A stretch of 36,269 nucleotides of DNA from Candidatus Woesearchaeota archaeon (GTDB lineage: Archaea > Nanobdellota > Nanobdellia > Woesearchaeales > CALCXY01): NCBI GenBank assembly GCA_937906345.1, contig CALCXY010000104.1, positions 1-36,269 on the forward strand, read 5' to 3'. Of this stretch, positions 1 through 36,269 are shown piece after piece; positions within the stretch are counted from its first letter, which is position 1, and the number at the start of each line of letters is the position of its first letter. The notes under the pieces were generated by a model that made no database searches, was not told where the DNA came from, and was given only the letters and a program-made list of their open reading frames with translations. The position numbers and the translations under genes were made by a program.

Positions 1-927
1 AATAAAATTCAAAATTCTCCTGAAGGAAAAGATTTCTTAAATACCTATCATCCTATGAGATTTACATCTCTTGAGAAAACTCCTAGAGTTTTAATTCATT
101 CGGATTTACATCCAGATAATGCATATTCCACGGGTAAAGTAATTGACTGGGAGGGGCTTCAATTAGGTGTTCCTTATCAGGACTTTTTTTTCTTTTCGGT
201 GCTTTCTAACTTGGAGCAAAGTTCAAGTTATGCAGCTGAAAAAGAAAAGTTCTTGAAAAAGAATGCTGAAGCTTCCCCTATCAATTCCCAATCTCAATCA
301 CATATAGAGTTTGAAACATACTTAAGATTATTAAAAAGGTTTGATAAAACAAAAAGCCAAATAAAAGATGGAGAACATAAAGCTACACTTGATGATGCTT
401 GTGGTTATTTATTGAAGAAGTGTTATTCAAGTCTTCAATCTTTAGAAGAACAAACCCAAACTAATGATCTTGTTAAAAAGTTTGATGCATATGTAAAAAG
501 TGAGGATTCACTTCAAGAAATTGTATCTCATAATGTTCCTGAAAAAGTGGATATTTATCAAGCTCACAAGATAAATCATTTATTTGGTACAGGATCTTCA
601 GAATTAAAATCAAGAAATAATGTTGAAAATGATACTTTTGTAGAAGGAACTTTAAATATGGTTCGAGGAGCATGTTTTGGTTCCTTTGCAGCTATGCTTA
701 TTTCAGCAGTTGCAGTTGGAGGTTCATTATATGAAATGGCTTCACAAGTTTTAGGTCCTATGCCTATTGAAACTGGTCTTTTTGCCTTATTTACAGCTGG
801 AGCTGCAAGAAGTCTTTATAGAGGAACCAAGCAAAATGAAAGAAAAAATGCTAAGATTTTGAAGAATCTTGATCGTTATCATAATCTAGAAGCTGGAACA
901 AAGCAGCATTACTCCCATACTGAATAA
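1..927 (+). CDS. APH/choline-kinase-like phosphotransferase with C-terminal membrane region (5' end outside window)
   Basis: The frame is open to the left edge of the window, so the gene starts outside it; the first in-window ATG (55) is probably internal. Near the beginning it has HSDLHPDN, the catalytic-loop pattern HxDxxxxN of aminoglycoside phosphotransferase/choline kinase-like enzymes, followed by VIDWE, the metal-binding Asp segment. The middle is Lys/Glu-rich and helical. The last 90 residues contain two hydrophobic, Gly/Ala-rich stretches (around 'GACFGSFAAMLISAVAVGG' and 'GLFALFTAGAA') that look like a membrane hairpin, then a basic tail. Its last 77 bases overlap the end of the opposing AbrB-PhoU gene. 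The substrate cannot be told; a protein or small-molecule kinase are both possible. Confidence 0.7.
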   Translation, partial: NKIQNSPEGKDFLNTYHPMRFTSLEKTPRVLIHSDLHPDNAYSTGKVIDWEGLQLGVPYQDFFFFSVLSNLEQSSSYAAEKEKFLKKNAEASPINSQSQSHIEFETYLRLLKRFDKTKSQIKDGEHKATLDDACGYLLKKCYSSLQSLEEQTQTNDLVKKFDAYVKSEDSLQEIVSHNVPEKVDIYQAHKINHLFGTGSSELKSRNNVENDTFVEGTLNMVRGACFGSFAAMLISAVAVGGSLYEMASQVLGPMPIETGLFALFTAGAARSLYRGTKQNERKNAKILKNLDRYHNLEAGTKQHYSHTE

Positions 928-1792
928 GCCTTACAATTTCTCCTAAGTGATAGAGGATGATGTTTTCTATTCCTTTAGATATTTTTAATTGGTTGTAAAT
1001 TACTTTTTCAATTAGATTCTTTTTTGCATCAATTATTGAAACTACTTTTACAAGATCTTTTTTATAATTGGATTCATATAATGCATTGAAAAGAGTGTTT
1101 ACTTGATTGAAGATATCAAGGGTTTCTTTTGAAATAACTTTAGGTTCTTGAAAAAATGCTTTGTAAAGGAAAAGGTAGGCTTGATGAATATAGGATAAAG
1201 TAGATACTAAAAGAAAAAGCATGTAGGATTGTCTTCTTCCTCCAACTTGATTTCTAATAATAACTCTTCTCAGATAATTTGTGTATTTTCTAATTTCTAT
1301 ATCTTGTTCTTCAAAATTAGGTAGGAGATTATTTTTTTCTTTGATTGATTCTAACATTGTTTTTGATTCTTCTTTAATTTGGAGGAAAACTCTTCTTAGG
1401 ATAATCTCATATTGTTCAGAGGAAGGTTCTGCAATGTTTTGGAGGATTACTTTATTCTCTGTTTTTTCTATTATACCAAAGCCAAGTAAGGTTTTACTTG
1501 TTTCTTGTATTTGTTTTAGTTGTTCTTTATTATTGAAATTTAAAGTTATTTTATCAAAGCCCTTTCTATACGGTTGAAATATCAGGTTTTTGATGATGGT
1601 TTTAGAAAAATCCTGTAAATCTAGAGATATTTCACTTAAAACGGTTTTTGAGGTTTTTTCAGGAGTGATTATTAAGGAATTATCCTGCTCTTTAAGGATG
1701 ATTTCTTGATCTACATTATTCTCTCTGATCCATTTAATGGGCAAGGTGACAGTATATGCTTGATGGCCTTGCTTTATGATTTTCCTTCTCAT
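851..1792 (-). CDS. AbrB/PhoU-type regulator (archaeal PhoU-like protein)
   Basis: 313 residues. The N-terminus (MRRKIIKQGHQAYTVTLPIKW, about residues 1-50) has the swapped-hairpin AbrB/SpoVT DNA-binding pattern, with 'YTVTLPIKWIRENN' as its typical core. The rest is helical and fits the PhoU-like region of archaeal AbrB-PhoU proteins, which are usually tied to phosphate regulation. A second member lies at 28112-29011. No phosphate transporter genes are nearby, so the regulatory target is unknown. A TATA-like ATTTAAATA about 27 nt before the ATG suggests a leaderless transcript, divergent from the secreted-protein operon. The 3' end overlaps the preceding plus-strand gene by 77 bases. Confidence 0.75.
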   Translation of the reverse strand: MRRKIIKQGHQAYTVTLPIKWIRENNVDQEIILKEQDNSLIITPEKTSKTVLSEISLDLQDFSKTIIKNLIFQPYRKGFDKITLNFNNKEQLKQIQETSKTLLGFGIIEKTENKVILQNIAEPSSEQYEIILRRVFLQIKEESKTMLESIKEKNNLLPNFEEQDIEIRKYTNYLRRVIIRNQVGGRRQSYMLFLLVSTLSYIHQAYLFLYKAFFQEPKVISKETLDIFNQVNTLFNALYESNYKKDLVKVVSIIDAKKNLIEKVIYNQLKISKGIENIILYHLGEIVRLIQYGSNAALFQLLDYDNDQDSSKS

Positions 1793-1814
1793 ATCTTTGG
1801 TTTAGTAGTGTTTG

Positions 1815-1823
1815 TATTTAAAT
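1815..1823 (-). promoter_or_regulatory. TATA box of the AbrB-PhoU gene
   Basis: ATTTAAATA on the minus strand, centred 27 nt before the ATG at 1792, the normal archaeal distance for a leaderless start. Confidence 0.5.
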
Positions 1824-1860
1824 CTTTCTATTTTAATATTATTTATATTAATTATATTGA

Positions 1861-1872
1861 AATAATATAAAT
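1861..1872 (+). promoter_or_regulatory. TATA-like region of the secreted-protein operon
   Basis: AATAATATAAAT on the plus strand, about 57-68 nt before the ATG at 1929. This would give a 5' leader of roughly 30-40 nt carrying the inverted repeat at 1885-1908 and a GGGAGG ribosome-binding site. Confidence 0.4.
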
Positions 1873-1884
1873 GTTAACAAGTTC

Positions 1885-1908
1885 TTACTAATAGGTAACG
1901 ATTAGTAA
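1885..1908 (+). promoter_or_regulatory. 8-bp inverted repeat in leader of secreted-protein operon
   Basis: TTACTAAT and ATTAGTAA are perfect inverted arms of 8 bases separated by an 8-base spacer. They end 7 bases before the GGGAGG ribosome-binding site (1915-1920). It may be an operator around the transcription start or an RNA hairpin controlling access to the ribosome-binding site; sequence alone does not decide. Confidence 0.5.
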
Positions 1909-1928
1909 AATCGTGGGAGGATTAAAAA

Positions 1929-2026
1929 ATGAACTACAAAACAATCACTGATATTATTGGAAAAGGAATTTTAGCAGGAACTATGGCTTTTGGTGGAATG
2001 CTACCAAGTTATGGAGAAGAGGCTAA
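1929..2026 (+). repeat. Signal-peptide DNA repeat, copy 1
   Basis: 98 bases identical to 3043-3140 and differing by one base from 3761-3858. Each starts at an ATG and ends within the AAG/AAA codon after 'EEA'. Copies 2 and 3 stay alike a few bases further. Confidence 0.9.
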
Positions 2027-2618
2027 GCAAGAAAAAAGTTTAGCTGAACTTGTAAAAAGTTTAGAAGAAACAAACAAAAAATCTTGGAAAGTTTTACAAG
2101 AAAGTTCTAAAAATATGGCTGAAAGTACAAAGCAATTGATTGATTTAATTCGTGAACCTCAAAGAAAAGAAGAAGCTTATTCTAAACGAGATAGCCAATA
2201 TTGCAAACTTACAGATGATCAAAGATATAGTTTTGGTTTAGAAGCTGGTTTGAAAGATAATAAAATTAGACAAGAATATGGAGTCCATGTTAAGAATGGA
2301 AAAGTGATGGTTACTGTAAATGATGAAATTTTACAAAATGGAGATTTTGTAAAAATACCAAGAATTGCTCCTGTTTCAACATGGCAAGAAGTTCTAAACT
2401 ATAAGAAAAATGTTAAAGATGATAATGGGAAACCCGTAAAAACAGAATATGGTGCAAAGACAGATTTCATAGGATTTGTTGATGATGTTCTTAATGCTGG
2501 AAGAAAAGCCTATCTTGGCGAAAGACCTAAAACAGGTTTTATGCTGGGAATGGGATCTATTGGATATAACACTAGCCAAGGAACAAAATTAATGAAAAAT
2601 ATAATGAGGGGGAATTAA
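1929..2618 (+). CDS. Secreted protein, family A paralog 1
   Basis: 229 residues; strong ribosome-binding site GGGAGG before the ATG. Residues 1-30 form a signal peptide (short charged start, Gly/Ala/Met-rich core 'GKGILAGTMAFGGMLPSYG', then acidic EEAK). A charged helical stretch follows. A C-terminal domain is shared with the next two family members: 'QRYxxGLxAxLKD', 'QEYG', and a 'NAGxxxYxGExPxxG' segment. I do not recognise the family. First gene of a four-gene operon with spacings of 2, -4 and 13 bases. The mature parts of the three paralogs are diverged while the signal-peptide DNA is identical or nearly so. Confidence 0.7.
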   Translation: MNYKTITDIIGKGILAGTMAFGGMLPSYGEEAKQEKSLAELVKSLEETNKKSWKVLQESSKNMAESTKQLIDLIREPQRKEEAYSKRDSQYCKLTDDQRYSFGLEAGLKDNKIRQEYGVHVKNGKVMVTVNDEILQNGDFVKIPRIAPVSTWQEVLNYKKNVKDDNGKPVKTEYGAKTDFIGFVDDVLNAGRKAYLGERPKTGFMLGMGSIGYNTSQGTKLMKNIMRGN

Positions 2619-2620
2619 AA

Positions 2621-3046
2621 ATGAACTACGAACCTATCAAAAACATTGTGAACAAAGTTGTTTTGGGACTAAGTGGATTAGCATTACTTGTTTCGCCAGT
2701 TAAAGCGGAAGAAGCTAATTGGTACCCTCATCCAAATATCAAACAACAAATAGCAAAGTATGGGAAAGATGGAGCTATTGATATGAAACAGTGGAGACAA
2801 CATTGCTATGACCGAGAATTCCAATCTTGGAAAGCGTATTTTAGCCGTGGTGATCGAGCAAAAAAGTATGGAAGTACTTTGGTTAATGAAGCTGCGCAAT
2901 TAGCAATGGAACATACTAATCCATCTGCATATGATAAATCATTCAAGTATTTTGATATCAACAAAGATGGAAAAATTACTCTAAAGGATGATTATAACAA
3001 AGATAATACGCTTGATGCGAAGGATCAAGTGGGGAAGGTAAAATGA
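2621..3046 (+). CDS. Small secreted protein with paired EF-hand/dockerin-like calcium loops
   Basis: 141 residues. Signal peptide with hydrophobic core 'VVLGLSGLALLVSPVKA' and an AxA-like cleavage site near residue 29. The C-terminus has two consecutive 12-residue calcium-loop patterns: DINKDGKITLKD (Asp 1, Asn 3, Asp 5, Gly 6, Asp 12) and DYNKDNTLDAKD, which lacks Gly at position 6. This fits a paired EF-hand or dockerin-like calcium site. It sits between two family A genes, 2 bases after the first and overlapping the second by 4 bases, so it is translated with them. Its signal peptide is not the shared copy. Calcium binding and surface location are inferred. Confidence 0.7.
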   Translation: MNYEPIKNIVNKVVLGLSGLALLVSPVKAEEANWYPHPNIKQQIAKYGKDGAIDMKQWRQHCYDREFQSWKAYFSRGDRAKKYGSTLVNEAAQLAMEHTNPSAYDKSFKYFDINKDGKITLKDDYNKDNTLDAKDQVGKVK

Positions 3047-3140
3047 ACTACAAAACAATCACTGATATTATTGGAAAAGGAATTTTAGCAGGAACTATGG
3101 CTTTTGGTGGAATGCTACCAAGTTATGGAGAAGAGGCTAA
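3043..3140 (+). repeat. Signal-peptide DNA repeat, copy 2
   Basis: 98 bases identical to 1929-2026. Confidence 0.9.
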
Positions 3141-3747
3141 AGCACCTCAAAAACAAGAAAAAACTATCCAAGAAATGGTAGATGAAATGCATAAGGATGT
3201 GAAAAAACAACTGCGTAATTTTCCAAATGAATTAAGAGAAACAGAAGAATTTATGAGAAGAACGCTGGAGATGCTTAAGAAACCACAACGGGATGCTGAT
3301 AAGTATGAAGCTAAGGTTGATGCATATTGCAATTTGAGTTCTTCACAACGTTATGATTTAGGATTAACTGCTTTCTTAAAGGACAAAAAATTAAATCAAA
3401 GGTTAACTCAAGAGTATGGTATTGAAGATAAAGGTGAAAAAGTGACAATTCAAGTGCCTGACTTTATTATTACACCAAATGGAGTTCAAAGACCAAAAAG
3501 AACTGTTGAAGTACAAAGCTTTCAAGATCTTGTTGAATTGAAAGTAACTGACTCTAAAGGGAATGTAATTCAAGAGCCTAGCAGAAATGTAAAGTATGGT
3601 GTTTTAAAATTTCATTCAGAAATGCTTAATGCAGGAAACGATATTTATGTTGGAGATTCTCCGTCAGGGCATCTTGGAAACATGAAAGATGTTGGAGTTA
3701 TTCTTAATCAAAATGTTGAATTAAGGAATAGTTATTTTAAGAAATAA
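3043..3747 (+). CDS. Secreted protein, family A paralog 2
   Basis: 234 residues. The ATG overlaps the stop of the EF-hand gene (ATGA), indicating translational coupling. The signal peptide is identical in DNA to paralog 1. A Lys/Glu-rich helical stretch follows (about residues 35-95), then the shared domain with 'QRYDLGLTAFLKD', 'QEYG', 'RPKRTVEVQSFQDLVEL' and 'NAGNDIYVGDSPSG'. The domain is closer to paralog 3 than to paralog 1. No recognised family; export is inferred from the signal peptide. Confidence 0.7.
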   Translation: MNYKTITDIIGKGILAGTMAFGGMLPSYGEEAKAPQKQEKTIQEMVDEMHKDVKKQLRNFPNELRETEEFMRRTLEMLKKPQRDADKYEAKVDAYCNLSSSQRYDLGLTAFLKDKKLNQRLTQEYGIEDKGEKVTIQVPDFIITPNGVQRPKRTVEVQSFQDLVELKVTDSKGNVIQEPSRNVKYGVLKFHSEMLNAGNDIYVGDSPSGHLGNMKDVGVILNQNVELRNSYFKK

Positions 3748-3760
3748 TTTGGAGAAAAAA

Positions 3761-3858
3761 ATGAACTACAAAACAATCACTGATATTATTGGGAAAGGAA
3801 TTTTAGCAGGAACTATGGCTTTTGGTGGAATGCTACCAAGTTATGGAGAAGAGGCTAA
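3761..3858 (+). repeat. Signal-peptide DNA repeat, copy 3
   Basis: Differs from copies 1 and 2 by a single base (GGGAAAGG in place of GGAAAAGG, a silent Gly codon change). Confidence 0.9.
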
Positions 3859-4825
3859 AGCACCAAAGCAAAGCATAGAAGAAATAATGGAAGATGTTGA
3901 AAGAATGAATCAGGAAGCATTAGAAGATCTTCCTAATACTATTAATGATACTACAAATTTAATTAAAGCATTAAGACATGGATTAGAACAAGATGCTATT
4001 AAAGCTGATAAATATGATGCTAGAGTAAATGAGTATGCTAACTTAGCAGCTGCAGAGAGATATGCAATTGGATTAGCTGCTTTATTGAAAGATAAAGAAA
4101 AAGTTAAGCAGTATGATATTAAAGTTGATGATGGAAAACTTACTATTGCGATAAAGGATTTTGTCTTTACTCCTGATGGTTTTGAAAGACCTATAAGAAG
4201 AGTAGAAGCACAAAGTTTTGCTGATATTGTAGACTTAGAAGTTACTGATGATAATGGAAATGATGTAGGAGAGCCTAACAGAAATGTGAAAGCTGAAGTT
4301 TCTAGATTTGTTATGCATGTTCTTGGTGCAGGAAGAGAATCCTATGTTGGAGAATCACCTTCTGGCAATTTAGGAATGGGTGAAGATTTCAAAGCAGATT
4401 TTAGGACAGTTTTTGAATTAAAAAATTCGTATAGAAAGAGAAAAACATCTCAAGTTCCAAAGAATACTCCATTAAGTGATTTTTTACCTTATGTTAACAA
4501 TCTAAATGAGGTCGTTAAAGGGGAGAAAGGTGGAGATGGAATAGTGTTTTTACCTTTTAATAATTTTTCAAAAGAGGAGATACTATTGATTTTTAATGGA
4601 AGGTATAATTTCAATCCTTTGATTAGAGGAAAATTAGAATTACCAGGACAGGAAGAAACACCACTCTACAATACATTTGATAAAGCTCAAAAAGCAGAGC
4701 CAAATTCACAATATGTTGGTTTTGATTTGAAAACTGGAATGGTAAAAAGAATTCAAGATGAAAAGGGAAAACCCTATGTTCAAATTCAGACTAATCCAAG
4801 TGGAGAGCAGTATTTTAGGAAATAA
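3761..4825 (+). CDS. Secreted protein, family A paralog 3, with C-terminal extension
   Basis: 354 residues from ATG 3761, which follows a TTGGAG ribosome-binding site and matches the start of the other two copies; a TTG at 3749 is in frame but would put the ribosome-binding site inside the gene. The signal peptide is the shared one. Residues about 35-225 match paralog 2 ('ERPIRRVEAQSFADIVDL', 'GAGRESYVGESPSGNLG'). About 125 extra residues follow that neither paralog has; I see no known motif in them. Last gene of the operon, followed by a T-rich stretch. Confidence 0.7.
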   Translation: MNYKTITDIIGKGILAGTMAFGGMLPSYGEEAKAPKQSIEEIMEDVERMNQEALEDLPNTINDTTNLIKALRHGLEQDAIKADKYDARVNEYANLAAAERYAIGLAALLKDKEKVKQYDIKVDDGKLTIAIKDFVFTPDGFERPIRRVEAQSFADIVDLEVTDDNGNDVGEPNRNVKAEVSRFVMHVLGAGRESYVGESPSGNLGMGEDFKADFRTVFELKNSYRKRKTSQVPKNTPLSDFLPYVNNLNEVVKGEKGGDGIVFLPFNNFSKEEILLIFNGRYNFNPLIRGKLELPGQEETPLYNTFDKAQKAEPNSQYVGFDLKTGMVKRIQDEKGKPYVQIQTNPSGEQYFRK

Positions 4826-4831
4826 ATTCCG

Positions 4832-4853
4832 ATTTTCTTATTTTTTCTTTTAA
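4832..4853 (+). terminator. T-rich terminator after secreted-protein operon
   Basis: Runs of T (TTTTC, TTTTTTC, TTTT) begin 7 bases after the last stop codon, as expected for archaeal oligo-T termination. No GC-rich hairpin precedes them. Confidence 0.5.
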
Positions 4854-4864
4854 ATTTTAGATAG

Positions 4865-4873
4865 ATTTAAATA
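4865..4873 (+). promoter_or_regulatory. TATA box of the 44-residue zinc-ribbon gene
   Basis: ATTTAAATA centred 31 nt before ATG 4900, matching the spacing of other leaderless genes here. It supports the small gene being real. Confidence 0.5.
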
Positions 4874-4899
4874 GGACTTAGAGGATTTTAAAAGTTACA

Positions 4900-5034
4900 A
4901 TGCCAAGATTATTCAAATCAACATGTAATGATTGCTCTGCAATGTTAATGGAAAGAGAGCAGTTTTGTAGAAAGTGTGGGAGTAGTTGTGATAGGAATGA
5001 TCAACATCATGTATTAGTGCATCATGTTCCTTGA
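4900..5034 (+). CDS. Small zinc-ribbon protein, 44 residues
   Basis: A short frame translating to MPRLFKSTCNDCSAMLMERE and then QFCRKCGSSCDRNDQHHVLV-HHVP. It has CxxC (residues 9-12), CxxC (23-26) and another Cys at 30, plus a His-rich end: a zinc-ribbon pattern with two Cys pairs 10 residues apart. It is preceded by a TATA box at leaderless distance and sits alone between two operons. Function unknown; similar small zinc ribbons can bind DNA, RNA or proteins. The main doubt is its small size. Confidence 0.55.
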   Translation: MPRLFKSTCNDCSAMLMEREQFCRKCGSSCDRNDQHHVLVHHVP

Positions 5035-5074
5035 AAATACAAATTCTTAAAAAGTGTTGTAGTATTTGCAGTGC

Positions 5075-5890
5075 ATGCACACCTATAATGGCGGAGAAAA
5101 TACTATTAGCTATAGAGATGATCTAAATCCTTCTAGAAATCAGGATGTTGTGTTTAATGTCTCAGGCCCGAAAAAGGGACGGGGTATGGTGATTATGCTG
5201 CATGGGTATTCATCTAGTAAAGAGAGTGGTTTGTATAGGGAATTTGATGGAGAATTTAATGAAGTTGGGATAACTACTTGCAGAATGAGTTATTTTGGGC
5301 ATGGCAAAGCATATGGAGATTGGAATGGTTATGGAGCTACACCTGATGTAACATTAACTAAAGCATATGATAGTTTAGATTTAATGATTAGATTAGTTCA
5401 AGAAAAAGGAGAAGAAAATATTGTTTTACTTGGTTCTAGTTTTGGAGGTCTCTTAGCAATGCGTGGTGCTGCGTGTCATAAAGATATTAAAGGATTGGTT
5501 TTGAAGAGTGCAGTTATAGAGCCAAAAAGATTTTGGAGACAGCGAATTAGGAATAATGAGAGAGGTATTAGAAGCATTGCTCATTGGCAAAAAGAGGGAG
5601 TTCTTGATTTTAAATTTGGAGTTGAAGATTATAAGTTAGATTTTGAGTTTTGGAGAGATATTTATGAGCATGATACTTTAGCTGAGGCTAGGAATATATC
5701 ATGTCCTACAATGATTATTCATGGAGAAGATGATACTAGTATTCCTTTGGAGCAAAGTGAACATATTTCTAGAATTACTAACGAGCCTATATCGATTGTT
5801 CCTGGTGCAGATCATGCTTATTCTGGAGAAGAACAACAAAAAGCAATGAAGAAGTTGATATTTGATTTTGTTAGTGGTGTTTTGGAATAA
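5075..5890 (+). CDS. Alpha/beta hydrolase (serine hydrolase)
   Basis: 271 residues from ATG 5075; an in-frame TTG at 5066 is an alternative start. HGYSSSKES (residues 43-51) is the oxyanion-loop HG motif. GSSFGG (120-125) is the nucleophile elbow with Ser122, Asp219/220 in HGEDD is the acid, and His247 in GADHAYS completes the triad. This pattern is typical of esterase/lipase/peptidase-type hydrolases of the small serine aminopeptidase-like group. There is no signal peptide, so it should be cytosolic. It stands as a single gene between the zinc ribbon and the L1 operon. Substrate not determinable. Confidence 0.8.
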   Translation: MHTYNGGENTISYRDDLNPSRNQDVVFNVSGPKKGRGMVIMLHGYSSSKESGLYREFDGEFNEVGITTCRMSYFGHGKAYGDWNGYGATPDVTLTKAYDSLDLMIRLVQEKGEENIVLLGSSFGGLLAMRGAACHKDIKGLVLKSAVIEPKRFWRQRIRNNERGIRSIAHWQKEGVLDFKFGVEDYKLDFEFWRDIYEHDTLAEARNISCPTMIIHGEDDTSIPLEQSEHISRITNEPISIVPGADHAYSGEEQQKAMKKLIFDFVSGVLE

Positions 5891-5899
5891 AACGTAATA

Positions 5900-5907
5900 T
5901 TTATAAA
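5900..5907 (+). promoter_or_regulatory. TATA box of the L1-P0-L12 operon
   Basis: TTTATAAA about 60 nt before ATG 5965, leaving a leader of roughly 35 nt that ends in the strong ribosome-binding site AGGAGGG. The leader contains the near-tandem TATACTATATACTATA just before it. Confidence 0.5.
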
Positions 5908-5964
5908 CAACTCAAGGATTCTCAGTTGTATTACCCGTTATACTATATACTATAGGAGGGCAAT

Positions 5965-6681
5965 ATGGATATTAAGAATATAATCAAAAGTTTGCAGGAT
6001 ATTAAGAAGAATTCTCCTCAGAGGAAGTTTAAACAAACTATTGATGTAATTTTTACTCTTAAAGATATTGATCTAAAAAAACAGGATCAGCAAGTAGATT
6101 TCTATGCAAATATGCATTATACTAAAGGTAAAAAAGTTAAGGTTGCAGCGTTAGTTGGGCCTGAATTAATGAGTTCTGCAAAAGAAGTTTGTGATGTAGC
6201 AGTTATGAGTGATGATTTTGATGCTTATGCAAAGGATAAGAAAAAAACAAAACAATTAGCAGGAGGTCATGATTTTTTTATTGCACAAGCTAATATCATG
6301 GCTAAAGTTGCACAGTCTTTTGGAAAGGTTTTAGGACCAAAAGGAAAAATGCCAAATCCTAAAGCAGGATGTGTTGTTCCTCCTAATGCAAATCTTAAAG
6401 CGTTAATGGAGAAATTACAAAAAACTGTGAAGATGATTGCAAAGACAAGTCCGATGATTCAAGTAGCAGTAGGAACTGAAGATATGAAAGATGAGCAAGT
6501 TGCAGATAATATTAAAACGATCTATGATCAATTAATCCATCATTTACCTGGAGAAAAAAATAATATTCAAAAAATTCTTGTAAAATTAACAATGGGAAAA
6601 CCGTTTAAGATTGATGATAAAGGAAATTTAGTCAAGGTAGAAAATCCTCAAGAGAAGGAAGAGGAAAAAAGTGAGAAATAA
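5965..6681 (+). CDS. rpl1: Large ribosomal subunit protein uL1
   Basis: 238 residues. It has the family hallmarks 'VAALVGPELMSSA' and 'FGKVLGPKGKMPNPKAGCVVPP' (around residues 118-140), the rRNA-contacting segment of L1. L1 forms the mobile L1 stalk by the E site. The C-terminus carries a short Glu/Lys-rich tail. ATG 5965 follows AGGAGGG. The stop overlaps the start of the P0 gene (TAATGG). The gene for L11, often upstream in archaea, is not present. Confidence 0.97.
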   Translation: MDIKNIIKSLQDIKKNSPQRKFKQTIDVIFTLKDIDLKKQDQQVDFYANMHYTKGKKVKVAALVGPELMSSAKEVCDVAVMSDDFDAYAKDKKKTKQLAGGHDFFIAQANIMAKVAQSFGKVLGPKGKMPNPKAGCVVPPNANLKALMEKLQKTVKMIAKTSPMIQVAVGTEDMKDEQVADNIKTIYDQLIHHLPGEKNNIQKILVKLTMGKPFKIDDKGNLVKVENPQEKEEEKSEK

Positions 6682-8081
6682 TGGCACACGTAGCTCAGTA
6701 TAAAAAGGACATTGTAAAAAAGGTTATTGACCTTTGCGGGAAATACCCTATTATAGGAATCCTAAACATGGAGAATCTTCCTACTGCTCAATTGCAAACT
6801 ATGAAAGAAAAGTTACGAGGTAAGTGTGAGATTTTCATGACTAAGAAAAGACTTTTCAAAATAGCTATTGAAGATGCAGCAAAATCTAAAAAAGGCCTTG
6901 AAAAAGTTATTGAAAAATTCCAAGGAATGCCAGCTTTAATCTTTACCAGTGATAATCCTTTTTCATTATTTAAAATATTAAAACAAAATAAATCAGAGGC
7001 GCCTGCAAAACCAGGACAGATAGCACCAAAAGATATTGAGATAAAAGCAGGACCAACACCTTTTCCACCCGGACCTGTTATTAGTGAACTAGGAGCTTTA
7101 GGATTAAAAACTAAAGTTGAAGATGGAAAAGTTACTATTTTAGAAGATACTGTTGTTTGTAAAGAAGGAGATGAGGTAAGTGGACCTTTATCTTCTATGC
7201 TATTACGATTAGACATTAAACCTATGGAGATAGGATTAAATATTGTAAGTGTATTTGAAAATGGAGAATTATTAGATAGTAAAGTATTAGATATTGATGA
7301 AGATAAGTTTAATGCTGATCTTGCAAGTGCGATTAGTGGAGCATTTAATTTATCTATTGAGATTGGATATCCAACTAAAGATAATATTAATATGATGGTG
7401 GGAAAAGCATTTAGAGATAGTAAAGCTGTTGGATTAGAAGCAGGAATACTAGCTGATATGATTAAAGAAGAGGTTTTGGCTAAAGTTGAGGCTGGAGCTA
7501 AAGCTTTGAAGGAAGAAGCAAATATTGAAGTTCCTGATAAAAAAGTAGAGCCAAAAGAAGAAGAGAAGAAGGAAGAAGTGAAAGAAGAGCCTAAAAAAGA
7601 AGAGGTTAAGGAAGAAGTAAAAGAACCTGTTCAACCAACTGAAGAGAAAAAAGAAGAAATTAAAGAGGAAGTTGATGCTAAAGAAGAAAAAGTTGAGGAA
7701 CAAAAAGAAGAAGAAGTAAAAGAAGAAGTTCAACAGAAAGAAGAAGTTAAGCAAGAAAAGGTTGATACTCAAGAAGAGAAAAAAGGTAAAGAAGAAGCTG
7801 ATAAAGTAATTGAAAAAACAGAAGAAGTTGAGAAAAAAGTAGAAGAAAAAGTTGAAAAAGTAGTAGAAGTTGAAGAGAAAGTAGAAAAATCAGTTGAAGA
7901 AACAAAAGAAAAAAGTAAAAAGATAGCAGGAAAAGCAGAAGAGATTTTAGAGGAAGTAAGTCAAGACATTGAAGAGACAAAAAAAGCTACAGAAACAGAA
8001 GAAACCAAAGAAGATGATAAGAGAAAAGAAGTAGAAGATCTTGCTGCTGAATTGATGAAAAAAGGTACACTTAGGAAATGA
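6681..8081 (+). CDS. rplP0: Large ribosomal subunit stalk protein P0 (uL10) with long acidic tail
   Basis: 466 residues, clearly longer than the roughly 290-350 usual for archaeal P0. Residues 1-110 are the rRNA-binding domain. Next comes the archaeal/eukaryotic insertion 'IKAGPTPFPPGPVISELGALGLKTKVEDGKVTI'. The helical spine that binds L12 dimers ends near residue 270. About 180 residues of almost pure Glu/Lys/Val repeats follow, and the protein ends in DLAAELMKKGTLRK. The GLGALFG-type factor-binding end seen on L12 is missing here. P0 anchors the L12 dimers that recruit translation GTPases. Confidence 0.92.
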   Translation: MAHVAQYKKDIVKKVIDLCGKYPIIGILNMENLPTAQLQTMKEKLRGKCEIFMTKKRLFKIAIEDAAKSKKGLEKVIEKFQGMPALIFTSDNPFSLFKILKQNKSEAPAKPGQIAPKDIEIKAGPTPFPPGPVISELGALGLKTKVEDGKVTILEDTVVCKEGDEVSGPLSSMLLRLDIKPMEIGLNIVSVFENGELLDSKVLDIDEDKFNADLASAISGAFNLSIEIGYPTKDNINMMVGKAFRDSKAVGLEAGILADMIKEEVLAKVEAGAKALKEEANIEVPDKKVEPKEEEKKEEVKEEPKKEEVKEEVKEPVQPTEEKKEEIKEEVDAKEEKVEEQKEEEVKEEVQQKEEVKQEKVDTQEEKKGKEEADKVIEKTEEVEKKVEEKVEKVVEVEEKVEKSVEETKEKSKKIAGKAEEILEEVSQDIEETKKATETEETKEDDKRKEVEDLAAELMKKGTLRK

Positions 8082-8090
8082 TAAGGTAAA

Positions 8091-9182
8091 ATGGTAAGAA
8101 CAAAATTTCATTTAAAGGATTTTCCAGATAATCGTATTAGAATTAAATTCAAAGATAATATACAATTTATTAATCAGAATATTCAATTTTTTGGTTCGCT
8201 AAAAACTTTTGCAAATTTTTTGGGAATTAGTTCTCAAATGGTTCTTCAGTGGAAAAAACATAATCTGTTCATACCTCTAACACATATTAAGAAAATTGTA
8301 GATAGGAGAAATATTTCATGGATAAAATTAGAGAAATGTGTCGTTGCATATAAAAATCCCAATAGCGGATTAATTGTGCATAAACCTCGATTACCAATAG
8401 AAGAATGCCCTGAAATTTTTTCTATTATCTCCCACTTAATAGCAGATGGTAGTGTTAATAGAAATGGAATTCCCATTTACACCAACAAGAGTTTAGAGTT
8501 AATTAAAGAGTTTGATAGGTTGGTAAAAAAGGTCTTTGGAAAAATACAGAATTCAATATATAAAACAAAATCAGGTGCTTACCAGATAAGAACATCTAGA
8601 GTTATTGTTGACTTACTTTGCAAATTTTATGATGTTAATTTTAACTCTTTACAGGCTAGAATCCCAAGTAGATTATTTGAACTACCTTCTGATTACATTT
8701 GCGCCTTTCTTCGAGCATATGCAGATGACGAAGGAGCTGTAGACTTAAATCACAGAATAACAATCTATTCAAATAATGTTCATATTCTCGAAGGTATAAA
8801 AGATCTTTTATGGAATCATCTTGGTTTGAGTCACACTACGGGTGTATTAGTAAAAAATCGGAAAAATTATTATTTAACAATTAAACCTAAAAATCTGATG
8901 AGATATCAACAATTGATTGATTTTAAGCATCCATTAAAAAAGCAAAGACTCGCTCAAATTTTACGGATGAGAAAGAGAAAAAGGAACTCCACTTCCAAAA
9001 CAAGTCATCAAATACGGAAATTACTAAAGCGAAAAGATCGAACAAGTCCAGAGTTAGCATTGAAGTTAGGAATTTGTTTAAGTAATGTTCATCTACCACT
9101 CAAAAATTTAGAGAAAAAAGGAATAATCAGAAAAGCTAATAAACATGATAAGAGTCCTAATAGGACTGTTTGGAGGTATTGA
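8091..9182 (+). CDS. LAGLIDADG protein with N-terminal HTH and C-terminal winged helix
   Basis: 363 residues between the P0 and L12 genes, same strand. Residues about 35-60 ([19 protein letters not shown]) look like a helix-turn-helix. Two LAGLIDADG motifs follow: [11 protein letters not shown] (111-121, Asp119) and [13 protein letters not shown] (204-216, Asp212/213), with the usual spacing of a single-chain endonuclease. The last 70 residues look like a winged helix ('[21 protein letters not shown]'). It has its own start and stop, and its 3' end contains the ribosome-binding site of L12 (GGAGGT, 9173-9178). It may be a free-standing homing endonuclease or a WhiA-like domesticated regulator. 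Confidence 0.8.
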
Positions 9183-9184
9183 GA

Positions 9185-9502
9185 ATGGAATATGTGTATG
9201 CTGCCATGCTTTTGCACAAAGCAGGCCAAAAAGTAGAAGAAGGAAGTGTAAAGAAAGTTTTAGAAGCTGCTGGAGTCCAAGTGGATGATGGTAGAGTAAA
9301 AGCTTTAGTTGCATCCTTAGAAGGTGTAAATATTGATGAAGCTGTTGAAAAAGCTGTATCAGCACCAGTAGCTGCTGCTGCACCTGCAGAAGGTGGAGAA
9401 AACAAAGCCGAAGCAAAGAAAGAAGATAAGAAAGAAAGTGAAGAAGATGCGAAAAAAGCAGAAGAGCAAGCAGCAAGCGGGCTTGGCGCTTTATTTGGCT
9501 AA
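9185..9502 (+). CDS. rpl12: Ribosomal stalk protein P1 (archaeal L12)
   Basis: 105 residues from ATG 9185. '[17 protein letters not shown]' is the canonical archaeal L12 start. The dimerisation helices occupy residues 1-60. An Ala/Glu/Lys-rich hinge follows, and then the conserved factor-binding end GLGALFG. An in-frame TTG at 9170 precedes it but lies in the endonuclease gene and breaks the family start. The ATG is 2 bases after the LAGLIDADG stop. It binds P0 and recruits elongation factors. Confidence 0.96.
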
Positions 9503-9526
9503 TTCAGATGAATAATTGGGATATTT

Positions 9527-10459
9527 ATGACAACAACAGAGAAGAGCTCTCAAGTAGATGATGCTCCAAAACTTTCACAAAAGGATAGGACATCTCTGCA
9601 AAAAGAGTTACTTAAAAAACAAAAAGAGATAAGTGAATTAAGGAAACAACTTAATGAGATCAATGATCAAAAAGAAGCTGCTTTTACTCAGAGAGAAGAG
9701 CTTTCAAAAGAGATCTCATCAAAGATTTCTCATATAAAAACTACAAAAAGTTCTAGAGATTCTTTAACTGGTTCTGTAAAAGACGTTAAAAAGAGGAGAG
9801 ATGTTCTTAATAAGCAAATTAAAGAGAAAAATAAAGAAGTCTTAGAGTTAAAAAAAGAGAAAGATGGATTGTATGAGAAACATAAAATTAAGGGAGATCC
9901 TTTTCAAATTCAAAGAGAGATTAAAAAATTAGAATATCATATGGAAACAGAGGTTATGAGCTTTGATAAAGAAAAGGAATTAACTAAGAAAGTTAAAGAC
10001 ATGAAGAAAATTGTTAAGGAGACAAGTGTTTTAACTGATATTTCTAAAAAAATTAATGATCGTGTTAAAAAAGTAAGAGATTTGAGAAAAGAATCAGAGC
10101 AGTTGCATAGACAAGTTGTGGATAAAGCTAAATCAAGTCAAGAAAAACATGAAAGTATCCTTGGTGATGCTAAGGAGATTGATACTGTAAAAGGTCAAGA
10201 AAAAGATTCTAATAAGAAATTTATGGATTATAAGAAAAAGTTTCAAGATATTAATAATAAGTTAAAATCTAAATTAGATGAAATTAATAATATTAATAAA
10301 AAATTAGGAATTTATCGAGCAAGAGATAAAAAAGCTAAGAAAGATAAAGAAGATAAATTATTAAAATCTAAAGAAGATATTGTTCAAGAGAAAATTAAGA
10401 ATAAAGAGAAATTAACAACAGATGATTTATTGGTTTTACAGAAAACTATGAAGGATTAA
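9527..10459 (+). CDS. Archaeal coiled-coil protein (COG1340-like)
   Basis: 310 residues, almost entirely charged heptad-rich helix ('LRKQLNEINDQKEAAFTQR', 'LEYHMETEVMSFDKEKEL'). The helix-break-helix around 'KDPFQIQREIKKLEY'-type sequence near residues 125-150 fits the uncharacterised archaeal coiled-coil family COG1340. It starts 24 bases after L12, so it may be cotranscribed with the stalk operon. No enzymatic motif. Its 3' end is 2 bases from that of the convergent S27ae gene. Function unknown; a structural or translation-linked role is speculation from context. Confidence 0.7.
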   Translation: MTTTEKSSQVDDAPKLSQKDRTSLQKELLKKQKEISELRKQLNEINDQKEAAFTQREELSKEISSKISHIKTTKSSRDSLTGSVKDVKKRRDVLNKQIKEKNKEVLELKKEKDGLYEKHKIKGDPFQIQREIKKLEYHMETEVMSFDKEKELTKKVKDMKKIVKETSVLTDISKKINDRVKKVRDLRKESEQLHRQVVDKAKSSQEKHESILGDAKEIDTVKGQEKDSNKKFMDYKKKFQDINNKLKSKLDEINNINKKLGIYRARDKKAKKDKEDKLLKSKEDIVQEKIKNKEKLTTDDLLVLQKTMKD

Positions 10460-10461
10460 AA

Positions 10462-10785
10462 TTACTTTTTATTTTCTACTGAAGGTTTATCTTCTGTTTT
10501 GGAATTTTCTTTTGGAGAATCTGTTTTCTCCATGTAGTATGTCTTACCACAAGTTAATCTGTCTTTATGATTAGCCATGAAATAGCCTTCTCCTGCTTTA
10601 GGTGAGAATTTGTTTTTTCTGATAAGTTTGCCATCTTTAACTTCATAGAGTTTCCAGATTTGATAAGGCTTTTTTACTTTCTTTCCTGAAGGTGCGCCTG
10701 CAGCAGGTTTAGGAGCTTCCTTTTTAGGTGCTTCCTTTGGTGCAGGTTTTGCAGGTGCTTTATCTTCTTTTTTATCTTCAGCCAT
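10462..10785 (-). CDS. rps27ae: Small ribosomal subunit protein eS31 (S27ae) with degenerate zinc ribbon
   Basis: 107 residues from ATG 10785; a GTG at 10794 overlapping the S24e stop is an alternative. The recognisable core is 'YQIWKLYEVKDGKLIRKNKF' followed by 'GEGYFMANHKDRLTCGK', the S27ae signature. The usual zinc ligands CPxCG...CGxCGY are here SPKAG...CGKTYY, so three of four Cys are gone. A Lys/Ala/Pro-rich stretch of about 35 residues precedes the core and an acidic tail follows. It is the end of the rpoE'-spt4-S24e-S27ae operon, a classic archaeal order. Confidence 0.9.
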   Translation of the reverse strand: MAEDKKEDKAPAKPAPKEAPKKEAPKPAAGAPSGKKVKKPYQIWKLYEVKDGKLIRKNKFSPKAGEGYFMANHKDRLTCGKTYYMEKTDSPKENSKTEDKPSVENKK

Positions 10786-10790
10786 TATAA

Positions 10791-11177
10791 TCACTCTTTC
10801 TTCTCTTCTGGTTTATCTTTAGCAGGTTCTGCTGGTTTTTCTTCTTTAGCTTCTTTAGTATCAGCTGGTTTAGCTCCTTCTTTAGGAGCTTCTGTAGATT
10901 CTCCAGGTTTAGCTTTCTTTTCCTTTTTCTTAGGTTCTATTTCAACTTTTTTTTCTTTAGAATCATATACAAAAGCAGTAACGTCAGCATTTCTATCTCC
11001 AAAATGAGTTTTAATAGATTTTACTACAACTTTTTCAGCAGTAGATTTTAAATTATCAGCTAATGCTTTAGTTACATCATTATTTGAGGGAGTTTGTGCT
11101 TCAAAAGTAATTGTTGCTAAAACTTCCTCTCTTGAGAGTAATGTGTTTTTTTCTTTAGAGCGTATTTCAATTTCCAT
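10791..11177 (-). CDS. rps24e: Small ribosomal subunit protein eS24
   Basis: 128 residues. 'EIEIRSKEKNTLLSREEVLATITF' to 'VVVKSIKTHFGDRNADVTAFVYDS' (residues 2-75) is the S24e fold. Residues 80-128 are a low-complexity Lys/Glu/Pro/Ala tail absent from typical members. The stop overlaps the possible GTG start of S27ae. Upstream of it is spt4 (7 bases). Confidence 0.95.
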   Translation of the reverse strand: MEIEIRSKEKNTLLSREEVLATITFEAQTPSNNDVTKALADNLKSTAEKVVVKSIKTHFGDRNADVTAFVYDSKEKKVEIEPKKKEKKAKPGESTEAPKEGAKPADTKEAKEEKPAEPAKDKPEEKKE

Positions 11178-11184
11178 TTTAGAA

Positions 11185-11373
11185 TTACCTTACTTTTAAG
11201 GCATACTCACCTTTTTCTTTAATTTCAATTTTTTTACCAATCTCTGATTTTTCTGGATTAATAACTGCGATTCTTCCTTGCCAAGAAGTGGAGACGTCTT
11301 TACTTTTACATAAAGTACATTCAGACCCTTCATAAAAATGTTTACATGATTTGCAGACTTTTTTCTTGCTCAT
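11185..11373 (-). CDS. spt4: Transcription elongation factor Spt4 (RpoE'')
   Basis: 62 residues. It starts MSKKKVCKSCKHFYEGSECTLC with two intact CxxC pairs forming the zinc site, followed by the 'SWQGRIAVINPEKSEIGKKI' strand region typical of archaeal Spt4. Spt4 partners with Spt5 to keep RNA polymerase processive. It overlaps the end of rpoE' by 4 bases, consistent with one operon. Confidence 0.95.
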   Translation of the reverse strand: MSKKKVCKSCKHFYEGSECTLCKSKDVSTSWQGRIAVINPEKSEIGKKIEIKEKGEYALKVR

Positions 11374-11981
11374 TTTTTAGATTTTTTAGATTTTTTATCC
11401 TTTTTATCTTCTTTTTTATCTTCCTTTTTTTCATCAGTATCAGATTCTTCTTTATTTTCCTCAATCCATTCCAATTTTCCTAGATTAGGTTGTCTCATAG
11501 TTAATCCTAGTTTTGGATTTGCAATATCTTTAAAGGAAACTGCTATGATTCTTGCTCGTAATTTATCTCCAACTTTTAAGACTTTTTTAGATTCTTTACC
11601 TGTTAATGTTTTTTCTTTGCTGAATGAAACAAAATCATCCATTGTTTGTGAAACGTGAATCATACCTTCTAATGGTCCTAAGTTAATAAAAGCACCAAAG
11701 TCAGCTATGTCTTTAATTTTTCCTAAAGCAACTTCTTGCATTTCTGGTTTGAAAGTTAGTAATTCAAACTCTGTTTCATAATAAGATGCTCCATCACCAG
11801 GAATAATAACTCCTTGGCCTATGTCTTCTACATTAGAAACATCAATAACTACTCCAATGTCTTTATCAATGTATCCCTCAAACTTCTTTCTTATTCTTTC
11901 AATAACAGCTTCGTTTAAATCTAAGCCGAATAAGTCAGGAGGAACTCTAATATGATCCTTTAATTTAGCTTTATAAAACAT
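11370..11981 (-). CDS. rpoE1: RNA polymerase subunit E' (Rpo7)
   Basis: 203 residues. The N-terminal RNP-like tip domain (MFYKAKLKDHIRVPPDLFG) is followed by an S1 domain starting near residue 80 ('GKIKDIADFGAFINLGPLEGMIHVSQ'). With Rpo4 it forms the polymerase stalk. The last 30 residues are a Lys/Asp/Glu tail. First gene of its operon; a TATA box lies 27 nt before the ATG. Confidence 0.96.
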   Translation of the reverse strand: MFYKAKLKDHIRVPPDLFGLDLNEAVIERIRKKFEGYIDKDIGVVIDVSNVEDIGQGVIIPGDGASYYETEFELLTFKPEMQEVALGKIKDIADFGAFINLGPLEGMIHVSQTMDDFVSFSKEKTLTGKESKKVLKVGDKLRARIIAVSFKDIANPKLGLTMRQPNLGKLEWIEENKEESDTDEKKEDKKEDKKDKKSKKSKK

Positions 11982-12004
11982 ATGTTATTGGGATTAGGTA
12001 AGGG

Positions 12005-12012
12005 TTTTTAAA
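12005..12012 (-). promoter_or_regulatory. TATA box of the rpoE'-spt4-S24e-S27ae operon
   Basis: On the minus strand ACCAAAACCTTTAAAAACC, centred about 27 nt before ATG 11981. Nearly the same string (ACCAAAACCTTTTTAAACC) precedes the antiporter gene, suggesting a shared strong BRE plus TATA. Confidence 0.55.
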
Positions 12013-12075
12013 GGTTTTGGTAAAAAAATAGGTAAAAATTATGTGAGTTAAAAGGCGATTTTTAATAATAAAAAA

Positions 12076-12140
12076 CCCGCCAGCCGAAAAACCTAAAAGC
12101 TTCGCCTGAATAGCCCCCGCCCCCGCCCATTAATATGGGA
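12076..12140 (+). ncRNA. GC-rich intergenic element A (possible structured RNA)
   Basis: A GC-rich island inside an AT-rich spacer: CGCCAGCCGAA, AAGCTT, then CCCCCGCCCCCGCCCAT and a small hairpin CCCAT-TAAT-ATGGG. It resembles 36038-36090 in the order CGCCAGC, GAA, AAGCTT, CCCCGCC, CCCAT. It is antisense to its flanking genes, whereas the other copy is sense, so it is unlikely to be just a leader or trailer. GC islands often mark structured RNAs in AT-rich genomes, but the strand and type are unknown. Confidence 0.35.
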
Positions 12141-12146
12141 GCCACC

Positions 12147-12154
12147 AAAAAAAA
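12147..12154 (-). terminator. Oligo-T terminator after PIN gene
   Basis: Eight consecutive T on the minus strand, 17 bases after the PIN stop codon. Confidence 0.5.
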
Positions 12155-12170
12155 TTAAAGCTCATAAAAG

Positions 12171-12554
12171 TTACTTCAACTGTAAAAACTGTTTTTGTCT
12201 TAGAAATATTAATGGGATTTTTTTTTCTTTTAAGAATCTTTTTAATTCCATGTCTTGGGTTGCTACGATGTGGTCTTTGGTTACTATGTTTATGATTAAA
12301 TTGTCTACGTTTTTGTTCTTTTTTGTCTTTATGATTATTGGTTTGTAAACTTTAATTAATTGTTTTGCTATCTTTGCATGGATTCGTTGTTTTATTGGTT
12401 GTAATTTAATAATATTTTCTAATTCATCTAAGGTTTTATCGATAATGTAGAGTTTATATGGTGAAGTCATAATTCTTTTAATCTCTTCAAAAATATCTAC
12501 TTTAAATTGAGATGGGATTAGAAGGAAGTTAGTGTCTAGGATTATTTTTTTCAT
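12171..12554 (-). CDS. PIN-domain ribonuclease, Fcf1-like (COG1412 type)
   Basis: 127 residues. 'KKIILDTNFLL' carries the first acidic residue (Asp7). Others are at 'TLDELENI', 'KNVDNLIINI' and 'IVATQDMELKRFL', the order of acidic residues of PIN nucleases. Archaeal relatives next to rpoE' are compared with eukaryotic Fcf1/Utp24 involved in rRNA processing. Its neighbourhood (rpoE' downstream) is the conserved archaeal one, though aIF2-gamma, usually nearby, is absent. The start overlaps the Nudix stop by 4 bases. Confidence 0.85.
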   Translation of the reverse strand: MKKIILDTNFLLIPSQFKVDIFEEIKRIMTSPYKLYIIDKTLDELENIIKLQPIKQRIHAKIAKQLIKVYKPIIIKTKKNKNVDNLIINIVTKDHIVATQDMELKRFLKEKKIPLIFLRQKQFLQLK

Positions 12555-13492
12555 GCTACTAAGTTTATTGGTTGATTATTTAAAGGTTGCCTTGTGTATT
12601 GAGTTTCATAATCATTAAAGGAAATGATATTTTCTGCTTTTCCTTGATAAAATTCTGGTTTATAGATACCAAAATGGAATAATGTGGATGTTGTTGTTCC
12701 ATCTGTTAGATATCCTTCTTTTGATAACTTTGCTATTTCATCAAATGTGTAGGGTTTTATTTTTTCAATGTTTTCAAAACCATCACCAACATTTTTTGAT
12801 TCTACTTTATCAAGATCTGGCACTTTGACAACAATAATAGCAACTTCCTTTTTGAAATATGTTGAATTAGTATTTGTTAAGGTTAACAGTTCAGCATCCT
12901 TTGGTGAAACTTTAATTCCTGTTTCTTCTTCTAGCTCACGAACAGCACCTTTTTTATAATCTTTTTTTTCATGTGGATCTAGTTGACCTCTTGGCACTTC
13001 AATATATTTTTTCCCAGGCATTGGACGTTCTTGGACAATTAATCCAATTCTTACTCTTCCATTCTTTGTATCATAAGGAAGGATTATAGCTCCTTCATTT
13101 TCTTCAATAAGTGGTTGGTCCCAAAGAGGTTTTCCATTTTCATCAGTAACTACCATGTGTTTGATAACTGCGAACTTTGGATTAGACCATTCTCCTGTTT
13201 CTGGATCTAATGTCCATCCTTTTTTATATTCTGGGAACTCTTCTAATACCTCATTAATAGGTCTTAGTTTGTATTTCAAATTTTTCTGATCAGGCATTTC
13301 TTGGAATTCAAAATCATCTAAGGAGAATTCTAAAGATCCAGGATCTTCAATTGAATCTTCTAAAGAATCATCTTCAAAGTATTCACCATCTTCAAGAGTT
13401 TCTTCTATTGAACCTTCAAAGTATTCAGAATCACTGTCTTCAAAATCTTGACTATCAGATTCAGTTGAATCTGTTTCGCAATTTTCTGACAT
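12551..13492 (-). CDS. Nudix hydrolase with acidic N-terminal extension
   Basis: 313 residues. Residues 1-75 are Asp/Glu/Ser-rich and probably disordered. The Nudix domain spans roughly 110-260 with GQLDPHEKKDYKKGAVRELE followed by EETGI. The core REXXEEXGI is intact, but there are two extra residues between the first Glu and REL compared with the standard Gx5Ex7REUXEEXGU. The core resembles ADP-ribose pyrophosphatase-type Nudix enzymes in general layout; the substrate is uncertain. It forms a two-gene unit with the PIN protein, from a TATA box at 13526-13534. Confidence 0.8.
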   Translation of the reverse strand: MSENCETDSTESDSQDFEDSDSEYFEGSIEETLEDGEYFEDDSLEDSIEDPGSLEFSLDDFEFQEMPDQKNLKYKLRPINEVLEEFPEYKKGWTLDPETGEWSNPKFAVIKHMVVTDENGKPLWDQPLIEENEGAIILPYDTKNGRVRIGLIVQERPMPGKKYIEVPRGQLDPHEKKDYKKGAVRELEEETGIKVSPKDAELLTLTNTNSTYFKKEVAIIVVKVPDLDKVESKNVGDGFENIEKIKPYTFDEIAKLSKEGYLTDGTTTSTLFHFGIYKPEFYQGKAENIISFNDYETQYTRQPLNNQPINLVA

Positions 13493-13525
13493 AAAACCAC
13501 CAAATTAGTAGAGGATGGTAATAGG

Positions 13526-13534
13526 TTATAAAAA
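13526..13534 (-). promoter_or_regulatory. TATA box of the Nudix-PIN operon
   Basis: TTTTTATAA on the minus strand, about 34-42 nt before ATG 13492. Confidence 0.5.
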
Positions 13535-13542
13535 GGTATGTT

Positions 13543-14751
13543 TTATTCAGGTGTAGGAACGTTATCCTTACCTAAGAAGTAACTAGCGAATTTTAAGGTT
13601 AATGTTCCAACTATGATACTATATAATAAGAATGCTAAAGATAAGTTAATTATTGTATTTAAAGCGTGTGCAGGAACATTTGGATTTCCTACTAATGTGC
13701 CTGATAATGATAATACTACAACAGCTACTGCTACACCTTTAGAAGCATTTAAAGTCATGAACACTAATTGTTTTTTAGTATATTCTTTATTTCTAAATGT
13801 TATTTTAAATGCAATAAATCTTATTAATAAGAAAATTGCAAATAAGGATCCTGATTTGATATAAAACGTGATGTTTAAAGGTAATACTATGATTAATCCT
13901 ACTAATACAAATACTAATATCTCTAGAATATTTCCTAAAATGTTTGAAAAATCAAATAATCTTTCTTTTTCTTTAAGATAAATAGATCCAGAGAATAATC
14001 CAAGTGTTGTTACAGCTAATACTCCATTACCTCCAAGGTTTTCTGCTAAAATATAAGTCATTAAGGCAGCAGTTAAAATTCCTAAGGTTGAAAGGTTTGA
14101 GGAATAATGGTTTTTCATATATTTTAAAACAATAATTCCTATTAATATACCAGCACCAATTCCAGCTACAAATTTTAATGTGAATAATTTGAGGATAACA
14201 GGTAATTCTGGAGTTGAAGCGTTTACTAAAAAGTCCATTAAGATAAAAGGGATTAAAACCATTAAAGGAGTGTTAATAATAGATTCTACTTCTAAGAAAC
14301 CTACAACAGGAGATTTTGATTTTCCCAGCATAGGAATAACTGCATCAGGTGAAGTTCCTGATAATAATGAAGTGAAGAGTAAAAGAATAATAACATGAGT
14401 AATTCCGAAAAGGTAATAGGTTGCTATTGATAAGAATGCAATATTTAATACCATCCAAATTAAAGAATATTTTAGAGCGTGAGAAGATATTTGATCAAAT
14501 TGTTTTAATTTAAATCCTGCAGCTCCAGAGAAAACGATTAATACTAACGCTAAGATTGCTGTTGATGATATAAAATCTTTAGGGAAACTAAATAATTTAG
14601 TTCCACCTTGTGTGAACAATCCTAAGAGCATACCTGCACCTAAAAGGAGTAATAAATTTGGAATTTTAAATTTATTTGAGATTATAGATGAGATTAATCC
14701 TATTAAGAATATGATTGTTATGAGTGTTAAATATAATAACGCTGAATCCAT
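13543..14751 (-). CDS. Cation/proton antiporter-like membrane protein (CPA family)
   Basis: 402 residues, about 11-12 membrane segments, no large soluble domain. 'SGTSPDAVIPML' and 'EVESIINTPLMVL' match the two helical signatures of CPA-type Na+/H+ antiporters (TSxxxVIP and ESxxTD/ND). The key Asp of the second motif is Thr here (codons AAC ACT at the N-T pair), which leaves the usual proton/cation carboxylate missing. A later 'LNASKGVAVAVVVLSLSG' also fits the family. Single gene with its own TATA box, directly downstream of the large minus-strand operon. Transport activity is therefore uncertain. Confidence 0.75.
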   Translation of the reverse strand: MDSALLYLTLITIIFLIGLISSIISNKFKIPNLLLLLGAGMLLGLFTQGGTKLFSFPKDFISSTAILALVLIVFSGAAGFKLKQFDQISSHALKYSLIWMVLNIAFLSIATYYLFGITHVIILLLFTSLLSGTSPDAVIPMLGKSKSPVVGFLEVESIINTPLMVLIPFILMDFLVNASTPELPVILKLFTLKFVAGIGAGILIGIIVLKYMKNHYSSNLSTLGILTAALMTYILAENLGGNGVLAVTTLGLFSGSIYLKEKERLFDFSNILGNILEILVFVLVGLIIVLPLNITFYIKSGSLFAIFLLIRFIAFKITFRNKEYTKKQLVFMTLNASKGVAVAVVVLSLSGTLVGNPNVPAHALNTIINLSLAFLLYSIIVGTLTLKFASYFLGKDNVPTPE

Positions 14752-14785
14752 TAAGCACCTCTTTTAGTTAAAATTAGTATTTTGG

Positions 14786-14793
14786 TTTAAAAA
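14786..14793 (-). promoter_or_regulatory. TATA box of the antiporter gene
   Basis: ACCAAAACCTTTTTAAACC on the minus strand, about 39 nt before ATG 14751; same BRE/TATA string as at rpoE'. It suggests the antiporter is transcribed apart from the operon before it. Confidence 0.5.
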
Positions 14794-14806
14794 GGTTTTG
14801 GTTGAG

Positions 14807-15220
14807 TTATTTTTTTTTAAGAAACTTTGAAATATAATATAATGGATAAGCATGTAAATCAAATCCTTCTTTTAAAATACTTTTATATCTTCTATGCGCC
14901 CATTTATACTCTCCTTCACAAAATGCTTTATCTGCCCAAAATCTGTCTTCTTTTTCTTCAGAGAGAGTATTTAATTTTTCTCTATATTTATTTGTGTAAT
15001 ATTTAGCATCCATTACAGACCCTATTACAGGCAAAGATAATGCAACTGTTGATATTAACCCTATTAGGCAAATATTTTTTAATTTATTACCAATTTTATT
15101 TGCCCAATCAGGAAAATAATATTGTCTTTCTAAAAGGGGGACTTTGGGAGATCTTGTCCTTACTGGAATTTTTCTAACAGGTTCATATTCTAATATTTCT
15201 TTTAAATCGGTATAGTCCAT
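14807..15220 (-). CDS. DILDYEP-tag membrane protein 5
   Basis: 137 residues. It begins MDYTDLKEILEYEPVRKIPV, the shared N-terminal peptide of five proteins in this operon. Then come a basic Pro-containing linker, one membrane segment (about 'ICLIGLISTVALSLPVIG', residues 48-68) and a charged C-terminal body with 'KAFCEGEYKWAHRRYKSIL'. That stretch looks like a pair of short helices, perhaps a TPR-like hairpin. Last gene of the operon, 1 base after the preceding gene. No known family. An N-terminus in the cytoplasm is suggested by the basic residues before the membrane segment. Confidence 0.65.
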   Translation of the reverse strand: MDYTDLKEILEYEPVRKIPVRTRSPKVPLLERQYYFPDWANKIGNKLKNICLIGLISTVALSLPVIGSVMDAKYYTNKYREKLNTLSEEKEDRFWADKAFCEGEYKWAHRRYKSILKEGFDLHAYPLYYISKFLKKK

Positions 15221-15221
15221 T

Positions 15222-16598
15222 TTAATTAACTCCTGGCGGTGCTCTTAGGTTTCCCCAAGGATGCACTATTTTTTTTATAAATGATTTATCTCCTGTGAAA
15301 GGAGTAAAAGAATAAAATTGAGTATATCCTCTTTGTTCTCTTCTGTATCTATATGTAGGTTCTACCCAAACTCTCTTTACTTGAGGAGGAGCTCTTACTT
15401 TTACATAATGTCCTTCTATTTTTCTTTCTGTTCCTTGTCTTTTGTATACTTTTTGACCCCAAGTAATTTTAATATCCCATTTAGGAGGAGTATATTCATA
15501 CCTGGGAGGAATCCATTTTTGTTCATACCTCACAGTATTGTCTAAAACATTTTTATGATATCCATCCTTAACCTTTTTTTTGTAAAATGTTGGTGCAACT
15601 TCATTTGTTGTAGTATATGAAAATGATTTCACACCATCTAAAAAATCAGCCTTATTTGAGAATGAGTCATTTGCTGCACTTTGATAAAAATCTCTAAATA
15701 ATTGGATGTTTCTATCATCTGTATTCTCCTTTACTTTTGATTTTAAGTTACTAAATCTTTTTTTATAATCTAAAAGTCTAGAATCATGTATTCTTTTTAG
15801 AGCAGATATTCTAGATTCTATTTTAAATGGAGCTCTATGCATTGCTTTGAAAATAGAAGTATTCTCTGATCTTATGGCAGTATTTAATTTTCTACAAGCT
15901 AAAATAGCATCATCAAGTTTTTCATCATCAATTAGATCAGCAATATCTCTAAATTTTCCTTTATAATAATCTATTTTTACTCTTTGTTCTAATTCTGCAG
16001 AGATTAATCTTGATTCAGTTCTTGCCCGAGATACATCTGCTTTTTGTTTACTTTTTTTTGGCAATCTATCTTCTAAAGATACATCATGCTTAGTAAGAGG
16101 TCTTTGTAGATTGATAGGTTGAGATTTATATGAACGAACATTAGTGAGAAGAGTTTTCCTGTCTAATTTTGACTTGGATTTTGGATGTGAAATATGCATT
16201 AGACGAGGTTTAACTTCTTTTTGAACTGAAGGTTCATATAATAATGGTTTAGGTTTTTGAATTAAAGGTTCACTTTTTCTTTTTTTAGGTTTTCTTGGTT
16301 TTTCTTTTTTTAAAGGAGGTTCTTTAAACTCTATTTCTATTTTTTGAGGAGGTGAAGTTACTTGAACAATTTTAACATCTTTTTCTAATTCTTGAGTTTT
16401 AGTTGTTTGGCTAAAATAATTTATTACCCTTGTTAAAGGAGCATGTTTTGGCATAACAAAATACACACCAATATTTAGAGCTGCAAATAGTGCAATACCA
16501 GTTATAATTCTTTGACCTAAAGTTAATTCTCTTGTTTCAGGAGGGCTATGTCTAATAGGTTCATATTCTAAAATATCTCTTAGGTCTCTATGGTCCAT
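15222..16598 (-). CDS. DILDYEP-tag membrane protein 4, large basic protein
   Basis: 458 residues, the largest tag protein. It begins MDHRDLRDILEYEPIRHSPP. One membrane segment follows (residues 30-50, 'ITGIALFAALNIGVYFVMP'), then 130 residues of very basic Lys/Pro/Arg-rich sequence ('PRKPKKRKSEPLIQKPKP') that is probably disordered. A helical region spans about 190-310. The Tyr/Arg/Pro-rich end has repeated 'RYEQKWIPPRYEYTPPKW'-like strands. I recognise no domain. The tail looks like a surface or nucleic-acid-contacting region, but this is inference. Confidence 0.65.
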   Translation of the reverse strand: MDHRDLRDILEYEPIRHSPPETRELTLGQRIITGIALFAALNIGVYFVMPKHAPLTRVINYFSQTTKTQELEKDVKIVQVTSPPQKIEIEFKEPPLKKEKPRKPKKRKSEPLIQKPKPLLYEPSVQKEVKPRLMHISHPKSKSKLDRKTLLTNVRSYKSQPINLQRPLTKHDVSLEDRLPKKSKQKADVSRARTESRLISAELEQRVKIDYYKGKFRDIADLIDDEKLDDAILACRKLNTAIRSENTSIFKAMHRAPFKIESRISALKRIHDSRLLDYKKRFSNLKSKVKENTDDRNIQLFRDFYQSAANDSFSNKADFLDGVKSFSYTTTNEVAPTFYKKKVKDGYHKNVLDNTVRYEQKWIPPRYEYTPPKWDIKITWGQKVYKRQGTERKIEGHYVKVRAPPQVKRVWVEPTYRYRREQRGYTQFYSFTPFTGDKSFIKKIVHPWGNLRAPPGVN

Positions 16599-16602
16599 TT
16601 TA

Positions 16603-16974
16603 TTATTTAGTATATTTTTTGAATTTTCTATAAGACTGATCTGACATTGTTAACCATGATCCATCATCCATATAAAGAAACCATTTATTTCCTGTCCTAC
16701 CAACACCATGAGAATTACTTTCTAAATTTTTATAATGACTTCTTTCTGCAAGATAGGAGAATGTTTTAATTCCTCCTATTGTGGCTAAAACAAGAAGTCC
16801 AATGCATCCTAGTTTTATTAACATGTCTCCTATATTTGAATCATTAGTGGTTGAGATTCCTGGAGAATATGGACGAGATGGAGATGGTGAAGGAGATGGT
16901 GCAGGAGATGGAGGGATAGGAGTTCCTCTAATAGGTTCATAATCTAAAATATCTCTTAAATTATTGTAATCCAT
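16603..16974 (-). CDS. DILDYEP-tag membrane protein 3
   Basis: 123 residues. It begins MDYNNLRDILDYEPIRGTPI and then has a Pro/Ser repeat (PPSPAPSPSPSPSRP, residues 21-35) as a flexible spacer. One membrane segment ('KLGCIGLLVLATIGGI', about 52-70) follows. The short C-terminal body is rich in aromatic residues ('NKWFLYMDDGSWLTMSD'), a possible small beta hairpin. Spaced 1 base from the preceding gene and 4 from the following one. Confidence 0.65.
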   Translation of the reverse strand: MDYNNLRDILDYEPIRGTPIPPSPAPSPSPSPSRPYSPGISTTNDSNIGDMLIKLGCIGLLVLATIGGIKTFSYLAERSHYKNLESNSHGVGRTGNKWFLYMDDGSWLTMSDQSYRKFKKYTK

Positions 16975-16975
16975 T

Positions 16976-17266
16976 TTATCTACCTCTATAAGTTGAATTA
17001 TAACTTGAAGAACTTTGACGATTACGTCTATCCATTTCTATAGTCTTTAATTTCTCCCAATAATCATCATTGAATAAAAATTTTCCTGCAGCGAAAGTTA
17101 ATACAAGAGCTGCTATACCAATTAATAATCCCTTAGTTCTATCAGATATGTAAATATCAGGAAACGAAATTTCAGGAAATTTAAACCTTTTTCTAGGAGG
17201 TCTAGTAACTATAGGAGTTCTTTCAGGTTCATAATCTAAAATATCTCTTAAATTATCTTTATCCAT
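16976..17266 (-). CDS. DILDYEP-tag membrane protein 2
   Basis: 96 residues. It begins MDKDNLRDILDYEPERTPIV, followed by a basic linker (RPPRKRFKFP), one membrane segment ('GLLIGIAALVLTFAAGKFLF', about 47-66) and a short charged Ser/Tyr/Arg-rich tail. It overlaps the stop of the caspase-like gene by 8 bases. Confidence 0.65.
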   Translation of the reverse strand: MDKDNLRDILDYEPERTPIVTRPPRKRFKFPEISFPDIYISDRTKGLLIGIAALVLTFAAGKFLFNDDYWEKLKTIEMDRRNRQSSSSYNSTYRGR

Positions 17267-17843
17267 TTAGATCACCTTGGTAAGTATCTAAACAAACATC
17301 TGGTAAACCATTATAGCTCATTTCAAAAACTGTTAAACTCTTACTAAAAAAAAGACAATTTCTTCTGGGATTTTCCATAACATAATATCCTAAAGGAAAC
17401 CCTCCTTCTCCTCCACAAGTGAATTGAAACCAAAATCCTTTTTTTCTAGCTCTATTTCCATAAATTTCTTTTATTTCGTCTGTTGACATATCTGATTGGT
17501 ATAAATCCATATTATCATTGCTTCCATGACCAAGATTTACAATTGATTGATATTGATTATCCAATAAAACTTCTTTTACATCATCTTTAGTAGCTTTAAA
17601 GAACCAATCAACCCTTACATTTAGATTATTGAATGAATTATTAATTGTATGGGGGATAGAGCTTCTACAAAAATAATCTAACATACCAAGAGTTCCAGAT
17701 CCAACTAATGCAGCAGCTTTTTCTGAGTAAGATAAAGAATCTTGATTTAAAGTAGTTTGAAAATTATTTATACACCATCTGGGAAATTCTAATACCATTA
17801 AACCATATCTAAATAAATAATAATCAATTGTTTTTTCTTTCAT
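17259..17843 (-). CDS. Caspase/CHAT-like cysteine peptidase candidate
   Basis: 194 residues, the one gene in this stretch without the shared N-terminal peptide. Residues 98-110 read YQSIVNLGHGSND and residues 137-148 GFWFQFTCGGEG: a hydrophobic strand ending in GHG and a second ending in C-G-G. That is the His/Cys dyad arrangement of clan CD peptidases (caspases, CHAT, gingipains); His106 and Cys143 would be catalytic. The fold is small for a full caspase domain, which needs about 200 residues, so it may be minimal or inactive. The preceding 95 residues are helical. It overlaps the next gene by 8 bases and begins 61 bases after the previous one. Confidence 0.5.
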   Translation of the reverse strand: MKEKTIDYYLFRYGLMVLEFPRWCINNFQTTLNQDSLSYSEKAAALVGSGTLGMLDYFCRSSIPHTINNSFNNLNVRVDWFFKATKDDVKEVLLDNQYQSIVNLGHGSNDNMDLYQSDMSTDEIKEIYGNRARKKGFWFQFTCGGEGGFPLGYYVMENPRRNCLFFSKSLTVFEMSYNGLPDVCLDTYQGDLNG

Positions 17844-17904
17844 TTTTGAATTTCAGCATTTGTAAAATAATCTTTTTGTATGATCTGAATCATTTCGATT
17901 CATT

Positions 17905-18327
17905 TTATCTCCTCTTCATTCGTCTTACAAAATCATTCCAAGGCTTCACAATTTTTTTATTATAAGTGTCTGCAGCTTTGTTTCTTGCTCTATAATAAGA
18001 ATTTGTTATGTCTCGTTCAACACCATCCCAATACTCTTTAGATTCTCTTTCAGATTTTCTTCTCTCATAAGCTCTTCTATTTTCTTTTGCTCGTTCTCTT
18101 GCTTGATATAGAACTGCTGCTTCATGCCTTTTTTTTTCAATTTTATCTTTTTTTATTTTTTCCATATAACAGCAACTACCAATAGTTACTACTAATGCAA
18201 CTGAAGCAGCAAATACTTTTGCATAATCAGGAGTATTTGGATTTGGAGTTCTTGGAGAACTAGGAGTAGATGGAGAACCTCTAATGGGTTCAAAATCTAA
18301 TATGTCTCTTAAATCTCCGTGATCCAT
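17905..18327 (-). CDS. DILDYEP-tag membrane protein 1
   Basis: 140 residues. It begins MDHGDLRDILDFEPIRGSPS, then a Ser/Pro spacer (TPSSPRTPNPNTP), a membrane segment ('VFAASVALVVTIGSCCYM', about 38-56) and a highly basic helical coiled-coil body ('QARERAKENRRAYERRKSER') to the end. First of the five tag proteins, 8 bases after the second glycine-zipper gene. Confidence 0.65.
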   Translation of the reverse strand: MDHGDLRDILDFEPIRGSPSTPSSPRTPNPNTPDYAKVFAASVALVVTIGSCCYMEKIKKDKIEKKRHEAAVLYQARERAKENRRAYERRKSERESKEYWDGVERDITNSYYRARNKAADTYNKKIVKPWNDFVRRMKRR

Positions 18328-18335
18328 TTTAAATA

Positions 18336-19196
18336 TTATGATGCTAATGCAGCATCTATTTTTTCTTGAAAATAGGGTTTTTCATTTTGTACTTTGGCTT
18401 TATCCCAATAATATTTTCTTAGAGTATAAGGCATCTCAGAGGTAGATTTTTCATCCCAAAGAGAGGATAATAACCATCCATAAACAAATTGAGGAGCATT
18501 TCCTCTTTTAGGAATTGTATTTGGACCTTCTCCTTTGACATAATTGGATATTCCATCTTCTTCAAACTCAGGAAGATGTACAAACTTTACAGGAACTTGT
18601 TCATAACGAATTTGTTTAGCGATTTCTCTGTATTTTCCCCACCAGTTGGTATAAATTTTATTTATATTTTCATACTTTAACTTTAATTTTTCATTAATTT
18701 TTTTTAATTCATCTTTTCCAATACTATCTGGTGAATAAAAACCTGCTACATATCCTAAAGATGCTCCTGCAACTGTTCCTGCTATAACTGATGGAACTAA
18801 TGGGAAAACTAGAGCAGATACTAAACCAGTTAATAATCCTGGAACTGTTCCTAATGTAGCTCCAATAATTCCTAAATTTCTTCTTCCTTTTTTTGGAGAA
18901 GTTTCTACTCCATTTTCATAATGAACATGTGAAGCTAAGAACTCCTTTATTGCTTCTATTTTGAACATGGGTTCAAAAAAAACTCTTTCAGCATGGCCTG
19001 TATTTGCCATAGCATCTGCAATTTCTTCAATTACTTTGGTTTTATTTTCAACAGGAAGAGCATGGTAGACAATAACTTCATCTAATGATTTATTATTTAG
19101 CATAATAGGTTCATCATAAGGACAACAAAGAGTGGTCTCATTCTCATTTGTTGGTCTTAAAAAATATTCTAGGGTTGATTTTGTTTCTTGTTTCAT
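18336..19196 (-). CDS. Glycine-zipper membrane protein, paralog 2
   Basis: 286 residues. The N-terminal soluble part is followed by a long Gly/Ala-rich hydrophobic block (about 107-153, 'LGIIGATLGTVPGLLTGLV' then 'VIAGTVAGASLGYVAGF') that fits a glycine-zipper hairpin of two membrane helices. The C-terminal half aligns with the 263-residue paralog: IAKQIRYE / IAQRIRYN, LPEF / LPDF, 'PQFVYGWL' / 'PNWVYKAF', 'MPYTLRKYYWDKAK' / 'MPYATQWYYFNKSQ'. No known family. It starts 15 bases after the second E2-like candidate. Confidence 0.65.
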   Translation of the reverse strand: MKQETKSTLEYFLRPTNENETTLCCPYDEPIMLNNKSLDEVIVYHALPVENKTKVIEEIADAMANTGHAERVFFEPMFKIEAIKEFLASHVHYENGVETSPKKGRRNLGIIGATLGTVPGLLTGLVSALVFPLVPSVIAGTVAGASLGYVAGFYSPDSIGKDELKKINEKLKLKYENINKIYTNWWGKYREIAKQIRYEQVPVKFVHLPEFEEDGISNYVKGEGPNTIPKRGNAPQFVYGWLLSSLWDEKSTSEMPYTLRKYYWDKAKVQNEKPYFQEKIDAALAS

Positions 19197-19211
19197 TTTT
19201 TCTTCCTTTGA

Positions 19212-20264
19212 TTAATCATTTATTCTTTTTGCATGAATAATAGCATCAGCTACAGTACTGATATATGCCATGACTTTTCTTATAGGATGAACTTCATTAT
19301 CTCCAAAATGATCTTTTATTAATTGATCAAAACGAATAGAACAACTTATATGGGGTTTTTGAGCAGGGACATACTTGTGGTCATTTCTTTCAGCAAAAAA
19401 ATAATTACATCCAGGATTTTCAATATTACCTCTTTCTAATAAAGAAATTGCAACAGCACTTTCATGATGTTCATATGATTTTTTATTATAACCTTCTCTA
19501 AATTCTGGAAGATATCTTAATAATAATCCTGAATCAGAATCAAAACCAAAACTGTCATAATCATAAATGCCATTATTAATTGTTACTAAATGAGATAGAG
19601 ATTTTATTTTTTTATCAAGCGCAAAATCTCGGTCAAGTCGAACAGCCTCATCTCCAATCCATTGTATTGCTTCAGCTCTACAATAATCATTAATACCTTT
19701 ATCAATCAACTCTTCAAAATTATCTAAATCTCCAATAAAATCTCCTGAAGTATACCCTCCATTATTTATTTTAACTATTCCCTTATCCTTTTTATTCCAA
19801 CATAAATTATAAACTCCCTCATTAATTAATATCAATTTTTTATTATTGAATAATATATCAAAAGGTAATCTTACCGGATTAGTATTTTCTACAGGAGATT
19901 CACTAAAAGAAAATCGAGTATTTCTCACTTTTTTTTCACTATTTAATTCTTCTAAGGACTCCAGGTAAGAAAACAATAATTCTTTTTTCCTTAAGGCTTT
20001 ATCCTCATAAGGCATTACTCCCCAACTCACTTCTGCCATTCTTTTTGAAATAGTGTGATATAATATCTCTTCATTTTTCTCTGCATATCTTCTAAATAAT
20101 GCTGATAAATGTCCTCGATCTCTGAGTTCAAATATCTTTTTTCCTAGCATAAAAAAATTTTGGGCAGTATCATCTATACCATTTGCAACATACAATCTAT
20201 GATCATAGATTACTACTGGACCTTTTCTAGCCCTTGCTGTTATCTCAGTTATTGGAAAATTCAT
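19212..20264 (-). CDS. E2-like candidate, paralog 2 (conserved Cys and His-Pro)
   Basis: 350 residues, paralog of 24153-25202. Shared blocks: 'ARxGPVVI' near the N-terminus, 'RKKELLxSYLES' at about 92-103, 'NxGIYDYDSFGFDxDSGLLLxYLPxFxEGYxKKSY', and the C-terminal 'ISC...VHPIRKVMAYI'. Cys308, 18 residues before His326-Pro327, is conserved in both. The layout recalls PRTRC-B-type E2 proteins, which have a catalytic Cys followed by F...HPN, but the similarity is weak. The E2 assignment rests mainly on the neighbouring E1-like and JAB genes. Spaced 1 base from the gene before it. No membrane segment. Confidence 0.4.
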   Translation of the reverse strand: MNFPITEITARARKGPVVIYDHRLYVANGIDDTAQNFFMLGKKIFELRDRGHLSALFRRYAEKNEEILYHTISKRMAEVSWGVMPYEDKALRKKELLFSYLESLEELNSEKKVRNTRFSFSESPVENTNPVRLPFDILFNNKKLILINEGVYNLCWNKKDKGIVKINNGGYTSGDFIGDLDNFEELIDKGINDYCRAEAIQWIGDEAVRLDRDFALDKKIKSLSHLVTINNGIYDYDSFGFDSDSGLLLRYLPEFREGYNKKSYEHHESAVAISLLERGNIENPGCNYFFAERNDHKYVPAQKPHISCSIRFDQLIKDHFGDNEVHPIRKVMAYISTVADAIIHAKRIND

Positions 20265-20265
20265 T

Positions 20266-21057
20266 TTATGTAGGAACCCTCACGGTTTGTGATTTATTGA
20301 AATAATACCATTGAGTTGCATAGGGCATACGTGAAACTACATCAGGATTTTTCATAACTGTTTGGAAAGCTTTGTAGACCCAATTTGGTGAAGTTCCTGT
20401 ACGTAAAGTTCCTAAAGTTGGAGTGTCAGGTAAAAGATATTGTCCTATATTATCATTAATAAAATCAGGCAATACTTCAAAATTAGGAGTTAAGTTGTTA
20501 TATCGTATTCTTTGAGCAATTTCATCTAGAAATTCTTGAACTTGAGTGTTTAATTCATTTTGATTGTTGGCTTTTTTAAATCTTGAATTTTCATTATGCC
20601 ATTTTTTTCCAGCAATTAGTAATGGAGCGGTATATCCTAACAATCCTCCTGTCAATGCTCCAACTATCATACCAGGAGGACCTCCAATAATTCCAGCTGC
20701 ACCTCCAGCAACTGCTCCAGCTGTTGCCATTTCACCATATGCTTTTGCAGGAATATCTAATACAGGAGTTTTTCCAGTAAAATAAGAGACAGCTATACTC
20801 CAAAATGCTTTTTTATAATTGTCAGACACCTCTGGGACAGGTTCATCATCTGGAAAATGAACTTTAGCTTCTTCTATTTGTGTTGCTATTCGATTTAAGG
20901 AATCAAATTCATCTGTAACAGGGAAAAAATGATACGCTTGGACTCTTGATATATTTGATTTTTCATTAACAATAGCTTCCAAATTATCAAGAAATAATAA
21001 TTCTTGCGTTTCGTTCAAGGGTAAAAATATTGCGTTGAGTTGGTTTATATCTGGCAT
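20266..21057 (-). CDS. Glycine-zipper membrane protein, paralog 1
   Basis: 263 residues. The soluble N-terminal part (1-110) is followed by a 38-residue Gly/Ala block ('AGAVAGGAAGIIGGPPGM' and 'IVGALTGGLLGYTAPLL', about 113-150), a glycine-zipper hairpin typical of membrane-inserting or oligomerising helices. The C-terminal domain is shared with 18336-19196. It overlaps the coiled-coil gene by 1 base. No signal peptide is seen; insertion would be through the central block. Function unknown. Confidence 0.65.
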   Translation of the reverse strand: MPDINQLNAIFLPLNETQELLFLDNLEAIVNEKSNISRVQAYHFFPVTDEFDSLNRIATQIEEAKVHFPDDEPVPEVSDNYKKAFWSIAVSYFTGKTPVLDIPAKAYGEMATAGAVAGGAAGIIGGPPGMIVGALTGGLLGYTAPLLIAGKKWHNENSRFKKANNQNELNTQVQEFLDEIAQRIRYNNLTPNFEVLPDFINDNIGQYLLPDTPTLGTLRTGTSPNWVYKAFQTVMKNPDVVSRMPYATQWYYFNKSQTVRVPT

Positions 21058-22019
21058 TATATTCCATCTCCTCGAAGCATTAAATCATTTTTTAATCGGT
21101 TATATGCTCTTTGGTGAGTATTATAATCTCTATTGAGTTGTTCTCGAGTTGATTTTTTAATAAAAATTGCAGACTTTTTTTGAGAAATTATTTCCATTTT
21201 ATCTCCAATAGAATCCATTAAATTTTTAGTTTCTGCAATTGCACAAACATATAATTCTTCATGAGATTTAGTTTTGTAAGCAGTTGCAGTAGATTGCAGA
21301 GTATTTAGATGCATTATCACAGAAGATGAATTACTTTCAGAGACAGATCTATATGCTGTTTGTCTTGCTTGAGTAAAATTTCCATAGGTAGTTGTTAAAC
21401 CTTCATAAGTTTTTTCTGAATCTTTTGCTCTTTTAGCTATTTTCTCTTGAGTTTGTCTTTTCTTTCTTTCATCTTCAAATTTTTTCTTCTCAGCTTGATA
21501 AGCATCAGAATTTTCCTTCCATCCTTTTTCAGCTTCATTCAATTTTACTTCTAGGTGAAATAATTTTCCACCATTTAGACGGTCATCTAGATATGATATG
21601 AATCTATTTATTGATTCTGTTGAATATGTTCTTGTGTCTGCAGGTTTACCCAGATCAATTTGCCCATATTCACTTCCAAGTTGATGAGTAACAGCTAATG
21701 CGCCATATACAGCAATTTGTAATGTTGATTGATTAGGATCATGCAATAATGTTCTTAATTGAGTTCCATGCTCTGTATCTCCTAAAATGCTAAGGTATGC
21801 ATCAACTAACAAAACTCTACCCATACAATTATCTTTGTTAATTTTTATTGCATGGAGAACTTCTGTATCGCTTAAGTATTTAATAAAAGAAGCTGCTAAC
21901 ATTTGCTCATGGACTTTAAGTTTTACAAATTTTCCGTTAGAGGGAGGTAGCTTATGTGGTTTTTTTGGCATTAAATCTTCTGCTACTTGGTCCAGTGTAA
22001 AACCTTTTTTCCCTGCCAT
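21057..22019 (-). CDS. Coiled-coil protein between E1-like and glycine-zipper genes
   Basis: 320 residues. Residues about 35-150 are a mixed soluble domain ('MGRVLLVDAYLSILGDTEHG', 'TLQIAVYGALAVTHQLG'). Residues 155-320 are helical and charged ('EKKKFEDERKKRQTQEKIAK'), a coiled coil. No known family. It lies 1 base after the E1-like gene and overlaps the following gene by 1 base, so it is a core part of the operon. It might be an adaptor or a substrate of the modification system. Confidence 0.6.
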   Translation of the reverse strand: MAGKKGFTLDQVAEDLMPKKPHKLPPSNGKFVKLKVHEQMLAASFIKYLSDTEVLHAIKINKDNCMGRVLLVDAYLSILGDTEHGTQLRTLLHDPNQSTLQIAVYGALAVTHQLGSEYGQIDLGKPADTRTYSTESINRFISYLDDRLNGGKLFHLEVKLNEAEKGWKENSDAYQAEKKKFEDERKKRQTQEKIAKRAKDSEKTYEGLTTTYGNFTQARQTAYRSVSESNSSSVIMHLNTLQSTATAYKTKSHEELYVCAIAETKNLMDSIGDKMEIISQKKSAIFIKKSTREQLNRDYNTHQRAYNRLKNDLMLRGDGI

Positions 22020-22020
22020 T

Positions 22021-23298
22021 TTAGTAAACTCCTAAGTTTGAATCATAATTTACTTGTTTTAAGGAAGGTGCACCATATGTTTTAGGTTGCAATACTTTTC
22101 TCATTTCATTTAACATCAAGGAAGCAGCAACTCTATTTGGAATGGTGGATGAGGGGAAAAAAGCACAATTATTTTTTCTTTTGGGAGTTGGTTCGTTCCA
22201 AACTGGATCTTGTTCGCTAATTGTTCCATTTTTTCCAGGAATGTAGTTTAAAACAACACTAGATGCACCATCCATTGCAGAACCAGAATTGATAAATGGA
22301 ATTTTATACATTTTTGCAAATTCTTGCAACAATAAACGAGTTTCATTAGAATCTGCACAGCTTAAAATGAGATCCACTTTATTATTATCAAAATATTGAG
22401 CCCAAGTATGATCAAATTTTTCAACTCTTGATTGATAATTTCCTTTAGGATTTAATTTTTTCATTTTATTAGCTAAGCTAACAGCTTTTGGAGCATTTTG
22501 AGAGTCAAAATACCAAAATTGGTTACCTAAATTACCTTGCTCAGCTGTGTCAAAATCTACAACTTCCATGTTTGAAGTTCTTATTATTGAAGCACCTCTT
22601 CCTATATTGCTACCAATGCCTCCAGCACCTACCATGAATACATTACCTGGAAGAGTAGCTTCAGTATCGTTGATCCCATTATAAGAAAATAACTCTTGAC
22701 GTGAATCATACTGCATAGGCATTACTGCTTTCCTTATTTCTTCTAGAACTAAAGAAGATAAAAGCATATTATTTACTACACCATTTTCTTGGTTTTGATA
22801 TTTGTTTACATTAAAATCAAATGCATCTTCTAATTTATTATTTTCATCAGTAAATAAGATAATTTGTTTTTTGGTTGATGAGCCTGAAATAAAAGGAATA
22901 GATTGATCTTGAGCATATTCATATGAAATAAATTTACTATTTGGATTATTTGTTAAATCAACAATAACGTTTGGTTTTGAGGTTACATACGAATCAATAT
23001 CATCTGGATCGTCAATTTCTAAAGTTATTGGAGAAAAATTTATTTCATGATATAATAATTTACAAAAATCTGCGACATTTTCAGCTCTTGATTTATGATT
23101 ATTCATATAAAACCAATCCTGATTTGATGCGGGTGAGTCTCCAATCATTGTAATAGAGCCGTAACCCATCTCAGTCAATCCTATTGCTGTTTCTGCTGCT
23201 AATTGATTTGAGCCTACTAGTGCAATATGAGCTAAGTCTATCTTCTTCTGATCCCAGCCTTTAATAGCAGATTGCCTACTATGTCTTTCACGTTCCAT
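22021..23298 (-). CDS. E1-like enzyme with two ThiF-type domains
   Basis: 425 residues. The N-terminal domain starts ERHSRQSAIKGW (the R-x-x-R-Q segment that gives the arginine finger in MoeB/ThiF/E1 proteins) and has a degenerate nucleotide loop GSNQLAAE (29-36). The second domain (about 215-400) has the intact loop GAGGIGS (224-230), VVDFD (Asp248, Asp250), an equivalent of NLxRQ reading NLGNQ, Lys271, and 'LILSCAD' with Asp316. Cys378 in NNCAFFPSS sits where E1 proteins carry the catalytic Cys. This is an inactive plus active adenylation domain pair in one chain, as in eukaryotic UBA1 and bacterial BilD. It would adenylate a ubiquitin-like C-terminus. It is 1 base after the JAB gene. Confidence 0.8.
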   Translation of the reverse strand: MERERHSRQSAIKGWDQKKIDLAHIALVGSNQLAAETAIGLTEMGYGSITMIGDSPASNQDWFYMNNHKSRAENVADFCKLLYHEINFSPITLEIDDPDDIDSYVTSKPNVIVDLTNNPNSKFISYEYAQDQSIPFISGSSTKKQIILFTDENNKLEDAFDFNVNKYQNQENGVVNNMLLSSLVLEEIRKAVMPMQYDSRQELFSYNGINDTEATLPGNVFMVGAGGIGSNIGRGASIIRTSNMEVVDFDTAEQGNLGNQFWYFDSQNAPKAVSLANKMKKLNPKGNYQSRVEKFDHTWAQYFDNNKVDLILSCADSNETRLLLQEFAKMYKIPFINSGSAMDGASSVVLNYIPGKNGTISEQDPVWNEPTPKRKNNCAFFPSSTIPNRVAASLMLNEMRKVLQPKTYGAPSLKQVNYDSNLGVY

Positions 23299-23299
23299 T

Positions 23300-24136
23300 T
23301 TACTTTTTTTTTACTTTTAATGCAATTTCCTCCATAATTTCTTTATCATCAAATGTTACATCATTCTCTACAACAATTTTTTCTAATCCTAATTCTCTTT
23401 CCTCAGAACCTGTATGGTCGCACACTTTACACCAATCTACTTTAGAAGCTTTAACATATGCTTCTCCTGCTGTATTAACAACCAAAGAATACGCAACTCC
23501 AGTTTCTTTTAATGCTCTGTCAATTGCAGGAGTTTCGGAAATAGCCATTTTTAGATCAGGCTTATCCGCTGAAAGGGTTAAGATACTATTACCAGAGTAA
23601 ATAGTTACACGATCCCCAAAAAGATCTAATTTGAAGTCATGCGATTCTGAATCAGTTTCCTGTTGAATAGTGAATGGAGATCTAAATTCGAGATCATAGG
23701 TTCTGCCATTTTCAGCAACTTTAATAGAGCCATCTCTCTTTACCACGAGTAAATTATTTGCCTCTCTAGAATATCTTACTCTAGAATTTAATGCCCAATC
23801 CTCCTTTAAATTATTAAGGTTATTGTCATCTGTTCCAGAATGAAAAACCCCACCATTTCCATGACTTTGCCAACATCCTAATATTTTTTGGCCTTTATTT
23901 ACTGCTTCATCTGCTGTATATACACCATCTAAAGGTCCTAATCTTCCAGATGCAGTTGACACCACTTGATTATGTGCTAAAACTACATCATGTACAGCTG
24001 TTCCATCTGCTGCTTGGGGAGCAGTTAGTAAACCATAACATTCTATACTTTGTTTATGGTATGTGCAAACACCTTGTGTGTATGCCATTATTTTATTAAA
24101 AGCTCCTTCAGTTATTTTCATTGTTTCTTGTTTCAT
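23300..24136 (-). CDS. JAB/MPN (JAMM) domain protein
   Basis: 278 residues from ATG 24136, which follows an AGGAGGAAT ribosome-binding site 16 bases after the previous stop; a longer frame to 24262 would overlap that gene. Glu32 in ECYGLL is followed by GCWQSHGNGGVFHSGTDDN (87-105), the JAMM core of JAB deubiquitinase-like peptidases. The motif is normally H-x-H-x10-D; here the first His is Gln90 (codon CAA), while His92, Ser100 and Asp103 are kept. The C-terminal half (120-278) is unrecognised and includes CKVC. It probably removes or processes a ubiquitin-like protein, if active. Confidence 0.75.
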   Translation of the reverse strand: MKQETMKITEGAFNKIMAYTQGVCTYHKQSIECYGLLTAPQAADGTAVHDVVLAHNQVVSTASGRLGPLDGVYTADEAVNKGQKILGCWQSHGNGGVFHSGTDDNNLNNLKEDWALNSRVRYSREANNLLVVKRDGSIKVAENGRTYDLEFRSPFTIQQETDSESHDFKLDLFGDRVTIYSGNSILTLSADKPDLKMAISETPAIDRALKETGVAYSLVVNTAGEAYVKASKVDWCKVCDHTGSEERELGLEKIVVENDVTFDDKEIMEEIALKVKKK

Positions 24137-24152
24137 TTTTTTATTCCTCCTA

Positions 24153-25202
24153 TTATTCGTGAATTCTTTTTTCATGAAGAATGCTGTCAGCAACAGTCCC
24201 AATATAAGCCATGACTTTTCTGATAGGATGAACACTCCTATTTTGGAATTCATTGTTAACAACTTGATTAAAACTTGCTTTGCAGCAAATTGATGATTTA
24301 GGTGCTGGAACGTAGGAATTGTTTTCCCATTGAGCGAAGAATCTAGCAGCTTCAGGATTCGTTAGATTTTTTTCCTCGAGCAGATAAATTGCAACAGCAC
24401 TCCCTTTATTTTGGTATGATTTCTTAGTGTAACCCTCATGAAAAGCTGGAAGATATGCAACTAAGAGACCTAACTCAGGATCAAACCCAAATACATCAAA
24501 ATTATACATACCATTTACAACAGGAACTATATTCGAGTAGGATTCGATTTTTCTATCTAAAATAATTTCCTTGTTCCTTAGTGCATTCTCATTTTTTACT
24601 TTGATAAAGGCTGATGCTTTTACAAAATTTCCTATTGCTGCATCAATACCTTGTTCAAACGAATCTAAGTCGCCTATATGGCTCCCTATTGTATACCAAT
24701 GATTATTTATTTTAAGAACTGATGTCTTTGGACGAGGGTGTAGATTATATACTTGGTTGTTAACGATAATTAATTTTTGATTCTTAAACAAATAATCAAA
24801 AGGAGGAGTTGCGTGTTCAAGGTCCTCTAATGTAGGTCTCACAAAAGGTGTTTTTTTTATTGAGTCATCTTTTTCATTTTCTTGCTCTTCACATGATTCT
24901 AAATAAGAGAGAAGAAGCTCTTTTTTTCTGATGACTTCCGATGTAGTTCCTTTATAATTTCCTGCTACCTTTGGAATTGTTCCTGATATATGATCTTCTA
25001 ATACTGCCTCATTCTTTGATTCATATCTTGAAAATATTTGTGATAAAGAACCTTTACTCTTTAACTCAAACCTATATCCACAAAATGAATAAAAGTCTTT
25101 AGCATCATGATTAGAGAATACAGCAGGCATAAATCTATTATTTATAATCACTACTGGCCCATTCCTTGCTTTTCTAGACAGTACTGTTGTAGGGAACATC
25201 AT
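24153..25202 (-). CDS. E2-like candidate, paralog 1 (conserved Cys and His-Pro)
   Basis: 349 residues from ATG 25202, chosen by alignment with the paralog (MMFP / MNFP); a TTG at 25217 is upstream in frame. It overlaps the 127-residue gene by 29 bases. It shares the blocks listed for 19212-20264 and ends 'HPIRKVMAYIGTVADSILHE'. Cys306 and Cys307 (SSICCKASF) and His325-Pro326 are the candidate active-site region; Cys307 aligns with Cys308 of the paralog. No clear E2 profile is visible by eye. The gene stands immediately before the JAB and E1-like genes, the position where E2 genes occur in bacterial ubiquitin-like operons. Confidence 0.4.
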   Translation of the reverse strand: MMFPTTVLSRKARNGPVVIINNRFMPAVFSNHDAKDFYSFCGYRFELKSKGSLSQIFSRYESKNEAVLEDHISGTIPKVAGNYKGTTSEVIRKKELLLSYLESCEEQENEKDDSIKKTPFVRPTLEDLEHATPPFDYLFKNQKLIIVNNQVYNLHPRPKTSVLKINNHWYTIGSHIGDLDSFEQGIDAAIGNFVKASAFIKVKNENALRNKEIILDRKIESYSNIVPVVNGMYNFDVFGFDPELGLLVAYLPAFHEGYTKKSYQNKGSAVAIYLLEEKNLTNPEAARFFAQWENNSYVPAPKSSICCKASFNQVVNNEFQNRSVHPIRKVMAYIGTVADSILHEKRIHE

Positions 25203-25557
25203 TTTTTCTGTATGCAATTGTTTGAGGTTTTGATATGACTAATTCCACTGCTCGAATTCTAGCTTCTACTTCACCAGCTGCAATCCCTCTTAACAATTCA
25301 GTTTGCATTACTTTATCTCCTGGATTAACAGGATACTGGTTACCATTACCATCTGAAATGTATAACGCATTACCAGAACCATCTAGATTTCTTTCCATTG
25401 TATTTACCAATGAACTTGAATCGTTTCTATTGTCATCCATCACTCTATTCATCATATCTTGAATAGTGATACTTGGTAGTTCTCTTGTTGCTATTTCTGT
25501 GTTAATTCTTTGTCCTGCTGGTCCATTTTTTAAGGCAACAGGTAAATTTTGGTTCAT
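25174..25557 (-). CDS. Short protein, first structural gene of the operon; possible ubiquitin-like modifier or substrate
   Basis: 127 residues, ribosome-binding site GGAGG 8 bases before ATG. Residues 1-60 are polar and probably disordered. Residues 64-127 ('ALYISDGNGNQYPVNPGDKV' onward) show strand-turn-strand, a helix ('MQTELLRGIAAGEVEARIRA') and two more strands, a size and order compatible with a beta-grasp domain. It has no Gly-Gly end: it stops at PYNSTV. It could still be a modifier after processing, but I cannot assign it. Preceded by a hairpin containing the operator-like dyad. Confidence 0.5.
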   Translation of the reverse strand: MNQNLPVALKNGPAGQRINTEIATRELPSITIQDMMNRVMDDNRNDSSSLVNTMERNLDGSGNALYISDGNGNQYPVNPGDKVMQTELLRGIAAGEVEARIRAVELVISKPQTIAYRKNDVPYNSTV

Positions 25558-25570
25558 TTTCTTTTCCTCC

Positions 25571-25597
25571 GTTGAGCATAGCTATCGCTACGTCAAC
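25571..25597 (-). promoter_or_regulatory. Hairpin and operator-like dyad before the operon's first structural gene
   Basis: On the minus strand GTTGACGTAGC-GATA-GCTATGCTCAAC forms an 11-bp imperfect hairpin (one bulge, one G-T pair) directly before the GGAGG ribosome-binding site. It contains TAGCGATAGCTA (25579-25590), which differs by one base from the dyad before the Lrp gene. A TATA-like AAATAAAATA (25601-25610) lies about 20 bases upstream, placing the dyad near a transcription start. Confidence 0.55.
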
Positions 25598-25608
25598 ATG
25601 TATTTTAT

Positions 25609-26037
25609 TTAATTCATAAACTCCTCTCTCTTAACTTCTTCAGTGATGTCGAGGATCTTGATATCTTTGTAAGGTTGAGTTTGTAATTGCGATTTAAAAT
25701 CGTAAAAAGCGTCCATTTGTTTAAAAATACAATCTAAAATTAAGTTAAAACCGTTATCAGCTTTGTAGATGGAATTGATATTTTCATGATCTGATAAAAA
25801 ATTAATTAACCTTTCAGGTTCTAAAGTATTGATTAATATTTTTTTTCTAATATTATAGCCGAGTTTAGGAAAATCTAATATTGTTGTGAATTTTTTAATA
25901 ACTTTTTGATCATTTCTTTTTAGTTTTTCAAATATAGTTGAAACAGGAATACCTGTATCTTTAGCAATATCAACCATAGGTTTTCTTGCGTTTGCTCTTA
26001 GATGTTTTAATATGTCTTTATCTCTTGTTGGTATCAT
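25609..26037 (-). CDS. Lrp/AsnC-type transcription regulator
   Basis: 142 residues. The N-terminal helix-turn-helix 'MIPTRDKDILKHLRANARKP' to 'IPVSTIFEKLKRN' (1-42) matches the Lrp/AsnC DNA-binding domain. The C-terminal half (60-142) resembles the RAM effector domain in strand order but is short and diverged. It is the first gene of the long minus-strand cluster, 51 bases upstream of the 127-residue gene. Dyads of nearly the same sequence before both genes suggest it controls itself and the operon. Confidence 0.8.
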   Translation of the reverse strand: MIPTRDKDILKHLRANARKPMVDIAKDTGIPVSTIFEKLKRNDQKVIKKFTTILDFPKLGYNIRKKILINTLEPERLINFLSDHENINSIYKADNGFNLILDCIFKQMDAFYDFKSQLQTQPYKDIKILDITEEVKREEFMN

Positions 26038-26039
26038 TT

Positions 26040-26051
26040 TAGCTCTCGCTA
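26040..26051 (-). promoter_or_regulatory. Operator-like dyad before the Lrp-type regulator gene
   Basis: TAGCGAGAGCTA on the minus strand within the perfect palindromic arms TTAGC...GCTAA (26039-26052), ending 2 bases before the ATG. One base different from 25579-25590. TATA-like sequences (AATAAAAAC at 26055-26063, TTATTTACA at 26065-26073) are just upstream. Confidence 0.55.
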
Positions 26052-26168
26052 ATTGTTTTTATTCTGTAAATAACCACTTTTTTTTGTAATATTTTCAATG
26101 GTTTGAAGATATTTGTGTTAAGTAGAATATTTGGGTTGAAGTATTAATATGTAATTAATGTTAAATAA

Positions 26169-26190
26169 ATATGCATATATATGTATATAC
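26169..26190 (+). promoter_or_regulatory. TATA-rich palindromic promoter region of the lipoprotein gene
   Basis: AT-only alternating stretch around ATATGCATATATATGTATAT, nearly palindromic, 37-58 nt before ATG 26227. The rest of the 26053-26226 spacer is AT-rich, with no other gene seen. Confidence 0.4.
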
Positions 26191-26226
26191 AATAGTATTA
26201 AAAGAAAATAGTGACTTTCAAGGTTT

Positions 26227-28044
26227 ATGGTTAGAATTCAAATTTGGGGGGCACTAATTTTAATTGCGTGTTTACTTTTAGTAGGATGCACAACAGAAGA
26301 GCAATTTGAAGAATTTCTTTATTCTTTAGAGCCTGTGCAGGAATTTTTAGAAGATCATCCTCAAGCTTCCTTAAAAGTTTTTTTTTGGGATAGTCTCATG
26401 ATCTATAATAATCAAGAATATATCAAAAGCAAGTGTAATTACCAATTACCTCTTAATGATTATTATCATGTAACAGTTGAAGATGATGAAACAGCATTAT
26501 ATTTATGGGTGGATATTCCTAATGAACTATTAAGATGTTTAACTGTAGAAAATAAAGTGCAAGTTCCTGAAGAAATAATTATTATTCCAGAACCAGAAGA
26601 GGCTATTGATGTAGAACCTGAACCTGACAATGAAGTAGTTGTTGAAGAACCTGAAGAGGAAGAGGATGATAATGATGAGGAAAAAGATAACGAAGATAAA
26701 AAACCTAGGAAAAAACCTAAGAAAAGAAAAGGTCCTATTTTCCAAAATCCTGATCCTTTTCCTATAGTATTACCTCCTGCTCCTGATACTCCTACTGTTG
26801 AGGTTCCAGATGTTCAAATTCCTGATGAAGAGGAAGAAGAACCTGAAGAAGAAGCAGAGGAAGAAGAGCCAGCTGAGGAAGAAATATTTATTCCAGATGT
26901 AGAGGTTATAGAAGAGGTTGATGAAGATTTTGATAATCTAGAAGAGTGGAGTATTGTTGGCCCTTGGGATGTTACTTATAGGTATCCAAATGTAGATGAT
27001 GGAATTTTAACAGGAATTGGACAAGGATATGATCAATCATTAGAACCTTGGTCAAGAATTCATAGACCTATTGATGTTGATGCTAGTGAAGGATTTGAAT
27101 TAGAGATTAGAGCAAGAAGTGGGCCTGGCCGGCCTAATGCTGTAACTGCTTATTTGTATTCAGATGATGAAAAATATCTTTTTAGAATTTATGGAGAATC
27201 CTCAAATTATAATTTAGATTGGTATAAACATGATATTAATGGAGATGAAGAAAAATATAGACACTATGTTGGGCCTGGATTATTGGATGAATGGCATACT
27301 TATAAGATTATTAGAGATCATAAAGGAAAATATACGTTGTTTATTGATGGTGAAGAATATAAAGATTTTAAACCTGATGATGAGAAAGATTTAACAGAAT
27401 TTGATCATATTGCAATTCAAATAGCTAGAATAGATAGTCAGGTTGATTATATTAAATTTAAGGGTTTAGAAAGAGAATATAAGTATTTTTCAGATGAATT
27501 TGATAATCTTGATGTGTGGAGTAGTGTTGGGCTTGATGGGAGAGAATATAGGTTTCCTACTTTAGAAGATGATATCATTAGAGGGCAAGGATCTGGGTAT
27601 AGCAATGCTTTAGAGCCATGGCCTACAATGTTTAGAGAAATTGATATTGATGCTTCAACAGGGTTTGTATTAGAAGTTAAGGCTGTTAGTGCAAGTTCCT
27701 GGCCTAATGCAGCTATGGTTTATCTTTATGATGAAAATGGTGCTTATTATTATCTTAGATTATATGGAGAATCTTCAAATTACAATATTGATTGGGTAAA
27801 ATCTGATTCAGAGGGTAATTCTGAACAGTATAGATATTATATTGGCCCTGGAGTTTTAAATGAATGGCATGTTTTTTCTATTATTCGGGATGAGGATGGA
27901 GATTATATGTTTGTTATAGATGGAGCGATTCTTGAAGATTTTCAACCTGATTCTGAGATGATGATAACAGAGTTTTCTACATTAGGGGTTGTTGTTGCTC
28001 GAGAAGGAACTCAAATAGATTATATTGATATTGAGGAGGAGTAA
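26227..28044 (+). CDS. Large acidic lipoprotein with two repeated jelly-roll-like domains
   Basis: 605 residues. The signal peptide with lipobox LLVGC (Cys21) predicts a lipid anchor on the outer face of the membrane. Residues 22-110 form a small domain. An extremely Glu/Asp/Pro-rich stalk (about 115-232) contains a short basic patch KKPRKKPKKRK. Two repeats of about 185 residues follow, each with 'FDNLxxWSxVG', 'YGESSNYNxDW', 'YVGPGLLDEWHTYKIIRDHKG' (first copy) and 'QxDYI'. They resemble concanavalin-like (LamG/DUF1080-type) carbohydrate-binding folds. Probably a surface adhesin or glycan-binding protein. Single gene, divergent from the Lrp-type gene. Confidence 0.7.
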   Translation: MVRIQIWGALILIACLLLVGCTTEEQFEEFLYSLEPVQEFLEDHPQASLKVFFWDSLMIYNNQEYIKSKCNYQLPLNDYYHVTVEDDETALYLWVDIPNELLRCLTVENKVQVPEEIIIIPEPEEAIDVEPEPDNEVVVEEPEEEEDDNDEEKDNEDKKPRKKPKKRKGPIFQNPDPFPIVLPPAPDTPTVEVPDVQIPDEEEEEPEEEAEEEEPAEEEIFIPDVEVIEEVDEDFDNLEEWSIVGPWDVTYRYPNVDDGILTGIGQGYDQSLEPWSRIHRPIDVDASEGFELEIRARSGPGRPNAVTAYLYSDDEKYLFRIYGESSNYNLDWYKHDINGDEEKYRHYVGPGLLDEWHTYKIIRDHKGKYTLFIDGEEYKDFKPDDEKDLTEFDHIAIQIARIDSQVDYIKFKGLEREYKYFSDEFDNLDVWSSVGLDGREYRFPTLEDDIIRGQGSGYSNALEPWPTMFREIDIDASTGFVLEVKAVSASSWPNAAMVYLYDENGAYYYLRLYGESSNYNIDWVKSDSEGNSEQYRYYIGPGVLNEWHVFSIIRDEDGDYMFVIDGAILEDFQPDSEMMITEFSTLGVVVAREGTQIDYIDIEEE

Positions 28045-28083
28045 ATATTGATTCTTGTAGTGTATATGGTATATCGAAACTCT

Positions 28084-28090
28084 TTTATAA
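28084..28090 (+). promoter_or_regulatory. TATA box of the second AbrB-PhoU gene
   Basis: TTTATAA centred 25 nt before ATG 28112, consistent with a leaderless transcript. Confidence 0.5.
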
Positions 28091-28111
28091 CTGAGTATAA
28101 CTTACTCTTTT

Positions 28112-29011
28112 ATGAAAAGAAAAGTAACTTTACATGGTCCTGCAACTCTTAGTGTGTCGTTACCTACTGCGTGGGCTAAGAAGCATGGAGTCCAAAAAGG
28201 TGATGAGATTGATGTTGAAGAGTTTCGGAATTGTTTAAAGATTATTACTACAAAAGAAAAAGAAGGAAATTTTATATCAATTGATTTAACAGGATATTTA
28301 GATATTACTCATAGAATGTTATCTTCTATATACAAAAGTGGTTTTGATTCATTAGAAGTTATTTATTCAGCTGAAGAGAAAAAGATTGTTGTAGATACTA
28401 TTAATGAAGAATGGATTGGGTTTGAGATAATGGAGCAGAGTGATAAGAGAATAAGTGCTCAAAAAGTTACAGAGATGAGTAAAGAAGATGTTAAAGCATT
28501 TGTGTTAAGAACGTTTCATTTTGTCCATGATATGGGAAATGATTGTTTACAGCTTATCAAGGATGAGAAATTTGATGATTTGCCTAGTGTTGTAGAAAAA
28601 GATACGCAAGTAAATAAGCTTACGAACTTTTGTAGGAGAGCAATTAATAAAGAAATATTAACTGGAATTACTAAACCTGGGCCTTTATATTTTATTGCAG
28701 AGGAATTAGAGAAGATTGGGGATGCGTATAAGCATATTTCACAAGATAAAATGGAAAATAAGGAAAAAGTTGGGAAAAGTTTACTTGAAGTGTTTAGTTT
28801 GATAAATACTTTATTACATGATGCTCAAAGTATGTATAGTGCATTTAGTTTGGATAAGATGAAAGAGTTTAAAGAAAAGCAATTGAGTATTCAAGATGCT
28901 TTAGATAAGGAAATTAGTAAGAAAAGTGATGTAAAACTGCTTATTGAGCTTAATATGTTGTTTGAATTGGTATTTGATTTAAATGGTGCTATTATTTCTA
29001 TTTCCCATTAG
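28112..29011 (+). CDS. AbrB/PhoU-type regulator, second copy
   Basis: 299 residues. The N-terminal AbrB hairpin pattern 'MKRKVTLHGPATLSVSLPTAW' and 'HGVQKGDEIDVEEF' (1-45) is canonical for archaeal AbrB-PhoU proteins. The PhoU-like helical domain occupies about 120-299 ('FVLRTFHFVHDMGND', 'EELEKIGDAYKHIS'). Low similarity to the copy at 851-1792 apart from this layout. Located directly before the kinase pair, but with its own promoter and a separate kinase promoter. Regulatory target unknown. Confidence 0.8.
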   Translation: MKRKVTLHGPATLSVSLPTAWAKKHGVQKGDEIDVEEFRNCLKIITTKEKEGNFISIDLTGYLDITHRMLSSIYKSGFDSLEVIYSAEEKKIVVDTINEEWIGFEIMEQSDKRISAQKVTEMSKEDVKAFVLRTFHFVHDMGNDCLQLIKDEKFDDLPSVVEKDTQVNKLTNFCRRAINKEILTGITKPGPLYFIAEELEKIGDAYKHISQDKMENKEKVGKSLLEVFSLINTLLHDAQSMYSAFSLDKMKEFKEKQLSIQDALDKEISKKSDVKLLIELNMLFELVFDLNGAIISISH

Positions 29012-29021
29012 AAAAAGGGTC

Positions 29022-29060
29022 TATTTATAAAGGAAATTGCATTTTCCTCCTTAGAGGGGA
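29022..29060 (+). promoter_or_regulatory. Promoter and inverted repeats before the kinase operon
   Basis: TATTTATAA (29022-29030) is followed at once by the perfect inverted repeat AGGAAA-TTGCAT-TTTCCT (29031-29048), then CCTC-CTTA-GAGG (29046-29057). The repeats cover the expected transcription start, so an operator is plausible. Confidence 0.45.
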
Positions 29061-29065
29061 CGAAT

Positions 29066-29080
29066 ATGGTGGTTTTATGA
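29066..29080 (+). CDS. Four-codon leader frame coupled to the first kinase
   Basis: ATG GTG GTT TTA TGA: its stop overlaps the kinase ATG (ATGA), and the GAGGGGA ribosome-binding-like site (29054-29060) is spaced for this ATG rather than for the kinase start 17 bases away. It may serve only to deliver ribosomes to the kinase start. It could also be chance. Confidence 0.3.
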   Translation: MVVL

Positions 29081-31590
29081 ATAGAGATCTAACTAAAGTC
29101 AAAGTTCCGGGATTTGTTCTAGGTAAGGTTATAGGAGAAGGTGCTTATAAGGTTGCTATTGATGCACATGATGAAACTGGATTAGGAAGGTATGTTGTTA
29201 AGATTATTGATCCTACAAGGATGACTTCTACTGGGAAGAGTATTATGGAAAGGATGGGTGTTTCTTTAGAAAAATATGTTGAAGATGAGTTTGATAGATT
29301 AAGATTTATCCATAAAATAAAAGGAAAAACTCATTTACCTCAAATTATTCCTGTTCCAAATATTGGGGAAGGTTTAATTGCATATGCTGAAGAGTATGCA
29401 GGACCAATTAACCTAAAAGATTTTGTTAGAAAATGTTATGATCAAGGAGAAAAAATACCTAAAAAATTATTTGAATTAATTGCATCCCAATTGATTACAT
29501 CTGTAATTGAAATGCATAAAGCTGGTATAACTCATGGAGATATTAAACCAGCTAATGTAATAATTGATGACCTTGTCCTTCCTCATATGAATTCGGAGAG
29601 ATATATTATTGGAGATTTAATAATTGGAGAACTTTTTTTAACTTTAACAGATTTTGGACAAACTTCATACATTGGAGAAGGGCATAGGAAAAATTTTGGA
29701 TCAATTCATAACAGGGCTCCAGAATTATTTGAAGGGAATGAATTATTTTTCCCAGAAATTAAGAATGTAAAATTAGAGCGTGAAGCACTTTGGGAAGCTA
29801 AAGAAAAAGGATTGCATTTGTATCATAATATAGAAATTCCCATAAAACTTGAAGATAGATCAAAAGTAGCTGGAGACATTTGGTCCATTGGTTCTACTTT
29901 ATATTATGTGGCAACAGGAAAATATTTAGTTCCACAAACTCAAATCCCTAGAAGTAATTTTAAAAATGAAGAGGATAGAGTACAGTATGAAAATGAAGTA
30001 AGAGAGGAGTTAATGGCAATTATAGGTGATAATTTATTTGAAAGATTATTAGAAGTTCCTCATTTTGACCTTAATAAATTTTTAATTATTGATCCAAATG
30101 AAAGAGAACGTAAAAATCCATTGCGTGATCTTGAATCATTAGATTTAGATTTTAGGGAAACAAGTTATCCAACTAGAGAAATTGTTAAATCAGAGGGTAA
30201 AGCATTTGATACGCAGAGGAAAACTAAAATTGTAAAACAAAATAGAAAAACTAGAAAGAAAATGACTTGGTGGGGGGTTGCGGCTGGATCGGTTTTAGCT
30301 GGTGGAATATATTTAGCTAGTTTATTTAACAGTGCAGCTTTTGACCAAAATAAAACATTAATGCCTTTGTTTGAAAGATTTGGCAGTCCTTTAGCAGCAG
30401 GTGTTGAATTGGATGAATATTCTAATGATGAAAAATTGAGGCCTGAACAAGTTGTAGTTTCCAAAGATGAAGAGGAAAAATTGTTTTTTAAACATGGTTT
30501 TGAAGATGGGAAAAAGGTTTTATATCTTACTCATGTTTTAGGAGAAAATCATTATGGTTTACCAACAATCAGTTCAATAAAGATTCCAGATATTACTGAA
30601 AAAGATGAGGAAGTAGTTTCTTTTTATGAAAGAGAATATGGGCGCCCAGAAATTCACATTAGAGACGAATTGTCAAATGGATTAGAGTTCCAAGTTACAA
30701 TTAATCCAACTGGAGATGTACTTTTGGCTTTACAGGAGATGGAAGAGCGTCCTCCTTGTAGATATGAGGTTTTGGGTAATGATGAAGAGATACCATTTTT
30801 AAGACGTGGAAAGAAAATCACGATTGAGGATAACTATTTAAGATATTTTATTAGTAAGCTGAATTTTTCTGAAGAAGTTAGTTTGGGAAAACTCCTACTC
30901 AGGAAAATTAATCCAGATATAGATGAATTTAAAGTTAATATTTATGAGCCTATACCTTTTTTTGGTATTCCTTATAACTGTGAGACTCTTAATTATGAAA
31001 AAAATGAAGATGCCCCTTATGAAATACATTTTGGTATGGAAACAATATTACCAAAGGCTATTTGGAGAATTAATGGTGAGGAAATTGTTAAGAGTTTAAA
31101 GAAAGGATGGCAATTTACTAAAAAAGGTGTTTATACTGTAGACTGTATAGCAAATGATTTTGAAGAGTCTAAACAAAGAGCTGAATTTACAAAGCATAGT
31201 TGGACTGTGCATGTTGTTGAACCTGAAGATATGAGGGCTGATATAACTGTTGGAGAATTTGAAGGAGGGAATTTTAATAATCAAAGATTGGGGAGAGGAA
31301 ATTATATGGCCTTATTTAGACCTTTTAATTCAGGATATACAGTAGCAGAGGATGTTGAAATGAAAGTTTTGTTGGATGGAAAAGATTTACCTAATCTTAA
31401 GGAAGATGGAGATCCTTATGTAATTAGTGAAATTTATCCTCATTCAATAGAATCTAGTGAACGTATATGGTTGCCTAAAGGAATTAAAGAGGGTATGCAT
31501 ACGATTGAGATAATTTTAGATCCAAATAATAAGATTGATGATAGAAATAGAGAAAATAATAGAAGGAGGTATGATTTTGAGAAATTATGA
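29077..31590 (+). CDS. Membrane-anchored eukaryotic-type Ser/Thr kinase 1 with extracellular CARDB-like end
   Basis: 837 residues. Kinase domain: glycine loop GEGAYKVA (20-27), Lys42 in VVKII, catalytic loop HGDIKPAN (153-160), DFG (192-194), APE (214-216), 'GDIWSIGSTLYYVATG' (266-281). About 50 extra residues separate APE from the latter. A single membrane segment (about 397-417) leads to a 420-residue outside part with an Ig/CARDB-like C-terminus ending 'LDPNNKIDDRNRENNRRR'. It probably senses an extracellular ligand and phosphorylates cytosolic proteins. The stop overlaps kinase 2 by 4 bases. Confidence 0.8.
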   Translation: MNRDLTKVKVPGFVLGKVIGEGAYKVAIDAHDETGLGRYVVKIIDPTRMTSTGKSIMERMGVSLEKYVEDEFDRLRFIHKIKGKTHLPQIIPVPNIGEGLIAYAEEYAGPINLKDFVRKCYDQGEKIPKKLFELIASQLITSVIEMHKAGITHGDIKPANVIIDDLVLPHMNSERYIIGDLIIGELFLTLTDFGQTSYIGEGHRKNFGSIHNRAPELFEGNELFFPEIKNVKLEREALWEAKEKGLHLYHNIEIPIKLEDRSKVAGDIWSIGSTLYYVATGKYLVPQTQIPRSNFKNEEDRVQYENEVREELMAIIGDNLFERLLEVPHFDLNKFLIIDPNERERKNPLRDLESLDLDFRETSYPTREIVKSEGKAFDTQRKTKIVKQNRKTRKKMTWWGVAAGSVLAGGIYLASLFNSAAFDQNKTLMPLFERFGSPLAAGVELDEYSNDEKLRPEQVVVSKDEEEKLFFKHGFEDGKKVLYLTHVLGENHYGLPTISSIKIPDITEKDEEVVSFYEREYGRPEIHIRDELSNGLEFQVTINPTGDVLLALQEMEERPPCRYEVLGNDEEIPFLRRGKKITIEDNYLRYFISKLNFSEEVSLGKLLLRKINPDIDEFKVNIYEPIPFFGIPYNCETLNYEKNEDAPYEIHFGMETILPKAIWRINGEEIVKSLKKGWQFTKKGVYTVDCIANDFEESKQRAEFTKHSWTVHVVEPEDMRADITVGEFEGGNFNNQRLGRGNYMALFRPFNSGYTVAEDVEMKVLLDGKDLPNLKEDGDPYVISEIYPHSIESSERIWLPKGIKEGMHTIEIILDPNNKIDDRNRENNRRRYDFEKL
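29091..29214 (+). repeat. Identical kinase 5' segment, copy 1
   Basis: 124 bases identical to 31598-31721. Similarity decays over about the next 55 bases, and the rest of the two genes is clearly diverged. Encodes the start and glycine loop. Confidence 0.9.
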
Positions 31591-34229
31591 GAGACTTAAC
31601 TAAAGTCAAAGTTCCGGGATTTGTTCTAGGTAAGGTTATAGGAGAAGGTGCTTATAAGGTTGCTATTGATGCACATGATGAAACTGGATTAGGAAGGTAT
31701 GTTGTTAAGATTATTGATCCTTCAAGAATAAATTCTACTGGAAAGAGTATTATTGAAAGGATGGGTGTCAGCCTTGATGATTACATTAACAGTGAATTTC
31801 AGAAATTGGCTCAGATTAATGCTATTCCTGGGAAGATCCACATACCAGAGATAGTTCCAGTCTCTGTTGATAGTGGATTGGTTGCCTATGCAGAAAAATA
31901 TGCTGGATCTATAAATTTACAGGATTATATACTCAAACGATTTAAAGAGAATAACCCATTAAGCTTAGACGAATTTACAATTATAGGACATGAGGTAATT
32001 GAAGCAATTTGTGAGTTACACAAAGCAGGATTCATTCACGCAGATACTAAACCTGCAAATTTTATTATCGATCCAGATACCTATTTTGTGACTGTCACAG
32101 ATTTTGGGCAAACTTCTATGACTAATTCAGATAGTAATCTTCACGGAATAAACTTTGGTTCAATACATAATCGAGCTCCAGAGGTTTTCTTAGACAACAG
32201 AAACATTTCTAAGGCCTCAGATGTTTGGGGAGTTGGAGCAACATTGTATTTTATGGCTACTGGAAGATACTTCTTACCACAAGAACAGGATGCAAGAAGT
32301 GATTTTAAGGATGCACAAGATCGCTTAGAATATGAAGGAAAGATTAGAGAAGAGGTATTACAACTGACTGTGCCTAAAATATTGAAGAGGATTGAAGGTC
32401 TTCCTTATGATCTTTCTGGTTTTTTAAATCCTAATCCAGAGCATAGATTTGAGATTGAAGATGTTCTAGGGAAAATAAAAACTGTTAGGGAAGAATTTTT
32501 AAATAGGAAAAAACGCACTGAATTTAAACTTGTTTCTGAAGCGATGGTTGATGGTATACTTAATGAAGATATTATAGGGAATGAAGACATTATAATTAAA
32601 AATACAGATTTAGAATGGGATTCTCATCCTATTGCATTTATGCAGCTTAATGGAGGGTATGACCATTCTGCTACTGCGGAGTTACCTGCAATACGAAAAC
32701 CATTTTGGAGTCCTTTAAAAAAATGGGGAGTAGTTGCAGCTGGATTGGTATTAGCTGCAGTAACTTATTTTGGAGGGGAATATAGTAAAAAGAAAAATTT
32801 AGATTATGAGAAACAAGCTCTAAAACCATTAGTTGCTCAATTAGGAAATACTTTAGATGCTGGACCAGTTTTAAGTGAAGATGCTGCTGATCCATTGTTG
32901 AGGCCAGAAAGAGTAATTGTTTCTGATGATAAAGATACAAAGCTTTTAGTTAGGCATCAAGTAATAGAAAATCAAAGATATTTGGTACTAACATATGATG
33001 ATAAAAGTAGGAGAACACAATCTGTTAGGATTCCTGATATTTCTGAAGATGATAATGAAACTATTGAATTAAAGATTGATCAAGAAAATGAAAGGATCAT
33101 AAGAGGTGTTCCTAATTCATTTCCAGATATATTTATAACATCTCATCTTAAGACTGGACTTAAATATCAATGTATTATTGATTATGAAACTAAATCTCGA
33201 TTTAAAATTGTTGGCAATATTTTAGACACTAGGATACATGATTACGGACTTATTAATCCTAAGAAAGGAGAACAACTTGTAATCAATATTGGAGAACATG
33301 GGATGGATTTAAGTGAAGAAAAGTTTCATTTTGTTGAAATGAGGATGAATAAACCACTCATAGCAAAATTTGAACTTCATGAAGCCTCACCAGAATATAC
33401 TGATTTTTCTATTTATACAGATCATTTGGCTGTATTTTTAGTAAATACTATGGCATCGATTTATAAAAATCTTGGAGACCAAGAAGAATTACCTCATCAA
33501 TTTCGAATGAAATATTCCTCTTCTTATGGAAATTGGATAGTTGACAGGGAAGAATGGGAAAAAAGGCCTAGACTGCGTTTTGCAGAGGAGGGAGATCACA
33601 GAGTTGAATTTTCTGCAACTTATAATGGAAGATCTATTGATAGAGTTTGGAATTTTAAAGTATTAGAACCTTCTAATCCTCTACCTGATTTAGTAATAGA
33701 TGATTTGCATATTGATCTTTTTAGCCCTACTTTAAAAGATGATATTAAATTTGCTATTACTATAGGTAATAATGGTAGGAAAAGAATTGAGGGATTTAAA
33801 ATAGCTTATCAGATAAATAATTCTCCTTTAACTTTGGAGGAAATAGGTGAATGGGCTGAGTCAAGATTATCGAGTTCAGAAACAGAGGAATTGAGAAGAT
33901 TGTATAATTCTCCTAATGAGATTTATAAATTTGGACAAGTTTTGAAATATTTTGCACTTAAAGATTCTGTTCCTATAGCATTTGACTCTATTACTGTAAA
34001 TAGAGATCCTGTTTCACCCAGTAATACAAATGGAGTTTTAACATTTGAAGAGCTTTTACGTCCACAGGAGTTACTCAGGATAGATCATAAATTAAAACAT
34101 CGAATATCTAGTGAGGGAATCTATACCATTAGGGTTCAATTGGATCCAGAAGAAGAGATAAAAGATTCCAATATGGATAATAATAGGGCTTTTAAATATT
34201 TTAGGGTTCAGAAAAAAGTAGAACAATGA
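31587..34229 (+). CDS. Membrane-anchored eukaryotic-type Ser/Thr kinase 2 with CARDB-like end
   Basis: 880 residues, start overlapping the kinase 1 stop (ATGA). Glycine loop GEGAYKVA (19-26), Lys41, catalytic loop HADTKPAN (151-158) with Asp153, Lys155 and Asn158 kept, DFG (172-174), APE and 'SDVWGVGATLYFMATG'. A membrane segment lies near residues 386-404. The outer part of about 470 residues ends in a CARDB-like domain ('PLPDLVIDDLHIDLFSP', 'LDPEEEIKDSNMDNNRA'). It lacks the insert after APE seen in kinase 1. The pair may act together. No phosphatase or FHA gene is seen nearby. Confidence 0.8.
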   Translation: MRDLTKVKVPGFVLGKVIGEGAYKVAIDAHDETGLGRYVVKIIDPSRINSTGKSIIERMGVSLDDYINSEFQKLAQINAIPGKIHIPEIVPVSVDSGLVAYAEKYAGSINLQDYILKRFKENNPLSLDEFTIIGHEVIEAICELHKAGFIHADTKPANFIIDPDTYFVTVTDFGQTSMTNSDSNLHGINFGSIHNRAPEVFLDNRNISKASDVWGVGATLYFMATGRYFLPQEQDARSDFKDAQDRLEYEGKIREEVLQLTVPKILKRIEGLPYDLSGFLNPNPEHRFEIEDVLGKIKTVREEFLNRKKRTEFKLVSEAMVDGILNEDIIGNEDIIIKNTDLEWDSHPIAFMQLNGGYDHSATAELPAIRKPFWSPLKKWGVVAAGLVLAAVTYFGGEYSKKKNLDYEKQALKPLVAQLGNTLDAGPVLSEDAADPLLRPERVIVSDDKDTKLLVRHQVIENQRYLVLTYDDKSRRTQSVRIPDISEDDNETIELKIDQENERIIRGVPNSFPDIFITSHLKTGLKYQCIIDYETKSRFKIVGNILDTRIHDYGLINPKKGEQLVINIGEHGMDLSEEKFHFVEMRMNKPLIAKFELHEASPEYTDFSIYTDHLAVFLVNTMASIYKNLGDQEELPHQFRMKYSSSYGNWIVDREEWEKRPRLRFAEEGDHRVEFSATYNGRSIDRVWNFKVLEPSNPLPDLVIDDLHIDLFSPTLKDDIKFAITIGNNGRKRIEGFKIAYQINNSPLTLEEIGEWAESRLSSSETEELRRLYNSPNEIYKFGQVLKYFALKDSVPIAFDSITVNRDPVSPSNTNGVLTFEELLRPQELLRIDHKLKHRISSEGIYTIRVQLDPEEEIKDSNMDNNRAFKYFRVQKKVEQ
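31598..31721 (+). repeat. Identical kinase 5' segment, copy 2
   Basis: 124 bases identical to 29091-29214. Confidence 0.9.
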
Positions 34230-34274
34230 TAAAAGAGTTATAATATTAGAATTAAAATTTGGAATAAACCCAAA

Positions 34275-34283
34275 CATATAAAA
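34275..34283 (+). promoter_or_regulatory. TATA box of the cca gene
   Basis: CATATAAAA centred 25 nt before ATG 34304, a leaderless arrangement. Confidence 0.5.
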
Positions 34284-34303
34284 ACTTTCATTCTTAGTTT
34301 TTT

Positions 34304-35527
34304 ATGATGAAAAAGGTATTAGTGGGAGCTTTAGAGTTAGTGAAGCCTGATGTGGATGAGAGAAAAGAAGTGAATACAGCTGTAACTAGTTTTCTTACTA
34401 AATTAAATAAAGGATTAAAAGGGATGAAAGCTGTATTAGGTGGATCAGGAGCTAAAGGGACTTGGACTAAAGGTATTCGAGATGCTGATATTTATATGAA
34501 GTTTGGTTATGCTCAGTATAATGATAAGAGTGATGGTATCTCGGATTTGCTTGAGAAAGAGTTGAAGAAGAGATTCAAAGGTGTTAAAAGATTACATGGC
34601 TCTCGAGACTATTTTCAAACAAAAGATAATGGTTTTCTTTTTGAGATTATTCCTATATTAGATATTAGGAATAGTAAACAAGCAGTTAATATAACTGATA
34701 TTAGTCCTTTACATACAAAGTTTGTTTCTAAACATAAGAAAATTGCGGATGATATTTTATTAGCTAAGGGTTTTTGTAAATCTATTGGTGTTTACGGAGC
34801 TGAGAGTTTTATTAAAGGCTTTAGTGGATATGTGATTGAAATTTTAACTATTCATTACAAAGGGTTTGAAGGTTTTGTTAAAAATATTAGTAAATGGAAG
34901 GATAAAACTATTTTAGATCCTGCAAAGTATCATAAGAATGTGATGTTTGAGGTAAATAAATCAAAATTAGAGAGTCCATTAGTATTAATAGATCCTGTTG
35001 AGGAAGGGAGGAATGCAGCAGCAGCATTAGGTGAAGATAAATATAGATTATTGATTAGTAAATGTAAAAGTTTTATGAAAAAACCTGGTTTAAGTTATTT
35101 TACAACAAAGGAGTTTTCTGCTGATAGTTTAAAGGGAAAAGATTTAATTGTGTATTGTGAGAGTTTATCTGGAAAAATGGATGTGGTAGGTAGTAAATTG
35201 TTAAAAGTTTTTGAGATGTTGAATAAAAGGCTTGGAGATTTTGGACCAAAAGGAGATTGGCATTGGGATCAAAAGAATAAAGCTTACCTTTGGTTTAGTT
35301 TTAAATCAAAAAAGTTGAGTAATGAGATGGTTTTTAATGGGCCTCCTATTGAGTTGGATAAGCATGTTAAGATCTTTAAGAAAAAATATAAGAATGCTTT
35401 TGTTAAGAATGGTCGTGTATTTGCAAAGATTAAAAGAAAATATACAATTCCTGATGAATTAGTTCTGGAGGTTATTAAAGATAACTATGTTAAAGAAAAG
35501 GTGAAGAAAATATGCTTAATGAAATAA
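34304..35527 (+). CDS. cca: CCA-adding enzyme (archaeal class I tRNA nucleotidyltransferase)
   Basis: 407 residues, somewhat shorter than the usual 430-450. 'GGSGAKGTWTKGIRDADIYM' (46-65) is the nucleotidyltransferase GS...DxD signature, with the third carboxylate in 'FEIIPILDI'. 'LAKGFCKSIGVYGAESFIKG' followed by FSGYVIEIL is the archaeal CCA-enzyme hallmark (poly(A)-polymerase-associated region). It adds or repairs the 3' CCA of tRNA. It overlaps the following gene by 16 bases. Confidence 0.93.
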   Translation: MMKKVLVGALELVKPDVDERKEVNTAVTSFLTKLNKGLKGMKAVLGGSGAKGTWTKGIRDADIYMKFGYAQYNDKSDGISDLLEKELKKRFKGVKRLHGSRDYFQTKDNGFLFEIIPILDIRNSKQAVNITDISPLHTKFVSKHKKIADDILLAKGFCKSIGVYGAESFIKGFSGYVIEILTIHYKGFEGFVKNISKWKDKTILDPAKYHKNVMFEVNKSKLESPLVLIDPVEEGRNAAAALGEDKYRLLISKCKSFMKKPGLSYFTTKEFSADSLKGKDLIVYCESLSGKMDVVGSKLLKVFEMLNKRLGDFGPKGDWHWDQKNKAYLWFSFKSKKLSNEMVFNGPPIELDKHVKIFKKKYKNAFVKNGRVFAKIKRKYTIPDELVLEVIKDNYVKEKVKKICLMK

Positions 35528-35991
35528 TTAATATCATACTTTTAACTTTAACTCCTGCTTTAGAATTGAGGGCTTCTATTCCTTATGGTATATTAATAGC
35601 TAATTTGAATTGGTTTATTGTGTTGGTTGTTGCTGTTATTACAAATATTATATTAGGGCCTGTTGTGTTTTTTATAATTGATAAGTTTATTCATTTGTTT
35701 TTGAGAATGTCTTGGTTTTCTAAGATTTGGGATAAGGTTGTTGAAAGATCTCAACGAAAGGTAAAACCGTATGTTGATAAGTATGGTGAATGGGGTTTAG
35801 CTTTGTTTATTGGAATTCCTTTACCGGGTTCTGGAGTGTATACAGGTGCTGTTGCTGCTTATCTTTTGGGTTTTGATAAAAAGAAGTTTTTTGGAGCTGT
35901 TGTTGCTGGAGTTTTAATTGCTGGAATATTAGTTAGTTTGATAGTTGCTACTGGTGTTAGTGGGTTTAGTTTGTTTGTTAAGGGGGTTTAA
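35512..35991 (+). CDS. Small integral membrane protein (COG2426/Sm_multidrug_ex-like)
   Basis: 159 residues with four to five membrane segments. 'TPALELRASIPYGI' near the N-terminus and 'GLALFIGIPLPGSGVYTGAVAAYLLG' match the conserved blocks of the COG2426 family, annotated as putative small multidrug export proteins without real functional proof. It overlaps cca by 16 bases and is probably cotranscribed. Confidence 0.8.
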   Translation: MLNEIINIILLTLTPALELRASIPYGILIANLNWFIVLVVAVITNIILGPVVFFIIDKFIHLFLRMSWFSKIWDKVVERSQRKVKPYVDKYGEWGLALFIGIPLPGSGVYTGAVAAYLLGFDKKKFFGAVVAGVLIAGILVSLIVATGVSGFSLFVKGV

Positions 35992-36037
35992 TGATTTCTT
36001 TTGGATATGAATAAATTGATTTTTTGATGAGGTGACT

Positions 36038-36090
36038 GCCGCCAGCGAACTTTAAGCTTGACTATTGTGCCCCGCCGCCACCCATAGAAT
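36038..36090 (+). ncRNA. GC-rich intergenic element B (possible structured RNA)
   Basis: CCGCCAGCGAAC, TTAAGCTTG, then GCCCCGCCGCCACCCAT, in the same order as the element at 12076-12140 with different spacing. It lies between the COG2426 gene and the truncated last gene. An inverted repeat AAGGAAC...GTTCCTT spans the following 36092-36123 region. No promoter is evident. Nature unknown. Confidence 0.35.
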
Positions 36091-36111
36091 GAAGGAACCT
36101 ATAAGCTTGAT

Positions 36112-36269
36112 ATGAAAGTTCCTTTAGATTACAATAATTCTTATAAAGTTTGGGACTTAAAAGAATATATGGAAGATATTATTGATGAAGTGATGCAGAG
36201 TGCTTCTGGTGAGGAGAAGTTAGCTGCTGATAATGCGATTGATCTTGATACTAATTGTTTTCACGGTAT
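36112..36269 (+). CDS. 5' end of an unidentified gene, cut by the window
   Basis: An open frame from ATG 36112 to the right edge: MKVPLDYNNSYKVWDLKEYM followed by an acidic helix (EDIIDEVMQSASGEEKLAAD). No motif is visible in the 52 residues present. Codon use matches neighbouring genes. Confidence 0.6.
   Translation, partial: MKVPLDYNNSYKVWDLKEYMEDIIDEVMQSASGEEKLAADNAIDLDTNCFHG

Follow-up and report, generated by a model that had tools for sequence, protein, structure and literature searches.

Why do five otherwise unrelated membrane proteins, encoded in a single archaeal operon, begin with the same short peptide? The question is raised by a 36,269-nucleotide stretch (the window) of contig CALCXY010000104.1 from a Candidatus Woesearchaeota archaeon (assembly GCA_937906345.1), in which a first-pass annotation had reported five genes sharing an N-terminal 16-residue peptide.

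A 16-residue tag at the start of five membrane proteins

All five open reading frames (T1 to T5) are present on the minus strand at the positions in Table 1, and residue 1 of each opens the shared peptide, as annotated. The tag pattern is MDxx[DN]L[RK][DE]IL[DE][YF]EP[IVE]R, and exactly five open reading frames carry it. M1, D2, L6, I9, L10, E13, P14, and R16 are invariant, and the core, LRDILDYEP, varies only by conservative swaps (D/E, R/K, Y/F, and D/N). No possible start lies upstream of the tagged ATG in any of the five frames; the tagged ATG is thus the most upstream possible start, placing the tag at residue 1. When 16-mers of the window were scored, the tags reached 62 to 70, and the best non-tag reached 22. 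A 16-position profile of the tag, searched against the whole 1.64-Mb draft genome, gave five matches, T1 to T5 (E values of 4.7e-10 to 1.6e-8), and no further match at an E value of ≤0.5. Because this genome-wide search returned T1 to T5 alone, chance is excluded. The tag was not found in 337 other genomes of the order, where the best match (E value of 0.004) was at chance level. The peptide is therefore confined to this operon, both genome-wide and across the order. Pattern matches in public genomes and IMG/VR (L078 to L082) were rejected as chance: a Kitasatospora frame, a Cyclobacteriaceae match with stops, and one phage protein. The phage protein turned up three times and is PhoH-like by eye.

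Hydropathy analysis gave a single hydrophobic segment in each tagged protein, beginning at residue 31 to 51 and separated from the tag by a spacer of 14 to 34 residues (12 to 29% proline). Of the common anatomy first described (a Pro/basic spacer, one membrane segment, and unrelated bodies), the segment and the unrelated bodies held, but the spacer is not uniform: T1 and T3 have a Pro-rich spacer, T2 and T5 a basic one, and T4 a short one. Past residue 16, the bodies had no significant mutual similarity in 10 pairwise comparisons with composition-preserving shuffles; the closest pair, T2-T5, gave a P value of 0.014, uncorrected for the 10 pairs. No relatives of the T1 and T4 bodies were detected in 287 other genomes of the order. 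Lysine plus arginine counts on the C flank of the membrane segment versus its N side were 7 versus 2 for T1 and 3 versus 0 for T3, and the N-tails of T2 and T5 hold 10 such residues each. For T1 and T3, the flanking charge favors an N-outside orientation, which would place the tag away from cytosolic enzymes. The run of tagged genes is interrupted by one untagged gene, X194.

Table 1. Tags, tagged genes, and neighboring operon genes in the window
Feature	Coordinates	Strand	Description	Evidence
T1 tag	18280..18327	-	MDHGDLRDILDFEPIR	Profile E 4.7e-10
T1, 140 aa	17905..18327	-	Tag, 21-aa Pro-rich spacer, membrane segment at residues 38-56, very basic charged tail	ORF, hydropathy
T2 tag	17219..17266	-	MDKDNLRDILDYEPER	Profile E 1.6e-8
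T2, 96 aa	16976..17266	-	Tag, basic spacer, membrane segment 47-65, short tail	ORF, hydropathy
T3 tag	16927..16974	-	MDYNNLRDILDYEPIR; DNA almost the same as T2 tag	Profile E 7.8e-10; dS 0.07
T3, 123 aa	16603..16974	-	Tag, 34-aa Pro-rich spacer, membrane segment 51-69, small C-terminal part	ORF, hydropathy
T4 tag	16551..16598	-	MDHRDLRDILEYEPIR	Profile E 2.6e-9
T4, 458 aa	15222..16598	-	Tag, 14-aa spacer, membrane segment 31-49, 409-aa Lys/Pro-rich C-terminal part	ORF, hydropathy
T5 tag	15173..15220	-	MDYTDLKEILEYEPVR	Profile E 1.2e-9
T5, 137 aa	14807..15220	-	Tag, basic spacer, membrane segment 50-68, tail	ORF, hydropathy
X194	17259..17843	-	Untagged protein	Homologs near E1 loci L056 and L060, E 5e-7 and 3e-6
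M1	18336..19196	-	Membrane protein with Gly-rich hydrophobic stretch, M2 paralog	phmmer E 5e-17 to M2
B2	19212..20264	-	Second E2-like copy	45% identity to B1
M2	20266..21057	-	M1 paralog	phmmer vs M1
C	21057..22019	-	Protein without assigned function	phmmer E 4e-12 to L038 8484-9848, nearest related locus
E1	22021..23298	-	Two-domain E1-like ThiF protein	Pfam PF00899, E 5.7e-33
JAB	23300..24262	-	JAB-family isopeptidase	Pfam PF14464, E 4e-5
B1	24153..25217	-	E2-like protein	Family adjoins JAB/E1 in about 30 loci
Modifier	25174..25557	-	Candidate ubiquitin-like modifier	Same position as relatives' small proteins ending GG plus short tail

Descent, copying, and selection of the tag

At shared residues of the tags, the same codon was used 74 times, compared with 56 predicted from codon bias (P = 0.009), and this excess indicates that the tags share descent. 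DNA likeness among the tagged genes starts no more than about 20 bases from the ATG and stops near codons 14 to 28, so what was copied is essentially the tag together with the first part of the spacer. The T2 and T3 tags are identical at 42 of 48 nucleotides and use the same codon at 12 of 12 shared residues; their likeness spans positions -19 to about +57, and the bodies that follow are unrelated. These two tags look like recent copies placed on unrelated bodies, so that the tag behaves like a movable 5′ module. Whole-gene duplication with fast-evolving bodies was rejected, since at the dS values of the tags the bodies should still align but do not. An element acting at the DNA level (RNA or regulatory) is unlikely, if purely nucleotide, because the likeness is in frame and silent sites vary.

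The first-pass annotation had held that the peptide is kept by selection and not by recent copying. By the NG86 method, dN was 0.08 to 0.28 and dS was 0.6 to 0.9 in eight pairs of tags; of the remaining pairs, one was saturated and T2/T3 had a dS of 0.07. dN was below dS in eight of the nine pairs that gave an estimate. In pairwise neutral simulations, P values ranged from 0.005 to 0.43, and most pairs were not significant. The excess of silent over replacement changes gives no more than moderate support for selection on the tag peptide, the signal being weak at this short length, and the denial of recent copying fails for T2/T3.

Much of this evidence could also be read as a relic of 5′-end duplication. 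Repeated recombination would have put the same start region (the start codon and about 16 codons) before different frames, and the tags would resemble each other through descent and gene conversion, the peptide itself having little or no common function. The near-identity of the T2 and T3 tags ahead of unrelated bodies, the same-codon excess, and the nonsignificant majority of neutrality tests all fit such a relic. However, silent changes exceed replacements in the other pairs, replacements in the core are all conservative, and the likeness begins near the ATG, in frame, in all five genes. We regard such a relic as unlikely.

The tagged genes share an operon with ubiquitin-like conjugation genes

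T1 to T5 are co-linear with genes for E1, JAB, E2-like, and candidate modifier proteins (Table 1), with most neighbors overlapping or separated by gaps of 1 to 8 bases. Of 288 genomes of the order searched, 59 have homologs of the ThiF E1 (E value of ≤1e-10), and nearly all related E1 loci have a JAB-family gene next to E1. The JAB protein of the window scored 23.9 bits against PF14464, just below the cutoff of 25, and its true start is probably about residue 43 (MKQETMKITE). About 20 of 30 members of the E2-like family carry an HPF-x(5-10)-[IL]C signature, which has diverged in the window copies (YVPAPKSSICC in B1); the E2-like protein had no Pfam or PDB profile match. The candidate modifier ends without GG both in the window (QTIAYRKNDVPYNSTV) and in the nearest relative (KDVGYQNAAV). 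X194, with homologs in the 20-kb stretches around E1 loci L056 and L060, had no Pfam match; its GHGS...TCGG residues make it an unproven candidate for a clan CD (caspase/CHAT-like) peptidase. Fold predictions for B1 (with B2; pLDDT 32) and X194 (pLDDT 34) were set aside.

The Ubl/E2-like/JAB/E1 module, for which no description was found in a limited literature search, recurs in dozens of related loci, where the tag is absent. At these other loci, no start tag of comparable strength was common to the proteins, paralogs aside. General co-evolving tags in related operons were also rejected: N-terminal similarity averaged 15.7 within and 15.2 between operons, a difference (P = 0.001) confounded by composition.

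A candidate docking peptide and its alternatives

The reading that we favor, with a probability of roughly 0.45, is that the tag is a short linear docking peptide that would gather the five membrane proteins onto one common partner. The tag could fold as a short helix with P14 as its cap and with L6, I9, L10, and Y/F12 on one side; the hydrophobic moment of the tags (0.34 to 0.62) was not significantly above that of shuffles (P = 0.08 to 0.34). The flexible spacer would link the docking tag to the single membrane segment. The common partner would most likely be a product of the same operon (the E2-like B, C, or M proteins, E1, or the modifier itself), and binding would gather the ubiquitin-like conjugation system or its targets at the membrane. 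Within the operon, the tag may have spread as a 5′ module copied ahead of differing bodies. Of the roles first proposed for it, a shared docking or sorting peptide, restricted to one operon, is the most economical. In favor of docking are the five-of-five position at residue 1, the absence of the tag elsewhere, the conservative core ahead of unrelated bodies, the dN values below dS, the confined copied unit, the spacer in every carrier, and the operon context, as well as the precedents of microcompartments and pyrenoids described below. The flanking charge of T1 and T3, the helical moment, the lack of shared tags at related loci, and the weak selection signal count against it. A bolder version of the docking reading, in which the tag serves an archaeal ubiquitin-like conjugation system as its private address, an operon receptor reads it to build a membrane-bound five-client complex, and tag and reader emerged jointly in this lineage to form a plug-and-play 5′ module, seems to us doubtful.

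The tag might instead be a degron or substrate signal read by the ubiquitin-like machinery, the tagged membrane proteins being substrates or being turned over through it. A short acidic hydrophobic peptide followed by a spacer is a common layout of degrons; the tag fits this layout, and its carriers share an operon with the E1, JAB, and E2-like genes. However, the T1, T3, and T4 tags have no lysine and no tag has more than one; the tag thus offers no obvious isopeptide acceptor of its own, and the acceptor would need to be elsewhere. A substrate tag would also be expected outside the operon, yet the genome contains no further tagged protein, and in its relatives this machinery occurs without the tag. 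Nothing positive was found for the earlier suggestion that the modification enzymes recognize the tag, and we consider this role rather improbable.

A membrane sorting or insertion signal, acting in N-terminal topology or targeting and not as a docking site, fits the tag's presence on single-pass membrane proteins in five of five cases. This is more improbable still: the tag is acidic and polar, lacks a hydrophobic core, and stands 14 to 34 residues ahead of the membrane segment, and neither M1 and M2 nor the genome's other membrane proteins carry it.

Lastly, JAB proteins of this operon type in relatives might carry a widespread acidic N-terminal motif (Phi-x-x-Phi-Leu) of which the tag would be an extreme form. 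With a pattern picked after inspection, 13 of 40 JAB proteins had the motif within their first 30 residues, versus 10 of 282 control genes (P = 1e-7), and at L046 the JAB and a second protein share IDALLQGDEPVE and LDDLLLGESPIE. In held-out loci, however, the motif occurred in only 1 of 30 JAB proteins, which equals background, and this reading was dropped as very improbable; the motif is also absent from the window's own JAB. Gibbs sampling motif discovery on the JAB extensions scored little above shuffles.

Should the tag prove to be a docking peptide, it would offer a direct, mutable handle on the membrane role of ubiquitin-like E1/E2/JAB proteins in an uncultured archaeon, the Ubl/E2-like/JAB/E1 module itself being widely recurrent in these archaea. 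It would also be an example of a targeting motif copied as a module before unrelated proteins in one operon, and such cases would show the birth of short targeting codes.

Comparison with known systems

N-terminal signal peptides and class III (pilin-like) signals have a basic start followed directly by a hydrophobic core, whereas the tag is acidic and polar and the hydrophobic segment begins only at residue 31 to 51. Prokaryotic ubiquitin-like conjugation operons contain E1, E2-like, and JAB genes (PMC1779556, PMC5654768). Like them, the window has a ThiF E1, a JAB protein, a small candidate modifier, and an E2-like protein with a putative active-site Cys; unlike them, its lineage lacks the modifier di-glycine, and the window adds the five tagged membrane proteins together with M1 and M2, which were not found at related loci. 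PADLOC analysis of ten operon proteins for type II CBASS matched the E1 domain only (E1-E2, E value of 2.6e-12), with no cyclase (CD-NTase).

Encapsulation peptides of bacterial microcompartments are terminal peptides of about 18 residues that form an amphipathic helix, are joined by a poorly conserved disordered linker, occur on several cargo proteins, and act as a docking or co-assembly module (PMC12339742). T1 to T5 likewise combine a short terminal peptide and a flexible linker (16 residues and a spacer of 14 to 34 residues) on several proteins of one operon. However, the tagged proteins are all membrane proteins, and the peptide sequence is unrelated; no BMC-domain shell protein was found among the Pfam-scanned operon proteins. 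In the Chlamydomonas pyrenoid, a Rubisco-binding motif found in one lineage only occurs on unrelated, partly transmembrane proteins and gathers its carriers around Rubisco (PMC10473226). Like the tag, that motif is short, lineage restricted, and borne by otherwise unrelated proteins, including transmembrane ones; it can be present in multiple copies per protein, whereas the archaeal tag is a single copy strictly at residue 1.

Five proteins of one operon share a start peptide

A close-packed minus-strand gene series runs from 25557 down to 14807 and includes five single-segment membrane proteins, T1 to T5. As the first-pass annotation had reported, each carries a common 16-residue peptide (the tag) at residue 1. 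In all five no start codon lies between the upstream stop and the tagged ATG, which makes the location of the tag independent of start choice. Beyond residue 16, window-preserving shuffles of the ten pairs left none significant after correction (best T2-T5, p 0.014), in agreement with the earlier view that the bodies are unrelated. Searches of 287 further genomes of the order matched neither the T1 nor the T4 body, and Pfam gave no credible match for any of the five. For T1 and T3, N-outside is the orientation favoured by the charges on either side of the membrane segment; in T2 and T5 the N-tail is basic and charge gives no N-outside signal.

Coordinates of the gene series (in order from its head) and of other features
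Feature	Position	Strand
Candidate modifier	25174-25557	-
B1, E2-like protein	24153-25217	-
JAB isopeptidase		-
E1, ThiF protein		-
C		-
M2, membrane protein	20266-21057	-
B2, E2-like protein	19212-20264	-
M1, membrane protein	18336-19196	-
T1		-
X194, untagged gene	17259-17843	-
T2, T3, T4, T5		-
Candidate module	22021-25557	-
Secreted-type trio	1929-4825	
Kinase proteins	29077-31590; 31587-34229	
X194 homologs	L056 1442-2041; L060 18690-19289	
L038 modifier	13113-13526	
L046 JAB and operon partner	8494-9432; 13381-14307	

Contig C104, which holds the window, belongs to a draft genome (1.64 Mb, 123 contigs, about 77% complete). Its gene content, with archaeal ribosomal proteins and PhoU-like regulators, probably points to a small archaeon of DPANN type. 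Within the window, a regular expression placed the tag core at the five T gene starts only. Across the draft genome, a degenerate DNA pattern allowing one mismatch matched five places and its reversed control none. A 16-position profile recovered the same five (E 4.7e-10 to 1.6e-8) with no further match up to E 0.5, copies on missing contigs of this incomplete draft being possible. Among 352 further genomes of the order, the anchored pattern with two mismatches matched nowhere; the best profile hit in 337 genomes of the order (E 0.0036) equals chance expectation for that many genomes, and tag searches of GTDB r220 and IMG/VR yielded chance matches only. Wide occurrence outside the operon, which the annotation had named as counter-evidence, was thus found in none of these searches.

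Descent and conservation of the tag

Where two tags had the same residue, the codon matched too in 74 of 101 pair comparisons; operon codon usage predicts 56 (p 0.009), and the excess indicates common descent of the tags. Eight pairs showed silent divergence of 0.6-0.9 per site, and replacement divergence ranged over 0.08-0.28 across all pairs. Mean replacements in a neutral simulation exceeded those observed in 10 of 10 pairs, with p from 0.005 to 0.43, 16 codons being too few for a firm test. The T2 and T3 tags are identical at 42 of 48 nt (dS 0.07) and in 12/12 shared-residue codons; their DNA similarity spans -19 to about +57, and the bodies are unrelated. In this pair the 5′ end appears to have been copied or converted recently. 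The earlier statement that selection, not recent copying, preserved the peptide must accordingly be qualified: the replacement counts give its first half moderate support, and T2/T3 runs against its second.

The B1/B2, M1/M2 and kinase pairs (one kinase with a CARDB match) are local duplicates, indicating that this stretch passed through repeated local duplication.

Other N-termini

X194 is the sole untagged gene inside the tagged run, and its homologs lie in stretches that also hold two other E1 loci. Its conserved GHGS and later Cys-Gly are reminiscent of caspase/CHAT-type peptidases. Fold predictions reached pLDDT 34 for X194 and 32 for B1 with B2, values too low to be informative. Elsewhere in the window, an identical N-terminus, MNYKTITDIIGKGILAGTMAFGGMLPSYGEEAK, is present on three adjacent secreted-type proteins whose bodies are related but have diverged; this is a second strongly kept N-terminus.

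An acidic Phi-x-x-Phi-Leu motif was present at the JAB start in 13 of 40 cases versus 10 of 282 control genes in a first set of loci. The pattern was fixed and then tried on 32 new loci, where 1 of 30 JABs matched, a background rate; we therefore do not assign the tag to a general JAB motif. At L046, a peptide close to the start (IDALLQGDEPVE / LDDLLLGESPIE) is common to a JAB and a second protein of its operon, possibly an independent case of a common N-terminal tag in such operons.

The tag beside a candidate ubiquitin-like module

The two-domain ThiF protein E1 (PF00899, E 5.7e-33) has homologs in 59 of the 288 genomes of the order that were covered. Around these homologs the gene arrangement modifier, B, JAB, E1 is repeated at about 25-30 loci, and it is also present at many class-level loci. 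Many B proteins, read by eye, contain HPF-x(5-10)-[IL]C, which appears to resemble the HPN...IC signature of E2 enzymes; no Pfam or PDB profile match backed this E2-like reading. The small protein preceding B has a C-terminal GG plus short tail in most relatives. The candidate modifier and that of the nearest relative (L038) are without the Gly-Gly seen near the C-terminus at other loci, which may mean that the chemistry of maturation or attachment is different in these two genomes. Spread over many families of the archaeal order and class (also at L038-L075 and L133-L164), the candidate conjugation module consists of a small modifier, the E2-like B with HPF..IC, a JAB and a two-domain E1; PhoU-like regulators and protein kinases lie close to several of the loci. 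No related module locus has a common start tag like the window's, which makes the tagged set, on sequence comparison, a lineage-specific extra on a module that is itself widespread.

Most economically, the tag would act as a docking peptide. A helix-compatible short motif would be followed by a spacer and a membrane anchor, leading to five different outputs from one operon. The docking partner, the membrane side and any tie of the tag to ubiquitin-like modification are presumptive. The operon encodes no shell protein, and the tag is unrelated in sequence to encapsulation peptides (PMC12339742) and to the Rubisco-binding motif (PMC10473226); we thus claim membership in neither class and take both as working precedents for how such a common tag can function.

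Follow-up and report, generated by a model that had tools for sequence, protein, structure and literature searches.

The window analysed here, a stretch of 36,269 nucleotides, is a complete contig of a 1.64 Mb metagenome-assembled genome (77% completeness) of a Candidatus Woesearchaeota archaeon. Between 25557 and 14807 it carries a run of genes that all lie on one strand and follow each other at gaps of a few bases, the largest being 61 bp (Table 1). The run begins with a tightly packed cassette in which a ubiquitin-like (Ub-like) gene is followed by an E2-like gene, a JAB gene and, in last place, the gene for a fused E1-like enzyme, which is the single gene of its kind found in this 77% complete genome. 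Rfam and tRNA scans of the window gave no match.

Table 1. Genes and domains of the E1 locus and of the run that follows it, in order of transcription
Feature	Position	Strand	Evidence or remark
Regulator of the AsnC/Lrp type, 51 bp ahead of the Ub-like gene	25609..26037	-	HTH_24 2e-6
Candidate Ub-like modifier (127 aa) with QTIAY as its aligned tail	25174..25557	-	Homologues with QEGG tails; weak model
349-aa E2-like candidate with the conserved Cys in SSICC, lacking the HP motif	24153..25202	-	Family Cys/His columns
JAB/JAMM-like protease, start MKQETMKITEG, WQSHGNGGVFHSGTDD, first His zinc ligand replaced by Gln	23300..24136	-	Prok-JAB 4e-5, a little short of the curated cut-off
Fused E1-like enzyme, 425 aa, ATG start	22021..23298	-	ThiF twice: an IAD-like pseudo-ThiF in the N-half and an AAD-like ThiF in the C-half
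Inactive adenylation half, residues 1-195	22714..23298	-	Alignments, N/C profile alignment, N-half profile matches
Active adenylation half, residues 215-425	22021..22656	-	Residue counts over 63 fused E1s; MoeB/UBA1 equivalences from PMC12355090
320-aa protein directly downstream of E1	21057..22019	-	Homologue L176:4684-6048, 9.7e-14
Protein whose hydrophobic segment is glycine-rich, paralogue of 18336-19196	20266..21057	-	Membrane-associated
Second E2-like copy, Cys in HISCS	19212..20264	-	45% identical to 24153-25202
Membrane-associated paralogue of 20266-21057	18336..19196	-	
Single-TM protein, N-terminal MDHGDLRDILDFEPIR	17905..18327	-	
Single-TM protein, N-terminal MDKDNLRDILDYEPER	16976..17266	-	
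Single-TM protein, N-terminal MDYNNLRDILDYEPIR	16603..16974	-	
Single-TM protein, 458 aa, N-terminal MDHRDLRDILEYEPIR	15222..16598	-	
Single-TM protein, N-terminal MDYTDLKEILEYEPVR	14807..15220	-	

The E1-like protein matches the Pfam ThiF family over two stretches (5.7e-33; 114.5 bits against a cut-off of 28.1), and the profiles of its N-terminal and C-terminal halves are homologous over 172 columns (hhalign E 5e-18), so that the doubling of the domain is not due to chance. The initial annotation had described the gene as encoding a dead and a live adenylation domain in one chain, and these matches bear it out, as does each of the sequence motifs on which the description was based. The N-terminal half retains the RxxRQ arginine-finger segment as RERHSRQ, with R5, R8 and Q9, the finger itself being R8; its nucleotide loop is broken, reading GSNQLAAE (residues 29-36) in place of GxGxxG, and Asn117 aligns with D316 of the C-terminal half in the alignment of the two profiles, the Mg-binding Asp having been lost. 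That this half has a ThiF fold is indicated by the matches of its profile to MoeB (3.8e-16) and also to ThiF, UBA1, UBA4, NAE1 and SAE1, as well as by the predicted model described below. The C-terminal half contains GAGGIGS (224-230), D248, D250, N256, K271, D316 and C378, and the protein possesses the Rossmann fold, G-loop, Asp, Lys and Asp that define the E1-like (ThiF) superfamily. Where NLxRQ is usual it has NLGNQ (256-260), with Asn at position 259.

An AlphaFold2 model of the E1, built on an 11-sequence alignment (mean pLDDT 74, pTM 0.80), has UBA7, UBA6 and UBA1 as its top Foldseek matches, the whole chain being aligned. In VIA-align, 406 of the 425 residues superpose at 2.7 Å on UBA6 (Z 32.8), that is, on the IAD+AAD core of UBA6/UBA1, and 354 residues superpose on the bacterial E1-E2-Ubl complex 8tz0 (Z 29.2, 12% identity); single-domain MoeB aligns to residues 209-425 only (Z 24.2). 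These whole-chain superpositions, which belong to a predicted model alone, support the packing of the two halves as a pseudo-dimer of the UBA1 type, with the reservation that AlphaFold2 might lean towards E1-like packing, many E1 structures being known. The comparison with UBA1 that the initial annotation had proposed thus favors the pseudo-dimer and the UBA1-like division of roles that it had anticipated.

The model also relates the two halves to the phosphate site of UBA1. Its residue 1 and residue 50 of human UBA1 (9mcb) begin the aligned ranges, so that, barring a gap near the start, Arg8 would correspond to UBA1 Arg57. UBA1 Arg57 and Arg515 hold the pyrophosphate/gamma-phosphate site, and MoeB Arg73, Lys86 and Asp130 are the equivalents of UBA1 Arg515, Lys528 and Asp576 (PMC12355090). 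By these equivalences N259, K271 and D316 would, in the predicted model, occupy the positions of UBA1 Arg515, Lys528 and Asp576, and the arginine that was correctly noted as missing from NLGNQ is the counterpart of MoeB Arg73/UBA1 Arg515 at the gamma-phosphate site. Most of the family has both gamma-phosphate arginines; in the window and in a relative, L176 (L numbers denote loci of relatives recovered by profile searches), R8 is present and the second is Asn259. With the NLxRQ arginine replaced by Asn, this branch would have to make do with the finger arginine.

Profile searches of the same order, of the phylum and of GTDB genomes yielded 63 distinct fused E1s, mostly from DPANN archaea and Desulfobacterota. 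The relatives found in all three sets are full-length fused E1s, Desulfobacterota metagenome-assembled genomes being included, and those archaeal contigs that carry a name are Woesearchaeota, Pacearchaeota and Nanoarchaeota. Within the phylum sample, a manual count gave 45 of 371 genomes with a match that covers the two halves wholly or for the most part (E < 1e-59). No E1 relative was found encoded on the viral contigs searched, phages and plasmids gave a single weak match each, limited to the C-terminal half, and PADLOC and PHROGs returned for the E1 just general E1-E2 or unknown-function ThiF matches. Across the 63 proteins G224, G226, N256, K271 and D316 are invariant, and D250 (62/63) and C378 (59/63) nearly so; R8 is kept in 52, with seven gaps. 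At position 259, 61 of the proteins have Arg, and the remaining two, those of the window and L176, have Asn. The spacing between D316 and C378, 62 residues in the window, ranges from 56 to 80 in the family, one truncated member excepted.

In a quick tree, with long branches, of 58 halves and single-domain relatives, the N-halves form one clade (SH-aLRT 100), the C-halves fall on one side of a weakly supported branch (43), and the branching of the C-halves is largely parallel. The two ThiF domains were probably joined in a single fusion event. The Desulfobacterota E1s group with the archaeal L027 in both halves of the tree, and this grouping of sequences suggests that the E1 gene moved between archaea and bacteria.

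The fused E1 is part of a widespread, conserved four-gene cassette, which the initial annotation had missed. The usual gene order across the relatives is Ub-like, E2-like, JAB, E1. JAB and E2-like genes lie beside the E1 in 50 of the 63 loci, accompanied in 36 by a Ub-like gene and in 14 by none; the remaining loci have a JAB gene alone (5), an E2-like gene alone (4), E2-like and Ub-like genes (3) or no such neighbor (1), and, since several of them end at contig ends, these counts are lower bounds. Homologues of the AsnC/Lrp-type regulator occur near the cassette in L024, L033, L167, L171, L178, L184 and L185. A literature search that covered few subscription papers found no account of the cassette in DPANN archaea, and an earlier description is possible. 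In L045, L048, L051, L027 and L046 two extra genes stand between the E2-like and JAB genes; one product has about 370 aa throughout, and the other about 190 aa in Desulfobacterota and about 400 aa in the two archaeal loci, L027 and L046.

Among the partners, the JAB protein belongs to a family whose profile matches Rpn11 (1.2e-7). In the window its zinc ligands read QSH..D in place of HxH...D, and Gln at the first His is found in the window alone among the aligned set; a simple motif, which misses others with an intact His, detects the first His in 38 of 57 cassette JABs. A TM segment in the window JAB proved to be an artefact of a too-early start, and the start was set at 24136. The E2-like and Ub-like assignments are weaker than that of the E1. 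In the E2-like family the Cys column is conserved in 60 of 62 members and the His column in 53, and the motif HPx(4-12)[ILV]C occurs in 39 of the 62 against 3 of 352 other ORFs. The family has no profile similarity to Pfam, NCBIfam or PADLOC families, comparison with three approximate eukaryotic E2 sequences gave nothing above column-shuffled controls, and neither the E2-like nor the Ub-like profile matched PDB sequences; the E2 assignment thus derives from motif and context. The Ub-like homologues, of 121-143 aa, align along their whole length and several end in QEGG followed by a few residues; the tags of L046 and L048 are of the QEGG kind. GG is present in the last 15 residues of 25 of 47 tails, compared with 12 of 352 background short ORFs, and often precedes a short tail that the JAB protein could trim. 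The window protein itself ends in QTIAYRKNDVPYNSTV, without Gly-Gly. A frameshift hiding a GG at the end of its gene was ruled out, as GG occurs in none of the three frames. Its AlphaFold2 model, of low confidence (pLDDT 53, pTM 0.46), has a beta-beta-alpha-beta-beta order, and the recognizable Foldseek matches of this low-confidence model are beta-grasp domains (PB1, RAWUL, Eap/superantigen-like, FERM F1; best E 1e-3).

The computed double ThiF fold, the residue conservation, the recurrent four-gene cassette and, in the predicted model, the pseudo-dimer geometry make it likely that the protein is a minimal ubiquitin-type E1, in which two ThiF domains form an intramolecular pseudo-dimer that activates the co-encoded Ub-like tag. 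From them we infer all of the chemistry, with the small protein as the modifier, the 349-aa protein as the E2 and Cys378 as the carrier of the thioester. The C-terminal half would bind ATP-Mg through its G-loop, D250, N256, K271 and D316 and would adenylate the Ub-like protein, whose gene lies three places upstream, at its C-terminus; the N-terminal half, no longer binding ATP, would supply Arg8 to the gamma-phosphate from the other side of the interface. Once activated, the tag would move onto Cys378, which lies in the crossover loop, from there onto the E2-like Cys and finally onto targets, and the JAB protein would trim the precursor tail and/or remove the tag.

Besides the missing profile similarity of the E2-like family and the low confidence of the Ub-like model, four features of the window run counter to this proposal: the Ub-like protein has no GG, the E2-like protein no HP, a zinc His of the JAB protein is replaced by Gln, and residue 259 of the E1 is Asn. 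All four features would be expected of a degenerate copy, that is, of a decaying cassette whose E1 is no longer efficient at activation, yet we regard this as unlikely, because every ORF of the cassette is intact and tightly packed with the next, the E1 has kept its G-loop, D250, K271, D316 and C378, and the E2-like gene has been duplicated with both copies still open. Furthermore, three of the four departures are common to L176, which belongs to a different family of the same order and whose E1, 42% identical to that of the window, pairs with it in the tree in both halves (support 98 and 100). The L176 E1 also has NLGNQ, its E2-like protein has the Cys without HP, and its candidate Ub-like protein ends in DVGYQNAAV, with no Gly-Gly; its JAB protein retains HSH, so that QSH is a private change of the window. 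Being common to so distant a relative, the departures of the E1, E2-like and Ub-like proteins have been long retained, which argues against simple decay. The genome of L176 also holds the Woesearchaeota contig JACQMV010000011.1, as judged from the identical contig L041/L152.

It is distinctly improbable that the enzyme activates a sulfur carrier for tRNA thiolation or cofactor synthesis, in the manner of MoeB, ThiF or UbaA, and not a tag for protein conjugation. These enzymes share with it the ThiF fold, the catalytic residues and a Cys in the crossover loop, its C-terminal half is like ThiF and MoeB in NCBIfam, and a CxxC knuckle is kept in the C-terminal half of 41 of the 63 fused E1s; however, every NCBIfam score is far under the family cut-off, genes for thiolation, Moco synthesis or rhodanese were not recognized in the window or in the relatives inspected, and the recurrent neighbors are a JAB gene and a gene for a Cys protein with the HP...C motif. 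MoeB, ThiF and UbaA are, moreover, single-domain homodimers with two working active sites (PMC12355090), whereas here two unequal halves, one of them dead, are fused in one chain, and this asymmetry separates the window E1 from the MoeB/ThiF type. A peptide-modifying adenylation enzyme of the MccB/PaaA kind is scarcely credible: such peptide-acting ThiF-type proteins exist, and MccB and PaaA are among the PDB matches, but the N-terminal half is itself a ThiF domain with an Arg finger, the model superposes over its whole chain on E1s of the UBA1 type, and Ub-like, E2-like and JAB genes adjoin the E1 gene.

A fused asymmetric E1 is the hallmark of eukaryotic ubiquitin activation. The window enzyme, read as a minimal ubiquitin-type E1, has in common with UBA1/UBA6/UBA7, the best structural matches of its model, and with NAE1-UBA3 and SAE1-UBA2 an inactive and an active domain, a pseudo-dimer, an Arg finger in the inactive half and the catalytic Asp, Lys and Asn. 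UBA1, UBA6 and UBA7 are about 1000 aa long, whereas the 425-aa chain of the window is fully accounted for, in the model, by the two ThiF halves and has no FCCH, SCCH or UFD; its Cys378 lies in the crossover loop, and the equivalent of UBA1 Arg515 is Asn. An E1 that consists of two adenylation halves alone offers a minimal model for the origin of the asymmetric E1 and indicates that such an enzyme can occur without inserted Cys domains or a UFD, and the NLGNQ branch is a natural experiment on whether an E1 can work with the finger arginine alone. The cassette is spread over many tiny-genome DPANN archaea and also occurs in Desulfobacterota; as dozens of related archaea, and some bacteria too, carry the four genes together, ubiquitin-type protein tagging is probably common in minimal DPANN cells.

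The gene order of BIL operons (BilABCD), A-B-C-D, is Ubl-E2-JAB-E1, and the window likewise has Ub-like, E2, JAB and E1 genes together, its E2 and Ubl calls being weaker. BilD combines IAD and AAD in one chain and is reported to have a helical Cys domain of about 80 aa inserted in the AAD (PMC11354881). No such insert is accommodated in the window E1, given the short D316-C378 spacing, and for this reason the protein is not filed as a BilD. The likeness to BilD lies in the IAD+AAD chain and the gene content and ends at the inserted Cys domain. The bacterial structure 8tz0 superposes on the model at low sequence identity, neither the E2-like nor the Ub-like partner has a match in a known family, the window is archaeal, and BilD does not appear by name among the 60 listed sequence matches of the E1.

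PRTRC_ThiF is a single domain of 245 aa, and the window E1 scores 22.5 bits against its cut-off of 144.75, so far below it that the cassette is not PRTRC. Operon type 6d, which we take to be of the PRTRC kind, nevertheless encodes the same four activities as the window. Its Ub-like, JAB, E1 and E2 genes were described by Iyer et al. (2006), and its E2 lacks the classical His and has a downstream His (PMC1779556), as do the E2-like copies of the window (VHPIRK). The ubiquitin operon of Caldiarchaeum and Asgard archaea comprises Ub, E1-like and E2-like genes with an Rpn11-type JAMM that trims a C-terminal extension (PMC5654768) and is thus an archaeal set alike in content; it differs in having a RING E3, which an unsystematic look did not recognize in the window, and an E1 with a C-terminal UBL domain.

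Downstream of the cassette, the homologue of the 21057-22019 protein has the same place in L176, directly after the E1 gene. The five single-TM proteins, each with one predicted TM segment and otherwise different, begin with a common 16-residue peptide, MDxx[DN]L[RK][DE]IL[DE][YF]EPxR, which a whole-genome search found nowhere else in this genome, and they may be candidate targets or docking partners of the conjugation cassette. A bolder proposal, which we put forward tentatively and think improbable, is that the window's branch performs a specialized conjugation without Gly-Gly (the tag ending in IA or VG before Tyr, as in UFM1) and without the second phosphate arginine, marking the co-encoded single-pass membrane proteins via the N-terminal MDxx[DN]LRDILDYEPxR, with the 21057 and 20266/18336 proteins as further factors.

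Several other genes of the window and its relatives may be recorded. Beside the cassette of L024 (1302-8296) are genes whose N-termini are alike in pairs (MVDKNLAEKCRRWVEEYS and MIDSDLVERCRAWVEEYS; PSIDEIVFRVAVEYENL and PSIEDIVFRVAVQYENL). Within the downstream run, the 194-aa product of 17259-17843 (minus strand), which has no family match, contains LGHGSN and FTCGGEGG, recalling the His/Cys pair of caspase-like (clan CD) proteases. At 1929-4825 (plus strand) three paralogues have an identical leader resembling a signal peptide, MNYKTITDIIGKGILAGTMAFGGMLPSYGEEAK, to which the leader of 2621-3046, MNYEPIKNIVNK..., is related. A tandem pair of paralogues at 29077-34229 (plus strand) has protein-kinase-like N-terminal domains (HGDIKPANVII, HADTKPANFII), after which each protein continues with a TM segment and a C-terminal extension. 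AbrB/PhoU-like regulators are encoded at 851-1792 (minus strand) and 28112-29011 (plus strand); homologues flank the cassette divergently in L176 (10094-12238), and L151 and L156 have others in its vicinity. Finally, homologues of the window genes at 10791, 11370 and 12171 occur near the fused-E1 cassette of L036 (328-1985), which is from a different family, and the block shared by the window (10791-12554) and L036 hints at a conserved chromosomal position of the cassette.
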